Of a stretch of DNA of 64,000 bases, positions 1 through 64,000 are shown one piece after another. Numbering within the stretch: position 1 is the stretch's first letter; each line of letters starts with the position of its first letter. The notes beneath the pieces were generated by a model. The model saw nothing but the letters and a program-made list of their open reading frames with translations, made no database searches and had not been told where the DNA came from. This DNA is from Lunularia cruciata (Eukaryota > Streptophyta > Marchantiopsida > Lunulariales > Lunulariaceae): contig OX419755.1 of NCBI GenBank assembly GCA_948567375.1, positions 59,655,945 to 59,719,944 of the forward strand, given 5' to 3'. Made by a program: the position numbers and the translations under genes.

Positions 1-3000
1 TTGCATGAGATGAGGGGGCAGCCCAGGAGGCTGCTGAGGGAAAGCCGGTGGCCCTTGTAAGGATTTTCCAGACATGTTATGCATGGTTTGTTGTATCTGT
101 TGCTGCTGGGATTGTTGTTGAATTTGTTGATGAGACTGTTGCTGCATTTGTTGGTGCGATTGATGTTGTTGCTGCTGCTGCTGTAAGCTGGACTGGGCGG
201 CTGCTGGATATGGAGTGCTAGGAGGGGGTGGATTTATTGGGATTGTGTTTGTGTTCATCACCCCCAGAAGAGGTGGTGACGCTACTGCAGTATCACCCGG
301 GGCTTGAGGCATAGGCATGGCCATGCCTACCCCAGGAATGGCACCTTCACCCCGAACAGGTCCTCCACCAGTAAAGGGGCCAGGTGTCACTGGACCGTCT
401 GTTGACATTGCAGCTGAAGAGGACCGACCACCAGAAGGCGCAGAATTATCGCCGGGATTCCCTGTAAGATACAAAGTACAATCTTTTAACCACTAGATGA
501 TTATTGAGACAAATCAATCCCCAAGGGTTCCCCTTGATGAATATTTCATCGACACTAATAAATTATAGCCTCTTCCAGTTTGGGAAGTACCAAGCCAAGG
601 TATTAATCTAACCTTGGGAGTGAGGGATGGCCTGTCTGCAATCTCGAAGAGAATCTCCTGGACGATTACGGCACCAGAATTTGGTTGTGTGATCGTTGCT
701 ACCACTGATCACGTACCCATCATGTCGTCATCACGTTAGTAAGGGTCAGATAAACAAGAAAAAGGGGGAGAGAGGAGAGAGAACCAATGCGTTTGAGAAA
801 TGACATTATAATGTTGAGATCAGTAGAAAACATCAATCTCAAAGCTTAAACTCAACTTAACTCATACAATCTACTCTATCGACATTATTCGCAGATCCTC
901 AGCATTCACCTGGCGTTGAAATGACAGGGCCATCCTTTATGACTGAGCTCACTGAGTATCACAACCTTACCTGCAAAGGATGTGTCCCATAGGATGCCAT
1001 GCTAAGTCCCATACACTACTCTCGTGCGCATTGGCAACTTCTGCTTGCGGTGTCTCGTGTCTGGATGTTGGCATGAAGTCCACAACTACTGGTGAGCAAG
1101 AGATATAGCACCTATTCAGAATTAAACCTCCATTGAAGTTGTGAGACATTATTAGCTCCCGATATTTTCACAGTTTCCACTACCAAGATCTGTCCTGTGT
1201 ATTCCACAGCTGTGGCAATCCTCTCCGAACATATACTTGGATATCCTGGCGGCTCAGGTCCAGAATATCCAAATCCTTTTATAGAAGTAGGGCAGCTGTA
1301 TTTTCTTTGTTTATAACTGAAACAGACCTTCAATAGGGAGCTATACACGACTTTTAACAAAAGAAAACTTAGAAACCAAAACTTGGTCAAATACCCAACA
1401 AGCCAGTGAATGATGCTCCCATCGTAGCTGCCACTGACAAAAAGCTCCTCGTGGAATGGGTGCCATGCTAAGGCTGCGGCACACCACACACAAATGTAAG
1501 TCAAGTCATGAATCAAAACCGTTTCCAGACGATTGTTGAAAACAACATTCTACGCGCTTGACTTCTATCCCGCTAAGTAGAATAGAAATGTCCAGAATCA
1601 CAGAAGGTACCTCAGAATCATCGATCTAAATAACCACAAACAACATGTCAGTGTTAAAAATTACTGACCTGTGACCTCCTTCCGATGACCTCGATATGAC
1701 TCCAGCTCTTGCAATGTACGAATGTCATACAACTACAACCAATTATAACAAACATGACCAAGATGTTAGTTTCGAATACAGGTACACTGTCTCTGACATC
1801 AAAATTCGCATCCTTTTAGATTTGTAATTACTTCACCAGTACGAGGTTAGTGGACGGTATGGCGGATAAGGAGTCCCTACTTTGATCGTCTGATCTCTGG
1901 AAGCAGTAATCACCCAGTTCCCATTGCTGTTCCACTTGACAGAAAGAACAGTGTTTTTATGTCCGTGTCTGCGCAGCAACTTCTGTTTTAGCACACTTCG
2001 TCCAAAGTAAACAGCTTGTGCAATGTAGCATTCCATTTCATGTAAACTATGCAAGGGTCATCTGTCAAACGCATTAGTTCTGTTGATGAGACACATGACA
2101 GCCGCAAGTAGTGTATAGAGAGGGAATGAAAAAATAGAGGGGACTTGATAGACCCACAGTGTGCTCAGCTCTTTGCCAGTTTTCGCGTCCCAAAGCTTCA
2201 CTAGATTATCCTTCGCTCCTTCAAGAAAAACCCACCACAGCAAATTTGAGTATCACCATGTATCATCATAACCTTCGTCATTTCCAGCTTCAGCTACAAT
2301 TTTCCACTTCCGGACACACTATGAGGAGTCAAAACGCACAAATGTGCATGGAAGTAAGAATTTTTTAGGTCATCACCTGACACAAGTAGAGATTTCTGAG
2401 GATGCCAGTCAACACTCTTCACGTCCCAGCCATGGCCTGCCCGATTGAAAAAGCACATTCAGGAACCTTGTCAATTCCCGTCTGCAGCTCACGAACGTTC
2501 TCCCTGTCCAACTTGCCCTCACTTCACACGGATGAACCATATGAGCATGTAAGGTCTGTCAAGACCCTACAAAACTCCTCCCTTCTTTATTCCTTCTATC
2601 TTGGATCATTACGGAGGAATGGAACTCTTAGCCCCTAAGCACAGCATATTTATCCCACAAGAAGGACAAACCACCGCTGATCCGGCAAAGCACCTGAGCT
2701 TCACTGGCCAGATAACATAAATTACAGCTCTCATTTTTCTACCATAAGTAAACTCATCAGGTTCCTGAAACAGCGAATGCTTCTTTCTGACCATAATATA
2801 CTGCTAACACGCATGAACTGCCCCCGTCTCAAATCTTATGAGACGCCCCACTGAGCGAGTGCATGAGCACTGGGATCAACCCCTGCATGCTCTCCGTCAG
2901 CATGAGTCCGTCAGCACTACAAACACACTAAGGAAGAAGCAGTCATTTCATGGTAAGTCTCCACGATAACACCCACGACTTTGTCAGTGTCTTGCGGGGT

Positions 3001-4066
3001 GCCAAAATGGCTGGATGCAATGCCAGTATCTCTCCTAAACTTCTTGAACCCCAAAAGCCGTGCATGAGGACTGGGATTTACCCCTGCATGTTGTATGTCA
3101 ACATGAGTCCGTCAACACTTAACACGAACAGGAAGGAGCAAGAATTTTGTAGGAAGTGTGCACGGAAAACGTAATGAATTCATCAATGCTCCCATGCTTG
3201 CCTAGAAACCCCGGTGTAGTCCAAATAGCTCTACATGTCGAGTTTCTGTAGGGTTCATGAGTCTCCAGAGCAGGTTTAGCAAGTTGATGCATTTGCAACT
3301 TCTATGCGGGATCAGTTCGAGGAACAGGGGATCCTGTAGATCTATTTTAGGAAATATCATCGCCCCGAGTGTAACCATTAAATACAACCCTTCTTTGACA
3401 GCCCAAAACGTACTTGAGCAATAAAGGACAGGTCTACTTGTTGATGTATAGGCTGTCCGTAGGTACCCAGGACTGCATAAACTTTAACAAGTATCTGCAC
3501 CCCCTATCTATTGTATCTCGCGACTCAATATATTTCTGCAAATTTCGAAACTACTCAGAAGTCAGTACATGACGATGGGAGACGACGTTCAGAGAGCGTC
3601 GCTGGAGCCTCATCCACCCGTGAAGTCGTGAGGTGTACCTTAGCACAGCTTGAGTGCAACTAGAGTCTCCGTGGACTTATTATATGGGATGCCAGCATCT
3701 CACACGACATACACAAGGTTATTATTTTACTTGTGGGAACCTCACGTGATAATCAGGTCTGATGTCAAGGTCTAATTGCGTCAAACGTTTACTTCTGTCC
3801 AAACTGTACCCTATACCGTTCAAGTTTACTCTTCGGATACAACTTCGTGTGCAACATCTTTCAATTTAGCCTCTTCTAACCCTTAAAACGTTGGTTAAAC
3901 AAAAGCTGCGACCAAGTACACTATCTAACACAGCATAGGGATGCAGAAGAAAATAGAACTTTCATTACCAGCAAGTGATCGCTCCTCTTGACACCGTGCA
4001 AAGTCCCACACTTTGACTGTTGTATCGTCGGAACAGGAACAAAACTTCAAATCTGTACTCGAGAAA
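1..4066 (-). CDS. FY: FY exons 8-16 (WD40 core and Q/P-rich tail)
   Basis: Exon 8 (4066-3969) encodes [18 protein letters not shown]. Exons 9-14 (2436-971) encode successive WD40 blades: [84 protein letters not shown] and [20 protein letters not shown]. Exon 15 (704-613) carries [17 protein letters not shown]. Exon 16 starts at 461 and runs off the left edge. It encodes a Gly/Pro/Ala region and then a run of glutamines mixed with His, Ser and Met (about positions 190-70). In FY this tail lies beyond the propeller, where the Pro-rich motifs that contact FCA are found. No stop codon is reached, so the gene is incomplete here. Confidence 0.93.
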
Positions 4067-7000
4067 CTGCGTGTCAAAACAATTAACAAATTAGTAGCTG
4101 CAGTGGGTTGTGTACACTATACTACACAAACTTCATACATAGGAAATAAGAGCAGAAGCCTTTCGAAGAGCGGGGGATCCAGAACCCACTAAGTGCATAT
4201 AAAGTGCAGATGAAATATAAGCATGAATGTGTGCAAATCGAAATGAATAACAACTCAGCAAATGGAAATTAAGTGAAACTAACAATACGAAGGTAAGCCA
4301 AAGTAAAGACATTATTGAAACATCTGATGAGCAACAATTGCAGAGAACTAGTATACATCGTGTAACCATAAGCAAGATGTGACCAATTGGGCATCTGAAA
4401 TAGAAGGTCAGGCAGGAACCATGAAACAGACATTCATCGAGCTAAGAGTACGATATAAAGCATTAGATGAGGATAGGTGGAGTGGGGCGAAGTGGGAGAG
4501 GAGTGGATGGTGTCTTGGATGAGTCGGAGTGAAGCATGAGAGGAGTGTACAGTGTATATCTCAGCATGCGCTATGGACGCATGAGTCTTAAAGCACTAAA
4601 TAACTGAAGGAAGCAGGAAGGCAGTCAAAGTAAGCCTCCACAAAAACATATACGATTTCATCAGTGCCAAAGTAGCCAGTACCCCAGCTGTCATAGTAAG
4701 CCTCAATGAAAGCACATCCCACTTTATCAGTGCCTATTGCAGTGCCGAAGTAGTGGGGCGAATGCCAGTACCCCTCATACCGAGTTTCTGTTCAAAAGCT
4801 CATGAGTGCTAAGGCAAACTTGGTTGCTTCCGAAAGTGCCACTCAAAGCAGTAACAATGCTGAGTAAAGAAACAGCTGGAACTTATGTGGGAACCAGTAA
4901 GGTCATGAGGTAGTTTCTATAAAGCCGATCATAATTTGGTGGAAATTGGAAGGGAAGGGTCAATCGAAAGTGCAGGAATAGGAATAAGCAGAATAAGCCG
5001 ACCTACAGAATAATCACGAGCAAAGACAGGATGCATATTCGTGAGCATGAGAAAAGAAAGGACTCAAGACGTACCCTGTTAATGCCTGAAAGAAAACATC
5101 GATTAGTACAGAAGCAAGCAAAACATAGCAGAATGACCAGATGATGCATTCAGAAGTAAAAGCTCGTTAAAACTACTAAGCAGACCGGAGAAAGATCATC
5201 AAAGAACTGGAAGAGGCGAGAAATATCATTAGAACAGTGTGAGAGAAGGGGAGTGGAGAAAGATCATCAAAGAACAGGAAGGGGCTAGAAATATCATTAG
5301 AAGAGTGTGAGAGAAGGGGAGAAAGATCGTCAAAGGACAGGGAGGGGCGAGAAATATTATCCGCAGAGTGTTAGAAAAGGAGAGGTAATATATAGGTATA
5401 CGAGAACAGAAGCCGTTCTGGGAACAGGTTATCCAGAACTCATGAATTGCAAATGATCGGTAAGCAAGATGTACATGATTCACAATGCTAGAATAGTGAG
5501 AAATCCATAATGTAGAATACATCGAATGGAACTTGAAGCAAAGGCATAATTGAAACAAATTGAGAATAACATATGGCTAACAGACTAGTAAACAACCATG
5601 AAATCGAGAACTCTATGCTAATGACAGCGAGAAATAGGTATCGCTATGTGAAAGACTGCCAGGAAGCAGTACGTGAACGGTAAAAATAAAAAACGTGAGC
5701 TGGAGTCGGGTAGGAACACTGTATACACCAGAGGTCCCATGAATCAGGCAAAGGGCGAAGGAAAAATAATAGGGAGGGAATTAGCTGGGGAATGGAGGAG
5801 TGGAACAATGCGAGAGCTATAGGATGGTGTGGCTGCAGAAACCTGTCGAAGTGTAACAGGTTGACGAGAGCAAAGCGGAAAAGGACAGGATATAAAGTAT
5901 ATCGCAACAAGCGATATGGACGCTTGAGTCCTGAGTCGCTAAACAATAAAGGGAAGCAGAAGGTGGCCATAGTAAACCTTCATGAAAACACCTGCGACTT
6001 CATCAGTGCCTCACGCAGTGCCGAAGTAGCTGAGCAATTGCCAGTACCCCTCATACCAAGTTTCTGCTCGAAAACGCATGAGTGCCAAGGCAAACTCGGT
6101 TGCTCCCTAAAGTGCCGCTCAAAAGTAAGGGGAATGTCAAAACGAACAGAGGTGGAAGTGTGGAAAGCAAGGGTAAGCAAAAGTGCAGGCACACACTTAC
6201 GCGCTGGAGTCCTAACCGCATAATGAGGATCAGTCCAGAAAGAAAAGAATCCACATGAGTAAGATGAGGGAAGAAATGGAGACATACCTGATGGATCCCT
6301 GAAATCACAAACATTCATTAGTAGAGAGAAAGTCCAGGACACAACAATGAGAAAGAGTCAAGCAGACGTTTGCTAGTGATACAAGAGTGGAGCAAGAAAA
6401 CTTCAGCGCTGCACGGGAAGGGGACAAGTCAACTGAAACAGGAAAAGCAGAGGTGAAGTGAATTAAGGTGAAGGTGAAGTATACAGTATATATATGAATT
6501 CAGAAGTCAAGAAGGACTCCCAAACAACAGTGTGATATACAGGCCCCCGGGAAAAAGAGAGGTAATATATGCAACAGGTGACACAAGAGGTTGAACCATG
6601 AATCAGTCAAAGAGCGAAGGAAAAATACTAGGGAGGGAATTAGCTGGGGAATGGAGGAGTGGAACAATACAATAGTTATAGGATGGTGTGGCTGCAGAGA
6701 CGGGTCGAAGTTAAACAGGGTCACGAGAGCGAAGTGTAAGAGGACAGGATATAAAGTATATCACAAAAAGCACTATGGACGCTTGAGTCCTGAGACACTA
6801 AACAACAAAGGGGAGCAGAAGGTGGCCATAGTAAACCTCCGCGAAAACACCTGCGACTTCGTCACTGCCGAAGTAGCTGAGCAATTGTCAATACCCCTCG
6901 TACACAGTTTCTGCTTGAAAACTCATGAGTGCCAAGGTAAATTCGGTTGCTTCCAACAGTGCCGCTCGAAATAATAAACAGCCAGCAGAAGGCTACAGAA

Positions 7001-10000
7001 ACGAACAAATGGAGCTTTAAGTTCCCCCAAAAGAGCAGAAATAGGATGTAGAATAGGACGCAGAATGTAGCCAAAAACGAAATAGTCAACAAGCAGAGGA
7101 AGAAAATAAAATCAAAGGCAGGAGAGTGTGAGGGATTCGAGACATCCATTGAAAATGCCTGCAAGGAAGACATCGATTAGTATTTGCAGCAAGTAAAACC
7201 TAGCATATTTTACTTATGAAGCAAAATCAATGATAGAGTAATAAGATTACACCAGAGAGCGAACCACGAAGAACCCAAGAGGAGTTAGTAGGAACATGAA
7301 GGAATGAGCAAAGTTGGTTGAGTGTCAAACGGAGAGCTTGAGAGCCGGGAGTAAGGCAGAACGGACAAGCACCAAAGGTGGAACTACCAAGGGAGGAACG
7401 ACCGATGACCCAAACGAGCAGAAAGCAGAGGTGAGGGGAGAGGGTTTCCGAGGGAAGGATTGCCTCGGGTGCTTAGAGAGGCCTTGAGAACTGTGAAGGA
7501 AAGGAGCTATAGGGCGAGATGGTTCCCTGTGTCAGCCTATCAACAGAAGGGGTAGAAGTTCGTGTAAGTAGTTGAAAGGCTGGACAAAGAGATGCTTTGG
7601 AGACTAACGCCATCAGGGATGCACTATAAGTCAGTAGACTGGATAGAGTATACCACTGCAAATCACTGTAACTACTCTATGTATTACTCTACTCGTATAA
7701 CTGGATAGAGTATATCACTGTAACTACTCTAAGCCAATGATCAAAATGAGAGAAGAACTGAGAAAAGATGGTTGAAAGTGAAATAAATCTGCAATGTCAG
7801 ATGAGCAGAAGAAGAAATCTGGAAGAGAACGAAACATACCTGGTGAAGACCTGAAAGATAACCAAGATTAGTAAAGCAAAGGCAAAGAAATCAGATGAAA
7901 TCGAAACAGGCAGTAGAAAACACAAGTTGGATGCTAAGAGAGGAAAATGAGACAGAAACCTAATGCAAAATGAAAGAAGAGAGGGAGATGGAAGGAGGAT
8001 GTTCGGAGAGAAAGAGAGCCTTGGATTCTCTTTATGATTAGGTGATCACCACGTGGATTAGAGTAAAAAGTTCTAGTCATATAAAAAGACAAAAACAGAT
8101 GCTATTTAAAGAGACCTGAGATTAACTAAACATGATATGTGCAAATCGAGATCAGCAATGAAACCCTAAATTAAGGTAACGAATCTATCAGATTCAATGC
8201 GGGGTTAAGCACAAACAAAATATCACTATGTCCTGATCAACAGTAGAGAACGGATATACATCAACGCTGAGTAAAGCATGTAGTGCAATAAACAAGCTGT
8301 AATTGAAGACCCACAAGTCAAAACTAAACCATTCAAGGGGAACTGAAATTGACAGACTGTACAGAACACATGTAAGGGAACCATGAAGCAAAACAACAGA
8401 TGTGAGTTGGAGCGAAGGGGAAGAGAGTGGATAGTCTCTAGGCTGAGGTTCGCTTATATATATAGGTGAGTGTTTTCTGCACTTGTTTAAGTTAATTTTT
8501 CTACGATCTCCAACACTAACACCTTGCATTTCATGAAGTCCTGAGTTGCTTAACATCATCTCAAGTGTGTTCTATGCTATTTCAGTGTTGAGTCTTAGTA
8601 ATGTTGCGTGAGTGAACTTGTGTACTGTCTTTGAGCTCTTATACGAGAGAGAGAGAGAGAGAGAGAGAGATCTAGTATTGCTGTGTGTTATTGATGTCTG
8701 ATGCATCAGAGATTAGAATGACTTACAGACCTTCTACTTCAAGGGTAGATACAGTAGTTCTCATCAGTTTATGGGCCCACAGTCACCACTGGAGTTGATA
8801 GGAAAACTCAGAGAGATAGAGAGACTGACAAACACTAACTTACAGATCCTGGGTTTTGGATGTGAAGTCTATCTTAGACAGTTATGACTATTTAGGCTCG
8901 GCATTAGAAGCTCATGATATAAATGAGCTAGAGTCCAACAAGGAAGAGAGAGTCCAGCACTACTACTAGGAGATTTCTGCTAAGGGCTATGCAAGAGCCG
9001 ATCAGAGATCTAGTAGACACTTATGCTTGGAATTGGGGGATCTGGCAAAAACTCAAAAGTTATTACTCTGTTTAGAAATTGGAGAGTTCCAATTGAATAT
9101 GGGATGCAATTTGGAACATGAAATTGCAAGATGGTGATGATTTCACCCTACATTTGTCAAACCTGCAAAAAACTTTCAAGAGTATAAAAGAGAATGGTGT
9201 TGTACTTGCAAAGAAATATGAGATCAACCATCTCTTAGGGACTCTCCCTTCAAGCTATCACCCTGTCCTAGTAGCTCTAAACGTTTTACCTGTTGAAGTT
9301 GTCACATAGGATTATGCGATGAAAAAATTGATGGTGTCTAGCAGAGACAGAGAGGACAAAGAGATGAAGTTACGAGCTGGGAGATGCTGCTCTGTCCAGT
9401 GATTCTTCTCAGTCAAGAAGAGTGCCAGATAGAAGAGTGAGTAAATCTGGGAAAGGAGTAAGTATTGTTGATGACAGGACCTGTTATTTCTATCATGAGA
9501 AAGGTCATACTGCACCTGTATGTCCCAAGAAAGGAGAAAGGAGAGATTTAGAGCTGAAGAAGGCAGGCAAGAGACCTTGACCAGTAAAGGGTTGAAAATC
9601 TGGGAGTTCAACTTACTACACAGGGGAGTGCCATGAGATAGTAAGCGATGAGGAGGGGTACTCTGCAGCAGAGCTAGATTGTCCGAATGTTGGTAGAATC
9701 ACAATTGTCCTCAAACGGTTCTGGATGGTTCTTGGATTCTGGAGCCACCTCTCATATCTGTTCCCAGAAGGAGCTATTCTCAACTCTTCAACCTCTTAAA
9801 ATTCGCAAGAGTGTTCGTTGTGGACCTGGGATTCTGAATCCAGTGTTAGGAACTGGCAAAGTTCCTACTGCCTTCATGGGAAGATCTAACACAAGTTCTT
9901 GTAAGAGCTATTTGGAAAATGTGCTCTATGTTCCCGATTACACCAAGAACTTGATATCAGTACATTGCCTCATGGAGCATGGAGTGGATGTTCTGTTTGA

Positions 10001-13000
10001 GAGCAACAGAAATCAATGCACTTTGAAGAAAGATGAGCTGGTCCTTGGGTATGGTATTGCCAAAGGGAAGCTGTTCAAGTTGATGGAAGCTGATTGTTCT
10101 GATTCTGCATTGGTAGCAGAAAACAGAAATGGTATCCATCTCTGGCATTTGAGGTTAGGGCACTTGTCAGAGCAAAAACTACATGCTTTAGAGAAGGTAG
10201 TGGAAGGGTTGAAACTAGATCCCAAAGGAAAACTCGAATTTTGCATTGGGTGTGCAGACGGTAAGGCACACAAAGCTCCCAAAGAAATCTTCATCTAGAG
10301 CTTTTGGTCTTCTAGATGTCATACATTCTGATGTATGGGAATACATGACTGAGAAGTCATTAAGTGGAGCAGCCTACTATATTTCCTTTGTGGACGATTA
10401 CAATAGAAAGAACTTTATCTATCCCATGAAAAGCAAGGATGTAGTGCTGCGAAAATTCCAGAAGTTTGTAGCCATGGCTGAGTTGCAGACTCGGATGAAA
10501 GTCAAGCAATTGAGAACAGATGGAGGCAGAGAGTACAGGAATGAGGGATTCCTCTCTTTTCTGTCAGAGAAAGGAATTCTTCATGACTGTACTGCCAGAG
10601 ACAGTTGCAGAAAGGTTGAATAGAACACTGGTGGACAAAGCATCGGCAATGCTCCAACATGCCAAGCTGGAGAGAAAGTTTTGGGGTGCTGCAATTAGAA
10701 CTGCAAATTTTCTTAGAAATATCAGTGGTACCATAGCATTGCAAGGAAGAACTCCTGAAGAATGCTGGAGTGGTAAGACACCTAATATTTCAGCTTTGAA
10801 AGTTTTTGGATGTCCTGCCTATGTTCATATTCCCAAGGAGCAAAGGAGGAAGTTCACAAATAAGACTGAGAGAATGCTTTTTGTAGGATATGAGAGGGAC
10901 TGAAAAGATATCTTCTGTGCAATCCTAAGTCTGGACAGATTATCAGAAGTAGAGATGTACTCTTTGACGAATTGAGGACTTGGAGTGAGAAGAGGGATGA
11001 GTTGCAGAAGGGAGCTGATCAGTTTGATCAGCCTGATCAATCTGTCTTCCCAAGCTGCAGAGTCAGTTCTTCAGATCAATCATCAGAAGAGCAATCTCTA
11101 TCTGAAGCTGATGGTTCACCAGAGGAGAGTCTGAAGGTGTACCAAAGAAGGCCTAAACAGACGGTGGTTTCTGATTCTGATACTACAGAAGAAGACTCTC
11201 AGAAGCAGACTGCAGATGCAGAATCTCGAGTGAGATTCCAGAGATGTCAAGAGATGACATGAAACTTCTGGGCACAGAACCAAGAAGATCACAGAGAGAT
11301 AGAAAACCTATTGACAGACTTGGCTTTCTATCAGAAGAGATTTTAGATGAATCTTACATCTGTCATGAAGATTGTGATCCAGACACTTTACAGCAAGCTA
11401 TGCTCAGACCAGATTCGAGTTAGTGGGAGTTGGCTGTAGCAGAAGAGAAGAAGTCTCTTCAGACTAATGGTACGTGGGTACTAGCTGATTTACCACCAGG
11501 TAGGAAAGCAATTGGCTGTAAATGGGTTTTCAGGGTCAAACATGGAGCTGAGAATGAGATCTTGAAGTACAAGGTACGACTTATTGCAAAGGGCTTCAAT
11601 CAGAAAGCATCAATGGATTATTCAGAAACTTGTGCACGTGTTGCCAGGTATGGATCTATTTGCATGCTTCTAGCTCTTGCAGCAGAGAGAGATTGGGAAG
11701 TTGATCTAGGGTGGAAGCACAGCAGAATCATAGATGGGGAGGTGAATCACTGTGACAAAATGTTGTATCAGAGTGCTCTCAGTTCTCTAATGTTTATCAT
11801 GGTCTGTACAAGACCAGATATATGCTATGTAGTGGGAGCACTAGCTAGATATACTAGCAACCCTGCACAAGCACATTGGAAAGGTATGAAGAGAGTATTC
11901 AGGTACTTAAAGGGTACTCAAGATGCATTCTTGGAGTACAGAAAGCAAGAGAACATACTTGCTCCTACTCTTGAAGCATATACAGATGCTAGTTGGGGAG
12001 ATCACACAGATAACAGCAGATCAACTAGTGGATATGTAATCATGCCTAGTGATGGAGCAATCAGCTGGCATAGTAAACAGCAAACATAAGTTGCACTGTC
12101 TACTACTGAGGCAGAATTTATGGCTGCCTCAAATGCGACTCAAGAAGTTATCTGGAACAGGAGACTTCTTAAGGAGCTGGGTTTTGAGTAGGAAAGTCCT
12201 ACTACATTGTACTGTGGCAATACAGGAAATATAGCACTCAGCAAAAATCCTGTACATCACCCAAGGACTAAGCACATTGAGATTAGAATAAGATTTGTAG
12301 AGGAGAAAGAAAAGGAGAATGTTGTGAAGTTAGTGTACTGTCCTACACAGGAGATGACAGCAGATGTGTTTACAAAAGCACTACCTAAGGATAAACACAT
12401 AAAATGTCTAGTGGAAATGGGAATTGTCCTAAACTCTCATTAAGTGTGAGGGTTAAGTTTAATTAATCTCTAATTTAGTGAATTCTCTAGTTTTTATGGT
12501 TTTGTTAGACTCCTCTAGAGCTCTGCAATCTGCTAGAGTAAAGTGGGGCGTAACCCTAATTAGGGTTGTGCAAAGCAACCTCCCTAAGGTTTGCTTATGT
12601 GTATATATGAGTGTTTTCTGTACTTGTTTGAGTAAATTCTTCTACAAGGATGATTCCCCACACCAACACCTTGCATTTTGTGAAGTCCTGAGTTGCTTAA
12701 CATCATCTCAGGTGTGTTCTATGTTATTTCAATGTTGAGTGTTAGTAATGCTGCGTGAGTGAACTTGTGTGCTGTCTTTGAACTCTGATACAAGAGAGAG
12801 AGGTCTAGTATTGCTGTGTGTTAGTGATGTCTGATACATCAGAGATTAGAATGACTGACAGACCTTCTACTTCAAGGAACAGAAACAGTAGTTCTCATCA
12901 CACTATATACATCATCGACATGGCTGCTAGTCTGCACACCCGTTATATACAAGATATAGAATCCAAATTATACAGGATATCAAAACCGTAGTGAGGGGTT

Positions 13001-16000
13001 CGAGGTCTGTTGGTGTAATTACTGGCTGTTGGTATAAATACTGGAGATGAGGGGACAAGGAATGGGTATAACTACTGGATATTGAGAATGAAGCATGCGC
13101 TATGAACGCCTGAGTCCTAAAACACTAAACACTGAAGAAAAGCAGAAAGGTAGTAAGCCTCCACATAAAGCATGAACAACTTCATCAGTGCCTAACGCAG
13201 TGCCGGAGTAGTTGGGCAAATGCCAGTACCTCTTGTACCGAATTTTTGTTCAGAAGATCATGAGTGCTAAGGCATACTCAGTTGCTTCCAAAAGTGCAGC
13301 TTAAAAATGGTTGCAGTGCGACATAAGGAAGCACTGGAACTTATGCAGAAACCAGCAAGGCCATGTAGGAATTTCTATAAGGCCGATCATAATCTGGTGG
13401 AAATTGGAAGGAAATGGGCACAGAAACTGCAGAATAAGCTCGAGCAAGGAAGGAATAGAGACGAACCTTGGTTATACTTGAAAGAAAACATAGATTAATA
13501 GAGAAGCAAGCAATCAGAGCAAAATTATCTGATGGCAATGAGAAAAATAGCCTAAGCGAGAGAGAAACATGCAGACAGAAAAGCTCGTGAAAAGTACTAA
13601 GCAGAGAGGGGAAAGGTCATTGAAGAACAGCAACAGGCGAGAAATAGCAATAGAGGAGTGTGAGTGAAGGAGAAAAAATCTATGCGTGAGGTGATGCGAG
13701 GGAGAGGGGCAGCCTCTCCGGAGAACAGAGTCGGTCCCATGCAAATAAACAAATAAGCATCCGGATTGTACAAGATACTGAATATGTATTATATACGAAG
13801 ACACTTATGTATTATATACGAAGTGAGAGATTCGAGGGCTGTTGGTGTAATTACTGGCAGGCTCGGACAGAAGCTCCCTGCCTGGTTGAGAGCACAGAGT
13901 GTCTGAAATTTCTGTACACACTAAGACCATGATAACCATGGATGTCTTTTCCTTTTTGCATTTTGCGAAACATTTTGCAAATTAAGTGAAGAGGGTCGTT
14001 TCCGAGACAAAGCAATCTATAGTTTTCTACATGCAGCAAGATACGACTTTTTGGAATTACATACTCTCCTGTATCTGACGCACTCCGATTTCATAATTCC
14101 TAGTTTGCTCTTGGAGCAAATCTGAGAGAACATGAGATGGCAAGATGCTCTTAATATGAGCAAAATGAGGCAGCTCTTTCGTATCGTAGATGGAGCCAAA
14201 GATGTGGAAGTCATCCTGAGTAATTCTGCAGTCGAGGTAATCACAATGTGTTCCCAAGTGAGTTCAGACTAACTCGCAAGAATGTCTGGGATAGATCCCA
14301 CCACCTTTGGCAGTGTCATCCCTATACATGAAGTCCTGAAAGATACAGAGATCGGAGCCTACAACTAGAAGATGGTGAACATATCTCCAAACATGAATCC
14401 TAAAACACTGAAGGAAGCAGAAAGGCGGTCATAGTAAGCCTCCACGAGAGTACCAACGACTTCATCAATGCCTAACACAGTGCCGAAGTAGCTGGGCAAA
14501 TGCTAGTACCCCTTGTACCAAGTTTCTGGTCCGAAGATCATGAGTGCTAAGGCAAACTTCATTTACGTTACTCTAAATTGATTAATCATCATCTTTACAA
14601 TCTACACATACTCTACACAACACGTTCTCTACATTAACTGATCATCATCTATTGAGTTAATTGTTTAGTTTAAGATTGTGGAAGGAAAAGATCTCAAAAA
14701 GGCTCCTATGATTCCACATACCCTTCACAAGGATTGCACGGTCCAGAAAAAATATCCTCATTCGCTAGCTTTCTCCATGTACAGCGGTGCAATGGTCAAG
14801 CAGTAGGCATACAGCGGTACAGCTTCTTTCAGTGTCTTTTCCAGGGTTGAAGGCCATGAAAGTTTTTCTCTTATTGAGAGATAATTTAGATCAGTGTTTT
14901 GCTGGGTGCAAATCGCATATGTGAAAATGGTTCTCCATGGACCCTATTGGAGATTGTTAGCAAAGATAATGCTCGGCTTCGTATAAATCACCTAAAAGAT
15001 GCTCGACGACAAATCCCTCTTTAGAAGAGGACAGTGCCCAAGGGAAGTGCATGGAATATTTTAAGGTCATGTCTAAATATAATCCAGGTATCTATCTCCA
15101 AGCTGTAAATACACAAGGGTTAAGCGAGAGGATTAGCAGGGGACAGAACATAACAGTTAATGTGTCGTTCGGTGTTTGGCTCTTTTTATCTATCAAAAGG
15201 CCCCCGTACCTCAAGTCCCGAACAGCCTCCTTATGAGCAGTCTTGTTTGCTTTGACATTGTTCATGTTCGTCTGCCAGTACCTGCAGAAAAGACATGCTT
15301 TAACATAAAGCACATGTAATACTCGTATTAACAGTAAGTTCTAGTGCGTATTGCTATCGCGTTGTGCAATATGAGCTACTCACTTGATGCATCCACCATC
15401 GTCTCCAGTTACCATCCAGTTCTCATTGTGACTCCAGACCATGGACCTCACCGCTAGATCATGTGCCTGTGAGATTAAGGTAGAAGCCAAGCACGTCATC
15501 CAAGCCATCTGGTATAACCTGTAAATTCCGGGAAAAAAGCTAGAGATTTCCGCTTCACGCTGACTTTCCCTAGTCATACATACAAACGAGAGACAGTTTC
15601 TAGCTTAAAGGTTGTGTTACCTGTAAAATCATCTCGAAGTTGAAGGATAGCCCGTTCCACAGGGTAAACTCTCCACTTTGTGATCCTGTGATGAGTCTTC
15701 GTCCTGTAGGTGTCCACTAACACCCAAGAGTGATCAACAAAAACCTCCGTTACACCAAGCGGAGAATATCACAGGTGAAATCAAGCAATAGAACCCGAAG
15801 TCAGTAAGTCTTTTACAACGAGATGTACTCACCAAAACCCTGTTGATGGAACACCGAACTTTGTTGGTTGAAGGATGAACAAACTTCGTCGCGAAACTGG
15901 TTGAAGGATTATCGGAGTAAGCAACCGCTGGTAATAACTACACAAATAACCAGCAGATGGATGAGCAGTGCTCCTCGGGATAAGCAGTGTGTGAAGCACG

Positions 16001-17308
16001 AAATTTATCCAGACATATCAGAAATATTAGAAGGAACGATAACCACCTGAGCGCACAAGATGAAAAGACTCATAGACATCCGTTTCTTCTAAAGTCAAAC
16101 GACCAGTACTGATTTTTGCGAGCTATGACATGGTCTACATACATCCACAGCTGCTGCAGGCGTGGGTTGCAATATATGGGCATCACGAACGTCTCGCTGC
16201 CACATTCGCACCTGCAACAGATAGTCCATGAGGAAAAAGTCCGAGCGATGTAAGGTCAATAGAAAATCATGCAACAACACAGCTGTTTCCCACAGACAAA
16301 CCTCTCCAAACTTGTAGGATGCCAACGTCATTCTTGTATATCCAAATTACTAAAATAGCATAATACCTGCAATATGTTAGTATTGGTGCACAAGTTTGGT
16401 AAGAAATTTATACCAGGTCTTCCAACCGATTCTTAACTCTTCTGGTTACCTAGGTCAGATTGGGTCATCTAGAGTCGATTTACTGGTCGCTTCGTGAGGA
16501 CAGGAAGGTAGAGGCTCGGCTCGAGAATACAAGACTTTGCAGGAAATTAACGCCTCACATCATGTACTGCCATCTACTAGGCACAGCTTGGAAGAGTCTG
16601 CACCTGAAGGTACCGCACCACGGTAGAACTGTAATCCACTGTTCTGCGATGAACGGGCTTACGCATTCGTTTTCCTGCACGTGTGAAACCGGCTGTGAAG
16701 GAATATCCTTGAGTGGCACCAGTAAGATTGAACAAAATCATGTTCATAATTTGCTACATTGACACCTGAAGATTGAATTCAGACATTTAAAACTCTAGTA
16801 TAATCTCGTCATTTCTCAGTAAAGGCTCTCCTTCCCAATTCTCTACTGGACTATGAGCCCCGTTTTAACAAAACACGGTCAGTTACTGATCCGTGCAGAT
16901 ATGGTGTTCTCTGTGAACACAGTATCAGTACGAGCTGAAAGAAGGAACGCGTATGAACGAGCATAGAAACAATCCATGCGAGAGCTCTTTTCAATGTGCT
17001 TCTGCTCTCGCTTGCAGAGGGAAACCTCCGAGAGATTATTCTCGCACCTCACAAAGTCTCCTCTGAATATACTTTGCACGACAAGCAGTTGCTGTGTCAT
17101 CATTTTACTTCCCTCACGTTCGTACAGAAATCAAGCGGGCAAAGAAACTCAAATTGCCAAACCTACCATCAAAAATCACATTTGGGCGTGAGCCAAATTC
17201 TGCAGATTGCGGCGCAGTGGTTGCAGTGCCTGGACGAGTATTATACTCGTGACTCTGGCTCTGCAGGTTCCCCTGCATTTGGCTCCCTTCACCATACATA
17301 CGCTCCAT
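1..17308 (-). CDS. FY: FY, WD40 polyadenylation factor (WDR33/Pfs2 family); 16 exons, 3' end off the window
   Basis: This is a WD40 subunit of the nuclear cleavage and polyadenylation machinery. In Arabidopsis FY acts in mRNA 3'-end formation and works with FCA in flowering control. The exons I place, all GT-AG and in continuous phase, are 17308-17167, 16674-16604, 16211-16143, 15937-15833, 15716-15621, 15466-15384, 15281-15210, 4066-3969, 2436-2377, 2218-2158, 1968-1881, 1732-1669, 1473-1395, 1060-971, 704-613 and 461-1. The product starts [13 protein letters not shown], since the codon frame just upstream hits a stop. It then carries the family block [14 protein letters not shown], the WD40 core ([60 protein letters not shown]) and the signature [17 protein letters not shown], followed by a Gly/Pro then Gln-rich tail. 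About 577 codons are visible. Identity rests on remembered family sequence but every junction fits. Confidence 0.95.
2941..3160. repeat. Diverged copy of the intronic repeat in FY intron 8
   Basis: The stretch around 2950-3070 ('gtaagtctccacgataacac', 'gactttgtcagtg', 'aatgccagtatctctc') matches the core block of the intron 7 array. A partly repeated 'catgag(c)actgggat..acccctgcatg' segment occurs at about 2863-2890 and 3063-3090. It sits in the 1.5 kb intron between exons 9 and 8, outside the main array. Confidence 0.5.
4500..8000. repeat. Long-unit degenerate tandem array in FY intron 7 (left part)
   Basis: A core block recurs at about 4564-4858, 5911-6123 and 6771-6968. Its order is: 'ctatggacgc..tgagtc', then 'gcagaaggtggccatagtaa', then 'ttcatcagtgcc', then 'tgccgaagtagctg', then 'catgagtgccaaggcaaact'. 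Copies 2 and 3 match over a longer stretch (about 5760-6123 and 6615-6968, 853 bp apart). A second block, 'ctgaaagaaaacatcgattag', recurs near 5090, 6310, 7165 and 7866. The unit is therefore about 0.7-1.3 kb, with variable parts between conserved blocks. Short open frames inside the copies are not conserved in frame, so I see no gene. Confidence 0.75.
5188..5372. repeat. Three-copy tandem repeat of about 63 bp
   Basis: Three adjacent copies of a unit reading 'gagaaagatcatcaaagaac', then 'aggggcgagaaatatcatta', then 'gaagagtgtgagagaaggg'. A single diverged copy occurs at about 13605-13670, inside the right-hand half of the larger array. Confidence 0.75.
8449..8766 (+). repeat. 5' LTR of the copia element (visible part)
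   Basis: It matches the 3' LTR from 'aggttcgctta' to 'ttctcatca'. It includes a run of about 13 GA repeats at 8644-8670, which is much shorter in the 3' LTR. Sequence left of about 8449 resembles the host intron repeat at 4.5 kb, so the element border is near there. Confidence 0.75.
12586..12900 (+). repeat. 3' LTR of the copia element (visible part)
   Basis: This is the counterpart of 8449-8766. The LTR may begin further left, at about 12445 just after the RNase H frame, but that stretch has no visible partner in the 5' copy. Confidence 0.7.
13085..14565. repeat. Long-unit repeat array in FY intron 7 (right part)
   Basis: Two more core copies lie at about 13089-13301 and 14395-14560. The stretch 13089-13700 parallels 4564-5250 in order: core block, then 'ataaggccgatcataatctg', then 'gaaagaaaacat..gatta', then the 63 bp unit. 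This shows that the array was continuous before the copia element landed at about 8.45-12.9 kb. Confidence 0.7.
14040..14400 (-). pseudogene. Unidentified protein-like fragment in FY intron 7
   Basis: The minus strand reads as plausible protein over about 110 codons with one internal stop, containing [34 protein letters not shown] and [20 protein letters not shown]. The amino acid mix is globular rather than random. I do not recognise the family. It could be a scrap of a retroposed gene or of an element. Confidence 0.3.
15210..17308 (-). CDS. FY: FY exons 1-7 (N-terminus and first WD40 blades)
   Basis: Exon 1 (17308-17167) encodes 47 residues rich in Gln, Ser and Thr and ends at a GTAGGT donor. 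Exon 2 (16674-16604) holds the conserved [20 protein letters not shown] segment. Exon 3 (16211-16143) encodes [10 protein letters not shown] and [10 protein letters not shown]. Exon 4 (15937-15833) encodes [20 protein letters not shown]. Exon 5 (15716-15621) has [12 protein letters not shown], a WD40 blade. Exon 6 (15466-15384) has [20 protein letters not shown]. Exon 7 (15281-15210) has [20 protein letters not shown] and ends within a Ser codon that is completed 11.1 kb away in exon 8. The introns inside this block are short (101-492 bp), in contrast to intron 7. Confidence 0.93.
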
Positions 17309-17459
17309 TTTCCCCACCTGAGCACGCACTCATGGGACCGGGGAGAGCTTCATCTCACTTCCCCGTTTACACTACAGTTCCCTACACTACTTCTTCCTCA
17401 CCCGGCCACCGGGATCTCCCATTTGGAGTTCAACAGTCAGGCAGTCAGCAGAACACCAT
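17289..17459 (-). promoter_or_regulatory. FY 5' leader with four short upstream reading frames
   Basis: Upstream of the main start at 17308 the minus strand has ATGs at 17459 (4 codons plus stop), 17422 (11 codons plus stop), 17353 (7 codons plus stop) and 17333 (14 codons plus stop, ending at 17289). The last one overlaps the main ATG out of frame. If the transcript begins upstream of these they would be expected to lower initiation at the main ATG. The transcription start is not known from the sequence, so the regulatory role is inference. Confidence 0.4.
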
Positions 17460-17780
17460 CGCACGAACGAATTGCATACTTCTTCGTAAAACCTCTTCAC
17501 TGTTTGTTTGTTTCGTTTCCGTTCCAATGAAACCCCCCAGGTTCATTTAGTTTTGTGTACGGCCTTGAAGGGTCTTCCGTCCGGTCCTCTACGTTTGCGT
17601 TTCTTTTCTTTCTCAATATAAAGTACGTACCGACCTAATCCTCAAATACTTTTCTTTAGAATTCGCTAAAGGAAAGATGTAGTATCTCAACTCACAGTGT
17701 AATCGTTTACGTTATTCAGTATTATGGAAAGTTTAACGTTTGAAATGATGGTGAAATTTAATTTCAATAACAATCATTTA
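17309..17780 (-). promoter_or_regulatory. Probable FY promoter and 5'UTR interval
   Basis: About 470 bp separate the start codon from sequence recognisable as the far end of the left LINE copy. A TATA-like TTTATATT lies on the minus strand near 17612-17625, about 310 bp upstream of the ATG. No other strong motif was seen. The core promoter must lie here or inside the LINE remnant. Confidence 0.35.
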
Positions 17781-19169
17781 CGCTCAGGTTTTGGATTTTC
17801 ATTAACAACACGTGTATAAGAACACCTAGCGTGGCTAGAGTACTCTTCCACTTACCATGTATACCGTTGAAATACCTCTTACTATAGGAGTAAAAAGGAT
17901 GGGAATACCACATCAAACCATACAAGGGAGAGACAAAAGCGGTAGAATGAGTGCTACGTCTAGGTCCAATAGTATAGATATGAGAAATCTGCACTACCCC
18001 ATCTACGATATTTGAGCTATGCAAATCATAAGGTCTATAAACTAGCGGAACATCCTAAGAAGCATTACTAGAGTGATTGCTCTCGTTTGGATTGCACCAG
18101 CCAATGCTCTTTGTAGAGCAACGGACACACTCGATCTAAAGTATGTTATAAAATATGAAAGTGAGAGTGGTATCCTTGGCAGCTAATATGATAAGCTCCC
18201 TTGCACTCCTTGACAAATGTGTTGAACGTCATGTCCATCACTCCATATAGCTCCAAGGCTAGAGGAACAAAGAGGTGATCTCCTTGCATACTTGGAGACC
18301 TTACATGTTGTTGCTCCGCTTGCCGCCCATCTAGAAGATGAGTAATTACTCGTTCTAAAATTGCACCACGCGTAGGATTATAACCACAACATTTGTCATT
18401 ATCACCAACCATAACATCCGCCACCACCATTGTAACCATCTCAGACCAAGTAGAAGTCTGCTCTAACACGTGTCGTCTTCAAAGCATATGAATACTCCCT
18501 CCAAGCAAGGTATCCTTTCTCTTGTGCCATAGCAAACATTATGTCCCTAATGGCATCATGTAGTTATCCTCTATCCTTCATAAGGACACCATGTCATATG
18601 GACCGTTATTGCATCTAGTGTAGAACCACACTCACAAGTGAGTAACAAAGATGCATACAGGTGGACCAAACCTAGACGGAACCTCATCATTTTAAAGAAA
18701 GTAATTGGTGTGAGTCAAAATGCCCTAATGCATGGTCGAGCTAGGATCCAAGAGCCTGCACTCTTGTCGGAGCAAGAGCAAAGACGTGCTCTGGTAGCCT
18801 GAGAAATGGACGAGTCAACTAATAGAGGATATAGCATATGCTAACATTGTCGCTTCACCAAAGAAGATTGCAAACCTCTGGTCCAATTTGATGGTAGTGA
18901 AGCAAAAAATAGAAGGTCATCTTGTGTCTGTGGAGATAAACCATCCCTCATTTGCCACAATAACACTTGGAGAGAAAAGGATCCTTGCTCCACCTTGGTC
19001 ACATAAGTCTCTAAAATTGGCCTCTTAGCAACCACAAAATGAGAAGAAAATAGAGGTGCCAAGAAAGCCCAATTACCAAAAATGTTATGATTGTTATCTC
19101 CTCCATAAACAATAGGCCTACCCCCTCCGCATGAGATCAATAGAGATGTTTTTTTACAAGCCAAATCTC
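17780..19169 (-). mobile_element. LINE, left copy, 3' part
   Basis: On the minus strand this matches the plus-strand stretch at about 31.5-32.9 kb in order, for example LFVPLALELYGVMDMTFNTF at 18.2 kb against LFAPLALELYGAMDIAFDTF at 32.37 kb. It is the C-terminal, post-RT part of a LINE protein plus trailing sequence. It is broken by stops and frameshifts. It is separated from the rest of the copy by a solo LTR at 19170-19930. Confidence 0.7.
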
Positions 19170-19930
19170 TATAATACTCTGAGGACAAGAGAACTCTTCA
19201 AGAGAGAAAACATAGACTTTCACACTCTATCCTATGATGCTCCAAAGGAGCACCTTCTCTTTATTATATAGCCAAGGAAGATCTCTTCCAAGGAAGCTCC
19301 ATCATAAGATTAGGTACATGGATAGGTGACCTGTCAGCAAGCTCCACCATTAAATTACTTGTTTGGATTGGTGACATGGTTGTCCTGGTCCCATCTGGTT
19401 GGTCAAACAAGCTTTGACTAAAAGGAATCTTTTAAGGAATCTTCTTATAGGAATCTCAAAATCACGTGGGTGAGTTATTGTTAGAAAGCTCCTGGCAAGA
19501 CAAACCAGAGGGAAGAGAAGGCTAACCTTTCCTCCATGGGGGGAGCATGTACACATTTTTGAGGTCTAATTCATCTGTTTAGGCCACTAAAATTGACTCT
19601 AAAGTTTTTAAGCTTATTTTGGCTTCTGCCTTATTAGTAAAAGTGCTCTTTTGGTGATACTTCTATTCGATATATGTTCTCAATAATGGATAACATCCTT
19701 CTAGATGTTACCACTCCAAGTTTCACCTCTAGATCATATGCCTAACTATTGATTCTAAAGTTTCCAAGCATGTTTTGATTTTTGGCCTATAAGTAAAAGT
19801 ACTCTTTTGGTGATAACTCTAGCTTATCTACTAATTCCATCATGTATAACATCCTTCTAGATGTTACCAAACCAACTTTCATCTATCTAGTTATTGGTAT
19901 TAGATCATCTATCTAGTTATTGGTATTACA
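19170..19930 (-). mobile_element. Solo LTR of the gypsy-1 family inside the LINE
   Basis: It matches the LTRs of the 20425-27028 element along its whole length ('ataatactctgaggacaaga' to 'tggtattaca') but is clearly more diverged. Flanking bases read GAAAT and GAGAT on the minus strand, a 5 bp target duplication with one difference. No interior sequence remains, so it is a solo LTR, older than the full element nearby. Confidence 0.75.
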
Positions 19931-20424
19931 ATTTCCCATCACACACTCAAATGTCAGTGGTCCAATGATATCACTAAAGACTCCCATATCCTCTTATCAA
20001 AGGCTCTCAAAGGTGATAGGAAAGTCAAGGAATGAGGAACCATGTGTAAGTTTGTTGATGGGCAATATTAGAAGAGATTATATCAAATGTCACATGCATA
20101 TCTTGTAGTAGAGGAAGGTCATCCACATTGAAATATCTTTTATAAGGTAGCATCTAAGAAGCATGTGACAATATCTTCAGATCTTACTGGCATTCCAAGG
20201 ATACAAAGTCCATCTATAAATGTGACACACCCCTCTAGAAGCTCAAGGTGGGGAGGGATACCTGAAGGAGACCATGCTTTGCACTTTGATACTATGATAC
20301 CTTGATTCTCAAGTCTACAAGATGTACCTCAACAGTCAAGTGATCAAAGGCTTGCCTAATCTTATCTATAAGGCTCACAAGTGTGTATCATCTGCTAAGG
20401 AGGGAGACATACAACCTGGCTTGG
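19931..20424 (-). mobile_element. LINE, left copy, reverse transcriptase C-terminal part
   Basis: On the minus strand it reads LADDTH just inside 20.41 kb, the catalytic box equivalent to YADD. It then continues with sequence collinear with about 31.03-31.5 kb of the right copy. The gypsy element has been inserted exactly at its upstream edge. Confidence 0.7.
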
Positions 20425-21163
20425 TGTTATACTCCGAGGACAAAAGAAGAGAGAAAACATAGATTGCACACTCAAACATTTGATGCCCCAAGGGAGCACC
20501 TTCTCTTTATTATATAGACAAAGAGGATCTCCTCCAAGGAAGCTCCACCATAGTATTAGGGACACAGATAGGTGACATGTCAGCAAGCTCCACCCTTGGA
20601 TTACTTACTTGGATGGGTGACCTGTCTGGTCTAGGTCCTATCTACTTGGTCAAACAAGCTTTGACCGGAGGGAATCTTTTAGGGAATCTTCCTGTAGGAA
20701 TCTCAAAATCACGTGAGTAAGGTACCATTGGAAAGCTCTCGACGAGACAAAGCAAGGGGGAGGGAAGGCCAGCCCTTCCTCCATTGGGGGGGTATTTTGC
20801 ACATTTTCGAGGCCTAATTCAACCGTTTAGGCCTCCGAAATTGCCTTCAAAGATTTCAGGCATATTTCGGTTCCTACTCTATTAGTAGAAGTCCCCTTTT
20901 GGTGATACCTCTTTCTGATCTGTTTAGTCCATCATGTGTAACATCCTTCCAGATGTTACCAAACCAATTCTCACCTTTAAATCATATGTCTAGCTATTGG
21001 TTCTAAGGTTCTCAAGTCTATTTTGGTTTCTGCCCTATTAGTAGAAGTACTCTTTTGGTGATACTTCTATCTGATCTATTTTGACCATCATGTATAACAT
21101 CATTCTAGATGTTACCAAACCAAATTTCACATCTAGATCATATGGCTAACCCTTGGTATTACA
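20425..21163 (-). repeat. 3' LTR of gypsy-1
   Basis: It runs from 'tgttatactccgagg' to 'ccttggtattaca' on the plus strand, so in element orientation it begins TGTAATACC. It is 739 bp, against 738 bp for its partner. Confidence 0.93.
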
Positions 21164-21164
21164 G

Positions 21165-21178
21165 ACCTCACTCCTTTT
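21165..21178 (-). other. Polypurine tract of gypsy-1
   Basis: The minus strand reads AAAAGGAGTGAGGT directly before the 3' LTR, the expected plus-strand primer site. Confidence 0.75.
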
Positions 21179-24100
21179 AAGACGCAACATCCTCGTTGTG
21201 CAATTGTTGCTCAAATGCTTGCACCAACACCGGTGCATGTGCCAAATTGGCAGCGGGTTCCCAGGTTGCTTCATAGAGGGGGTAACCTTTCCATTGTACT
21301 AGATATTCCACCCGCGGATGGCGAGTACCACGCATGCGCTTTTGGAGAATCCACTCCACTTCATATTCCTCTGTGCCATCAATGAGTGTCGGACAAGGTC
21401 GAATGCCCTGTGTGGAAGGACCTTGGCCTGATTGGGGAGCATATCTGTGTAGTAGGGAGACATGGAACACTAGATGGATCTTCATGTGTGGTGGTAGCTC
21501 AAGGTGATAGGCCACAGCGCCAATGCGACGAAGAATCGAGAAAGGCCCAATAAAATGAGGTCTGAGCTTACGAGATCCAACTAATGTGAGGTTGGTTGTC
21601 GATAGCCACACTTAATCCCCAACATTGAACTCCATGTGCCTCCGGTGTACATTAACATACTGCTTTTGTCGATTTTGTGCAATCTGTAACCTGTGCTTAG
21701 CGCTCTCCACACCTTGTTGGATTCTAGAAACAAATGTGTTGACTGCATCAACCTTGGTAGTCATTAGACGGATCTTCATCAAGCTAGAAGGTGTGAAGGG
21801 ATGCTCACCATACATGGGGAAAAACGGAGTGACCTGAGTGGACACATTCACTAAATTGTTGTAAGCGAATTCCACCAACGGTAATAGGGTGTCCCACCTC
21901 TCTTGCTCTTCTAAGGTGAAGCCGCGTAACATGTCTTCAATCGTGCGATTTGCCCGCTTTGTTTGGCCATCTGTTTGTGGGTGGTAAGCTATGGACATGG
22001 CCAACTTGGTTTTGAAGAAACCAAAGAGTGTTCGCCAAAACAAACTAGTGAATTGGGTACCTCTATCGATGATGAGTACTCTAGACAAGCCATAGTGAGC
22101 AAAGATTGCATCTAAGCATAGTTGAGCTAGTTGTGGAGCGGTCACCTCCTTGGTGGTAGAGCGTACATGAATCATTTTGCTGAGCCGGTCCTCAAAGACC
22201 ACAATGGAGTCAAACCCTGAGGTGGTCTTGGGTAATTCACAGACAAGATCCATACTCACTTGTTCCCAACGTTGGGTAGGAGTGGGGAGAGGTTGAAGGA
22301 GCCCTGTAGGAGCTTGATTAGAAGCTTTGTTCTATTGACAAAGTAGGCAGCTACGCACATAGTCCATCACATCATTGCTCATCTTGGGCCAATAGTAATG
22401 GCGCTTGACTGCATCCAAGGTCTTGTCCACTCCGGCATGAGCTGCAATGGCCGAATCATGACATTCTGCTAGAATGGTGGTGTGTAATTTTGGGACATTT
22501 GGGATCCATAATCTGCCATCCCAAAAGGTGAGTCCTTGGGTGCTGGTGACGCCGTTGGATGATTGTGCTTTGACAATCTGTGGATCAGTTTTTGTAGCAT
22601 CTAGAATCTCTTGCCAAAATTCAGGGTTAATCTTAACCTCTACCACCAAGTTGTTGGCCATTGGCATGCGGGTGAATGCATCTGCAAGTTGCTTCTTACC
22701 TTCCACGTAGGTGATTGTCATGTTGAAGCATTGTCGCCACTCTGCCCACCGAATTTGGCGACGAGATAGATCCTTTTGCGTCTTGAGGTAGACTAGAGGT
22801 TTGTGGTTTGTCTCTACTACAAATGCCTTCTCGCCCAGGTAGTGCTTCCAATGCTTGGTTGCGAGAACAATGGCCAGCTCTTCTCGTTCTATGGTGTGGT
22901 AGTTGCACTCTATCGGTAACAACTTCGAGAGAAATATGCAATTGGATGTCATCCGTCATGCCACTCTTGTTGTAGGATTGCTCCTATGGTTATGCTTGAT
23001 GCATCTATAGCCAACTTGATTGGATGTTTTGGGTCATACCACTTCAAGATTGGTGCATGTAGCAAGGCGGCCTTCAATTCTTGAAAGGCCAACTCTTGTG
23101 CAGTTCCCCATGTCCACTTCTTCCCCTTGCCAAGTAGTGCCATTAAAGGTTGTGCAACCTTGGAGAAGTCCTTTACAAATCTACGATAGAATCCCGTCAA
23201 CCCCAAGAAGCTCTTAAGTTGAGTCTGATCTTCTGGGGCACTTCATTTTTGAATGACCTCTATTTTATCTATCAATACTTGAATGCCCTCTACACTTACT
23301 CTATGCCCTAAGTAGTCTACTTCAGACTTGCCAAACTCACACTTTGAGATTTTGGCGTACAATTGATTTTGTCTTAGAATTTGGAGGACATCTCGTAGAT
23401 GTTGTTTGTGTTCTGTCATCGTGCTACTATATACTAAGATATCATCCAAGAAGATGATAACAGACTTATCTAAGTATGGACAAAATATGTCATTCATTAG
23501 ACTCATGAAAGTGGCAGGCGCATTGGTGAGGCCAAAAGGCATCACAAGATACTCAAAGTGGCCATACTTGGTTCGAAAGGCAGTTTTGTACACATCCTCC
23601 TCTACAATTTGGACTTGATTGTAACTGTCCGCAAGTCCAGTTTGGTGAAGTATCTCGCTCCATGGAGTTGATCAAACAAGTCATCCATGTGAGGTAAGGG
23701 GTATTTGTTCTTCACTGTTTGCTGATTGAGACCCCGATAGTCAATGCACATGCGCATTGTACCATCCTTCTTCTTCAGAAACAAGACAAGAGCCCCATAT
23801 GGTGATACGCTAGGTTGGATGAACCCTTTCTGTAGCATCTCCTCAATTTGAGTCTTACCCTCCTCCAACTCATGAGGTGATAAGCGATATGGGGCCTTAA
23901 AAGGAGGTGTCTTCCCCGGAAGTGTCTCTATTTTGTGATCTACTCGCCTTTTAGATGGTAATCCTGAGGGTAGATCATCGGGAAAGACATCTTGAAACTC
24001 ATCCACCACATCCTTCAATTTCTCCATAATTTGTCCAGCGAGTTGTGCACTCTGGACTTCTCTTATTAGACCCATAAAACATCTATCGGTCTTACAGATA

Positions 24101-24494
24101 GTTGTTGTCCCTACGACATATAGAAGCAGTTTCTGCCTGTGTGATTTTTTTTTAACCCCAATGATTGACCATTGGTGGGTTCTCACTACTTTCTTCCTCC
24201 AATCCACCATTGGGTTGTACTACTCCATCCATGGCATGCCTAAATTGCATCATAACGGGCTAACTGTATCACTCGCCACTCAATTGCTTCCTGATATTCT
24301 CCTACAGAGAGGGTTACCCGTCTAGGTAATGATTCAATCCTCTCTTTTTGCCCATTTGGTAACTCTACTTCTTCACTTCCATCTCTCTCTAGATCCATTC
24401 CCAATCTTATTGCGACAGAGCAAGACAAGAAATTCTCTATTGCTCTTGGATCTATTAATACTCTCACTTGATTACCTTCTAGGATTCCATTCAC
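21178..24494 (-). pseudogene. gypsy-1 pol region (protease, RT, RNase H, integrase, chromodomain)
   Basis: Parts in order on the minus strand: aspartic protease-like segment (24.24-24.49 kb); RT with [20 protein letters not shown] and [20 protein letters not shown] (23.24-24.1 kb); RNase H with YHTIEREELAIVLATKHWKH (22.7-22.95 kb); integrase zinc-binding part (near 22.35-22.5 kb) and core with AYHPQTDGQTKRANRTIEDM (near 21.93-22.0 kb); chromodomain EYLVQWKGYPLYEATWEPAA (near 21.25-21.31 kb). The chromodomain places it among chromoviruses. Broken. Confidence 0.9.
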
Positions 24495-24649
24495 AACAAT
24501 CAGTTGAGAGGTTGCCTTTTGGGCTCTTTGCGCATTATTCTTCTTCCTTCCCTCGCTTCTCTGCTTCCTTATTGAGCCAATAAGGCCGCGAGGTACATTT
24601 ACTGGCGATCTTTGTTTTCCAAAGTGGTTTCCACCTCCTCCTCTTCAAT

Positions 24650-25705
24650 TTGCCTCTCCATGTTGTTCAAAGATTGCATGTACGAAGGCCAAGGGCCTCT
24701 AGGGAAACGAGTGCGACAATTGGTAGATATGTGCCCAATACGGCCACAATTGTAACAACGGCGTTGTTCTCCTCGAGTCCCTTCTCCTTGTGGGGCTCCA
24801 TCTCTTTGTTCTTCTACCCGTCCCCGCTCTCCTTGAAGTGGTCGTGCTCCTCGATCCCGAAATCAAAGGTTGCCCAATTCTATTGGTACTGGTCCACCCA
24901 TGTGTGGCATTTCTACGCGATAATGTTGAAGTAGAACTACTCCTTCACCTCCACCTGATGCTCCTGCTATTCTCTGCGCACAAGCAATGGCTTCAAATAC
25001 CGTGCAAGGGTTTTGCACCATGACTTCTTGGCGAATCCGCTCTTTCAACCCTCGTTTGAAATTGTCGAGAGCCTCTGTTGGACTCATGTCGGAAATTGCA
25101 ACTTGTAGATCTAGAAATGCCTCCACATACTCTTGTACGCTATTCTTTTGTCTCAATCCCCATAGTCGGGTTCGAGCCATCTGCACAAAATCCACCGATT
25201 GGAAATTCTTCAGCAATCCTTCTTGCATTGCTGTCCATGTGACCTCCCTTCTCTCTACCAGCATGGATCATTCCCAAGCATCATACCATGTGAGGGCTTT
25301 ATCCGTCAAGTACCCACATGCAAACACGCCTGCAGCATGCTTAGTGATCTTTGTTGAGAACAATCGGAAATATCGATTCATTCTTGAGATCCAATTTTCC
25401 ACTACTCCTATCGTACGCTGCCCCTTGTAAGGCTCAATGTTGCAGGTCTTCTTCATCCGGAGTAGCAATGTGGCTTCACCGTTGATAGGGTTTGTAGGCA
25501 CGGGTGCCTCTCCAAGCACTTCAGTCGTAGGTATAGGGTTTTGAGGTGGCTCTTCTTCTTGCATGGCTTGATCGTTCCTCAAGATCTGCACCTGACTTTG
25601 TAATGTCTCCATGGTCATCTTAATCTCTTGAAATTCATTCAACATCCCTTGCATTCCTTGCACCAGCTCTTGCAACTGCGGATCCATGGTTCCTACAACA
25701 TCCAA
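24650..25705 (-). pseudogene. gypsy-1 gag region
   Basis: It begins MDVVGTMDPQLQELVQGMQG at 25705, followed by a coiled-coil-like stretch. It then has the retrotransposon gag core (VENWISRMNRYFRLF, ALTWYDAWE, GLRQKNSVQEYVEAFLDLQV) and a CCHC-type knuckle near 24.7-24.76 kb (CYNCGRIGHISTNCR-like). Broken. Confidence 0.85.
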
Positions 25706-26277
25706 TTGCTAATGTCTTCTTCAATATAGAGTCAATATAATCACTCTGGAAGGCGCACGAACTATCGGAACTACCATTGGGACCTCAGAAGCTATCACTC
25801 GTTGATAATACTACTCACCAAAATTCCTAACCACAAAATCTCTAAACATCACTTTCGGCCTCACTACATAACGGATTTCTACTTGAGTGTTGAAAGGGAG
25901 AGGATTTGGGACATTCATATCCATTTTATCATAATAGAATGTAGATCATCAAATCCCACTCTCTGTCATATATCACCACAAGTAGAATCACCGGGTTTGG
26001 TGAGTTCATCACTCTGTCCATGAATTCCGCACCAAAGTGATAAACTAGCGATACCCTCATCTGCTCACGCTAGATGTACATAACCTTGATGTGGAATGGG
26101 TTTGAGAACGGAAAGCTAGGTGCGGGAAATTGTCCCCCCGGCGCATCCATCCCATCCGCTCTCTAAAGTCCTTCCTAAGTCTAGCGATTACTCTATGTTC
26201 TCCACCTCACATTACTCAATTTCAGTAGTTTGTGCTATTCCAAGAGGGGTGATCCACTCTCTTGGACTAGAACACTT

Positions 26278-26289
26278 GCTCTGATACCA
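26278..26289 (-). other. Primer binding site of gypsy-1
   Basis: The minus strand reads TGGTATCAGAGC one base inside the 5' LTR, matching the 3' end of plant initiator tRNA-Met, the usual primer for this group. Confidence 0.9.
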
Positions 26290-26290
26290 T

Positions 26291-27028
26291 TGTAATACTC
26301 CGAGGACAAGAGAAGAGAGAAAACACAGATTGCACACTCAAACATTCGATGCCCCAAGGGAGCACCTTCTCTTTATTATATAGACAAAGAGGATCTCCTC
26401 CAAGGAAGCTCCACCATAGTATTAGGGACACAGATAGGTGACATGTCAGCAAGCTCCACCCTTGGATTACTTACTTGGATGGGGGACCTGTCTGGTCTAG
26501 GTCCTATCTGCTTGGTCAAACAAGCTTTGACCGGAGGGAATCTTTTAGGGAATCTTCCTGTAGGAATCTCAAAATCACGTGAGTAAGGTACCATTGGAAA
26601 GCTCTCAATGAGACAAATTGGGGGGGAGGGAAGGCCAACCTTTCCTCCATTGGGGGGTAATTTGCACATTTTCGAGGCCTTATTCATCCGTTTAGGCCTC
26701 CGAAATTGCCTTCAAAGATTTCAAGCATATTTTGGTTCCTACTCTATTAGTAGAAGTCCCCTTTTGGTGATACCTCTTTCTGATCTGTTTAGTCCATCAT
26801 GTGTAACATCCTTCCAGATGTTACCAAACCAATTCTCACCTTTAAATCATATGTCTAGCTATTGGTTCTAAGGTTCTCAAGTCTATTTTGGTTTTTGCCC
26901 TATTAGTAGAAGTATTCTTTTGGTGATACTTCTATCTGATCTATTTTGAACATCATGTATAACATCATTCTAGATGTTACCAAACCAAATTTCACATCTA
27001 GATCATATGGCTAACCCTTGGTATTACA
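26291..27028 (-). repeat. 5' LTR of gypsy-1
   Basis: It is 738 bp, about 97% identical to 20425-21163, and carries TG...CA ends in element orientation. Confidence 0.93.
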
Positions 27029-27033
27029 CTTGG

Positions 27034-28965
27034 CCAAAGTAGTAGATAAGAGAGCTCTAAAGTGAGCCATGGCAAACAAAGGTACTCCTAAAGGATTTCC
27101 CTATCATGTACCAAGAATTGACTCCAAGATGGTGACTCCCTCTTGTGACACCCATGTTGGTAGTAAAGGGAAGCAAGAGAGTTGTTCTATAATAGCCACA
27201 CAAAAGGAATGAGACTTGCAAGGATCCATTGGCCTCCTTTAGTTCTCTAAAGATGGATGCCCAAGAGATGCTATGAAAAGCATTCTCAACATCCACCTTT
27301 ACAACAACCCAATCCAGATGGATATCTAAGAGTGCCTTGATGCCTAAGGAAATAGCCTTGCAACCTCTAGGTGTAGCTACTCCAAAGTGATGTAGACTGA
27401 GGTGCTCTTGGAAGTAAGATTGATGTTAAAGGACAATGGTGTAGCTAACCAAGTGCAAAAAGATCTCTCCAATAGCAATGAGTCTAATGCACTCCATGCC
27501 TTTCTCCATCACAAGAATTAGACTAGCACCCTTAACACCCAACTAACTAACATAAGAATATCTCTCCTTGTTATTGCTATAGCGACCTAAAACAGCCCAA
27601 TAAATTGACTAGAAGGATCATCTACCTTAAATTAATTTCAAAGATGCTCATATATCTTGACAAGCCTCTTGAGAAGAAGTGAGGAGCAATGCACAATGCT
27701 TGTGCAAAAAATGACCTATCAAGACATAAAAGCTGCTCATGCTAGTAATCTAAGACCTCTAATGGTACTCCATCTCTTGCCATAGGATATAGTGAGCATA
27801 GGAAAGAGATATATCAATGGGTCTAGCCATAAACAAAGAGTGTAGCGCTCATGCTACTCTACTAAAATTTCCCGCCTGATCTAATGTCATACAATATCAT
27901 AATTGAGTGGACTCTATGGTATCTTGTGGTAGAAACTATATCCTAAAACGTGCAGTCCTCACCAACTCCTCCTATAAGGCAGCCCAATCTCCCACTCAGA
28001 ATCAACAAAATCTAGTAGTCTCTATGCCCCTCACGTCCCCCTTTAGCATGACAAAGGCACCATCAAGGCAGTTAGAGGAATAAGAACCATGCTAACTCGT
28101 CCAAGGAATCACGTACCAAACAATCAGGTGGTAGGCAAAAAGCCTATCTAGCCTCATCATGGAATTTATGGGGTAGCCTATGGAATAAAAGTGGACATGG
28201 AAAACTAGTCTCAAATAACACCAAGATACAACCCACTCAAGATGTTAACCACTCCCATGACTTGATTGGTATCCTAGAACTATTGAGTGAATAGAGGAGG
28301 TGTGTGCCTAACCCAAAAGTCACCATTGTCAATACAATTTTTGGCCTCACTTGAACATCCCAAGTGGTCCAATCATAGTCCTTGTGCATCCTTCCCATAT
28401 GGGTCTTTACCCCCTGTAAGGTAAAGCATCGATGATACACTAGACATGGTGTATCTTGAGCCGCTCTAGGCGGCCTTACATGGAGAAGTGTAGCCATGGC
28501 TAGCACAAGAATAACAATTGTCACGCAAGATGCTCCTCTAATTATATCTCCCCATACTTGCAAAACCACAACTCCTCACATCCCAATTTACATGAGTAAA
28601 TGTTATCTCTTCAAACCCTAAACTATAAACTTTCATAACTTTCAATTTCCATGTCAAAAATTTTCAAACTAAGTTCCCATGGAATTCAAGCATGAATACC
28701 AAGAGATTATAAATGAAAATTCTTGACCTATCATTCTCAATGTGAAGAATTCACTCTAAAACCTACAAAATCTAAAAGTCCTCATAACTTTCTACTCAAT
28801 TCTCCATAGCTTCAATCTAAGTATAAAGGAACCAAAATAGAAAACAAATAGAATAGACCATTCACTCATATGATGTATGTAGGTGAGCTCTTTAAAACTC
28901 TATAATATATTTTCACTCTTTACCTCTCTTCTCTCTCTCTTGTTCCTTCTCCTCTCTCTCTCTTG
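27034..28965 (-). mobile_element. LINE, left copy, 5' part (zinc finger and RT N-terminal)
   Basis: The minus strand mirrors about 29.08-31.03 kb. It contains a zinc-finger-like segment near 28.43 kb (YHRCFTLQGVKTHMGRMHKD) and the RT box A-like VDVENAFHSISWASIFREL near 27.25 kb. The outermost sequence at 28.6-28.96 kb pairs with 29.08-29.46 kb. Broken by many stops. It is interrupted at 27033 by gypsy-1. Confidence 0.8.
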
Positions 28966-29074
28966 TTTTATGTGTTCTAATAACAAAAATGTGTTGATAA
29001 CAAAACTAAGAAGAGAGAAACCAAGTCAAATTTTCTCTTATGATAAGATTCTTGCAATAATAATATCGGATAGG
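28966..29074. other. Spacer at the centre of the LINE inverted repeat
   Basis: About 110 bp of AT-rich sequence separates the two arms. Pairing between arms becomes unclear here. No gene is seen. Confidence 0.5.
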
Positions 29075-32000
29075 AATGGGAGATGAGAGGAGAGAGAACA
29101 AGAAAATATAGAAAAGAGGCAAGAATAGAAGGTTATTCTAGAGTTTTAGAGAGCTCACTTTCATACATCACATGAGTGAATAGAAGGATTTGTTCATTTT
29201 TCAATTTCAATTCAATAAGTACCTAGATTGAATGCTATGGAGAATTGAGAATAAATTTATGAGTACTTTTAGGCTTTTTAGAGTTTAGATTGAAATTCAC
29301 ATAGAGAGTGATGGGTCAGAAATTTCCACTTCTAATCTCTTTGTATTCATGCTTGAATTCCATGTGAACTTAGTTTGACAATTTTTGAGATGGAAATTGA
29401 AAGTTATAAAAGTTTATAGTTTTTAAGGTTTGGAGAGATTGTATTTACTCATGTGAGTTGGGATGTAAGGGGTTGTGTTCTTTAGACATGGGGAGATATA
29501 GAGAGAAGCATCATGTGTTACAATCATTATTCTTATGCTAGCTATGGCTATACTTCCCCATGTGAGGCCATCAAAAGCGGCTTGAGATACATCATGTCCA
29601 ATGTGTCACCGATGCTTTACCTCACAAGGAATAAAGACCCATGTGGGAAGGATGCACAAGGACTATCATTGGACCACTTGGGATGCCCACATAGAGCAAA
29701 CAACCACATCAATATTGGTGATACTTGAGATTACACATGCTTCCTCTATCTCTTCATTGACCATTATAGGGATATTGATCAGGTCGTGAAAGTGGTTAGC
29801 ATCTCAAGTAGGTTGTATCTTAGGAGTATTTGAGATTAATTTCCCATTTCCATGTCTATTCCATAGGCTACTCCATACAGTCCATGATGAGGCTAGATAG
29901 GCTTTTTGCCTACTACTTGATCTTTTAGCACATGATCCCTTGGATGAGTTGGTATGGTTCTTATTCCTTTTACTCTCTTGATGGTGCCTTTTCATGCTAG
30001 AGGAGGACATGCAAGGCATAGAGAGGTAGCTACTAGATTTTTCAATTCTGAGTGGATGACTGAGTTGCCCTATGGGATAAGTCAGTTAGGGCTGCATATT
30101 TTAGGAGATAGGTTCTACCACAAGATACCACAAAATCTACTTGATTACAATGGTGTAGTATACTGGATCAAGTGGGAGAGTTTAGTAGAGTATCACAAGT
30201 GCTACACCCTTTGTCTATGGTTATTCCCATTGATAAGACTATCTCTTCCTTATGCTCACTGCATGTTATAGTAGGAGAAAGAGTACTATTAGAGGTCTTA
30301 GATTATAAGCCTAAGCAACTTTTATGTCTTGATAGGTTGTTTTTTGCACAAGCATTATGCATTGTTCCTTGAGTCTCTTCAAGAGGCTTGTCAAGGATGG
30401 TATATGATCACCTTAGAGATATTTTTCAAGCAAATGATCCTTCTAGAAGATTTACCAAGTTATTTTAGGTGGTTGTAATAATAGCAAGGGAGAGATATTC
30501 CTCCATCAATTAGTTGAGTGTAGAGCTACTCAACTTCTCAAGATGGAGAAGGACACAAGAAGCATTAGACCAATTGCTATTGAAGATATCTTTTTGTGCT
30601 TGATTAGCTACACCATTGTCCTTTAGCATCAATCTTACTTCCGAGAGCACCTAAGTCCACATCAATTTGGAATAGCTATACTTAGAGGTTGTGTGGCTAT
30701 TTCTCTATGCATCATGGTACCCTTAGACATCCATCTAGAGTGGGTTATCCTACATGTGGATGTTGAGAATGATTTTAATATCATCTCTTGGGCATCCATC
30801 TTTAGAGAGCTTTGTGAGACTGGTGGATCCTTGGCAAGTCTCATTCCTTTTGTGTGGTTGTTTTATAACTCTATTGCTTCTCTTTACTACCAACATGGGT
30901 GGTCATAGGAGGGAGTCATTATCTTGGAGTCAATTGTCTTTACATCATAGGGAGATCCTTTAAGGTGACCCTTTTTGCCATAGCTCACTTTAGAGCTCTC
31001 TTGTCTATTATTTTGGCCATGCCAAGTCATGTATTTCCTTCCTTGGTAGATGATATACACATTGTGGCCTTGTAGATCAAATTACGCAAGCCTTTGATCA
31101 CTTGACTACCAAGCTACATCTTGTAGGTTTGAGAGTCAAGGTATCAAAGTACAAAGTAGTCTCCTTTAGGTATCACTCCCCAACTTGAGCTTCCAAAGAG
31201 GTGTGTAGCATCTTATAGATGGATTATGTATTCTTGGAGTGCCAATAGGATCTGAAGATTTTGTCATGTGCTTCTTAGACACTTCACTTGCAAAGGATAT
31301 TCTCCATATTTATAAGCTTCCTCTACTAAGAGATACACTTGTGTCATTTGGTATGCTCTCTTGTAGTATTGCACATTGATCAACTTACCTTCTCTACATG
31401 CTTCCCCCTTCCTTGATTTTCTTATCATGTTTGAGAGCTTTTGAGAAGAGGATTATGGGAGCCTTTGGTGATATTATTAGACCAAGTACATTTGAGTGTG
31501 TGATGGGGGACTTGGCATGTACACAGACATCTCTAACAACCTTGTGTGTAGAGATAGGCCTATTAGCTAATGGAGGAGATAGCACCTATAGCATATTTGG
31601 GTAGTTGGGCTTTATTAGCACTCCTACTTTCCTCCCATTTTGTAGTTGTTGATAGGTCAATTTTGGAGACATATATGATCGAGGTGGAGAAGAGATATTT
31701 TCTCTTTAGGTGTTATTGCGGCAAATGAGAGATGGTCCATCTCCATGGGCATGAGAGGACCTTCCATCCTTTGCTTCACTACCATTATTTTAGACTTTTG
31801 CAATCTTCCCTGATGGAGAGATAGTGTTAGCATATGCTACATTCTCTCTTAGTTGACTTGTCCATTCTTTGTGCCATTAAAGCACATCTTTGTTCTTACT
31901 CCAACAAGGATGTAGGTTCTTTGGATCCTAACTCAACCATGCATTGGGGCATTCTGACTTGCACCAATCACCTTCTTCATATCAATGAGGTTCCACCTAG

Positions 32001-32940
32001 GTTTGGTCCACCCACCTGCATCATTGTTACTCACTTGTGAGTATGGTTCTATGCTAGATGCAACGGTCCATACAACACGATGTCCTTTTGAAGGACAAAA
32101 GATAGCTAACCATGATTCCATCAAGGATATAGTGTTTTTTATGGCATAAGAGAGTGGATACCTTGCTAAAAGAGAGTGTTTATATTCTTTGTAGACAACA
32201 TGTGTCAAAGCAAACTTATACTTGGTATGAGATGATCAAGTGATAGTGGCGGATGTTGTGGTTACAAACATGTGATGTAGTTTGGAGGGAGTGATTACTC
32301 ATCCTCTTGGATGGGCAGCAAATAGAGTAGTGTCTTGCAAGGTCTCCAAGTATAGGAGTATGCAACAAGGTCACCTCTTTGCTCCTCTAGCCTTAGAGTT
32401 ATATGGAGCAATGGACATAGCATTTGACACATTTGTCAAGGAGTGCACAAGAGCTTATCATATTAGATGTTAGGAGGTACCACTCTCACTCTCATACTTT
32501 GTATCATACTTTAGACAATGTGTATCCATTGCTTTATGAAGAGCATTGGCTAGTGCAATCCATAGAAGAGCAATCACACTAGGTGATACTTCTTCAAATG
32601 CTCCAATACTTTGTGGATCTTTCTACTTGCATAGCTTAGATATATTAGGTATGGTAGGCAAATTTCTCAGATTGATACTATTAGGGCTTAGCTCAATTTT
32701 TACCTCTTTTTCTCTCCTTTTATTGCTTGATGTGGTCTACTTGTTCTTAGTGTGTTCTACGTGATCACCTATTTCTCTTTTTACTTGGTTTCTCTCTTCC
32801 TAGCTTGTTCCTACCTGGTCTCCTTTCTCCCTTGGTGTGCGTTTAGAACCTATTCTTTTTCCTTTCTTGGTCACTTGGTGAGCCTCATGCTCTATGTTCA
32901 TACCTTGTGCCTTGTATTCCTTTCTCATTCCTTCTTGTGA
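29075..32940 (+). mobile_element. LINE, right copy, with N-terminal zinc finger and LADD-type RT, broken
   Basis: The plus strand has a C2H2-like finger near 29.59-29.65 kb (CPMCHRCFTSQGIKTHVGRMH, spacing C-x2-C-x11-H-x4-H). The RT follows: VDVENDFNIISWASIFREL (near 30.76 kb), FVWLFYNSIASLYYQHG (near 30.85 kb), VDDIHIVAL, which stands where box C is expected (near 31.05 kb), then FGDIIRPSTFECVMG and the C-terminal LFAPLALELYGAMDIAFDTF (near 32.37 kb). There is no LTR and no integrase. An N-terminal C2H2 finger before the RT is a feature of the R2/NeSL-type LINE groups, so I place it there tentatively. It has many stops and frameshifts and is not active. Confidence 0.75.
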
Positions 32941-35900
32941 TTATTATATGTATATATTATTCAATAAGTTTCTAGTGGATGATAACCTTTGTTTGTATAT
33001 TATGAGAGAATTAGTTAGGAAGAGTGATCAATGATGTGGAGACATGATGCAAATAGGTGCACACAAGATGACAAAAAAGATTTGAAGATACATCAATTCA
33101 ATCCTTACAAAGATAAAATCAGAGGTCAATAGCTATATGATGACAAGAAAGATGGGAAGAATGACAAGGTTTAATCAAGCTTGGGTTAATGGTCTATGTA
33201 CTATTGTATGTATTTTTGGAACATCCAAAAATATCACCTTATAAACATGATTGTTTTAGTGTGGATTACATCAACCATATAGCCTAAAATTAATTACAAT
33301 AAATTTTAAAACATAGAAAATAAATTTATATTCAGGTAGAGTAATCTATCAAGCATTTTTTAACAAAATCATCTCCAAGTCTCTCTATAATTCCAAAAGC
33401 AAAAGGAAAAATAAAAGCACCTTGTTTTGGAGATCTACCTTCAAATTTGGATATCTTAGTTTACTTCCAATATGATCAATGATAGAATGATTTAGTGTTG
33501 TCTTTGATAAATTGATAAGTTTGTGAAAAGAAGAGCTATAAAATTATACTTCAATCATCAAGGTGATATTGTGTTAAACATTACCTTAGGGTGATATTGT
33601 GCTAAATATTGCCAAGATTATAAAGACTTTATATTTTTATGATCAATTATCAATTATTGAATTGATACTTTTTTCTTGCAGAATTTAAATTCAAATAGTT
33701 ATGAAAATATTTTACATGAATTATCTCTATGTAGAACAAAGATTTAGCTATAATAATAAATTAGAAAAACATAGAAAATAAATTTTATTCCATATCAACC
33801 AATTTATAAGAACTTCCCTCTAATAATTGTGTTGACTTTCTAAATTGAGATCAACTAGCTGCTCTAGTCAAATTTGGAATAGCATATCCACTAGGTTCAA
33901 AAAATTTATGATGAGGGAGACTAGTTAAGGATTAAATATCCTTATAAAACTAAAAACATTGCTCTAAATAGACTACCTAAATTTACCTGCAAATTTGGTT
34001 ATATAAATAATAATAAATGAAACTATTATTTAATATTTTATTTTATTTGATTTTATTGAGCCCTTGATAATATGTATTATAAAACTATTCTAATACTGCT
34101 ACTTCAAAATATAAATTAATATTTAAATATAATAATTTATTTAATATTAATAAACTATATTTCAATATTTTATTGAGCCATTGGTATAATTCCTATAATT
34201 AAATAAATAAAAATAAAGGAATTATATAATATTGAGCCATTGGTATAATTCCTTAAATTATCTATACTTCCACTTGCAGTAATGGCCTTTCTTTTGTAAA
34301 ATGATTACAATCAGTTTCTTTTTTACCTAATATAGTAGACTGCAAAAAGTACTCTACATAGTTTTTCAGGGTATTAATATAATTCATAAGATAAAACTTT
34401 TTAAAGTAAAATTTATAGTATAAATTTATTTTTAAGATATTTAAAATTTTCACAAACTGAATATTTAATAAAATAGAATTAATTAAAATGAACAAGGCAA
34501 TTATTTTGATCATACGTCCACTATCAAAACCCTTATGTAACAAATATCTGATTCAAGTCTAATGATAAAATTTTGATTGTGTGTTTTTCATTGGAAGAGA
34601 ATATTAAAGAAATTTATTTTCATCTACACTTTGTTTCAAGCAATGTGAGCCTTTAGTTATGCATCTATTTCTTTGTAAGTCTCTCTTATGTCTATTATCA
34701 GAATCTAGTTTACAATGAAAATGAAATATAACAATATAGTAAGCATTGATATTTAGTTGATAATCAATGGGTTTCATTTGCACTTCAAATGAATCTTGAA
34801 TCTTGATTTTTATGTATTTTTATAATAATATAGTCAAAATGGATAGTTAGTTGATAATCACTGGGTTTCATTGGCACTTCAAATGAACATTGATTTTGAT
34901 GTATTTTTATATATTTATAATATAAAATTGATATAGTTGTGCAATAACAATAAACTTAATATTGAGGTGTTTCCCAACAACTGAAGAAATATCCAAGGGT
35001 CTTATAACTATAAGAAGATTGAGTTGAGGTCTTATAACTATAATAAGATTGAGGCTTTGATTCTACTTGTAGTTATCTTTCAAATGTATACTAACTGTCA
35101 AGTGAAAAGAGTAAGATATCTTGAAGTGGGTTAAGTAGAAAATAAATCTTAACTTACATGTTACATATAATATGTGCAATTTCAATTCAAGAAGTGTTGT
35201 CTTTTCAACAACGAGTTGTAAGCAAGTGTATTAATATAATATGTAATTATCTATATATATTATATTATTGTATTTAGGATATATAAAACTTTAAATTTTA
35301 TATGATATATAATTAACTTGAAAGACTCTAGTCTACTTCCAAAAGATAGTTGAGTTTATAAATATATACAACAGAAAATGCTCACAAGTGGTTAGAGTAG
35401 AGATTATGAAAGTTTATATTGTGCTTGTTTGGTTTATATATTTATGGTTGGTTATTTTAGGTCTTATTCTAATGCAATAAAGAGAGGCAATTAATCATAT
35501 AGGATGTTAGTAATTATTGAAATAGATGTCCCAATGCTTATTAGGAATTATTTAAAAAATATAATTTATCATTATTTCTTCATAATTTGAACAATATTAT
35601 CTAGAATCAATCCAAGAGTTCGTATTCTATTAGAATTAATAAGATCTGATAGGTTTATATTTTCTTTATTTCAAATAACATCAAATTTTACCTTTCTACA
35701 TCTAATGATATTACATTGTTGAAACTAATTAAAGACTCCATATTTCTTTCAAATTATAAGCCATGGATATGCTTATCTATTGTTTATTTATACACCAAGA
35801 AAATCACCCAAGTGTCTAAGTAGTTACTTAATAAAAAAAAGGAATTATTGTACATAGAATAGCTCTTCATGTTTAAGTTGCATATGTCCTTGAATCTATT

Positions 35901-37059
35901 TATACAATGATACAAAAATAATCATTGAAGTTTTTAGCAAGTTTTCTATTTTCTACTCTGAAATAATAATATCATTCTTTATGTTTAATTTGCAGAAATT
36001 TTTAAATCTATATGTATTAGAAACTTAAAGAGAAACAAATAGTTATAAAGAGTATAATAAAGGATTAATAAATAAATAAATAAATAGTTAATAAATAGTG
36101 TTATTTATATAAAAATAAAGAATTGTTTGTCAATATCCATAGTGAGCAGTAAGTATAAGTTAATATTCTCAACTTTATTTATGTTAATAGTTTGATTTGA
36201 TCACATCACTTACAAATACAATTGTGAAAGATAGTTGTCTACAAACTTAGAGTCAATAGCAGTAATCTTTGTTGGGTTTAGAGTTTGATAGATAATGTTC
36301 TGCTCGATCTAAAGCATCATATAAGAATATTAAAAGATGAAAGAATACAAATATATTTTCATGTAGTTTTTTCAACTATTAAAAATATTTTTCAACTTAT
36401 ATTTTTAGAAGAATTTAGATAATTTGCACTAAATTGAGGAAAATCATGTTTATAATTATTTTCTATTTAAATTGACTTAACTTTTTATTATAATTGTGTA
36501 CTAGCTATTTGATTTTCCAACTAATTTGCAACTCTTGGGTTTATTGATTATTGAATTCAAGATGGCTATTTCAATAATATTTAGAAAATTAATCATTTAC
36601 AAATTTTAGGAAAGGAAAAGTGTATGAGTATTAGAGTTTCAATAGCCTGAAATTCAAAAAACTATTCATTAGCATCTCTTTACTTATTAGTAACCTTTAA
36701 GAAAATTATATGAAGGATTTATTAGTTGTACAGTATATATTTGACAATTCAAATATTTTGAGGGTTCTGATAACTTTATTGATCACATAGATCAATATTT
36801 GATGATTATGAAAAATAAATAAGTATTCATAAGATCTCTAAATGAAAACTTTGTTCATTATATAATTTACCATTTATGCTCATCTTTAATCACAAATAAG
36901 TTATGTAAGATTGAGATTTATATTTTCTTGTTTATATGGTTACTTTCATCTTACTCATTTTGTTATAATTTCCTCAATATACATTGTTTTGGTATTATTA
37001 TTTTTATCTTACATGTACTTCTTATAATTTTTTCATTCATAGATTAGAGAGGTTGTCAT
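32941..37059. other. AT-rich gene-free block
   Basis: Mostly A and T (roughly three quarters or more by eye), with no convincing coding frame on either strand and no recognisable element ends. It contains short direct duplications. 34753-34826 is repeated at 34846-34913 ('agttgataatca.tgggtttc'). 34999-35024 is repeated at 35029-35053 ('gtcttataactata'). 'attgagccattggtataatt' occurs twice near 34.17-34.25 kb. I see no organellar gene in it. Confidence 0.6.
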
Positions 37060-37590
37060 GTAAATATACATTGTTGTTAACATCGTACATTATAAAAACA
37101 AAACTCACATAAGAGGCCAAACATAAACTCCAAAGTGCTAAAATAATAAGAGGATCATAAATAAGATCTCAACACTCAATAATCTATGCCAACAAGCTTT
37201 GATTACATTGTCAAGCCAAAACCATGCTAGTTGAGAGAATCCAAGTTTCACTTGTTGGCCTTTATCTACCATACTCAAGAGCTTGATGGCTGAATATAAA
37301 AGAAGTGAGCTCTCTAGAGTTGTACTTTGATTTATACCACTTGGAGTGGCATGGAAGTCTACCCCCAAGAACACATCCAATGGTGTAAATGGTAGTTATA
37401 ATGGTGCAAATGATGACTCTAATTGTGCAATCAAGAACCTTAACATATTAGATGATTACCACCTAGTAACCCATGACTAGCTATTGATAAAATTATGGTT
37501 TCCAAGATAATCATTCCAAAATCCTAGAAAACTTGCTTTGACACTACAAATATCTTGATAGCTACAAATGTCTTGATAGTTATCATGCAA
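37060..37590 (-). repeat. LTR-like sequence of the PHD-gypsy family
   Basis: It matches, with divergence, 38513-39018 and parts of 57.2-58.4 kb. Shared landmarks are 'acactatagaagcaaaactc', 'aactccaaagtgccaa', 'agaagtgagctctctagagt' and 'cttgatagttatcatgca'. The copies end before coding-derived sequence, as expected for LTRs. Confidence 0.55.
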
Positions 37591-38452
37591 ATATACATTC
37601 TACACACATACATCATTGTCAACATCATACACTATAGAAGCAAAACTCTTATAAGAAGTCATACATAAACTCCAGAGTGCCATTATTGCATGCCTAGCTA
37701 GCAATTAGACCCCTCTAACTCCAAATAGTTATCTACTTTAAGTATGTGATATGCAATATGATGGGCAAAGATCATGAGATCATGAGACCAAGTGTTATCG
37801 AGTCCCATCATTAGTTGTTTATCTACAATATATGCCACAAAAAGAGTGGACTAGTTTCAATGTCAAGTACATCAAGGACATAACCACTATCCTTGAGGAA
37901 CCACCATGAGAGGACAAGTCAATTATGCCATATGTCATCCTCTCAAACAACTATCACACACCAACATAGTACTTGCTCCACTAGAGCAACCACATAACAT
38001 ACGCCGCAAGCATGTATACACAAGTGCCAAGCTTGGGTTCATTGTACCATCAATATTTTGAAGGATCATGTGCACTTTGCTAGTGCACATGATCATTACT
38101 ATCACATCCTTCAAGCACAAGGACTCTAAAAGGTAAAACCTCACACACTCTCAAGATAGTGTAGTTTATAATCACATCAAGAATCATTGGTGGAGTCTAT
38201 TGTATATATACATACTTGGATGAAATCAATAGATCAAGGGTCTATAACTTCCTCAAATAGTGATATAACTGAAGGTATTATTCTGTTGAGAAATAGCTAA
38301 GTTCTCAAAAGCTATTAATATCACTCCATGAAAGATCTTTGCATGTTGAAAACATGCATTCACTCATACATTTGGATCATCCAAGTCCAAAACTATATCA
38401 GAATCATGACAAATGATTATAGGTAAATGTGGATCTTTTCTATATAATGAGT

Positions 38453-38512
<60 letters not shown>
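37591..38512 (-). mobile_element. Gypsy fragment: integrase tail and PHD-finger-like end
   Basis: The minus strand has DSDIVLDLDDPNV near 38.38 kb, the same integrase C-terminal motif as at 59.4 kb. It then has a Cys-rich segment with CSSGASTMLVCDSCLRG near 37.94-38.0 kb, the same as the PHD-like segment of the element at 58-64 kb. It is a short 3'-end fragment, broken. Confidence 0.65.

Positions 38513-38513
<1 letters not shown>
38455..38513. repeat. (TA)n microsatellite, about 29 units
   Basis: An uninterrupted TA run, at the junction between gypsy integrase-derived sequence and the LTR-like block that starts at 38513. Confidence 0.95.
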
Positions 38514-38515
<2 letters not shown>

Positions 38516-39018
38516 CTACATAACATACACTATAGAAGCACAACTCATACAAAATTCATGTATAAACTCTAAAGTGCCAAAATAATCAATTTAGTTCACA
38601 CCAACTTGGATAAAAAATCAATCACTCAACTCAATAATCTACCAACAATAGGTATTGATTACACTATCAAGGCACATGCACTCTAGCTAAGAGACTCCAG
38701 GAAATACTTGCCAGCCTTTGTCCATTATAGCCAAGAATTCAAAGGCTCAACATCAAGAAGTGAGCTCTCTAAAACTATACTTCAAAGGTATACCCCTTGG
38801 ACTTGACCTAACACTCCAACCTTAATGGTATTATTGATGATCCATTTGATAATGCAAATGATTGGATTGATGGTATCTCAAACAACACAATCAATAGCAC
38901 TAACACTAAATTTGGCTACCATTAAGTAGTCTTTGAGAAACTATTGATATCACTATGACTACCAAGACTAATACTCCAAAATCCAAGCAAACTAACTTTG
39001 GTGTTGCAAATGTTGTGA
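38514..39018 (-). repeat. LTR-like sequence of the PHD-gypsy family
   Basis: It parallels 37060-37590 and 57.2-57.65 kb along its length ('cactctagctaagagactcc', 'aaggctcaacatcaagaagt', 'gtataccccttggacttgac'). Confidence 0.55.
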
Positions 39019-40285
39019 CACCTAAAACAATCTCAGAATTATTAGGTTATTTTAGTTCTACCTCCTATTTGCTATAAGTAGCTAATTTTACTAACTCATG
39101 AGCTTCTATCAACTCTTCAAATAACTCCATATTATTACACCAAACAATTAAATGCCTAAAATTTTGTTGCATCTTTAGGAGAAGGCCAATGGTAATAGCT
39201 TTGATTTTCTCCTCTTCTATCTTGGTCCTCTCAATTGAAACCTTATGGTCTAAGATGGTAACTTTATTTTGCCAGAAGGCACACTTGGGATTGAGGTAAG
39301 ATTTCTATTATCATAGTCATCTTATTATAAATTAAAATGTCATCCAAGAATTATTACCACATGTTGGTCCAATAGCTCTTCTACCACCCAATGCATTTGA
39401 TCCATGCAAACTATTAGGGTATTATTGAGACAAAAAGGTAAAATTCTCTATTCAAAATGCCCATACCTTGTACAAAAGGAAGTATGTTTCACATCTTCTC
39501 CATCATTTTAATTTTCTAATAGTTGCTTTGAATATCAAACTTTGAGAAGTATCATGCTCCACTTAATTAATTTAGCAAGTTGTCAAATGAGACAAGGATA
39601 TACATTCTTCATGGTTTGTTCATTAAGATCACATATTCAACATAGAATCAAAGCCCTCCATCACTCTTTGATACAAATAATACTTTTGTTCCCCAAGGAA
39701 ATATACTCTATTGTACAAAATCCTTCTATGGTGCATACCTTTTTGAAACAATTACAATTTTGTTTCATTTTACTTCTTTGTGATGAAAGTACAACAAGTT
39801 ACTTGTGTGCATAGAGAAAGAAATCTCTTTTATGAGTATTCTTTATAGTTCATCTATATACTTGTTCAAGTACAAAGAGGTCAAACTCAAAGAAAGTATG
39901 AGTATGAAGCATAAAGAATCTTTGGACAAAGAAAGTTCCAAATCAATGACCTTAATGACAATTTGGATGGTGGAGTTAGAAGGATAATAACCTACTACAA
40001 AGAATTTATTTCACACTTTTGAGGATTTTCATGCGTGGAGAGTAACAACTCACCCACTAAGAATCATTCCATAAGAAGCCTTGACTATATATTCAATTGC
40101 TAGTTGATTCATTCTACTTTTGCTAACATCTTTTGCAATTACTTTTTGAAGAGCATTTGAGTAGTCTTTCTCTTTGTCTTTCTCTTTGTCTTTCTCTTTC
40201 TCTCTAGCCAAAGTACCTTTGATAGAAAAATAGGTAAAGAAAAGAAAACAATGAGGAAGATCCTTAAGGTGATACTTCAATCCTT
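39019..40285 (-). mobile_element. Decayed Ty3/gypsy fragment (protease to RT)
   Basis: Minus-strand RT remnants lie at about 39.2-39.75 kb. They follow the gypsy order around VLFVSKSDGG, then a YFSKFD-like box and a region parallel to [15 protein letters not shown] 'ctctttgtctttct' repeat at about 40164-40200 encodes a Lys/Glu/Asp run. Broken in many places. Confidence 0.55.
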
Positions 40286-40369
40286 AGGAATTGACAAATG
40301 TGCAATGAGAGGTAGGAGCAATTTATTCTAGGGCAATTATTTGATGTTTCTACTTTGGATTTGGGAACT

Positions 40370-41200
40370 AGATTCTCTTGCCACTATTCCAGAAATACTA
40401 AGAAGAGATGAGAGAGTAATTGGGAATCCTCTTGTCAATCCCTATAGTTAAATACAGGAGTTTTGGAGAATGGTTCTAATGGTTCTAAGAGGAGATTTAG
40501 GTCTTCCAAGAGCAATGAAAATGGATACTAAATTCAAGAAGATAGCAGTTGAGTTTAATACAACCATCAAGTATTCCTTTGTACAAAAGAGGTCAAAGAA
40601 TAATGGTTAGAAAGCTAATACTTACAAGGAATCTACTTATAAATACCTTTTTCAATCTATTATGAGACTATTTTGCCCAAAGCAAACCATCTATTTGACA
40701 ATCAACTAGGCACTATTATTTGAGCAATTATTCAAAGGAGAACTTATCAATTATGTTACTAGGCCCGCCCCATGATAAAAAAAACCTTGAGGACAATAGA
40801 AGAGCTACCTATCTTGCTCTATTTGCAATTTACTTCAACATGAGATGGAATTTGCTGAATGAAGATGAGAGGAGGTGATTTTTGCACACATTTCATGTTG
40901 GAGTAGTATTTGTTAGCCCAACTTGAAGGAGACTCTATGATCAAGAATCATCAAGAAGTGGATGCAAATTTCAAAGCTTCAATAGAATTCATGGAATTGA
41001 GAGAGGTGACAATGGCAACTACCTCCAAGAAGAAGAAGCAACACTCTACTAGTGAAAATGTAGAGAGAGCAAGGAGAAACCTAAAGTGATGGAGATTTCT
41101 TCAAATGATGAGGAAGTGAAGATGAAGAAATTGATGAAGAAACCAAAGACGACATAAGATAAGAAGAGATTACTCTATAGGTGTAAAAGTCCAAGGAGAG
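40370..41200 (+). mobile_element. Diverged relative of the unknown 42.7-46.4 kb element
   Basis: The plus strand contains YLALFAIYFNMRWNLLNEDER near 40.80-40.87 kb. This parallels YFAPFAAHFYFGLNLLSEDER in the minus-strand frame at 45.2 kb. Upstream matches include FCPKQTIYLT against MFKPE.TTYVT and LFEQLFKGELINYV against FFHQMFAGVLVNWA. A Lys-rich tail follows (41.04-41.18 kb), as in the other copy. Borders are uncertain. It is broken and no function is known. Confidence 0.55.
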
Positions 41201-41665
41201 AAAAAGGAGAATGGAAGACCAAAGTGGAAGATCACATTGGGACACTTGAATGAAAGAAACTCTGCATGCTTCACATGAGTGATGGAGCTTAGGGCTTGGT
41301 ATTTATAGGGAAGTCTACAAGGCTCTTGAGAAGCTTCTCAAGAAGCTTCCTAAAAGTTGCCTACTTGGAGTGCAAGTCAAGTTAAATGGGAAGCTTCTCA
41401 AGAAGCTTCCTTTTAGAAACCGCCTACTTGGCATGCAAGCTAAGCTAGTTAAGAAGATTCCCAAGAAACCATCCACTTGGCATGCAAGCTAAGCTAGCTA
41501 GGAAGCTTCCTCCTTGGCATGCATATTACCCAATACTTAAAAGGTGCAAAGTAACTTCCTAGATATGTCTAGAATATTCTTAGCTAATTTGGACTATTTG
41601 CTACTTCATTAGTCTCAACTAACTCATTGGTAAGCTCCGTATGGTCATATATTCTTCCATTGCTA
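41201..41665 (-). repeat. LTR-like block with repeated hairpin motif (gypsy-C)
   Basis: It lies directly downstream of a chromodomain-containing gypsy end on the minus strand. The minus strand has a TATA-like CCCTATAAATACC near 41.31 kb. The stretch 41325-41530 repeats a palindrome, GAAGCTTCTTGAGAAGCTTC, with spacers such as 'acttggcatgcaagctaagc'. A related stretch occurs at about 57.65-57.90 kb. Confidence 0.5.
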
Positions 41666-42708
41666 GTCAATGATGTCCTTATCACCATGGAAGCTTCACA
41701 CTCTTGGATGGCTATTTGTGCATTTTGGAGATGAGAAAGAGGTTCCCAAGTGGCATCATGAAGGCAATACTCTTTCTAGAGGACTTTATACTCAATATGT
41801 TGTCAATGGCTTCATAGAATATGGCAACATGCAATGATACAATCAACTTCATACTCCTTAAGATCATTGATAGGGACAAGAGGAGGAGAAATTTGGACAT
41901 AAGAAGAAAAATAAGATAGATTAGAAACAAAGGGTTTCAACTTGGAAACATGAAAGATAAGGTGGATTTGCATATGACAAGGAAATGAAAGTTATAAGAA
42001 ACAAGAGAAACGATTTGGGTAAGATCAAATGGTCCTTTCCAATTACGAGTAAGTTTATGGACTTGAGTATCGAGTGGGAGGGATAGGTTACTAGAGGAGA
42101 GCATGACCGTGTCACCAAGTTGAAAGGTGAGATCATAATGATTGTGGTCTGCATATTGTTTTTGATGATTTTGAACAACAAGGAGATGAGTTTTGGCTTG
42201 TTGGAGAGATTGAGTTATGGTGGTCAAGAATGTGGAAGTAAAAAAGGGTATGAGGGATATGAGACGGAGGAGAAGAAAGAAAGGAATCTAGAACAAGGGG
42301 ATCTTAGCCAAAATCAAGGAAGAATGGAGAGAATTCAATGCTTACTTGTCTAGAATTGTTGTAAGTAAACTCAACTATTGCAAGATATTCATCCCAATTG
42401 GTATGGTGAATGTTGATGAAGGCACAAAGCATATCCTCCAAGGTGCAATTATCACATCTGATTTGTCCATCAATTTGAGGATGATAGGCCATGGACAAAG
42501 GAAGCTTGGTGCCAAGTATTTAGAAGATTGTTAGCTAAAATTTTCTAGTGAATTGAGTGTCTCAATTGGAGATGAGTACATGAGGCATCCCATGATGCTT
42601 GAAGACATTGTTGAAGTAGATTTGAGCTAATGTTGGAGAATCTACAATATCAAAGGTTGGTGCCAAATGGATGTGCTTACTAAACTTATCCACAAACACC
42701 ATGATTTT
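41666..42708 (-). mobile_element. gypsy-C, integrase core to chromodomain, broken
   Basis: The minus strand carries MVFVDKFSKHIHLAPT (near 42.67 kb), AYHPQIDGQIRCDNCTLEDM (near 42.44-42.49 kb), LTRNWKGPFDLTQIV (near 42.02 kb) and a chromodomain-like HDATWEPLSHLQNAQ (near 41.72 kb). The other half of the integrase is at 46411-46925. The 3.7 kb unknown element has split it. Confidence 0.8.
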
Positions 42709-45700
42709 TGTGACAACCCGGCAAATATCACTTTTGCGGTAATTGGGTAAGTAAAGTTCGTTCCCGCAGAGATACTACCCAGAATTGGTCAAATACGAAG
42801 TCAAAAGTCACAATTGCAGTTCTTCTTGATGGCTTCTTTAATCTCTCAGGTAAAAACTACACCTAGAAGAGAGTAACAAGCTCAGAATCTTGACAACTTG
42901 TCACGAATACACACATATAATCACATCATAGTAAATTCTGTCCAAACAACTCTTGATTGTGATGATTCAGATTCTCCCAAAGACGGCACTTCACTGCAAA
43001 GACCGATTTTGCCTCAGAATTGTGTTCCACCCCTCCACTAAAGGCACAACTTCCTCGATCAAAATTGCTTCACATCAACTTCGTGCTGCACTCACCAATG
43101 TAGAATACTAACAACACTACAATTCCTCTCAGATCTGTCAAGGCATTGCTCCGATGCACTTCACTCAAGATCAAACACACAAAATGAAGATCAAGGCTGC
43201 AGATTCCAACATCCACAAGCACATTGACTTGCTCTTCGAAATTCTCCACACACTCACAAACACAAACATGAAATTGACAATCAAAATTAAGCTTAAGCGA
43301 TGAGTACTGAGAACATCACTTCGCTTTATCTATCTTCAGAAAGTTGAATACTAAATAACATTGTACTGCAAATGCTCCACTTAAATACTAAAGAAAATGG
43401 CAGATTTGCCTACCTAGGCACCGTTTCCTAACATCTTTTCCCACCTACATATCTTAAGGGTCAACCTATCTCTTCATATCTGACTCTTCCTATCTTAAAA
43501 TGGACTTCTATCCTGATCTGATGTCGACTTCATCATCGGCTTCCAAACCCGATGATCTTCCTACTATTTCACCTTCTTTGGGTATGACTGATTCTACTAC
43601 TTTCTTTACTAATTCTACAATTTCTTCACTACAATCTCCAATTGAACTCCGGGTTACTCCATCTACACTCTTCTTTCCCGACCCACTCTTCTTTAATGTG
43701 TCACTTCTCAAGTCTGATGACACCTGAATTCCTACTTCTGCAACATTGGGTTTCTTCTCTACTGTCACACTATTCCGGATCTTATCTAATTCCAAATTGA
43801 CTAGATCTAATCTAAGACTAACATTATTCTCTACTTCCAACATTTTCCTATCTACTCGTTCTCTCAACCGAATCAACAAGGTGTTCATGTCCACATCCTT
43901 GGCTCTTCGCTTCCGAGTTTCCTGCACAAGTAACTTCAACTCATGCAAATGAGCTTCTTCCAATCTTCCTTCAGCCTCCGTGCTTAAAATTGCTTGTAAT
44001 CTCCCAGCAAGGTCCCCTACTGATTCCGATCTGTATCCTCGAGAATGCTCCACCTTCAACTCCACCCGATACATTTGCAACTTGTCTTCATACTCTGCAG
44101 CAAGCATCTTCTTCTCCTTTGCATACTGCACTTTCTGCTGCTCCGCACTCTTGACCAGTTCACGCAAACGCGCTTCTTCTTCTTGCCTGGACACCAATTC
44201 TCTCTACCATGCTTGATCTTTTGCGGCGGCACTCTCCTTCAAGCTGTCCAATTCTTGCTCCATCATGATGTTCATCGCCTTAAAATGGACATTCTTGATG
44301 CGCACATTACTCACCTCCTCCTACATCTTATTGAGCCACATTGCTTGCTCCTTCAACTCTCCGGCTTGCTTTTGCAGGTCCTTCTCCTTCTCTGCACAAC
44401 TCTCTTGTAGCTTGCTCAACATTTTCTTCCTCGAGTCTTCCTTTCTTTGAAGATCTTCAATTTCTGCACTTCTTTGGATTTGATGCGCCTATAGCTCTTT
44501 CACTTCCTTGAGCAGATGCTTTACCACCTGCAACTCATTCATCTCCGATCTTGCAATCTTGGGGAATTCCTCCCCGATGTTCCTTCAACATTTCCAGCAA
44601 TGGTGTGACCACCTTCGTTAAATATGATATCCCACCGAAAGTTTCTTCTTCATCATTACCTCCTTCATTTGGAGTCTTTTCCTGTGTCATCGACTCCTTC
44701 ATCCGAAGTCTTGACCTTCGTATCTTCATAGTGTCAGCACTATCTTTGTCTTGGCCTCTTGAACTCGGGCCCGCGGGATATTCCTTCTTTGCTTCGGGTT
44801 TTGGCTTGTTCTCCACTATTACCTTGCCAGCTTCACTCACCACCACTGATTGCTGGACTTCGGGCTCTCCCTCACTTTCACTACCCGACTCCCCACTTTT
44901 CAACGTGAGCTCTTCTTCGTCTGAGTCTTCTTTGTGCGACTCAGTTTCTTCATCCAACTCCGATCCTGAAGATGCTCTTCTCATGACGTTAGTGGTCTTC
45001 AACATCAGCCTCTGAGTCTTTTGTTGGATGGGCGATGGTTTAGCTTCTTTGGGTTTACTTCTCTTCTTCGTCTTCGGACTGGCAACATCTTTGATCTTCC
45101 ACTGTCCCATTCTCGCAAAGTATTTGTCATTCGCCCTCAGCTGAAGCATGTATTGTCGCTCCTCTTTGTCGGCTTCTCGTCTCAAATTAAGGTGCATGTG
45201 GGAGACCATACGATGCCGCTCGTCTTCAGAGAGCAAGTTTAGGCCAAAGTAGAAATGTGCTGCAAATGGCGCAAAATAATGCGGTGGCGAGCCCATTTGC
45301 CAATTCACTACCATCTGCCTGGTTCGGTGATAGAAACACTTCGCCCAATTCACAAGTACCCCTGCAAACATCTGGTGGAAGAAGACCGCCTGCTGCATGG
45401 TTACGTATGTGGTTCACTCCGGCTTGAACATGGCCATCATCGCTCCTACGATACTTCTTTGGATTGGGTCCCGATAGGACTCCACCTTGTACCTATTTGT
45501 AGTTCTTGGAGCAAAAAACTAATTACAAATTTCTGCCGTCTCCTCTACAGCATCACACTTCCGATAGAAGGTGATTCCTGTTGGCTCTCCTGCTTCTCTC
45601 CCTAGGACCAACTTCCAATTCGACTCAGTCCATCAAGCCGGATTGCCTCTCTTCCCCTCCACTTCGGGACCCTCCTCACAATTATTGGTAGCAATTTCTG

Positions 45701-46410
45701 CCATTACTCCCGAGAAACTGAAATTCCAGTTCCAAGCTAAAAAGGTGATACAAAGTCTCACCAAGACTTTGATCCTTGCTACTACATCTACCCTTCGAAT
45801 TGCAAAACCTCTCAAAGCCAGCACGTTGGCCACCTTCTTCGCCATGATTTATTCTCTTGTTCTACGCTGTTGGAAGATCAGCCCCTCTCCTGGACGAGAC
45901 ACTCTAACTCCCTCAGGGTTTCGGAAAATTTCACTCTCGATGGGCTTCCGGACACGCATTCCTGCAGGATGACTACTCAAAGGAATTGGAAATTTACTCA
46001 GCGAATTCAATTTCCCCATGCACATTTGCAATTTTATATTGCCCCGAATTGCAGTCATTCTTTAGTCAATTTTGTATGTGAGTTTCTCTCTTCTGCGTGC
46101 TCTCCCGGTCACTGTCAAGACATGCTTCTTCTGCCCCCGTCGTTTCTTGACATGTACTTTCTTGCCACGTATTGAGGTTGTTAAATGGTCTTCATTATTT
46201 TTGCGTTTTCCAACCTGAAGATGATGATCTTCGGCTTGCTTCTGGTGTACTCCTCTTCCGAGTACCTCCATCATCGGATCCGATGTCAGCTTCTTCGGCT
46301 TTCTTCCAAAGTTACTTTCACCTCTTCTTTGTTTGCAATTCGTCTTTTCCATGCTTACTTTGTCTCTTAAACACTACTAACCATAAAAAACAAAAAATGT
46401 GGGTACCACA
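42709..46410 (-). mobile_element. Unknown 3.7 kb insertion element with a long broken frame
   Basis: On the plus strand it starts TGTGACAACCCGG and ends GGGTACCACA, flanked by ATTTT at 42704-42708 and 46411-46415 (AAAAT on the minus strand). Removing it restores the gypsy-C integrase around TKIMVFVDKFSK. These are LTR-retrotransposon-type borders, yet I see no long terminal repeat, RT, protease or integrase. The minus strand carries one long broken frame from about 46352 to 43508. It has a basic N-terminus, a middle block (FFHQMFAGVLVNWAKCFYHR, FGLNLLSEDER), an acidic Ser/Glu part and a long coiled-coil C-terminal part. A few breaks separate the pieces. Family unknown. Confidence 0.7.
43508..46352 (-). 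pseudogene. Broken long frame of the unknown element (gag-like?)
   Basis: Pieces in order on the minus strand: Lys/Arg-rich start (46352-46062); segment with EIFRNPEGVRVSRPG (46.0-45.9 kb); hydrophobic segment with FLAWNWNFSFSG (45.7 kb); block with FHQMFAGVLVNWAKCFYHRT, MGSPPHYFAPFAAHFYFGLN and EDERHRM (45.4-45.18 kb); basic then acidic linker (45.1-44.6 kb); coiled-coil heptads (about 44.5-43.75 kb) such as EEEARLRELVKSAEQQKVQY. The overall plan of a globular block, charged linker and coiled coil could be a gag or a structural protein. I know no match. Confidence 0.55.
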
Positions 46411-46925
46411 ATTTTTGTATGATCTTGCTTTGTCTTGGACAAGGATGTGATTAGTTCTAAGTTCATGTGTTCCCATTGAGCTGATGAAATAGAGAATGGT
46501 TGAAGGAGTCCACTTGGTTTTTGGTTGCTAGCCTTTTTTTGTTGGCAAATCTCACAAGATCTGACAAACTCTTGACATCTCATTCCATGTTGGGCCACCA
46601 CCATTGGCATTGTAGGGTATCCAAGGTCTTATCCACACCCATGTGACTAGCGCGTGGCAAGTGATGGGCTTCTTGAAGGCACACAAGTTGGAGATCACCC
46701 TGGTTGAGATATAGATCCAATTCTCAAAAAATAAAAGGCCTTCCTTGAAGGAGAAGGTGTTGTACTCCTTGATGCATGCTAGAAGCAAACCTTATACCAT
46801 CTAAAAGAAGGGATCTTGTTGTAAAGTTATCTTAAACTTGATTTGGACCTTTGAGTTGACTGACACCGTAGTAATTGCTGTCATGATGAGAGGAAGAGAC
46901 TTCAAATCAGGTTGTTGGGATTGGG
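46411..46925 (-). mobile_element. gypsy-C, RNase H end and integrase N-terminal part, broken
   Basis: The minus strand reads QPDLKSLPLIMTA (near 46.9 kb, the usual DALSRRPDL position), then a zinc-binding integrase segment, then CEICQQKKASNQKPSGLLQP (near 46.5 kb). It stops at about 46925, where it abuts the truncated gypsy-2 copy on the other strand. Confidence 0.75.
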
Positions 46926-49900
46926 CATTGGAGATGATATGGAGTATTATCAACGAGTGATAGCTTCTGAGGTCCCAATGGTAGTTCCAATAGTTTGTAC
47001 GCCTTCTAGAGTGATCATATTGACTCTGTATTGAAGTAGACATTAGCAATTTAGTGTTGCAAGAACCATGGATCCACAATTGCAAGGGATGTTGAATGAC
47101 TTTTGAGAGATTAAGATGACCATGGAAGCATTACAAAGTCAAGTGTAGATCTTCAAGAACAATCAAGCTATGCAAGAAGAAGAGCTGTCTCAAAACTCAG
47201 TATCTACAATTGAAGTACTTGGAGAGGCACATGTGCCTACAAACCCTATCAACAATGAAGCCACATTGCTACTCCGGATGAAGAAGACCTGCAAAATTGA
47301 GCCTTACAAGGGGCAACATATGATGGGAGTAGTGGAAAATTGGATCTCAAGAATGAATCAATATTTTTGATTGTTCTCAATAGAGATCACGGAGCATGCT
47401 GTAGGTGTGTTTGCATGTGGGTACTTGACCAATAAAGCCCTCACATGGTATGATGCTTGGGAATGATCATGTTGGCCGAGAGAAGGGAGGTCATGTGGAC
47501 GGCAATGCAAGAAGGATTGTTGAAGAATTTCCAATTGGTGGATTTTGTGCAGATGGCTCAAACCCGACTATAGGGATTGAGATAAAAGAACAACATACAA
47601 GAGTATATGGAGACATTTCTAGATCTACAAGTCATGATAACCAACATGAGTCTAACAGATTCTCTCGACAATTTCAAACAAGGGTTAAAGGAGCGGATTT
47701 GCCAAGAAGTCATGGTGCAAAATCCTCACATAGTATTTGAAGCCATTACTTGTGTGTAGAGAATAGTAGGAGCATTAGGTGGGGGTGAAGGAGTAGTTCC
47801 ACCTCAACATTATTGGGCAGAAATGCCACCCATGGGTGGACTAGTACCGATGGAATTGGGCAACCTTCAATTTCAAGATCAAGGAGCACAACCGCATCAA
47901 GAGGGAGAAGAACAAAGAGATGGAGTTCCACGAGGAGAAGGTACTCAAGGAGAAGAACTCCATTGCTATAATTGTGGCCATATTGGGCACATATCTACCA
48001 ACTGTTGCACTTTTTTCCCTAAAGGCCCTCGGCCTTCATACGGGCAATCTTTGAACAATATGGAGAGGTACATTGAAGAGGAAGAGGTGGAAATAACTTT
48101 GAAAAACAAAGATCACCAACAAATGTACCTCGCACCCTTGCTGGCTCAATAAGGAAGCAAAGAAGCAAGGGAAGGAAGAAGACAAATGTGCAAAGATCTT
48201 GAAAGGCAACCTCACAATTGATTGTCATGAATGGAGTCCTAGAAGGCAATCTAGTGAGAGTATTAATTGATCAAGGAGCAACAGAGAATTTCTTATCTTG
48301 CTCTATTGCAATAAGATTAGAAATGGATCTAGAGAGAGATGTGAGTGAAGAAGTAGAGTTGCCTAATAGGCAAACAAAGAGGATTGAATCATTACCTAGA
48401 CGGGTAATACTCTTTGTAGGAGAATATTAGGAAGCAATTGAATGGCGAGTGATACAATTAGCTAGTTATGATGCACTCTTAGGCATACCATGGATGAAGC
48501 GTTACAACCCTATGGTAGATTGGAGGAAGAAAGTAGTGAGAACCCACCAATGGTCAATCATTGGTGTTAAAGAAAAATCGCACAGGTAGGAATTGCCTCT
48601 ATATGCCATAGGAGCGGGAACTATCCATAAGACCAATAGATGTTTCATGGGTCTAATAAGAGAAGTCCAGAGTGCACAACTCCATGGACAAATTCTTGAG
48701 AAATTGAAGGATGTGGTAGATGAATTTCAAGATGTCTTTCCCGATGATCTACCCTTAGGATTACCACCAGAAAGGAGAGTAGATCATAAAATCGAGACAC
48801 TCCCGAGGAAGACACCTCCTTGTTAGGCCCCATATTGCCTATCACCTAATGAGTTGGAGGAGTGTAAGACTCAAATTAAGGAGATGCTGCAAAAGAGGTT
48901 CATCCAACCTAGCGTATCACCATATGGGGCTCCTGTCTTGTTTATGAAGAAGAAAGATGGTATAATGCGCATGTGCATTGACTATCAAGGTCTCAATCAA
49001 CAAACAGTGAAGAATAAATACCCCTTACATTGCATGGATGACCTATTTGATCAACTCTATGGAGCAAGATACTTTACCAAATTGGACTTGCGGAGTGGTT
49101 ACAATCAAATCCAAATTGCAGAGGAAGATGTGTACAAAACTACCTTTTGAACCAGGTATGGCCACTTCGAGTATCTTGTGATAACTTTTGGCCTCACCAA
49201 TGCACTTGCCACTTTCATGAGTCTAATGGATGACATATTTTGTCCATACTTGAATAAGTCTATCATTATCTTCTTGGATGATATCTTAGTATATAGTAGC
49301 ATGATGATAGAACACAAACAACTTCTATGAGAGGTCCTCTAGATTCTAAGACAGAATTGATTGTACACCAAAATCTCAAAGTGTGAGTTTGGCAAGTTTG
49401 AAGTAGACTACTTGAGGCATAGAGTAAGTGTTAAGGGCATTCAAGTATTGATCAATAAAATAGAGGTCATTCAAAAATGGAGTGCCCTAGAAGATCAGAC
49501 TCAACTCAAGAGCTTCTTGGGGTTGACGAGATTCTATCGTAGATTTGTCAAGGACTTTTCCAAGGTTGCACAGCCTTTAACGGCACTACTTGGAAAGGGG
49601 AAGAAGTGGACGTGGGGAACCACACAAGAGTTGGCCTTTCAAAAATTGAATGCCGCCTTACTACATGCACCAATCTTGAAGTAGTATGACCCAAAACGTC
49701 CAATCAAGTTGGCTATAGATGCATCAAGCATAGTAATAGGAGCAGTCCTACAACAAGAGTGGCATGATTGATGGCATCCAATTGCATATTTCTCTCAAAA
49801 GTTGTTACCAGCAGAGCGCAACTACCACACCACAAAATGAGAAGAGCTGGCCATTGTTTTGGCAACCAAGCATTGGAAGCATTATTTGGGCAAGAAGGCA

Positions 49901-50832
49901 TTTGTAGTAGAGATAGGCCACAAACCTCTAGTCTAGCTCGAGACCCAGAAGGATCTATCTCATTGCCAGATTTGGTGGGCAGAGTGGTGACAACGCTTCA
50001 GCATAACAATCACCTATGTAGAAGGTAAGAAGCAACTTGCAGATGCATTCACCCGCATGCCAATGGAAAACAACTTGGTGGTAGAGGTTAAGGTTAACCT
50101 TGAATTCTGGCCAAAGATTCTGGCTGTTACAAAAACTGATCCACAGATTGTAGAGGCACAATCATCCAAAGGCGTCACAAACACCCCAAGACTCACCTTT
50201 TGTAATGGAAATTATGGATCCCAAATGTCCTAGAATTACGTACCACCATTCTAGCAGAATGTCATGATTTGGCCATTGTAGGTCATGTCGGAGTGGACAA
50301 GACCTTGGATGCAATCCAACACCATTACTATTGGCCCAAGATGAGCAACAACGTGATGGAATACATGCACAACTACCTACTTTGTCAACAGAACAAAGCT
50401 TCTAATCAAGAACCTGTAGGGCTCCTTCAACCTCTCCCCACTCCTACCCAATGTTGAGAACAAGTGAGTATGGATCTTGTTTGTGAATTACCCAAGACCA
50501 CCTCAGTGTTTGATTCTATCGTGGTCTTTGTGGACCGGCTCAACAAAATGATTCATGTACGCCCTACCACCAAGGAGGTGACCACCCCACAACTAGCTCA
50601 ATTATACTTAGATGTAGTCTTCTCTTACCATGGCTTGTCTAGAGGACTTATCACAGATAGAGGCACTCAATTCACCAGTTTGTTTTGGCAAACACTCTTT
50701 GGTTTCTTCAAAACCAAGTTGGCCATGTCCACAACTTACCACCCACAAATAGATGGCCAAACAAAGCGGGCTAATTGCACTATTGAAGACATGTTACACG
50801 GCTTCACCTTAGAAGAGCAAGAGAGGTGGGAC

Positions 50833-51524
50833 TATAACACCCATTTGTGCATGTGTGTGGTATTGTGATATTTAGCTTGGTATTACAAGTACTTAAGAGA
50901 TATTATTTATATAGAGATAAAGGATGGTTCTATATTAGTCATGGTTAGCTAAAGGTAGTCATAGCTAAGATAGAAGGGACCTTACTTTAGAGGAAGTAGA
51001 GAAGATGAGCACCACTATTTTGGATTTTAGTGTGTTGACTTGGTATTATTCCTAGGTGTTTGGCTTTGAGGAAAGAGTTGAGAACTCTTGGGCCCGCAAG
51101 CCTTTTTGTTTTGGATTCTTTTATAGTCCAAAGATAGCCCATGTGAAGGAATCCTTGACTTAGTGGTTGGGTCAAGATAAGACCACATGCTTAGGGAAAT
51201 ATGCCCATGTGAATGGATATTCCTTTCTACCTTTTGACTCTACTTGGATTTTAGTCTAGTAACTTGAGTTACTATGGTAATTAATAACTTTGGTACGAAA
51301 TTATTTCACAAGTATATAAACAAGGGGTGAGGAGGTACTCATCATCCTTTCATTTGCAACTATTTCTCTTTCATTGAGTTCTCTAGTGAGCAATGTCTTG
51401 AGTCTTGGAGTGTTAGCCTTGGAGGAGTATGATGGAGTTTGGGTTCCTTGCCTTCTTAGTCCATGGTGCACTACCATAATAGCCATTAGAGGTTCATCCT
51501 GAGTGAGAGACAAGCCGGCTCACA
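50833..51524 (+). mobile_element. About 691 bp LTR-like element inserted in the gypsy-2 integrase
   Basis: Removing it restores the flanking integrase sequence (…EEQERWD / LLPLVELAYNN region). Ends read TATAACACCC and GGCTCACA, with GGAC on both sides. It has a TATA-like 'gtatataaacaa' near 51313 and no coding frame. It looks like a solo LTR or short non-autonomous element. An inverted copy lies at 55549-56238. Confidence 0.75.
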
Positions 51525-52234
51525 GGACACCCTACTCCCGCTAGTGGAATTGGCTTACAACAATTTAGTGAATGCATCTACCCATGTCACTTTGTTCTTC
51601 CTCATGTATGCTGATCATCCTTTCACACCATCTAGCTTGATGAAGATCCGTCTAGTGGCTACCAAGGTTGATGCAGTCAACTCATTTGTTTCTAGAATTT
51701 AACAAGGTGTGGAGAGCGCCAAGCAAAGATTACAAATTGCACAAAATTGATAGAAGCAATATGCTGATGCACACTGTAGGCACATGGAGTTCAATGTTGG
51801 GGATCAAGTGTGGCTATCAACAACTAACCTTACATTATTTAGACCTCATAAGCTCAGACCTTGTTTTATTGGGCCTTTCTTGATTCTTTGTTGCGTTGGC
51901 ACTATGGCCTATTACCTTGAGCTACCATCACAAATGAAGATCCATCTAGTGTTCCATGTTTCTCTACTATGCAGATATGTTTCCCGATCAGGCCATTCCA
52001 CACAAGACATTTGATCTTGTCCGACACTCATTGATGGCGTAGAAGAATATGAAGTAGAGCATATTCTCCAAAACTGCATACGTGGTACTTGTCATCCATG
52101 AGTGGAATATCTCATATAGTGGAAAGGTTACCCCCTCTATGAAGCAACTTGCGAGCCCGCTGCCAATTTGACCCATGCACCGGTGTTGATACAAGCATTT
52201 GAGCAACAATTGCACAACAAAGACGTTGCGTCTT

Positions 52235-52247
52235 AAAAGGAGGGAGG
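52235..52247 (+). other. Polypurine tract of gypsy-2
   Basis: AAAAGGAGGGAGG lies just before the 3' LTR, the same position as in gypsy-1. Confidence 0.75.
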
Positions 52248-52249
52248 TC

Positions 52250-52967
52250 TATAATACCAAGAGCTAGCCATATGATCTAGATGGAGAATTTGGTTTGGTA
52301 ACATCTAGAATGAGGTTTTACATGATGGTCAAAATAGATCAAATAGAAGTATCACCAAAGAGTACTTCTACTAATAGGGCAGAAATCGAAATGGACTTGA
52401 GAACCTTAGAACCAATAGCAAGACATATGATTTAAAGGTGAGAATTGGTTTGGTAACATCTAGAAGAATGTTACACATGATGGACCAATAGATTTGAAAG
52501 AGGTGTCACCAAAAGGGGATTTCTACTAATAGAGTAGGAACCAAAATATGCCTAAAATCTTTTAAGGCAATTTTGGAGGCCTAAACGGATGAATTAGGCC
52601 TCAAAAATGTAAACACTCCCCCCATAAATGAAGGAAAGGCTGGCCTTCTCTCCCCTTGGTTTGTCTCATTGAGCACTTTCTAATGGTACCTTATGTGATT
52701 CTGAGACTCCTATAGGAAGATTCCCTAAAAGATTCCCTTTGGTTAAAGCTTGTTTGACCAGCTAGATAGGACCTAGACCGACATGTCAACCATCCAAGTT
52801 AGTAATCCAAGGGTAGAGCTTGCTGACATGTCACTTATCTGTGTGCCTAATCCTATGATGGAGATCCACTTGGTCTATATAATAAAGAGAAGGTGCTCCT
52901 TTGGAGCATCAAATGTTTGAGTGTGAAGTTTGTGTTTTCTCTCTACTCCTATCCTCGGAGCATTACA
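52250..52967 (+). repeat. 3' LTR of gypsy-2
   Basis: It runs from 'tataataccaagagctagcc' to 'cctcggagcattaca', collinear with the gypsy-1 LTRs in the opposite orientation. Confidence 0.88.
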
Positions 52968-53395
52968 CTACCCTTAGAAACTATACTTGAATTGATGGAG
53001 ACATAATTTGGAGGTGAATACTATCTCCATAGCTCAAACTCCTCCAAGTGAGTTATCTTGAACTCATGGTAGTCATTCATTAGTGGACCTTCTAAGTGCT
53101 GAATAACCCCTTCCATGCAATGAAAGGTGTGAGCAAAGTTGGGTTCCGTATCTATTGTAGATCACACCAACTATCAAAATCCTAGATGAAGTCATCCAAG
53201 TCAATGGTACCCACTATATGAAAGTAACACCTTGGGCCTTTGGAGGCCCCATAAATCTTGTCCATGTCCCACAATAACTGTGCAAACACACCAAGTGCAC
53301 TCTCAACTAAATCAACTCTTGTGTCAAACTCCAACTCAGAGTCAATCTCCTCCTTCACTTGGACCTAAGATACAAGCTGATACCAAATGCCACTC
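52968..53395 (-). mobile_element. Gypsy leader and gag-like remnant
   Basis: The minus strand has TTGGTATCAGCTTG near 53380-53393, a diverged tRNA-Met primer-site-like sequence. A frame follows with VKEEIDSELEFDTRVDLVES and CYFHIVGTIDLDDFI, in the style of gypsy gag proteins. It is cut off at the end of gypsy-2. Assignment is tentative. Confidence 0.4.
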
Positions 53396-55548
53396 TGAGT
53401 AAACTCATTATGTAATGTAGGGCTATCTCCTTTGGAATCACTAAAGAACTCCATTGTGACAAAATAACCACAAACTGCAAACCGCAAACCACAATTGCAA
53501 GTACCTCACCAAGTGCGAACACCACCAAGTACCAACACCAACCGAGCACCACCCACTAGTGTAGCCCTAACTATGACAACTACACTTGAGGAAAATGTGA
53601 CCTGTAACCTGCCATCACAACATGCACTCTCATGATGTTGTACTTTTCCTTTCTCTCTCTAGGACCACACAAGGTGCCTAGCTATGGAGACTATAGATCA
53701 GAGGCTAGAGGTAAACACATAACTACTTGACTAAATAAATGTGTTACCCAACTGCCGGAACCCTCCTTTCTCGTAACTAATATTGTTGCTATTGAGAAGA
53801 GTAGTGACAAATAACCTAACCTTTCATCACAACACTCACTCTTGGTCTGCTGGTCATCACTTCAGCATTACCAAGGAAAAATACACAACACTTTTAGAAG
53901 GAAACAAACTAAGCGCAATGCTCGCACACCAATCCAAACCAAGTGGGCATACAAACATACATGCAAGTACAAAGAGGACCCAATCACAAGAATATGATAA
54001 CAACTCTCTATTATTTTTGTTGGAAAAGAGTTTCAAAGCCTTCTTGCTCTATCATCAAGCTCATTTCAACTTGTACTCTAAGTCTTGCCTAATCCAGACT
54101 TCATAGTTCAATAAATTTCTACTCCAAGTTGGGAATTCCTATGTCTTCTTGATGGGGAAAACTTTGTGCAACCCATATGAATATAAACTTTTTTGTGTAG
54201 CTTGGATTCAAGTGTTCTAGAATTCAATGGAAAGCTTATGAAACAATCTTTCCAATGACATAAAATAGGCCTCAATCAAATTGCTACAGCTCTCCTAAAA
54301 GCCTCTCAAATTTAGCCAGGTTTTGTACAACTTTCACCCTAATTTTGAAACCCTTATTTTAGGATTTACTCCTGGTTCTAGGCAACTACTCCCTAAATTT
54401 TTGATTCAGAAGTACACCTGATCCTTTAAAACACTCTAGAAACTTAGAACACTCAATCATAGTCACAAGATAGGAGAATTGACATTCAATCAAGATGGAA
54501 GATAAAAACTGCTCTATTGAGCTTATGATAGTATATGCAGTAGAATTTTTTGCATCAGATCTCACTCTCCATAGACCTAGAGCCACCTTTATTTTTCATA
54601 ATAGCTGGTTGTGTCCTTGTTTAAACTCCAATAAATTTTGTAGCCTAATCCAATCCCAATCCCTAGACGTGGATCAATTCTTGAGTTGGGCTAATTTGTG
54701 AGCTCTACACACCCATGTATACTTGATCCAAGACCCTGAATTCTCTATTTCAAGAATTCACATGAAACCTTTGCACAAAGGTACAAACCCTAACCAACAA
54801 TAGGACTGGAATTTTTCATAAGGTATCTCAAACCACAACTTGGGGAGTGACCAAAACTCCAAACCCGATTATCAGCTTTTCTCCAACACCTTACATCTCA
54901 AAAGCTTCAACTTCAATCAATCAGATCTAATTTGAGATTGATCCAAAATTACAATTCCTTGTAGTTATAACTATAAGAACTTTATCTTCTCTCCAACCCT
55001 AATGATAGATCATGAAAATATATCAACAAGCTCTACCAATTGCCTACTTTGTACTCTTTGGTATGAGTTCTACTCCCTTTGACTCAATTGATGATATCCC
55101 TCTCAAAATCTGCTCAAATTGTCTGATTTTAGTCTTATGATTGTAGCTTGTCAGCCTCTCTCTCCAACTATGGTCTTCTCTTTTCAAATCCCCTCCCCAA
55201 ACTCCACCAATGGTTGAAAACTCCAGACTCCTTCTCTTGGAACCCAATCTCTTGGAAATTTATCCTTTAGTTTCTTCACTTTTTGACAAATGGACCCACA
55301 ACTCTACCTTGAAGCTTATAAGAAAAAGTTCAAGCATTACCCAACTATAGAAGCACATAGATTGTCAAGTTCTAGACATGTTCATAAGTAAACATCGGAA
55401 GGATAATTGGATCCGGGTTTCCCATCACTAACTCTATGAATACCACCCCAAAATGTGCCACCATCCAATTTCGTAAGCTATCACAATGTAAAATATGAAG
55501 TTTGATGAGAAAAGGATTTGGGAGTGGCAGATCAGGAACATGGTGCAC
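53396..55548. other. Non-coding stretch, probably old LTR or leader sequence
   Basis: No convincing frame or element end. Around 53.95 kb 'gtacaaagaggacccaatca' resembles 'aaagaatagagggggtccaa' at 56.25 kb, so parts on both sides of the 690 bp insertion may belong to one older repeat. Confidence 0.35.
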
Positions 55549-56238
55549 TATGAGCTGGCATGTCTCTCACTCAAGGTGAACCTCTGATGGCTATTATGGT
55601 AGTGCACCATGGACTAAGAAGGCAAGGAACCCCAACTCCATCATACTCCTCCAAAGCTAACATTCCAAGACCCAAGACTTTGCTCACTAGAGAACTGAAT
55701 GAGAGAGAGATAATTGCAAATGAAAGGATGATGAGTACCTCTTCACCCCTTTTTTATATACTTGTGAAATAGTTACGTACCAAAGTTACTAATTACTGGA
55801 GTAACTCAAGTTACTAGGCTAAAAGTCAAGTAAAGTCAAAAGGTAGAAAGGAATATCCATTCACATGGGCATATTCCACTAGCATGTGATCTTATCTTGA
55901 CCCAACCACTAAGTCAAGGATTCCTTCACATGGGCTATCCTTGGACTATAGAAGAATCCAAAACAAAAAGGCTTGCAGACCCAAGAGTTCTCAACTCTTT
56001 CCTCAAAGCAAAATACCTAGGAATAATACCAAGTCAACACACTAAAATCCAAAATAGTGGTGCTCATCTTCTCTACTTTCTCTAAAGTAAGTCCCCTCTA
56101 TCTTAGCTATGATTAACTCTAGCTAATCATGATTTATGTAGAACCATCATTTATCTCTATATAAATAATATCTCTCAAGTACTTGTAATACCAAGCTAAA
56201 TATCACAATACCACACACATGCACAAATGGGTGTTATA
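55549..56238 (-). mobile_element. Inverted copy of the 691 bp LTR-like element
   Basis: It matches 50833-51524 along its whole length in the opposite orientation, with the same TATA-like site (near 55755). GCAC lies on both sides, outside TATGAGC and GTTATA. No coding capacity. Confidence 0.75.
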
Positions 56239-57179
56239 GCACAAATAGGAAGCAAAGAATAGAGGGGGTCCAATCATAAGAAATCTAAACAAAAACCTTT
56301 CATCTCATAAAACAACACTAGACTAACTCTACCACCATTTAGCATTTGATATAATAGGAGTTCATATCTACATCTTAAGTTACCAAGATCACCAAGAATG
56401 AGATCAAACCACCTTTCCTAACCAAAGCTACAGGTATATAAATAATAGTGGAACAGTCACTAGGACAACAAGTGTGGGTGGACTAGTTGGCTAGGGCACC
56501 AGTCTAGGAACCAAAGATCTAGGGGTCAAACTCTATTGCGTACAATCTAGCACAATGTGCAGATTTTGCTAAACATTGACCAAGATCTACTCTAAATTAG
56601 CTAGCTTCACGCCAGCTTGCTGGTCCTTCTAGGCTTTTGTAGCCTCTCATAGCCCTATGTCTCAAAGCCTCTAAACACCAAAATTCAGCCAAATGAGGCC
56701 TTTCTCTCAAGTGAAACTCTTCCAAACCTAGCCAACAAGCAAAAATCCTCCAAATTTGGCCAAAATCTGACATAATCTCTAGCAAAAATCTGACATTAAC
56801 CCCTAAAGTTGGCCAATCGCCAAATCCGTTGCTAATTCTTCACTCAAGCCAAATTGGAAAAACCTGTTTCTCCAAATCACAAATTCACGAGGGTGGATTC
56901 CCAACTCCATCTTCAATTTCACTTTCTGAGCCCAACTCATAACAAATTGGTCCTACTTTCACCTCTTGAGTTCAAAATCAAAACTATCATTTGAAAATTT
57001 CTTCTCTTTGCTCAAAATTTGGCCAACACTTCCACACACTATTTGCCTCATTGCCAAATTTGCAGCAATCAAACAAGCTTTTGCACACCAAGGAAAACTT
57101 GAACTTCAATTGAGCTACCAATGATTAGTGAGTCTTGGACATACCACCAACACCCTTAGTTCCTACACCCAATTTTTCC
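56239..57179. other. Non-coding stretch
   Basis: Pyrimidine-rich, with repeated 'caaatttggccaaaatctga'-like phrases. I see no gene, RNA or clear element boundary. Confidence 0.4.
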
Positions 57180-58380
57180 CTGACCTCACTTCTTTGATGT
57201 AATAAATTTGTTTACACAACTTGACTCACACTCAATCAGATCAATACTTGATTTGTCACTCTATAATTTGCCAACAACTGGGCACTAATCATAATCAAGC
57301 CACATCCACTCTAGCTAAGATAATCTAGGTGACACTCATCGGCCTCTGTCCACCATAGCTAGGAACTCAAAGGCTCAACATCAAAGAAGTGAGCTCTCTA
57401 GAGTTGCACTTTGAAAGTATACCCCTTAGACTTGAGCTAGGTTTCAAACCCTAATGGTCTTGCTGACAGCACACCCAACGGTATGAATGGTGTAGAGTGA
57501 TGGTGGGCCCTACCATGAAGTCAGTACCTTGAACACAAAATCTGACTGTCGGAAAGTAGTCTATGAGTAATTGCTAAAATACCTCTAACCACTATCATTG
57601 CAACTCTAGTGTCCGAGCAATCTAGATGAGATTCTACAAATGGCATGACACTTTTGAATGAGAGAAACTCTTAATGCCTCACATGAGCTTAGGCTTTGGT
57701 ATTTATAAGGAATAAACAAGGCTCTTGAGAAGCTTCCTAAAATTTGCTTGCTTGGAAAGCAAGTCAAGTTAATTGGGAAGCTTCTCAAGAAACTTCTTTC
57801 TAGAAGCCGCTTTCTTGGCATGCAAGCGTAGCTAGCCAAGAAACTTCCCTAAGAAGCCACCTACTTGGCATGCAAGCTAAGCTAAACAAGAAGTTTCCCA
57901 AGAAGCTATCATGCATATATACATCACTATACAACATACATCATTGTCAAAATCACACACTATAGAAACACAACTCACACATAAGTCTTACATGGAGTCT
58001 AAAGTACCACAATAATTAGTTGTTTACACAACTCAAATCACACTCAATCAGATCAGTACTTGATCTAATCCTAATGGTCTCGCTGATTGCACACTTGACG
58101 GTCCAAACAATGCAAGGGATGGTGGGCCTCACTATGTAGTTAGTACTCCAAACAAAAAATCTTTCTGTCAACATGTAATCTATGAGTAACTACCAAATAC
58201 TCTTGACTAACAACACTACTACTCTAGAGTCTGAGCAATCTAGATGCGTGCTATAAATAGCGTGATAGTTGTCATGCATATATACATCACTACACAACAT
58301 ACATTGTTGTCAACATCATATATTAGAGAATCAGAACTCACACATAAGTCATACATGGACTCTAAAGTACCACAATTTTC
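57180..58380 (-). repeat. LTR-like sequences of the PHD-gypsy family, rearranged
   Basis: At least two partial LTR copies lie in tandem (about 57180-57650 and 57905-58380; shared 'gatggtgggccc', 'tagtctatgagtaa', 'gagcaatctagatg'). A hairpin-rich segment at 57651-57904 sits between them and resembles 41.33-41.53 kb. A TATA-like GCTATAAATAGC is near 58250. It borders the 3' end of the element below. Confidence 0.5.
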
Positions 58381-58568
58381 TCCCTAGTTGGCGGTTAGGT
58401 CCTTCTAACTTTAGATAGACATCTACTCCAAGTATATGGTATATCTTATGGTGGGCAAAAGATCAAGAGGCCGGGTGCTATGGAGCCCCATTATTATTCA
58501 CTTGCTTGCAATCTATACCATATAAAGAATGAACTTGCTATAGGTCAAGTACATCTAGGATATAACCA

Positions 58569-58769
58569 CTATCTCTGAGGAACCACCATGAGGGGAGGAG
58601 TCATACATGCCATATGCCATGCTCTCAAATAGCTATCACACATTAATATAGTAGCAGCTCCACTAGAAGAGCCACATAACATACATCTCAAGCCTACCCG
58701 TACAAGTGCTAAGCTTGGGTCCATAGAACCATCAATGTTTGGGAGGTGGCATGGATAACAATTGCACAC
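58569..58769 (-). pseudogene. PHD-finger-like domain at the end of the gypsy element
   Basis: The minus strand encodes a Cys-rich run with RCMLCGSSSGAATILMCDS followed by RAWHMACMTPPL. This parallels the C-x2-C … C-D-x-C … W-H-x2-C pattern of PHD fingers, which read histone tails. It sits downstream of the integrase, where chromoviruses carry a chromodomain. A second copy of the same segment is at 37.94-38.08 kb. Confidence 0.65.
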
Positions 58770-61700
58770 ATGATCCTTCTAAACAACACCATCACGTCCT
58801 TCCAACACAAGGACTTAAGATGGCTAAACCTTATATACTCTCAAGATAGTGCGGCTGATGGAAAGGCCAATAGGACATAACCACTATCCCTGAGGAACCA
58901 CCATGAGGAGAAGAGTCATACATGCCATATGCCATCATCTCAAACAACTATCACACACTAACATAGTAGTAGCTCCACCAAAAGAACCGCAAAGCATACA
59001 CCTCAAGCATGCTCATACAAGTGCCAACTTGGGTCCAGAGTACTATCAATGTTTAGGAGGTGGTATTGCATACATGATCCTTCCAAACAACACCATCACG
59101 TCCTTCCAACACAAGGACTCTAGATGTCAAAACCTCGTTCACTTTCAAGATAATGTGGCTGGTGGAAACATCAAGTGTCGTAAGTGTTGTCTACTATAGA
59201 TATACACAATCACATGGATGAAAATGATGGATTGAGGGTCTATAACCTCCTCCTCAAATGGTAGCATAGTGCAAGGTATTCCTATGTTGAGCAATTGCCA
59301 AGTTCTCAAAGGCCATCAACATCACTCTCCAAAAGATCTTTGCCCATTGAGAATATGCACTTATCCATACATTTGGATCATCCAAGTCCAAAACTATAGT
59401 AACATCAAGACAAATGGCTATAGGTAAATCTGGATCTTGTCCATAAAGTAGAAAGTAAGGAGAGAAGGATGCTAAGGAGGCTTGCCAGCTGAATAAATAG
59501 CCCATGGCCAACCAAGGTAACTGGAGATCCCAATCTCCCAAGTGGCCTCTCTACAAACCATACTTCCGCAATCCTCTCTTCACTATCTAAACCTCTCTAT
59601 TTGCTAAGCCATCTGCCTTAGGGTGATCTCAAGAGGTAGTATGATGATCAATCAAAGCCTTTTCACACAAGACCTGAAACTACCCCAAGAACTCAATACT
59701 ATGATCAGTCAAAACCTCAACTAGTGCACCAAAATGACAAGAAACCGATCTAGGAACAAGTAAGTTGTTACTTCATTAGACTTGTCAAGAAGTGCCACCA
59801 ACTCAATCCACTTGGAGAAGTACTCTACCATCACTAAAATGTACTGATGTTGTCTCACAATCAATGGTAAAGGTTTAGCAAAGTCCAAATTCTAGCGGTA
59901 ATCCAATCCCATCATAGATAATGAATGCAACTATGTCATGGGAGCATTAAATGATGCTCTAACTTGGTCACAAACCACACATCTTGCAAAAATTGTTGTA
60001 CATTGGTCTGCATACCACGCCACCAATAATGACTTTGGAGTAAGTTGTATGTATGCTTTACTCCAAAATGTCCTAGCTTCTCATAAGCATGATGGACCAA
60101 CTATGGTCTCCAAGATGGAAGTGGTAATACTTGCACTCTACCATCCTCCCATACATGAAGAAGATGTCTGCCCTCCAATCCAAACCACCTAAACCACCTA
60201 GCTTGTTGAAAAACACAATCTCTCTCCTTGGCCCCAATTGTGTCTCCTACAACACTAGTGCAAAGATAGTCCATCACTAAGACATTATCATGAATGTCTC
60301 ATTGAACTGTATCATTATGTCCCCTATCTGGATCTATGACCTCAATAACTCCTCTTGTATGCATTGAGAGAGATACCACCAAAGCCTTAGAAATTATACA
60401 AAGAAAGGTAGATACATGCCAACTTGGCACCATCTCCTCATCTCTCACCATGCCAACGTGCTTTGTTTGACCCTACATGCTAGGACATGGGTTTCTACTC
60501 AACCCATCTACATCATGGTTCACCACTCCAAGTCTATGAATAGGCCTTGGCAATGGCACTGAGTACTCTAACATAACGTCAATAGAAGTTGGCAAATCCA
60601 AGGAATGCTTGCACTTTGCTCACATCCATAAGTTAAGGAATACGTGCAATAGCCTCCACCTTGGTCTATTGAACATTGAGTCCTCTAAGGTAGATAGTGT
60701 GACCCAAATACTCAACCTCCTCATGGAAGAAACTACACTTCCAATAACTATCTCAAACTTCTAAAACACTTCTCAAACACCTCCAATAACTATCTCCCAT
60801 GCTCCTCCACAATAGTGCTATAAACCAAAATATCATCAATATAGCTCCGAGCAAAATCCAATCTAGCTATGATCCTATCCATTCCTCTAGAACTCAACAA
60901 GAGCATTCTTTAACCCCAAATTGTAAGAATCTCCACTAATATAACACATTCTTGCCAATTAATAGCCCAAAATGCTATCTTGGACTTATCTTCCTCCTTG
61001 ATTGACAACTAATGATATCTTACTCAAAGATCCAAAGTACTGAAGACCTTTGCATGCCTAATTGCATCAAAGATCTCCTTTAGTGTAGGCATGGCATACA
61101 ATCAGCCCTAGTCTATTGATTGATAGGATGGTAATCTCCACACATCTGCCTATTTGTGTAGTTGCCATGCATATCCTTCTCGGTTGGCATCATTATAGCT
61201 GATGGATACTCTCCATGTGACATCTCTACCAAACCAGCCTAGAAAAGGTCACTACTCTGGCTCTAAATCAATGCTTGCTCCATGTCACTATATTTGTAGG
61301 GACATAAAGAAATTGGTGTATTGCTAGTAAGTTTGATCCTAATACCAGGTTCTTTTAGAGCACCCAAATCCTTCATACTAAGGTAAAAAAACTCATGTAG
61401 CTCTTCAAGAACCTCCAAACTTTCCATCTTTCCTCTCTTATAAGCTTGGGTTCCAAGTATCCTCTGTAACTGTCATAGGAGTGGAAGACATACTGATTAG
61501 CTACTACACTAGACCCTTGGGAGCAGTAGTGTCTTGCTCCCAACCACTAGAGGTCCCAACCTCAATGTGAAAACTCCCTCTGATCTGGTTGCAAGCTCCA
61601 CACGTCCTCTAGCAACATCCCAAGTAGACCAAGGATGTAATCCAAGTAGCCCACACTCACCAAGATAGACTCCAAGTAGACTACTGTCCCTAGTAGCCAT

Positions 61701-62216
61701 TGGTTGTGTCCAAAGAATACCATGCCCACTTGGTCCATCAATCCCAACATGTGCCTAAATTATCTCAATAGGCACAAAGTGTCCGAGTGGTGATGCCTAT
61801 CAAGTGCATCCTATGTTGCTTTGCTATACCAAGGCTCACAATTCAGGTCAAATAGTTTAGGTCTATAGCTTGATCTAACACCTGATGCATGGATGCCTTT
61901 GACATTGCTAGAACAACAGTAATAATGGTGCAATCACCTCTTGCCTACTCTCTCTCATCAACATTGGGCTCCACCAACTATGATAACTGTGAGCTCCAAA
62001 CCAGTCCAAAGCCTCCCTCTCAAAAAGCATGGGATCCTAAGAAACTCATAAGTGTGGCAAAAGTAGCTCTAGATTGTCCAACTAGGTTCACCACTGCCAT
62101 AGATGACCTATCAACCACAATTACTATTTGAAACTGACTCCCAACATCAAAGATGTTATCAACAATGATGTGGTCTAGTTGCTAAAATCATATCATGAGT
62201 GCGTTATAGAACCACT

Positions 62217-62943
62217 CTAGGTAAGAGGTTCATCCACAAAAGACAAAGACAATGAGTATGTGATCCCACTCTGGCTACATCTAACAACACAATAAGTCCC
62301 ATCCAAGAATGGTCTTGATGCATACTCACCATCCCCAAGGTGCAAGAACCCATCAAAGGGATGTTCTCCAAAAGGTAAGCTGGAGAAATGTACTAATGAA
62401 CATGGAGATGTTGTAGAATCCGCAACTTCTCCCAAAACACACCAAAGTAGAGATCTTGAAGACTCAAACCTTGACCAACATGTGTATGTCCTTGACATGG
62501 CCATCCAAAAATCACCAAATGAATAGGCTTATGTCCCTCTAGATCATGTGCCCCTACTAAGGAAATATCTGTTGATAGGGCCTTCTGGTAACCTGTGACT
62601 ATTGACATTTGTAATAACTCAAGATATTGATACGCTAAGTGTGCCACATGATGGAGAGAGACTTGTCCAACAGTCTCATATCTGTCTACATACAAGTACT
62701 CTATACACATATACCCCCCTATAGTACCCCAATTAGTCCAATGCTAATCCCACCAAACAACTCCAATAGACATACTCTCTCTATTGGATATTGCCAAAAA
62801 ATGAGTGTGGTAACCAAATGTGTCAAGGTAATCAACTCTGGAGGTTCATCCTCACACTTGTTGCCTAGTGGTACAAAGCTCCACTCCAAGCCTATTGCAC
62901 CAACTAATTTGCATGTTGCTACAATATCTCCTCTGAAATCCAC
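62217..62943 (-). pseudogene. Cytosine-C5 DNA methyltransferase-like domain in a gypsy element
   Basis: The minus strand has VCLLELFGGISIGLIGVL near 62.72-62.77 kb, matching methyltransferase motif I (D/E-L-F-x-G-x-G). It then has YLYVDRYETVGQV, like motif II, and VIFGWPCQGHTHVGQGL near 62.46-62.51 kb, which contains the motif IV Pro-Cys-Gln catalytic triplet. YASRPFLDGTY (near 62.31 kb) may be the later target-recognition side. Capture of cytosine methyltransferases by retrotransposons has been described in some algae and dinoflagellates. Here the domain lies between protease and RT. It is a broken relic. Confidence 0.7.
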
Positions 62944-64000
62944 AAAGGAATATCCAAGGTGGATGAAACAATCTCACTCATACTCCAAATCCGAGTGATC
63001 TCCTCTGGTATTGGAGTATCTTTTGCATGGGCATTCCCCTCCAATAAATCACTAGGTCAAGTAATAGAACCATTGAAAGCTAAAATTGAAGCCACCATGG
63101 TTCCAAAGAATAGTGAGCCAATACTTCCACTACTAAAGTGTACTAGTAGATGACATACTTGTCCCTCACCAGACTGCCAACCTAGTCTATAGGAGGTTGT
63201 CTCCTCCCAATAGTCAATATTAAAACCCATGGGATATAACACTGCTCCCCTAACTAACACATCATATGACTCAACCACGGTCACAACGGCTTGAACTCTC
63301 ACCATAGAGCTATTAGTTGGATGACCAAGCTAAATCTAGACAACAAGCTCTCCACATGTGATGTATTGTGTAGAACCACTCTCTAGAGATGTTTGGATTT
63401 GAAATGGACACCTCTCCATATTGGTCTTTCATAACTCCAGATTGACAATTGTAGCCTTCCCCAACATAATGAGCTGCACACTAGAATCAAGTAAGACCCT
63501 TTGTAGTGTATAGACCTTCCTTGAAGGTCACACTAACCAAAAAGTCCCCCTTTTGTTATCCAACATGACAACTTTAGGTGTAAACCATGCTTGCTCAAAG
63601 GCCAATCTAGTTGGTAACTCCTCCAATCTAGCCATTGTTGTGTGCTATAAACCATTGATTGCTGAGTGGATCACATGCTCCTCAACCAAGTAAACTCCAC
63701 TATCAACCACCTTTGATCTAGTAGTAGGAACCACATCATCCATATTGTCATAAAGCATGGCAACCAACCAAAACACTAGGGTTGGATCAACTCCCATTGT
63801 ACACATGTCATTGGCTTAGAATAATAGAAAGTGCATAATCAGCTAAGCCGCCCCCAACATCATGCTAGATTCAATTTTTATAGTAGCAGGTGGTTGACTA
63901 GTGGGTAATCCATCATGCACCCCATCACCACCTACCACACTTGCACTAGGATGTCTAGGAGCCATAGATGTTGTCTGTAGTGCTTTAGAGAGTGTAAAAG

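Follow-up and report, generated by a model that had tools for sequence, protein, structure and literature searches.

The closest described system to the one reported here is KnitGypsy-Dnmt3 of Klebsormidium nitens, a Gypsy element with DIRS-like repeats that carries a DNMT3 (de Mendoza et al. 2018, PMC5890265). The same paper describes DNA methyltransferases (MTases) in DIRS and LINE elements of dinoflagellates and, for the DIRS case, proposes methylation of the cDNA. According to a 2019 review, transposons of green algae and charophytes encode DNA methylases, whereas no such transposons are present in land plants, such as tracheophytes (PMC6338049), and a 2025 survey of DNMTs mentions, with reference to the 2018 work, DNMT3 carried by retrotransposons of streptophytes (PMC12344493). 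The published assembly of Lunularia cruciata measures 580 Mb and is described as inflated by Ty3/Gypsy bursts; the word methyltransferase does not occur in the main text of that paper (PMC9985172). A Gypsy element with a DNMT3-type MTase is thus already known from Klebsormidium (PMC5890265), and in the open-licence literature we found no printed report of an MTase-bearing Gypsy element in bryophytes. New here are the bryophyte hosts, the position of the MTase before a probably leaky stop codon, and target-site evidence for a DDE integrase in an element with split repeats. The land plants are thereby added to the hosts of transposon-borne DNA methyltransferases, with a species whose genome has been enlarged by bursts of Gypsy elements.

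The Lunularia family resembles KnitGypsy-Dnmt3 in its Gypsy domains, in having an intronless DNMT3-type MTase within the coding region and in its DIRS-like repeats; the KnitGypsy-Dnmt3 MTase is described as being under purifying selection (PMC5890265). The two differ in that KnitGypsy-Dnmt3 has a charophyte host and carries its MTase in the Pol ORF, a comparison made from the published description only, and the passages on KnitGypsy-Dnmt3 in that paper make no mention of a stop before the reverse transcriptase (RT), a PHD finger or target-site duplications (PMC5890265). SymbioDIRS-Dnmt3 and SymbioLINE-Dnmt are likewise retrotransposons with an acquired cytosine MTase, but they belong to dinoflagellates and have DIRS (tyrosine recombinase) and LINE backbones (PMC5890265). 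Gypsy-DNMT-PHD elements from chlorophytes (Haematococcus, Monoraphidium, Chlamydomonas eustigma) and from environmental sequences share with the Lunularia family the RT, RNase H, a related MTase, the DDE integrase and the PHD finger; however, their MTase lies after the RT and before the integrase and falls in a separate clade. REM1 of Chlamydomonas is a further atypical relative of Gypsy elements; it has a PHD finger, and its repeats are unusual.

We analysed a 64,000-nucleotide stretch of the L. cruciata genome (the window) for which a first-pass annotation had proposed an MTase-like domain, with motif I followed by motif IV on the minus strand, between the protease-like and RT parts of a Gypsy-type element. 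Both motifs were found in that order, and the domain does lie between a protease-like motif and an RT that begins at 61497 (Table 1). The domain is real, but the extent given for it, 62217-62943, was too small. When compared by tblastn with L032, an open copy in the same genome, the window gave three pieces (226, 183 and 47 bits) with 66-71% identity and a joint E of 4e-118, which together cover residues 1-343 of the L032 MTase, nearly the whole domain. The highest score obtained with 200 shuffles (2-base blocks) of 61000-64000 was 24.3 bits. The remnant is interrupted by 7 in-frame stops, changes frame twice and has lost the motif VIII arginines, so the MTase of the window copy is inactive. 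Motifs I, IV and VI and a C-terminal EPNxDERE block are still legible.

Table 1. Features of the decayed element, in window positions
Feature	Position	Strand	Basis or remark
DNMT3-type MTase remnant	61771..62796	-	tblastn of L032 ORF1 residues 995-1340
Motif I (LELFGG)	62743..62766	-	read in sequence
Motif IV (GWPCQGH)	62486..62506	-	catalytic cysteine codon retained
LLENI motif	62374-62358	-	read in sequence
Protease-like motif LDSS (LDSGA in open copies)	63471..63491	-	upstream of MTase
Decayed ORF1, 3' part (protease-MTase)	61554..64000	-	Gag part past window edge (L039)
ORF1/ORF2 boundary TAG TAG CTA	61492..61509	-	most other copies TAG CAG CCA
Decayed ORF2 (RT, RNase H, integrase, PHD finger)	58548..61497	-	PHD end present twice
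Repeat B1, 107 bp	58270..58376	-	
Repeat A2, internal deletion	58015..58268	-	
Repeat B2 (element 3' end), then target-site duplication GCTT	57907..58013	-	

Pfam profiles were also run on 7 window pieces by themselves. Only one of the 7 matched the DNA_methylase profile PF00145 (E=0.041, 13.7 bits against a cut-off of 22), and on that piece a better score went to PF22084, an unrelated family (E=0.0023), likewise under its own cut-off. Since the window copy scores below the cut-off, its homology was established through the open copies of the same genome. The profile search proposed in the first-pass annotation therefore failed for the window copy but gave at least 123 matches in the same assembly. 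The low scores of the window pieces would fit motifs that had arisen by chance or had come with an unrelated host-gene insertion limited to this copy. Against this stand the joint E of the match to the open copy, a domain order that recurs in other copies as well as in proteins of Marchantia, and an MTase in Sphagnum and algal relatives; these matches refute such an origin. A contaminant origin was rejected because the window sits inside an 85-Mb contig.

Repeat A1 of the window copy begins outside the window, at G000:C1:59723280, and is preceded by GCTT. The window copy is thus one complete but decayed element of 9430 bp with GCTT at both ends. Within it the PHD end of ORF2 is duplicated (59033-58872 and 58871-58548).

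In the window's own assembly (G000; 566 Mb, 74 contigs), contig C74 carries chloroplast genes, and its matK is 100% identical to that of L. cruciata, a liverwort, over 81% of the query, against about 74-80% for the next matches. The assembly was searched with PF00145. We found at least 123 matching loci (of 2161 first-look candidates 123 were scored, and every one of them matched), many with open frames of several hundred residues. Of 30 of these loci taken further, 25 carried the MTase of the element and 5 resembled host genes. Among the latter, L001 (C7:31989837) and L004 (C1:51668693) have host-like exons, and L004 is like L001. In the PDB L001 is nearest to DNMT3 (2e-15), and for this reason Lunularia may have retained a cellular DNMT3. 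L002 is DRM-like (4e-37) and L015 resembles it, while L003 resembles a chromomethylase in its motifs.

Eight long copies (L031-L038), all chosen by their match to the MTase profile, were analysed together with their flanks; one of them, L038, is the same genomic place as L011. In these copies we found the domain order of the window copy; the first-pass annotation had proposed to look for such relatives in this assembly. All eight share one plan, consisting of repeat A, ORF1, an in-frame TAG, ORF2 and then B-A-B. The element is approximately 9.6 kb long. Repeat A (about 450 bp) starts with TG, its 5' copy being matched only in part in L032, and is separated from ORF1 by a leader. ORF1 encodes up to 1428 aa with a Gag-like part, two zinc knuckles, an LDSGA protease motif and the MTase. 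ORF2 (1037 aa) encodes RT, RNase H, an integrase with zinc-binding and core DDE parts, and a PHD finger. On the 3' side, repeat B (107 bp) is followed by a dinucleotide that is nearly always GC, by A, and by a second B with a CA end. Extra stops or frame breaks are present in many copies of the family.

In the PDB the RT is nearest to Ty3 (Ty3 Gag-Pol 2.4e-93, Ty3 RT 5e-69) and the integrase to that of PFV (1.3e-17); the region after RNase H matches the Pfam-type domains rve (1e-12) and Integrase_H2C2 (3e-18), that is, a DDE integrase with its zinc-binding part. The family is therefore like Ty3/Gypsy elements in an RT-RNase H nearest to Ty3, a DDE integrase after the RT, and TG...CA ends with a short duplication. 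It lacks two identical complete LTRs at its ends, since all eight copies have A on the 5' side and B-A-B on the 3' side, and we describe it for this reason as a Gypsy relative with split repeats rather than a standard Gypsy element. The order A-coding-B-A-B corresponds to the split direct repeats of DIRS/PAT elements, but a DDE integrase stands in place of the tyrosine recombinase and 4-bp duplications are present, and membership in DIRS was rejected on these grounds. Our data show a multicopy, recently active family of Ty3/Gypsy type with a DNMT3-type MTase in its first ORF.

To classify the enzyme a profile was built from 9 chosen family MTases. Compared with the PDB, this profile matched DNMT3A at 3.5e-22, DRM at 3e-12, bacterial enzymes at about 1e-7 and DNMT2 at about 3e-6, and no DNMT1-type chain was among its 58 PDB sequences up to E=10. 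Each of the 9 chosen MTases matched PF00145 (E below 0.01), and none of them departs from W-P-C-Q, E-N or R-x-R. In L032 and the 9 chosen rows the motif order I-IV-VI-VIII-X is not rearranged and the catalytic Cys, Glu and Arg are present. Judged by profile and motifs, the enzyme is a DNMT3-type cytosine-C5 MTase with all main motifs. A DRM origin was rejected, because the motif order of DRM is rearranged and that of the element is not.

Some of the wider relatives deviate in their motifs. Among 32 wider rows, 19 have WPCQ as motif IV, 6 have WECQ, 3 have another form and 4 lack the motif; in the 8 bryophyte rows motif IV is kept in 6, E-N in all 8 and R-x-R in 6. The relatives with W-E-C-Q for W-P-C-Q (P0025, P0026, P0027, P0029, P0030 and P0031) have their other motifs intact and carry the MTase after the RT or before the integrase. 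In P0040 and P0043, two Gypsy proteins from environmental sequences, the RT is preceded by an MTase-like part in which the usual motifs are absent.

Relatives of the MTase were sought among 5.8 billion proteins, and the best 8000 candidates were scored. This gave at least 43 matches, 14 from Marchantia polymorpha, 1 from Sphagnum fallax and 28 without an organism name. A second search, with a Pol-type relative as query, gave 235 matches; the 120 that were listed include Haematococcus, Monoraphidium and Chlamydomonas eustigma. The Klebsormidium element was not found by name among the protein matches listed. Among 154 relatives listed, the MTase follows the RT in 115, 97 of which have the order RT-MTase-integrase-PHD; in 22 a protease precedes the MTase, and the RT is either lacking or follows; 15 are incomplete, and the remaining 2 are unusual, very divergent proteins. 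These shares are biased by the queries, the second search having begun from a Pol-type protein.

An MTase tree of a subsample (71 rows) divides by the position of the MTase, with 14 protease-MTase rows in one clade (support 99/97) and 54 Pol-type rows in another (96/88). The clade of 14 consists of bryophytes and some environmental protease-MTase proteins. Two divergent rows and DNMT3A fall outside both clades, and the root is unsure because DNMT3A forms a long branch. Similarly, in an RT tree with a long-branched outgroup, two bryophyte rows stand apart from 37 Pol-type rows. The division would fit a single capture of the MTase with a later change of position as well as two separate captures. 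The Sphagnum fallax protein P0022, a row that fills 28% of the columns, is placed beside Lunularia within the group of liverwort elements (98/73); this placement could reflect horizontal transfer or old paralogy. Two loci on viral contigs were rejected as relatives and read as unrelated MTase genes, since they match in the MTase only and not in RT or integrase.

We found the MTase to be conserved at least as strongly as Gag. Lunularia and Marchantia P0001 share 71% of residues in the MTase, 69% in Gag and 55% in linker plus protease, and between Lunularia and environmental P0013 the corresponding values are 53%, 27% and 38%. When ORF1 is compared with that of P0013 and P0016, two distant environmental relatives, no other part is as well conserved as the MTase. 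Within Lunularia the selection tests have little power, both those by pN/pS and those by variant counts. Over 8 open copies the pN/pS of the MTase was 0.48; one RT pair gave 0.31 and 6 integrase pairs 0.71. In the MTase, singleton variants were 36 nonsynonymous to 27 synonymous and variants shared by 3 or more copies 13 to 14; upstream of it the counts were 50 to 22 for singletons and 18 to 10 for shared variants. A stop interrupts the 391-aa MTase stretch in 21 of 29 loci (L011 and L038 being the same place).

Target-site duplications of 4 bp were found in 10 of 12 copies with visible edges. Among the long copies 7 of 8 have them, the exception being L035; the only other copy without a duplication has two left-flank bases visible, which mismatch the right flank. 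That copy is one of 6 more that we sampled at their edges. Of the others, 2 show both edges in full, each with a duplication, and 3 showed no edge pair; B-A-B was completely visible in 3 of the 6. The A2-B2 junction is exact in all eight long copies. A start in A and an end in B, with target duplications, indicates that the integrase inserts a molecule with those ends.

The divergence between A1 and A2 (K2P) is 0.007-0.031 in 6 of the 7 long copies in which it was measured (L032 is not measurable), and these six are young. It is 0.13 in the window copy (152 sites). In L035 it is 0.086, and as its repeats are of unequal age this copy looks recombinant.

The stop at the boundary of ORF1 and ORF2 is TAG at all 31 loci in which the boundary was located (30 different places), and it is followed by CARYYA in 28 of the 31. 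CARYYA is the leaky stop context of tobacco mosaic virus (TMV). Of the 8 long copies, 7 have ORF1 and ORF2 in a common frame, and in L034 the boundary was not located. Since most copies are close kin, the shared TAG is weaker evidence than its count, and it may reflect mere kinship. The context suggests that the stop is probably leaky, and an MTase placed before such a stop would be produced at the level of Gag.

The first-pass annotation had raised the idea that the element could hide or mark itself by methylation. Compared with a young copy, the window copy has lost C to T at 44% of CG, 36% of CHG and 10% of CHH sites, a pattern resembling the one left by methylation of CG and CHG sites by the host. 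As a control we used two Gypsy elements of another lineage in the window (about 20001-26000, minus strand, and 46001-53000, plus strand), whose RT proteins are 83% alike over 238 columns and in neither of which a match to the family MTase was found. In a two-way count, decay at CG/CHG/CHH was 0.40/0.31/0.07 for the window copy and 0.29/0.30/0.06 for the control pair. The same CG and CHG decay is thus seen in elements without the MTase, so that no footprint of self-methylation stands out; we dropped this footprint as evidence, and the idea found no backing here. The family element has not escaped host methylation.

How could an MTase serve such an element? In the model that we propose, the MTase would be produced in the same amounts as Gag and enter the particle together with it, whereas RT and integrase would be supplied by readthrough of the TAG. 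The enzyme would then methylate the element's own cDNA, or a circular form of it, before integration. A methylated cDNA could pass as host DNA, or could have its chromatin state set at once. The repeats, whose order is shown by the copies themselves, suggest a further step. Reverse transcription of an A-coding-B-A-B layout would give an ordinary element whose LTR is B plus A. The B-A junction (ACGACA-GC-TGTCACG) is palindromic, and if the integrase opened a two-LTR circle at this B|GC|A junction inside one LTR, the product would be exactly A-coding-B-A-B, with TG...CA ends and 4-bp duplications. Both the action on the element's own cDNA and the opening of a circle are our inference. The combination of an active family, an MTase made at Gag level before a leaky TAG, methylation of the element's own cDNA and circle opening is, in our judgement, reasonably likely. 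A fuller version is tentative and on balance doubtful: an old bryophyte Gypsy lineage, recently active, in which a DNMT3-type enzyme made in Gag amounts would methylate cDNA or circles inside the particle, and in which circles would integrate through a cut at the internal LTR junction. If this version is true, the family would represent a replication route between those of LTR retrotransposons and DIRS elements.

Other roles for the enzyme have to be weighed against action on the element's own cDNA. Its main target might instead be the host genome, in trans, where it could silence competitors or defence genes or relax the control that the host has over methylation. The many copies and an MTase domain with all main motifs are consistent with this, as is a genome estimated at more than twice that of Marchantia, largely through expansion of Ty3/Gypsy elements as a whole (PMC9985172). 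However, the enzyme is embedded in a Gag-protease polyprotein and the decay pattern is ordinary, being common to other Gypsy elements, and we consider a role in trans unlikely. We give no greater credence to the proposal that the MTase is a nucleic-acid-binding or structural part of the Gag precursor, retained after methylation was lost. Yeast assays of the Klebsormidium relative gave no activity, a result described by its authors as inconclusive (PMC5890265), W-E-C-Q is found in 6 of the 32 wider rows, and of the 8 bryophyte rows 2 are without motif IV and 2 without R-x-R. On the other hand, the bryophyte rows keep E-N in 8 of 8 and P-C-Q in 6 of 8, and the conservation of the MTase relative to the rest of ORF1 in P0013 and P0016 also argues against lost activity. 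Protection of the host cell from DNA viruses has been proposed for transposon methylases, as speculation, in a review that ties the loss of such enzymes in land plants to an absence of DNA viruses (PMC6338049); an enzyme present in a land plant fits poorly with this, and a protective role here is very improbable.

Since Lunularia is close to the model plant Marchantia, in which relatives of the element are present, the role of such enzymes for a transposon can be tested in a plant. The repeat layout and the clean 4-bp duplications also bear on how split-repeat elements can use an ordinary integrase.

Apart from the element in Table 1, the window holds further sequence of the same family. A second copy lies downstream, with repeat A and the start of ORF1 at 57217-57650 and 52973-53541 (minus strand), and pieces of more decayed copies (repeats A and B and the PHD end of ORF2) are found at 37173-38829 (minus strand). 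Finally, the G+C content of 34001-36000 is 0.229, very low compared with about 0.4 for the window.
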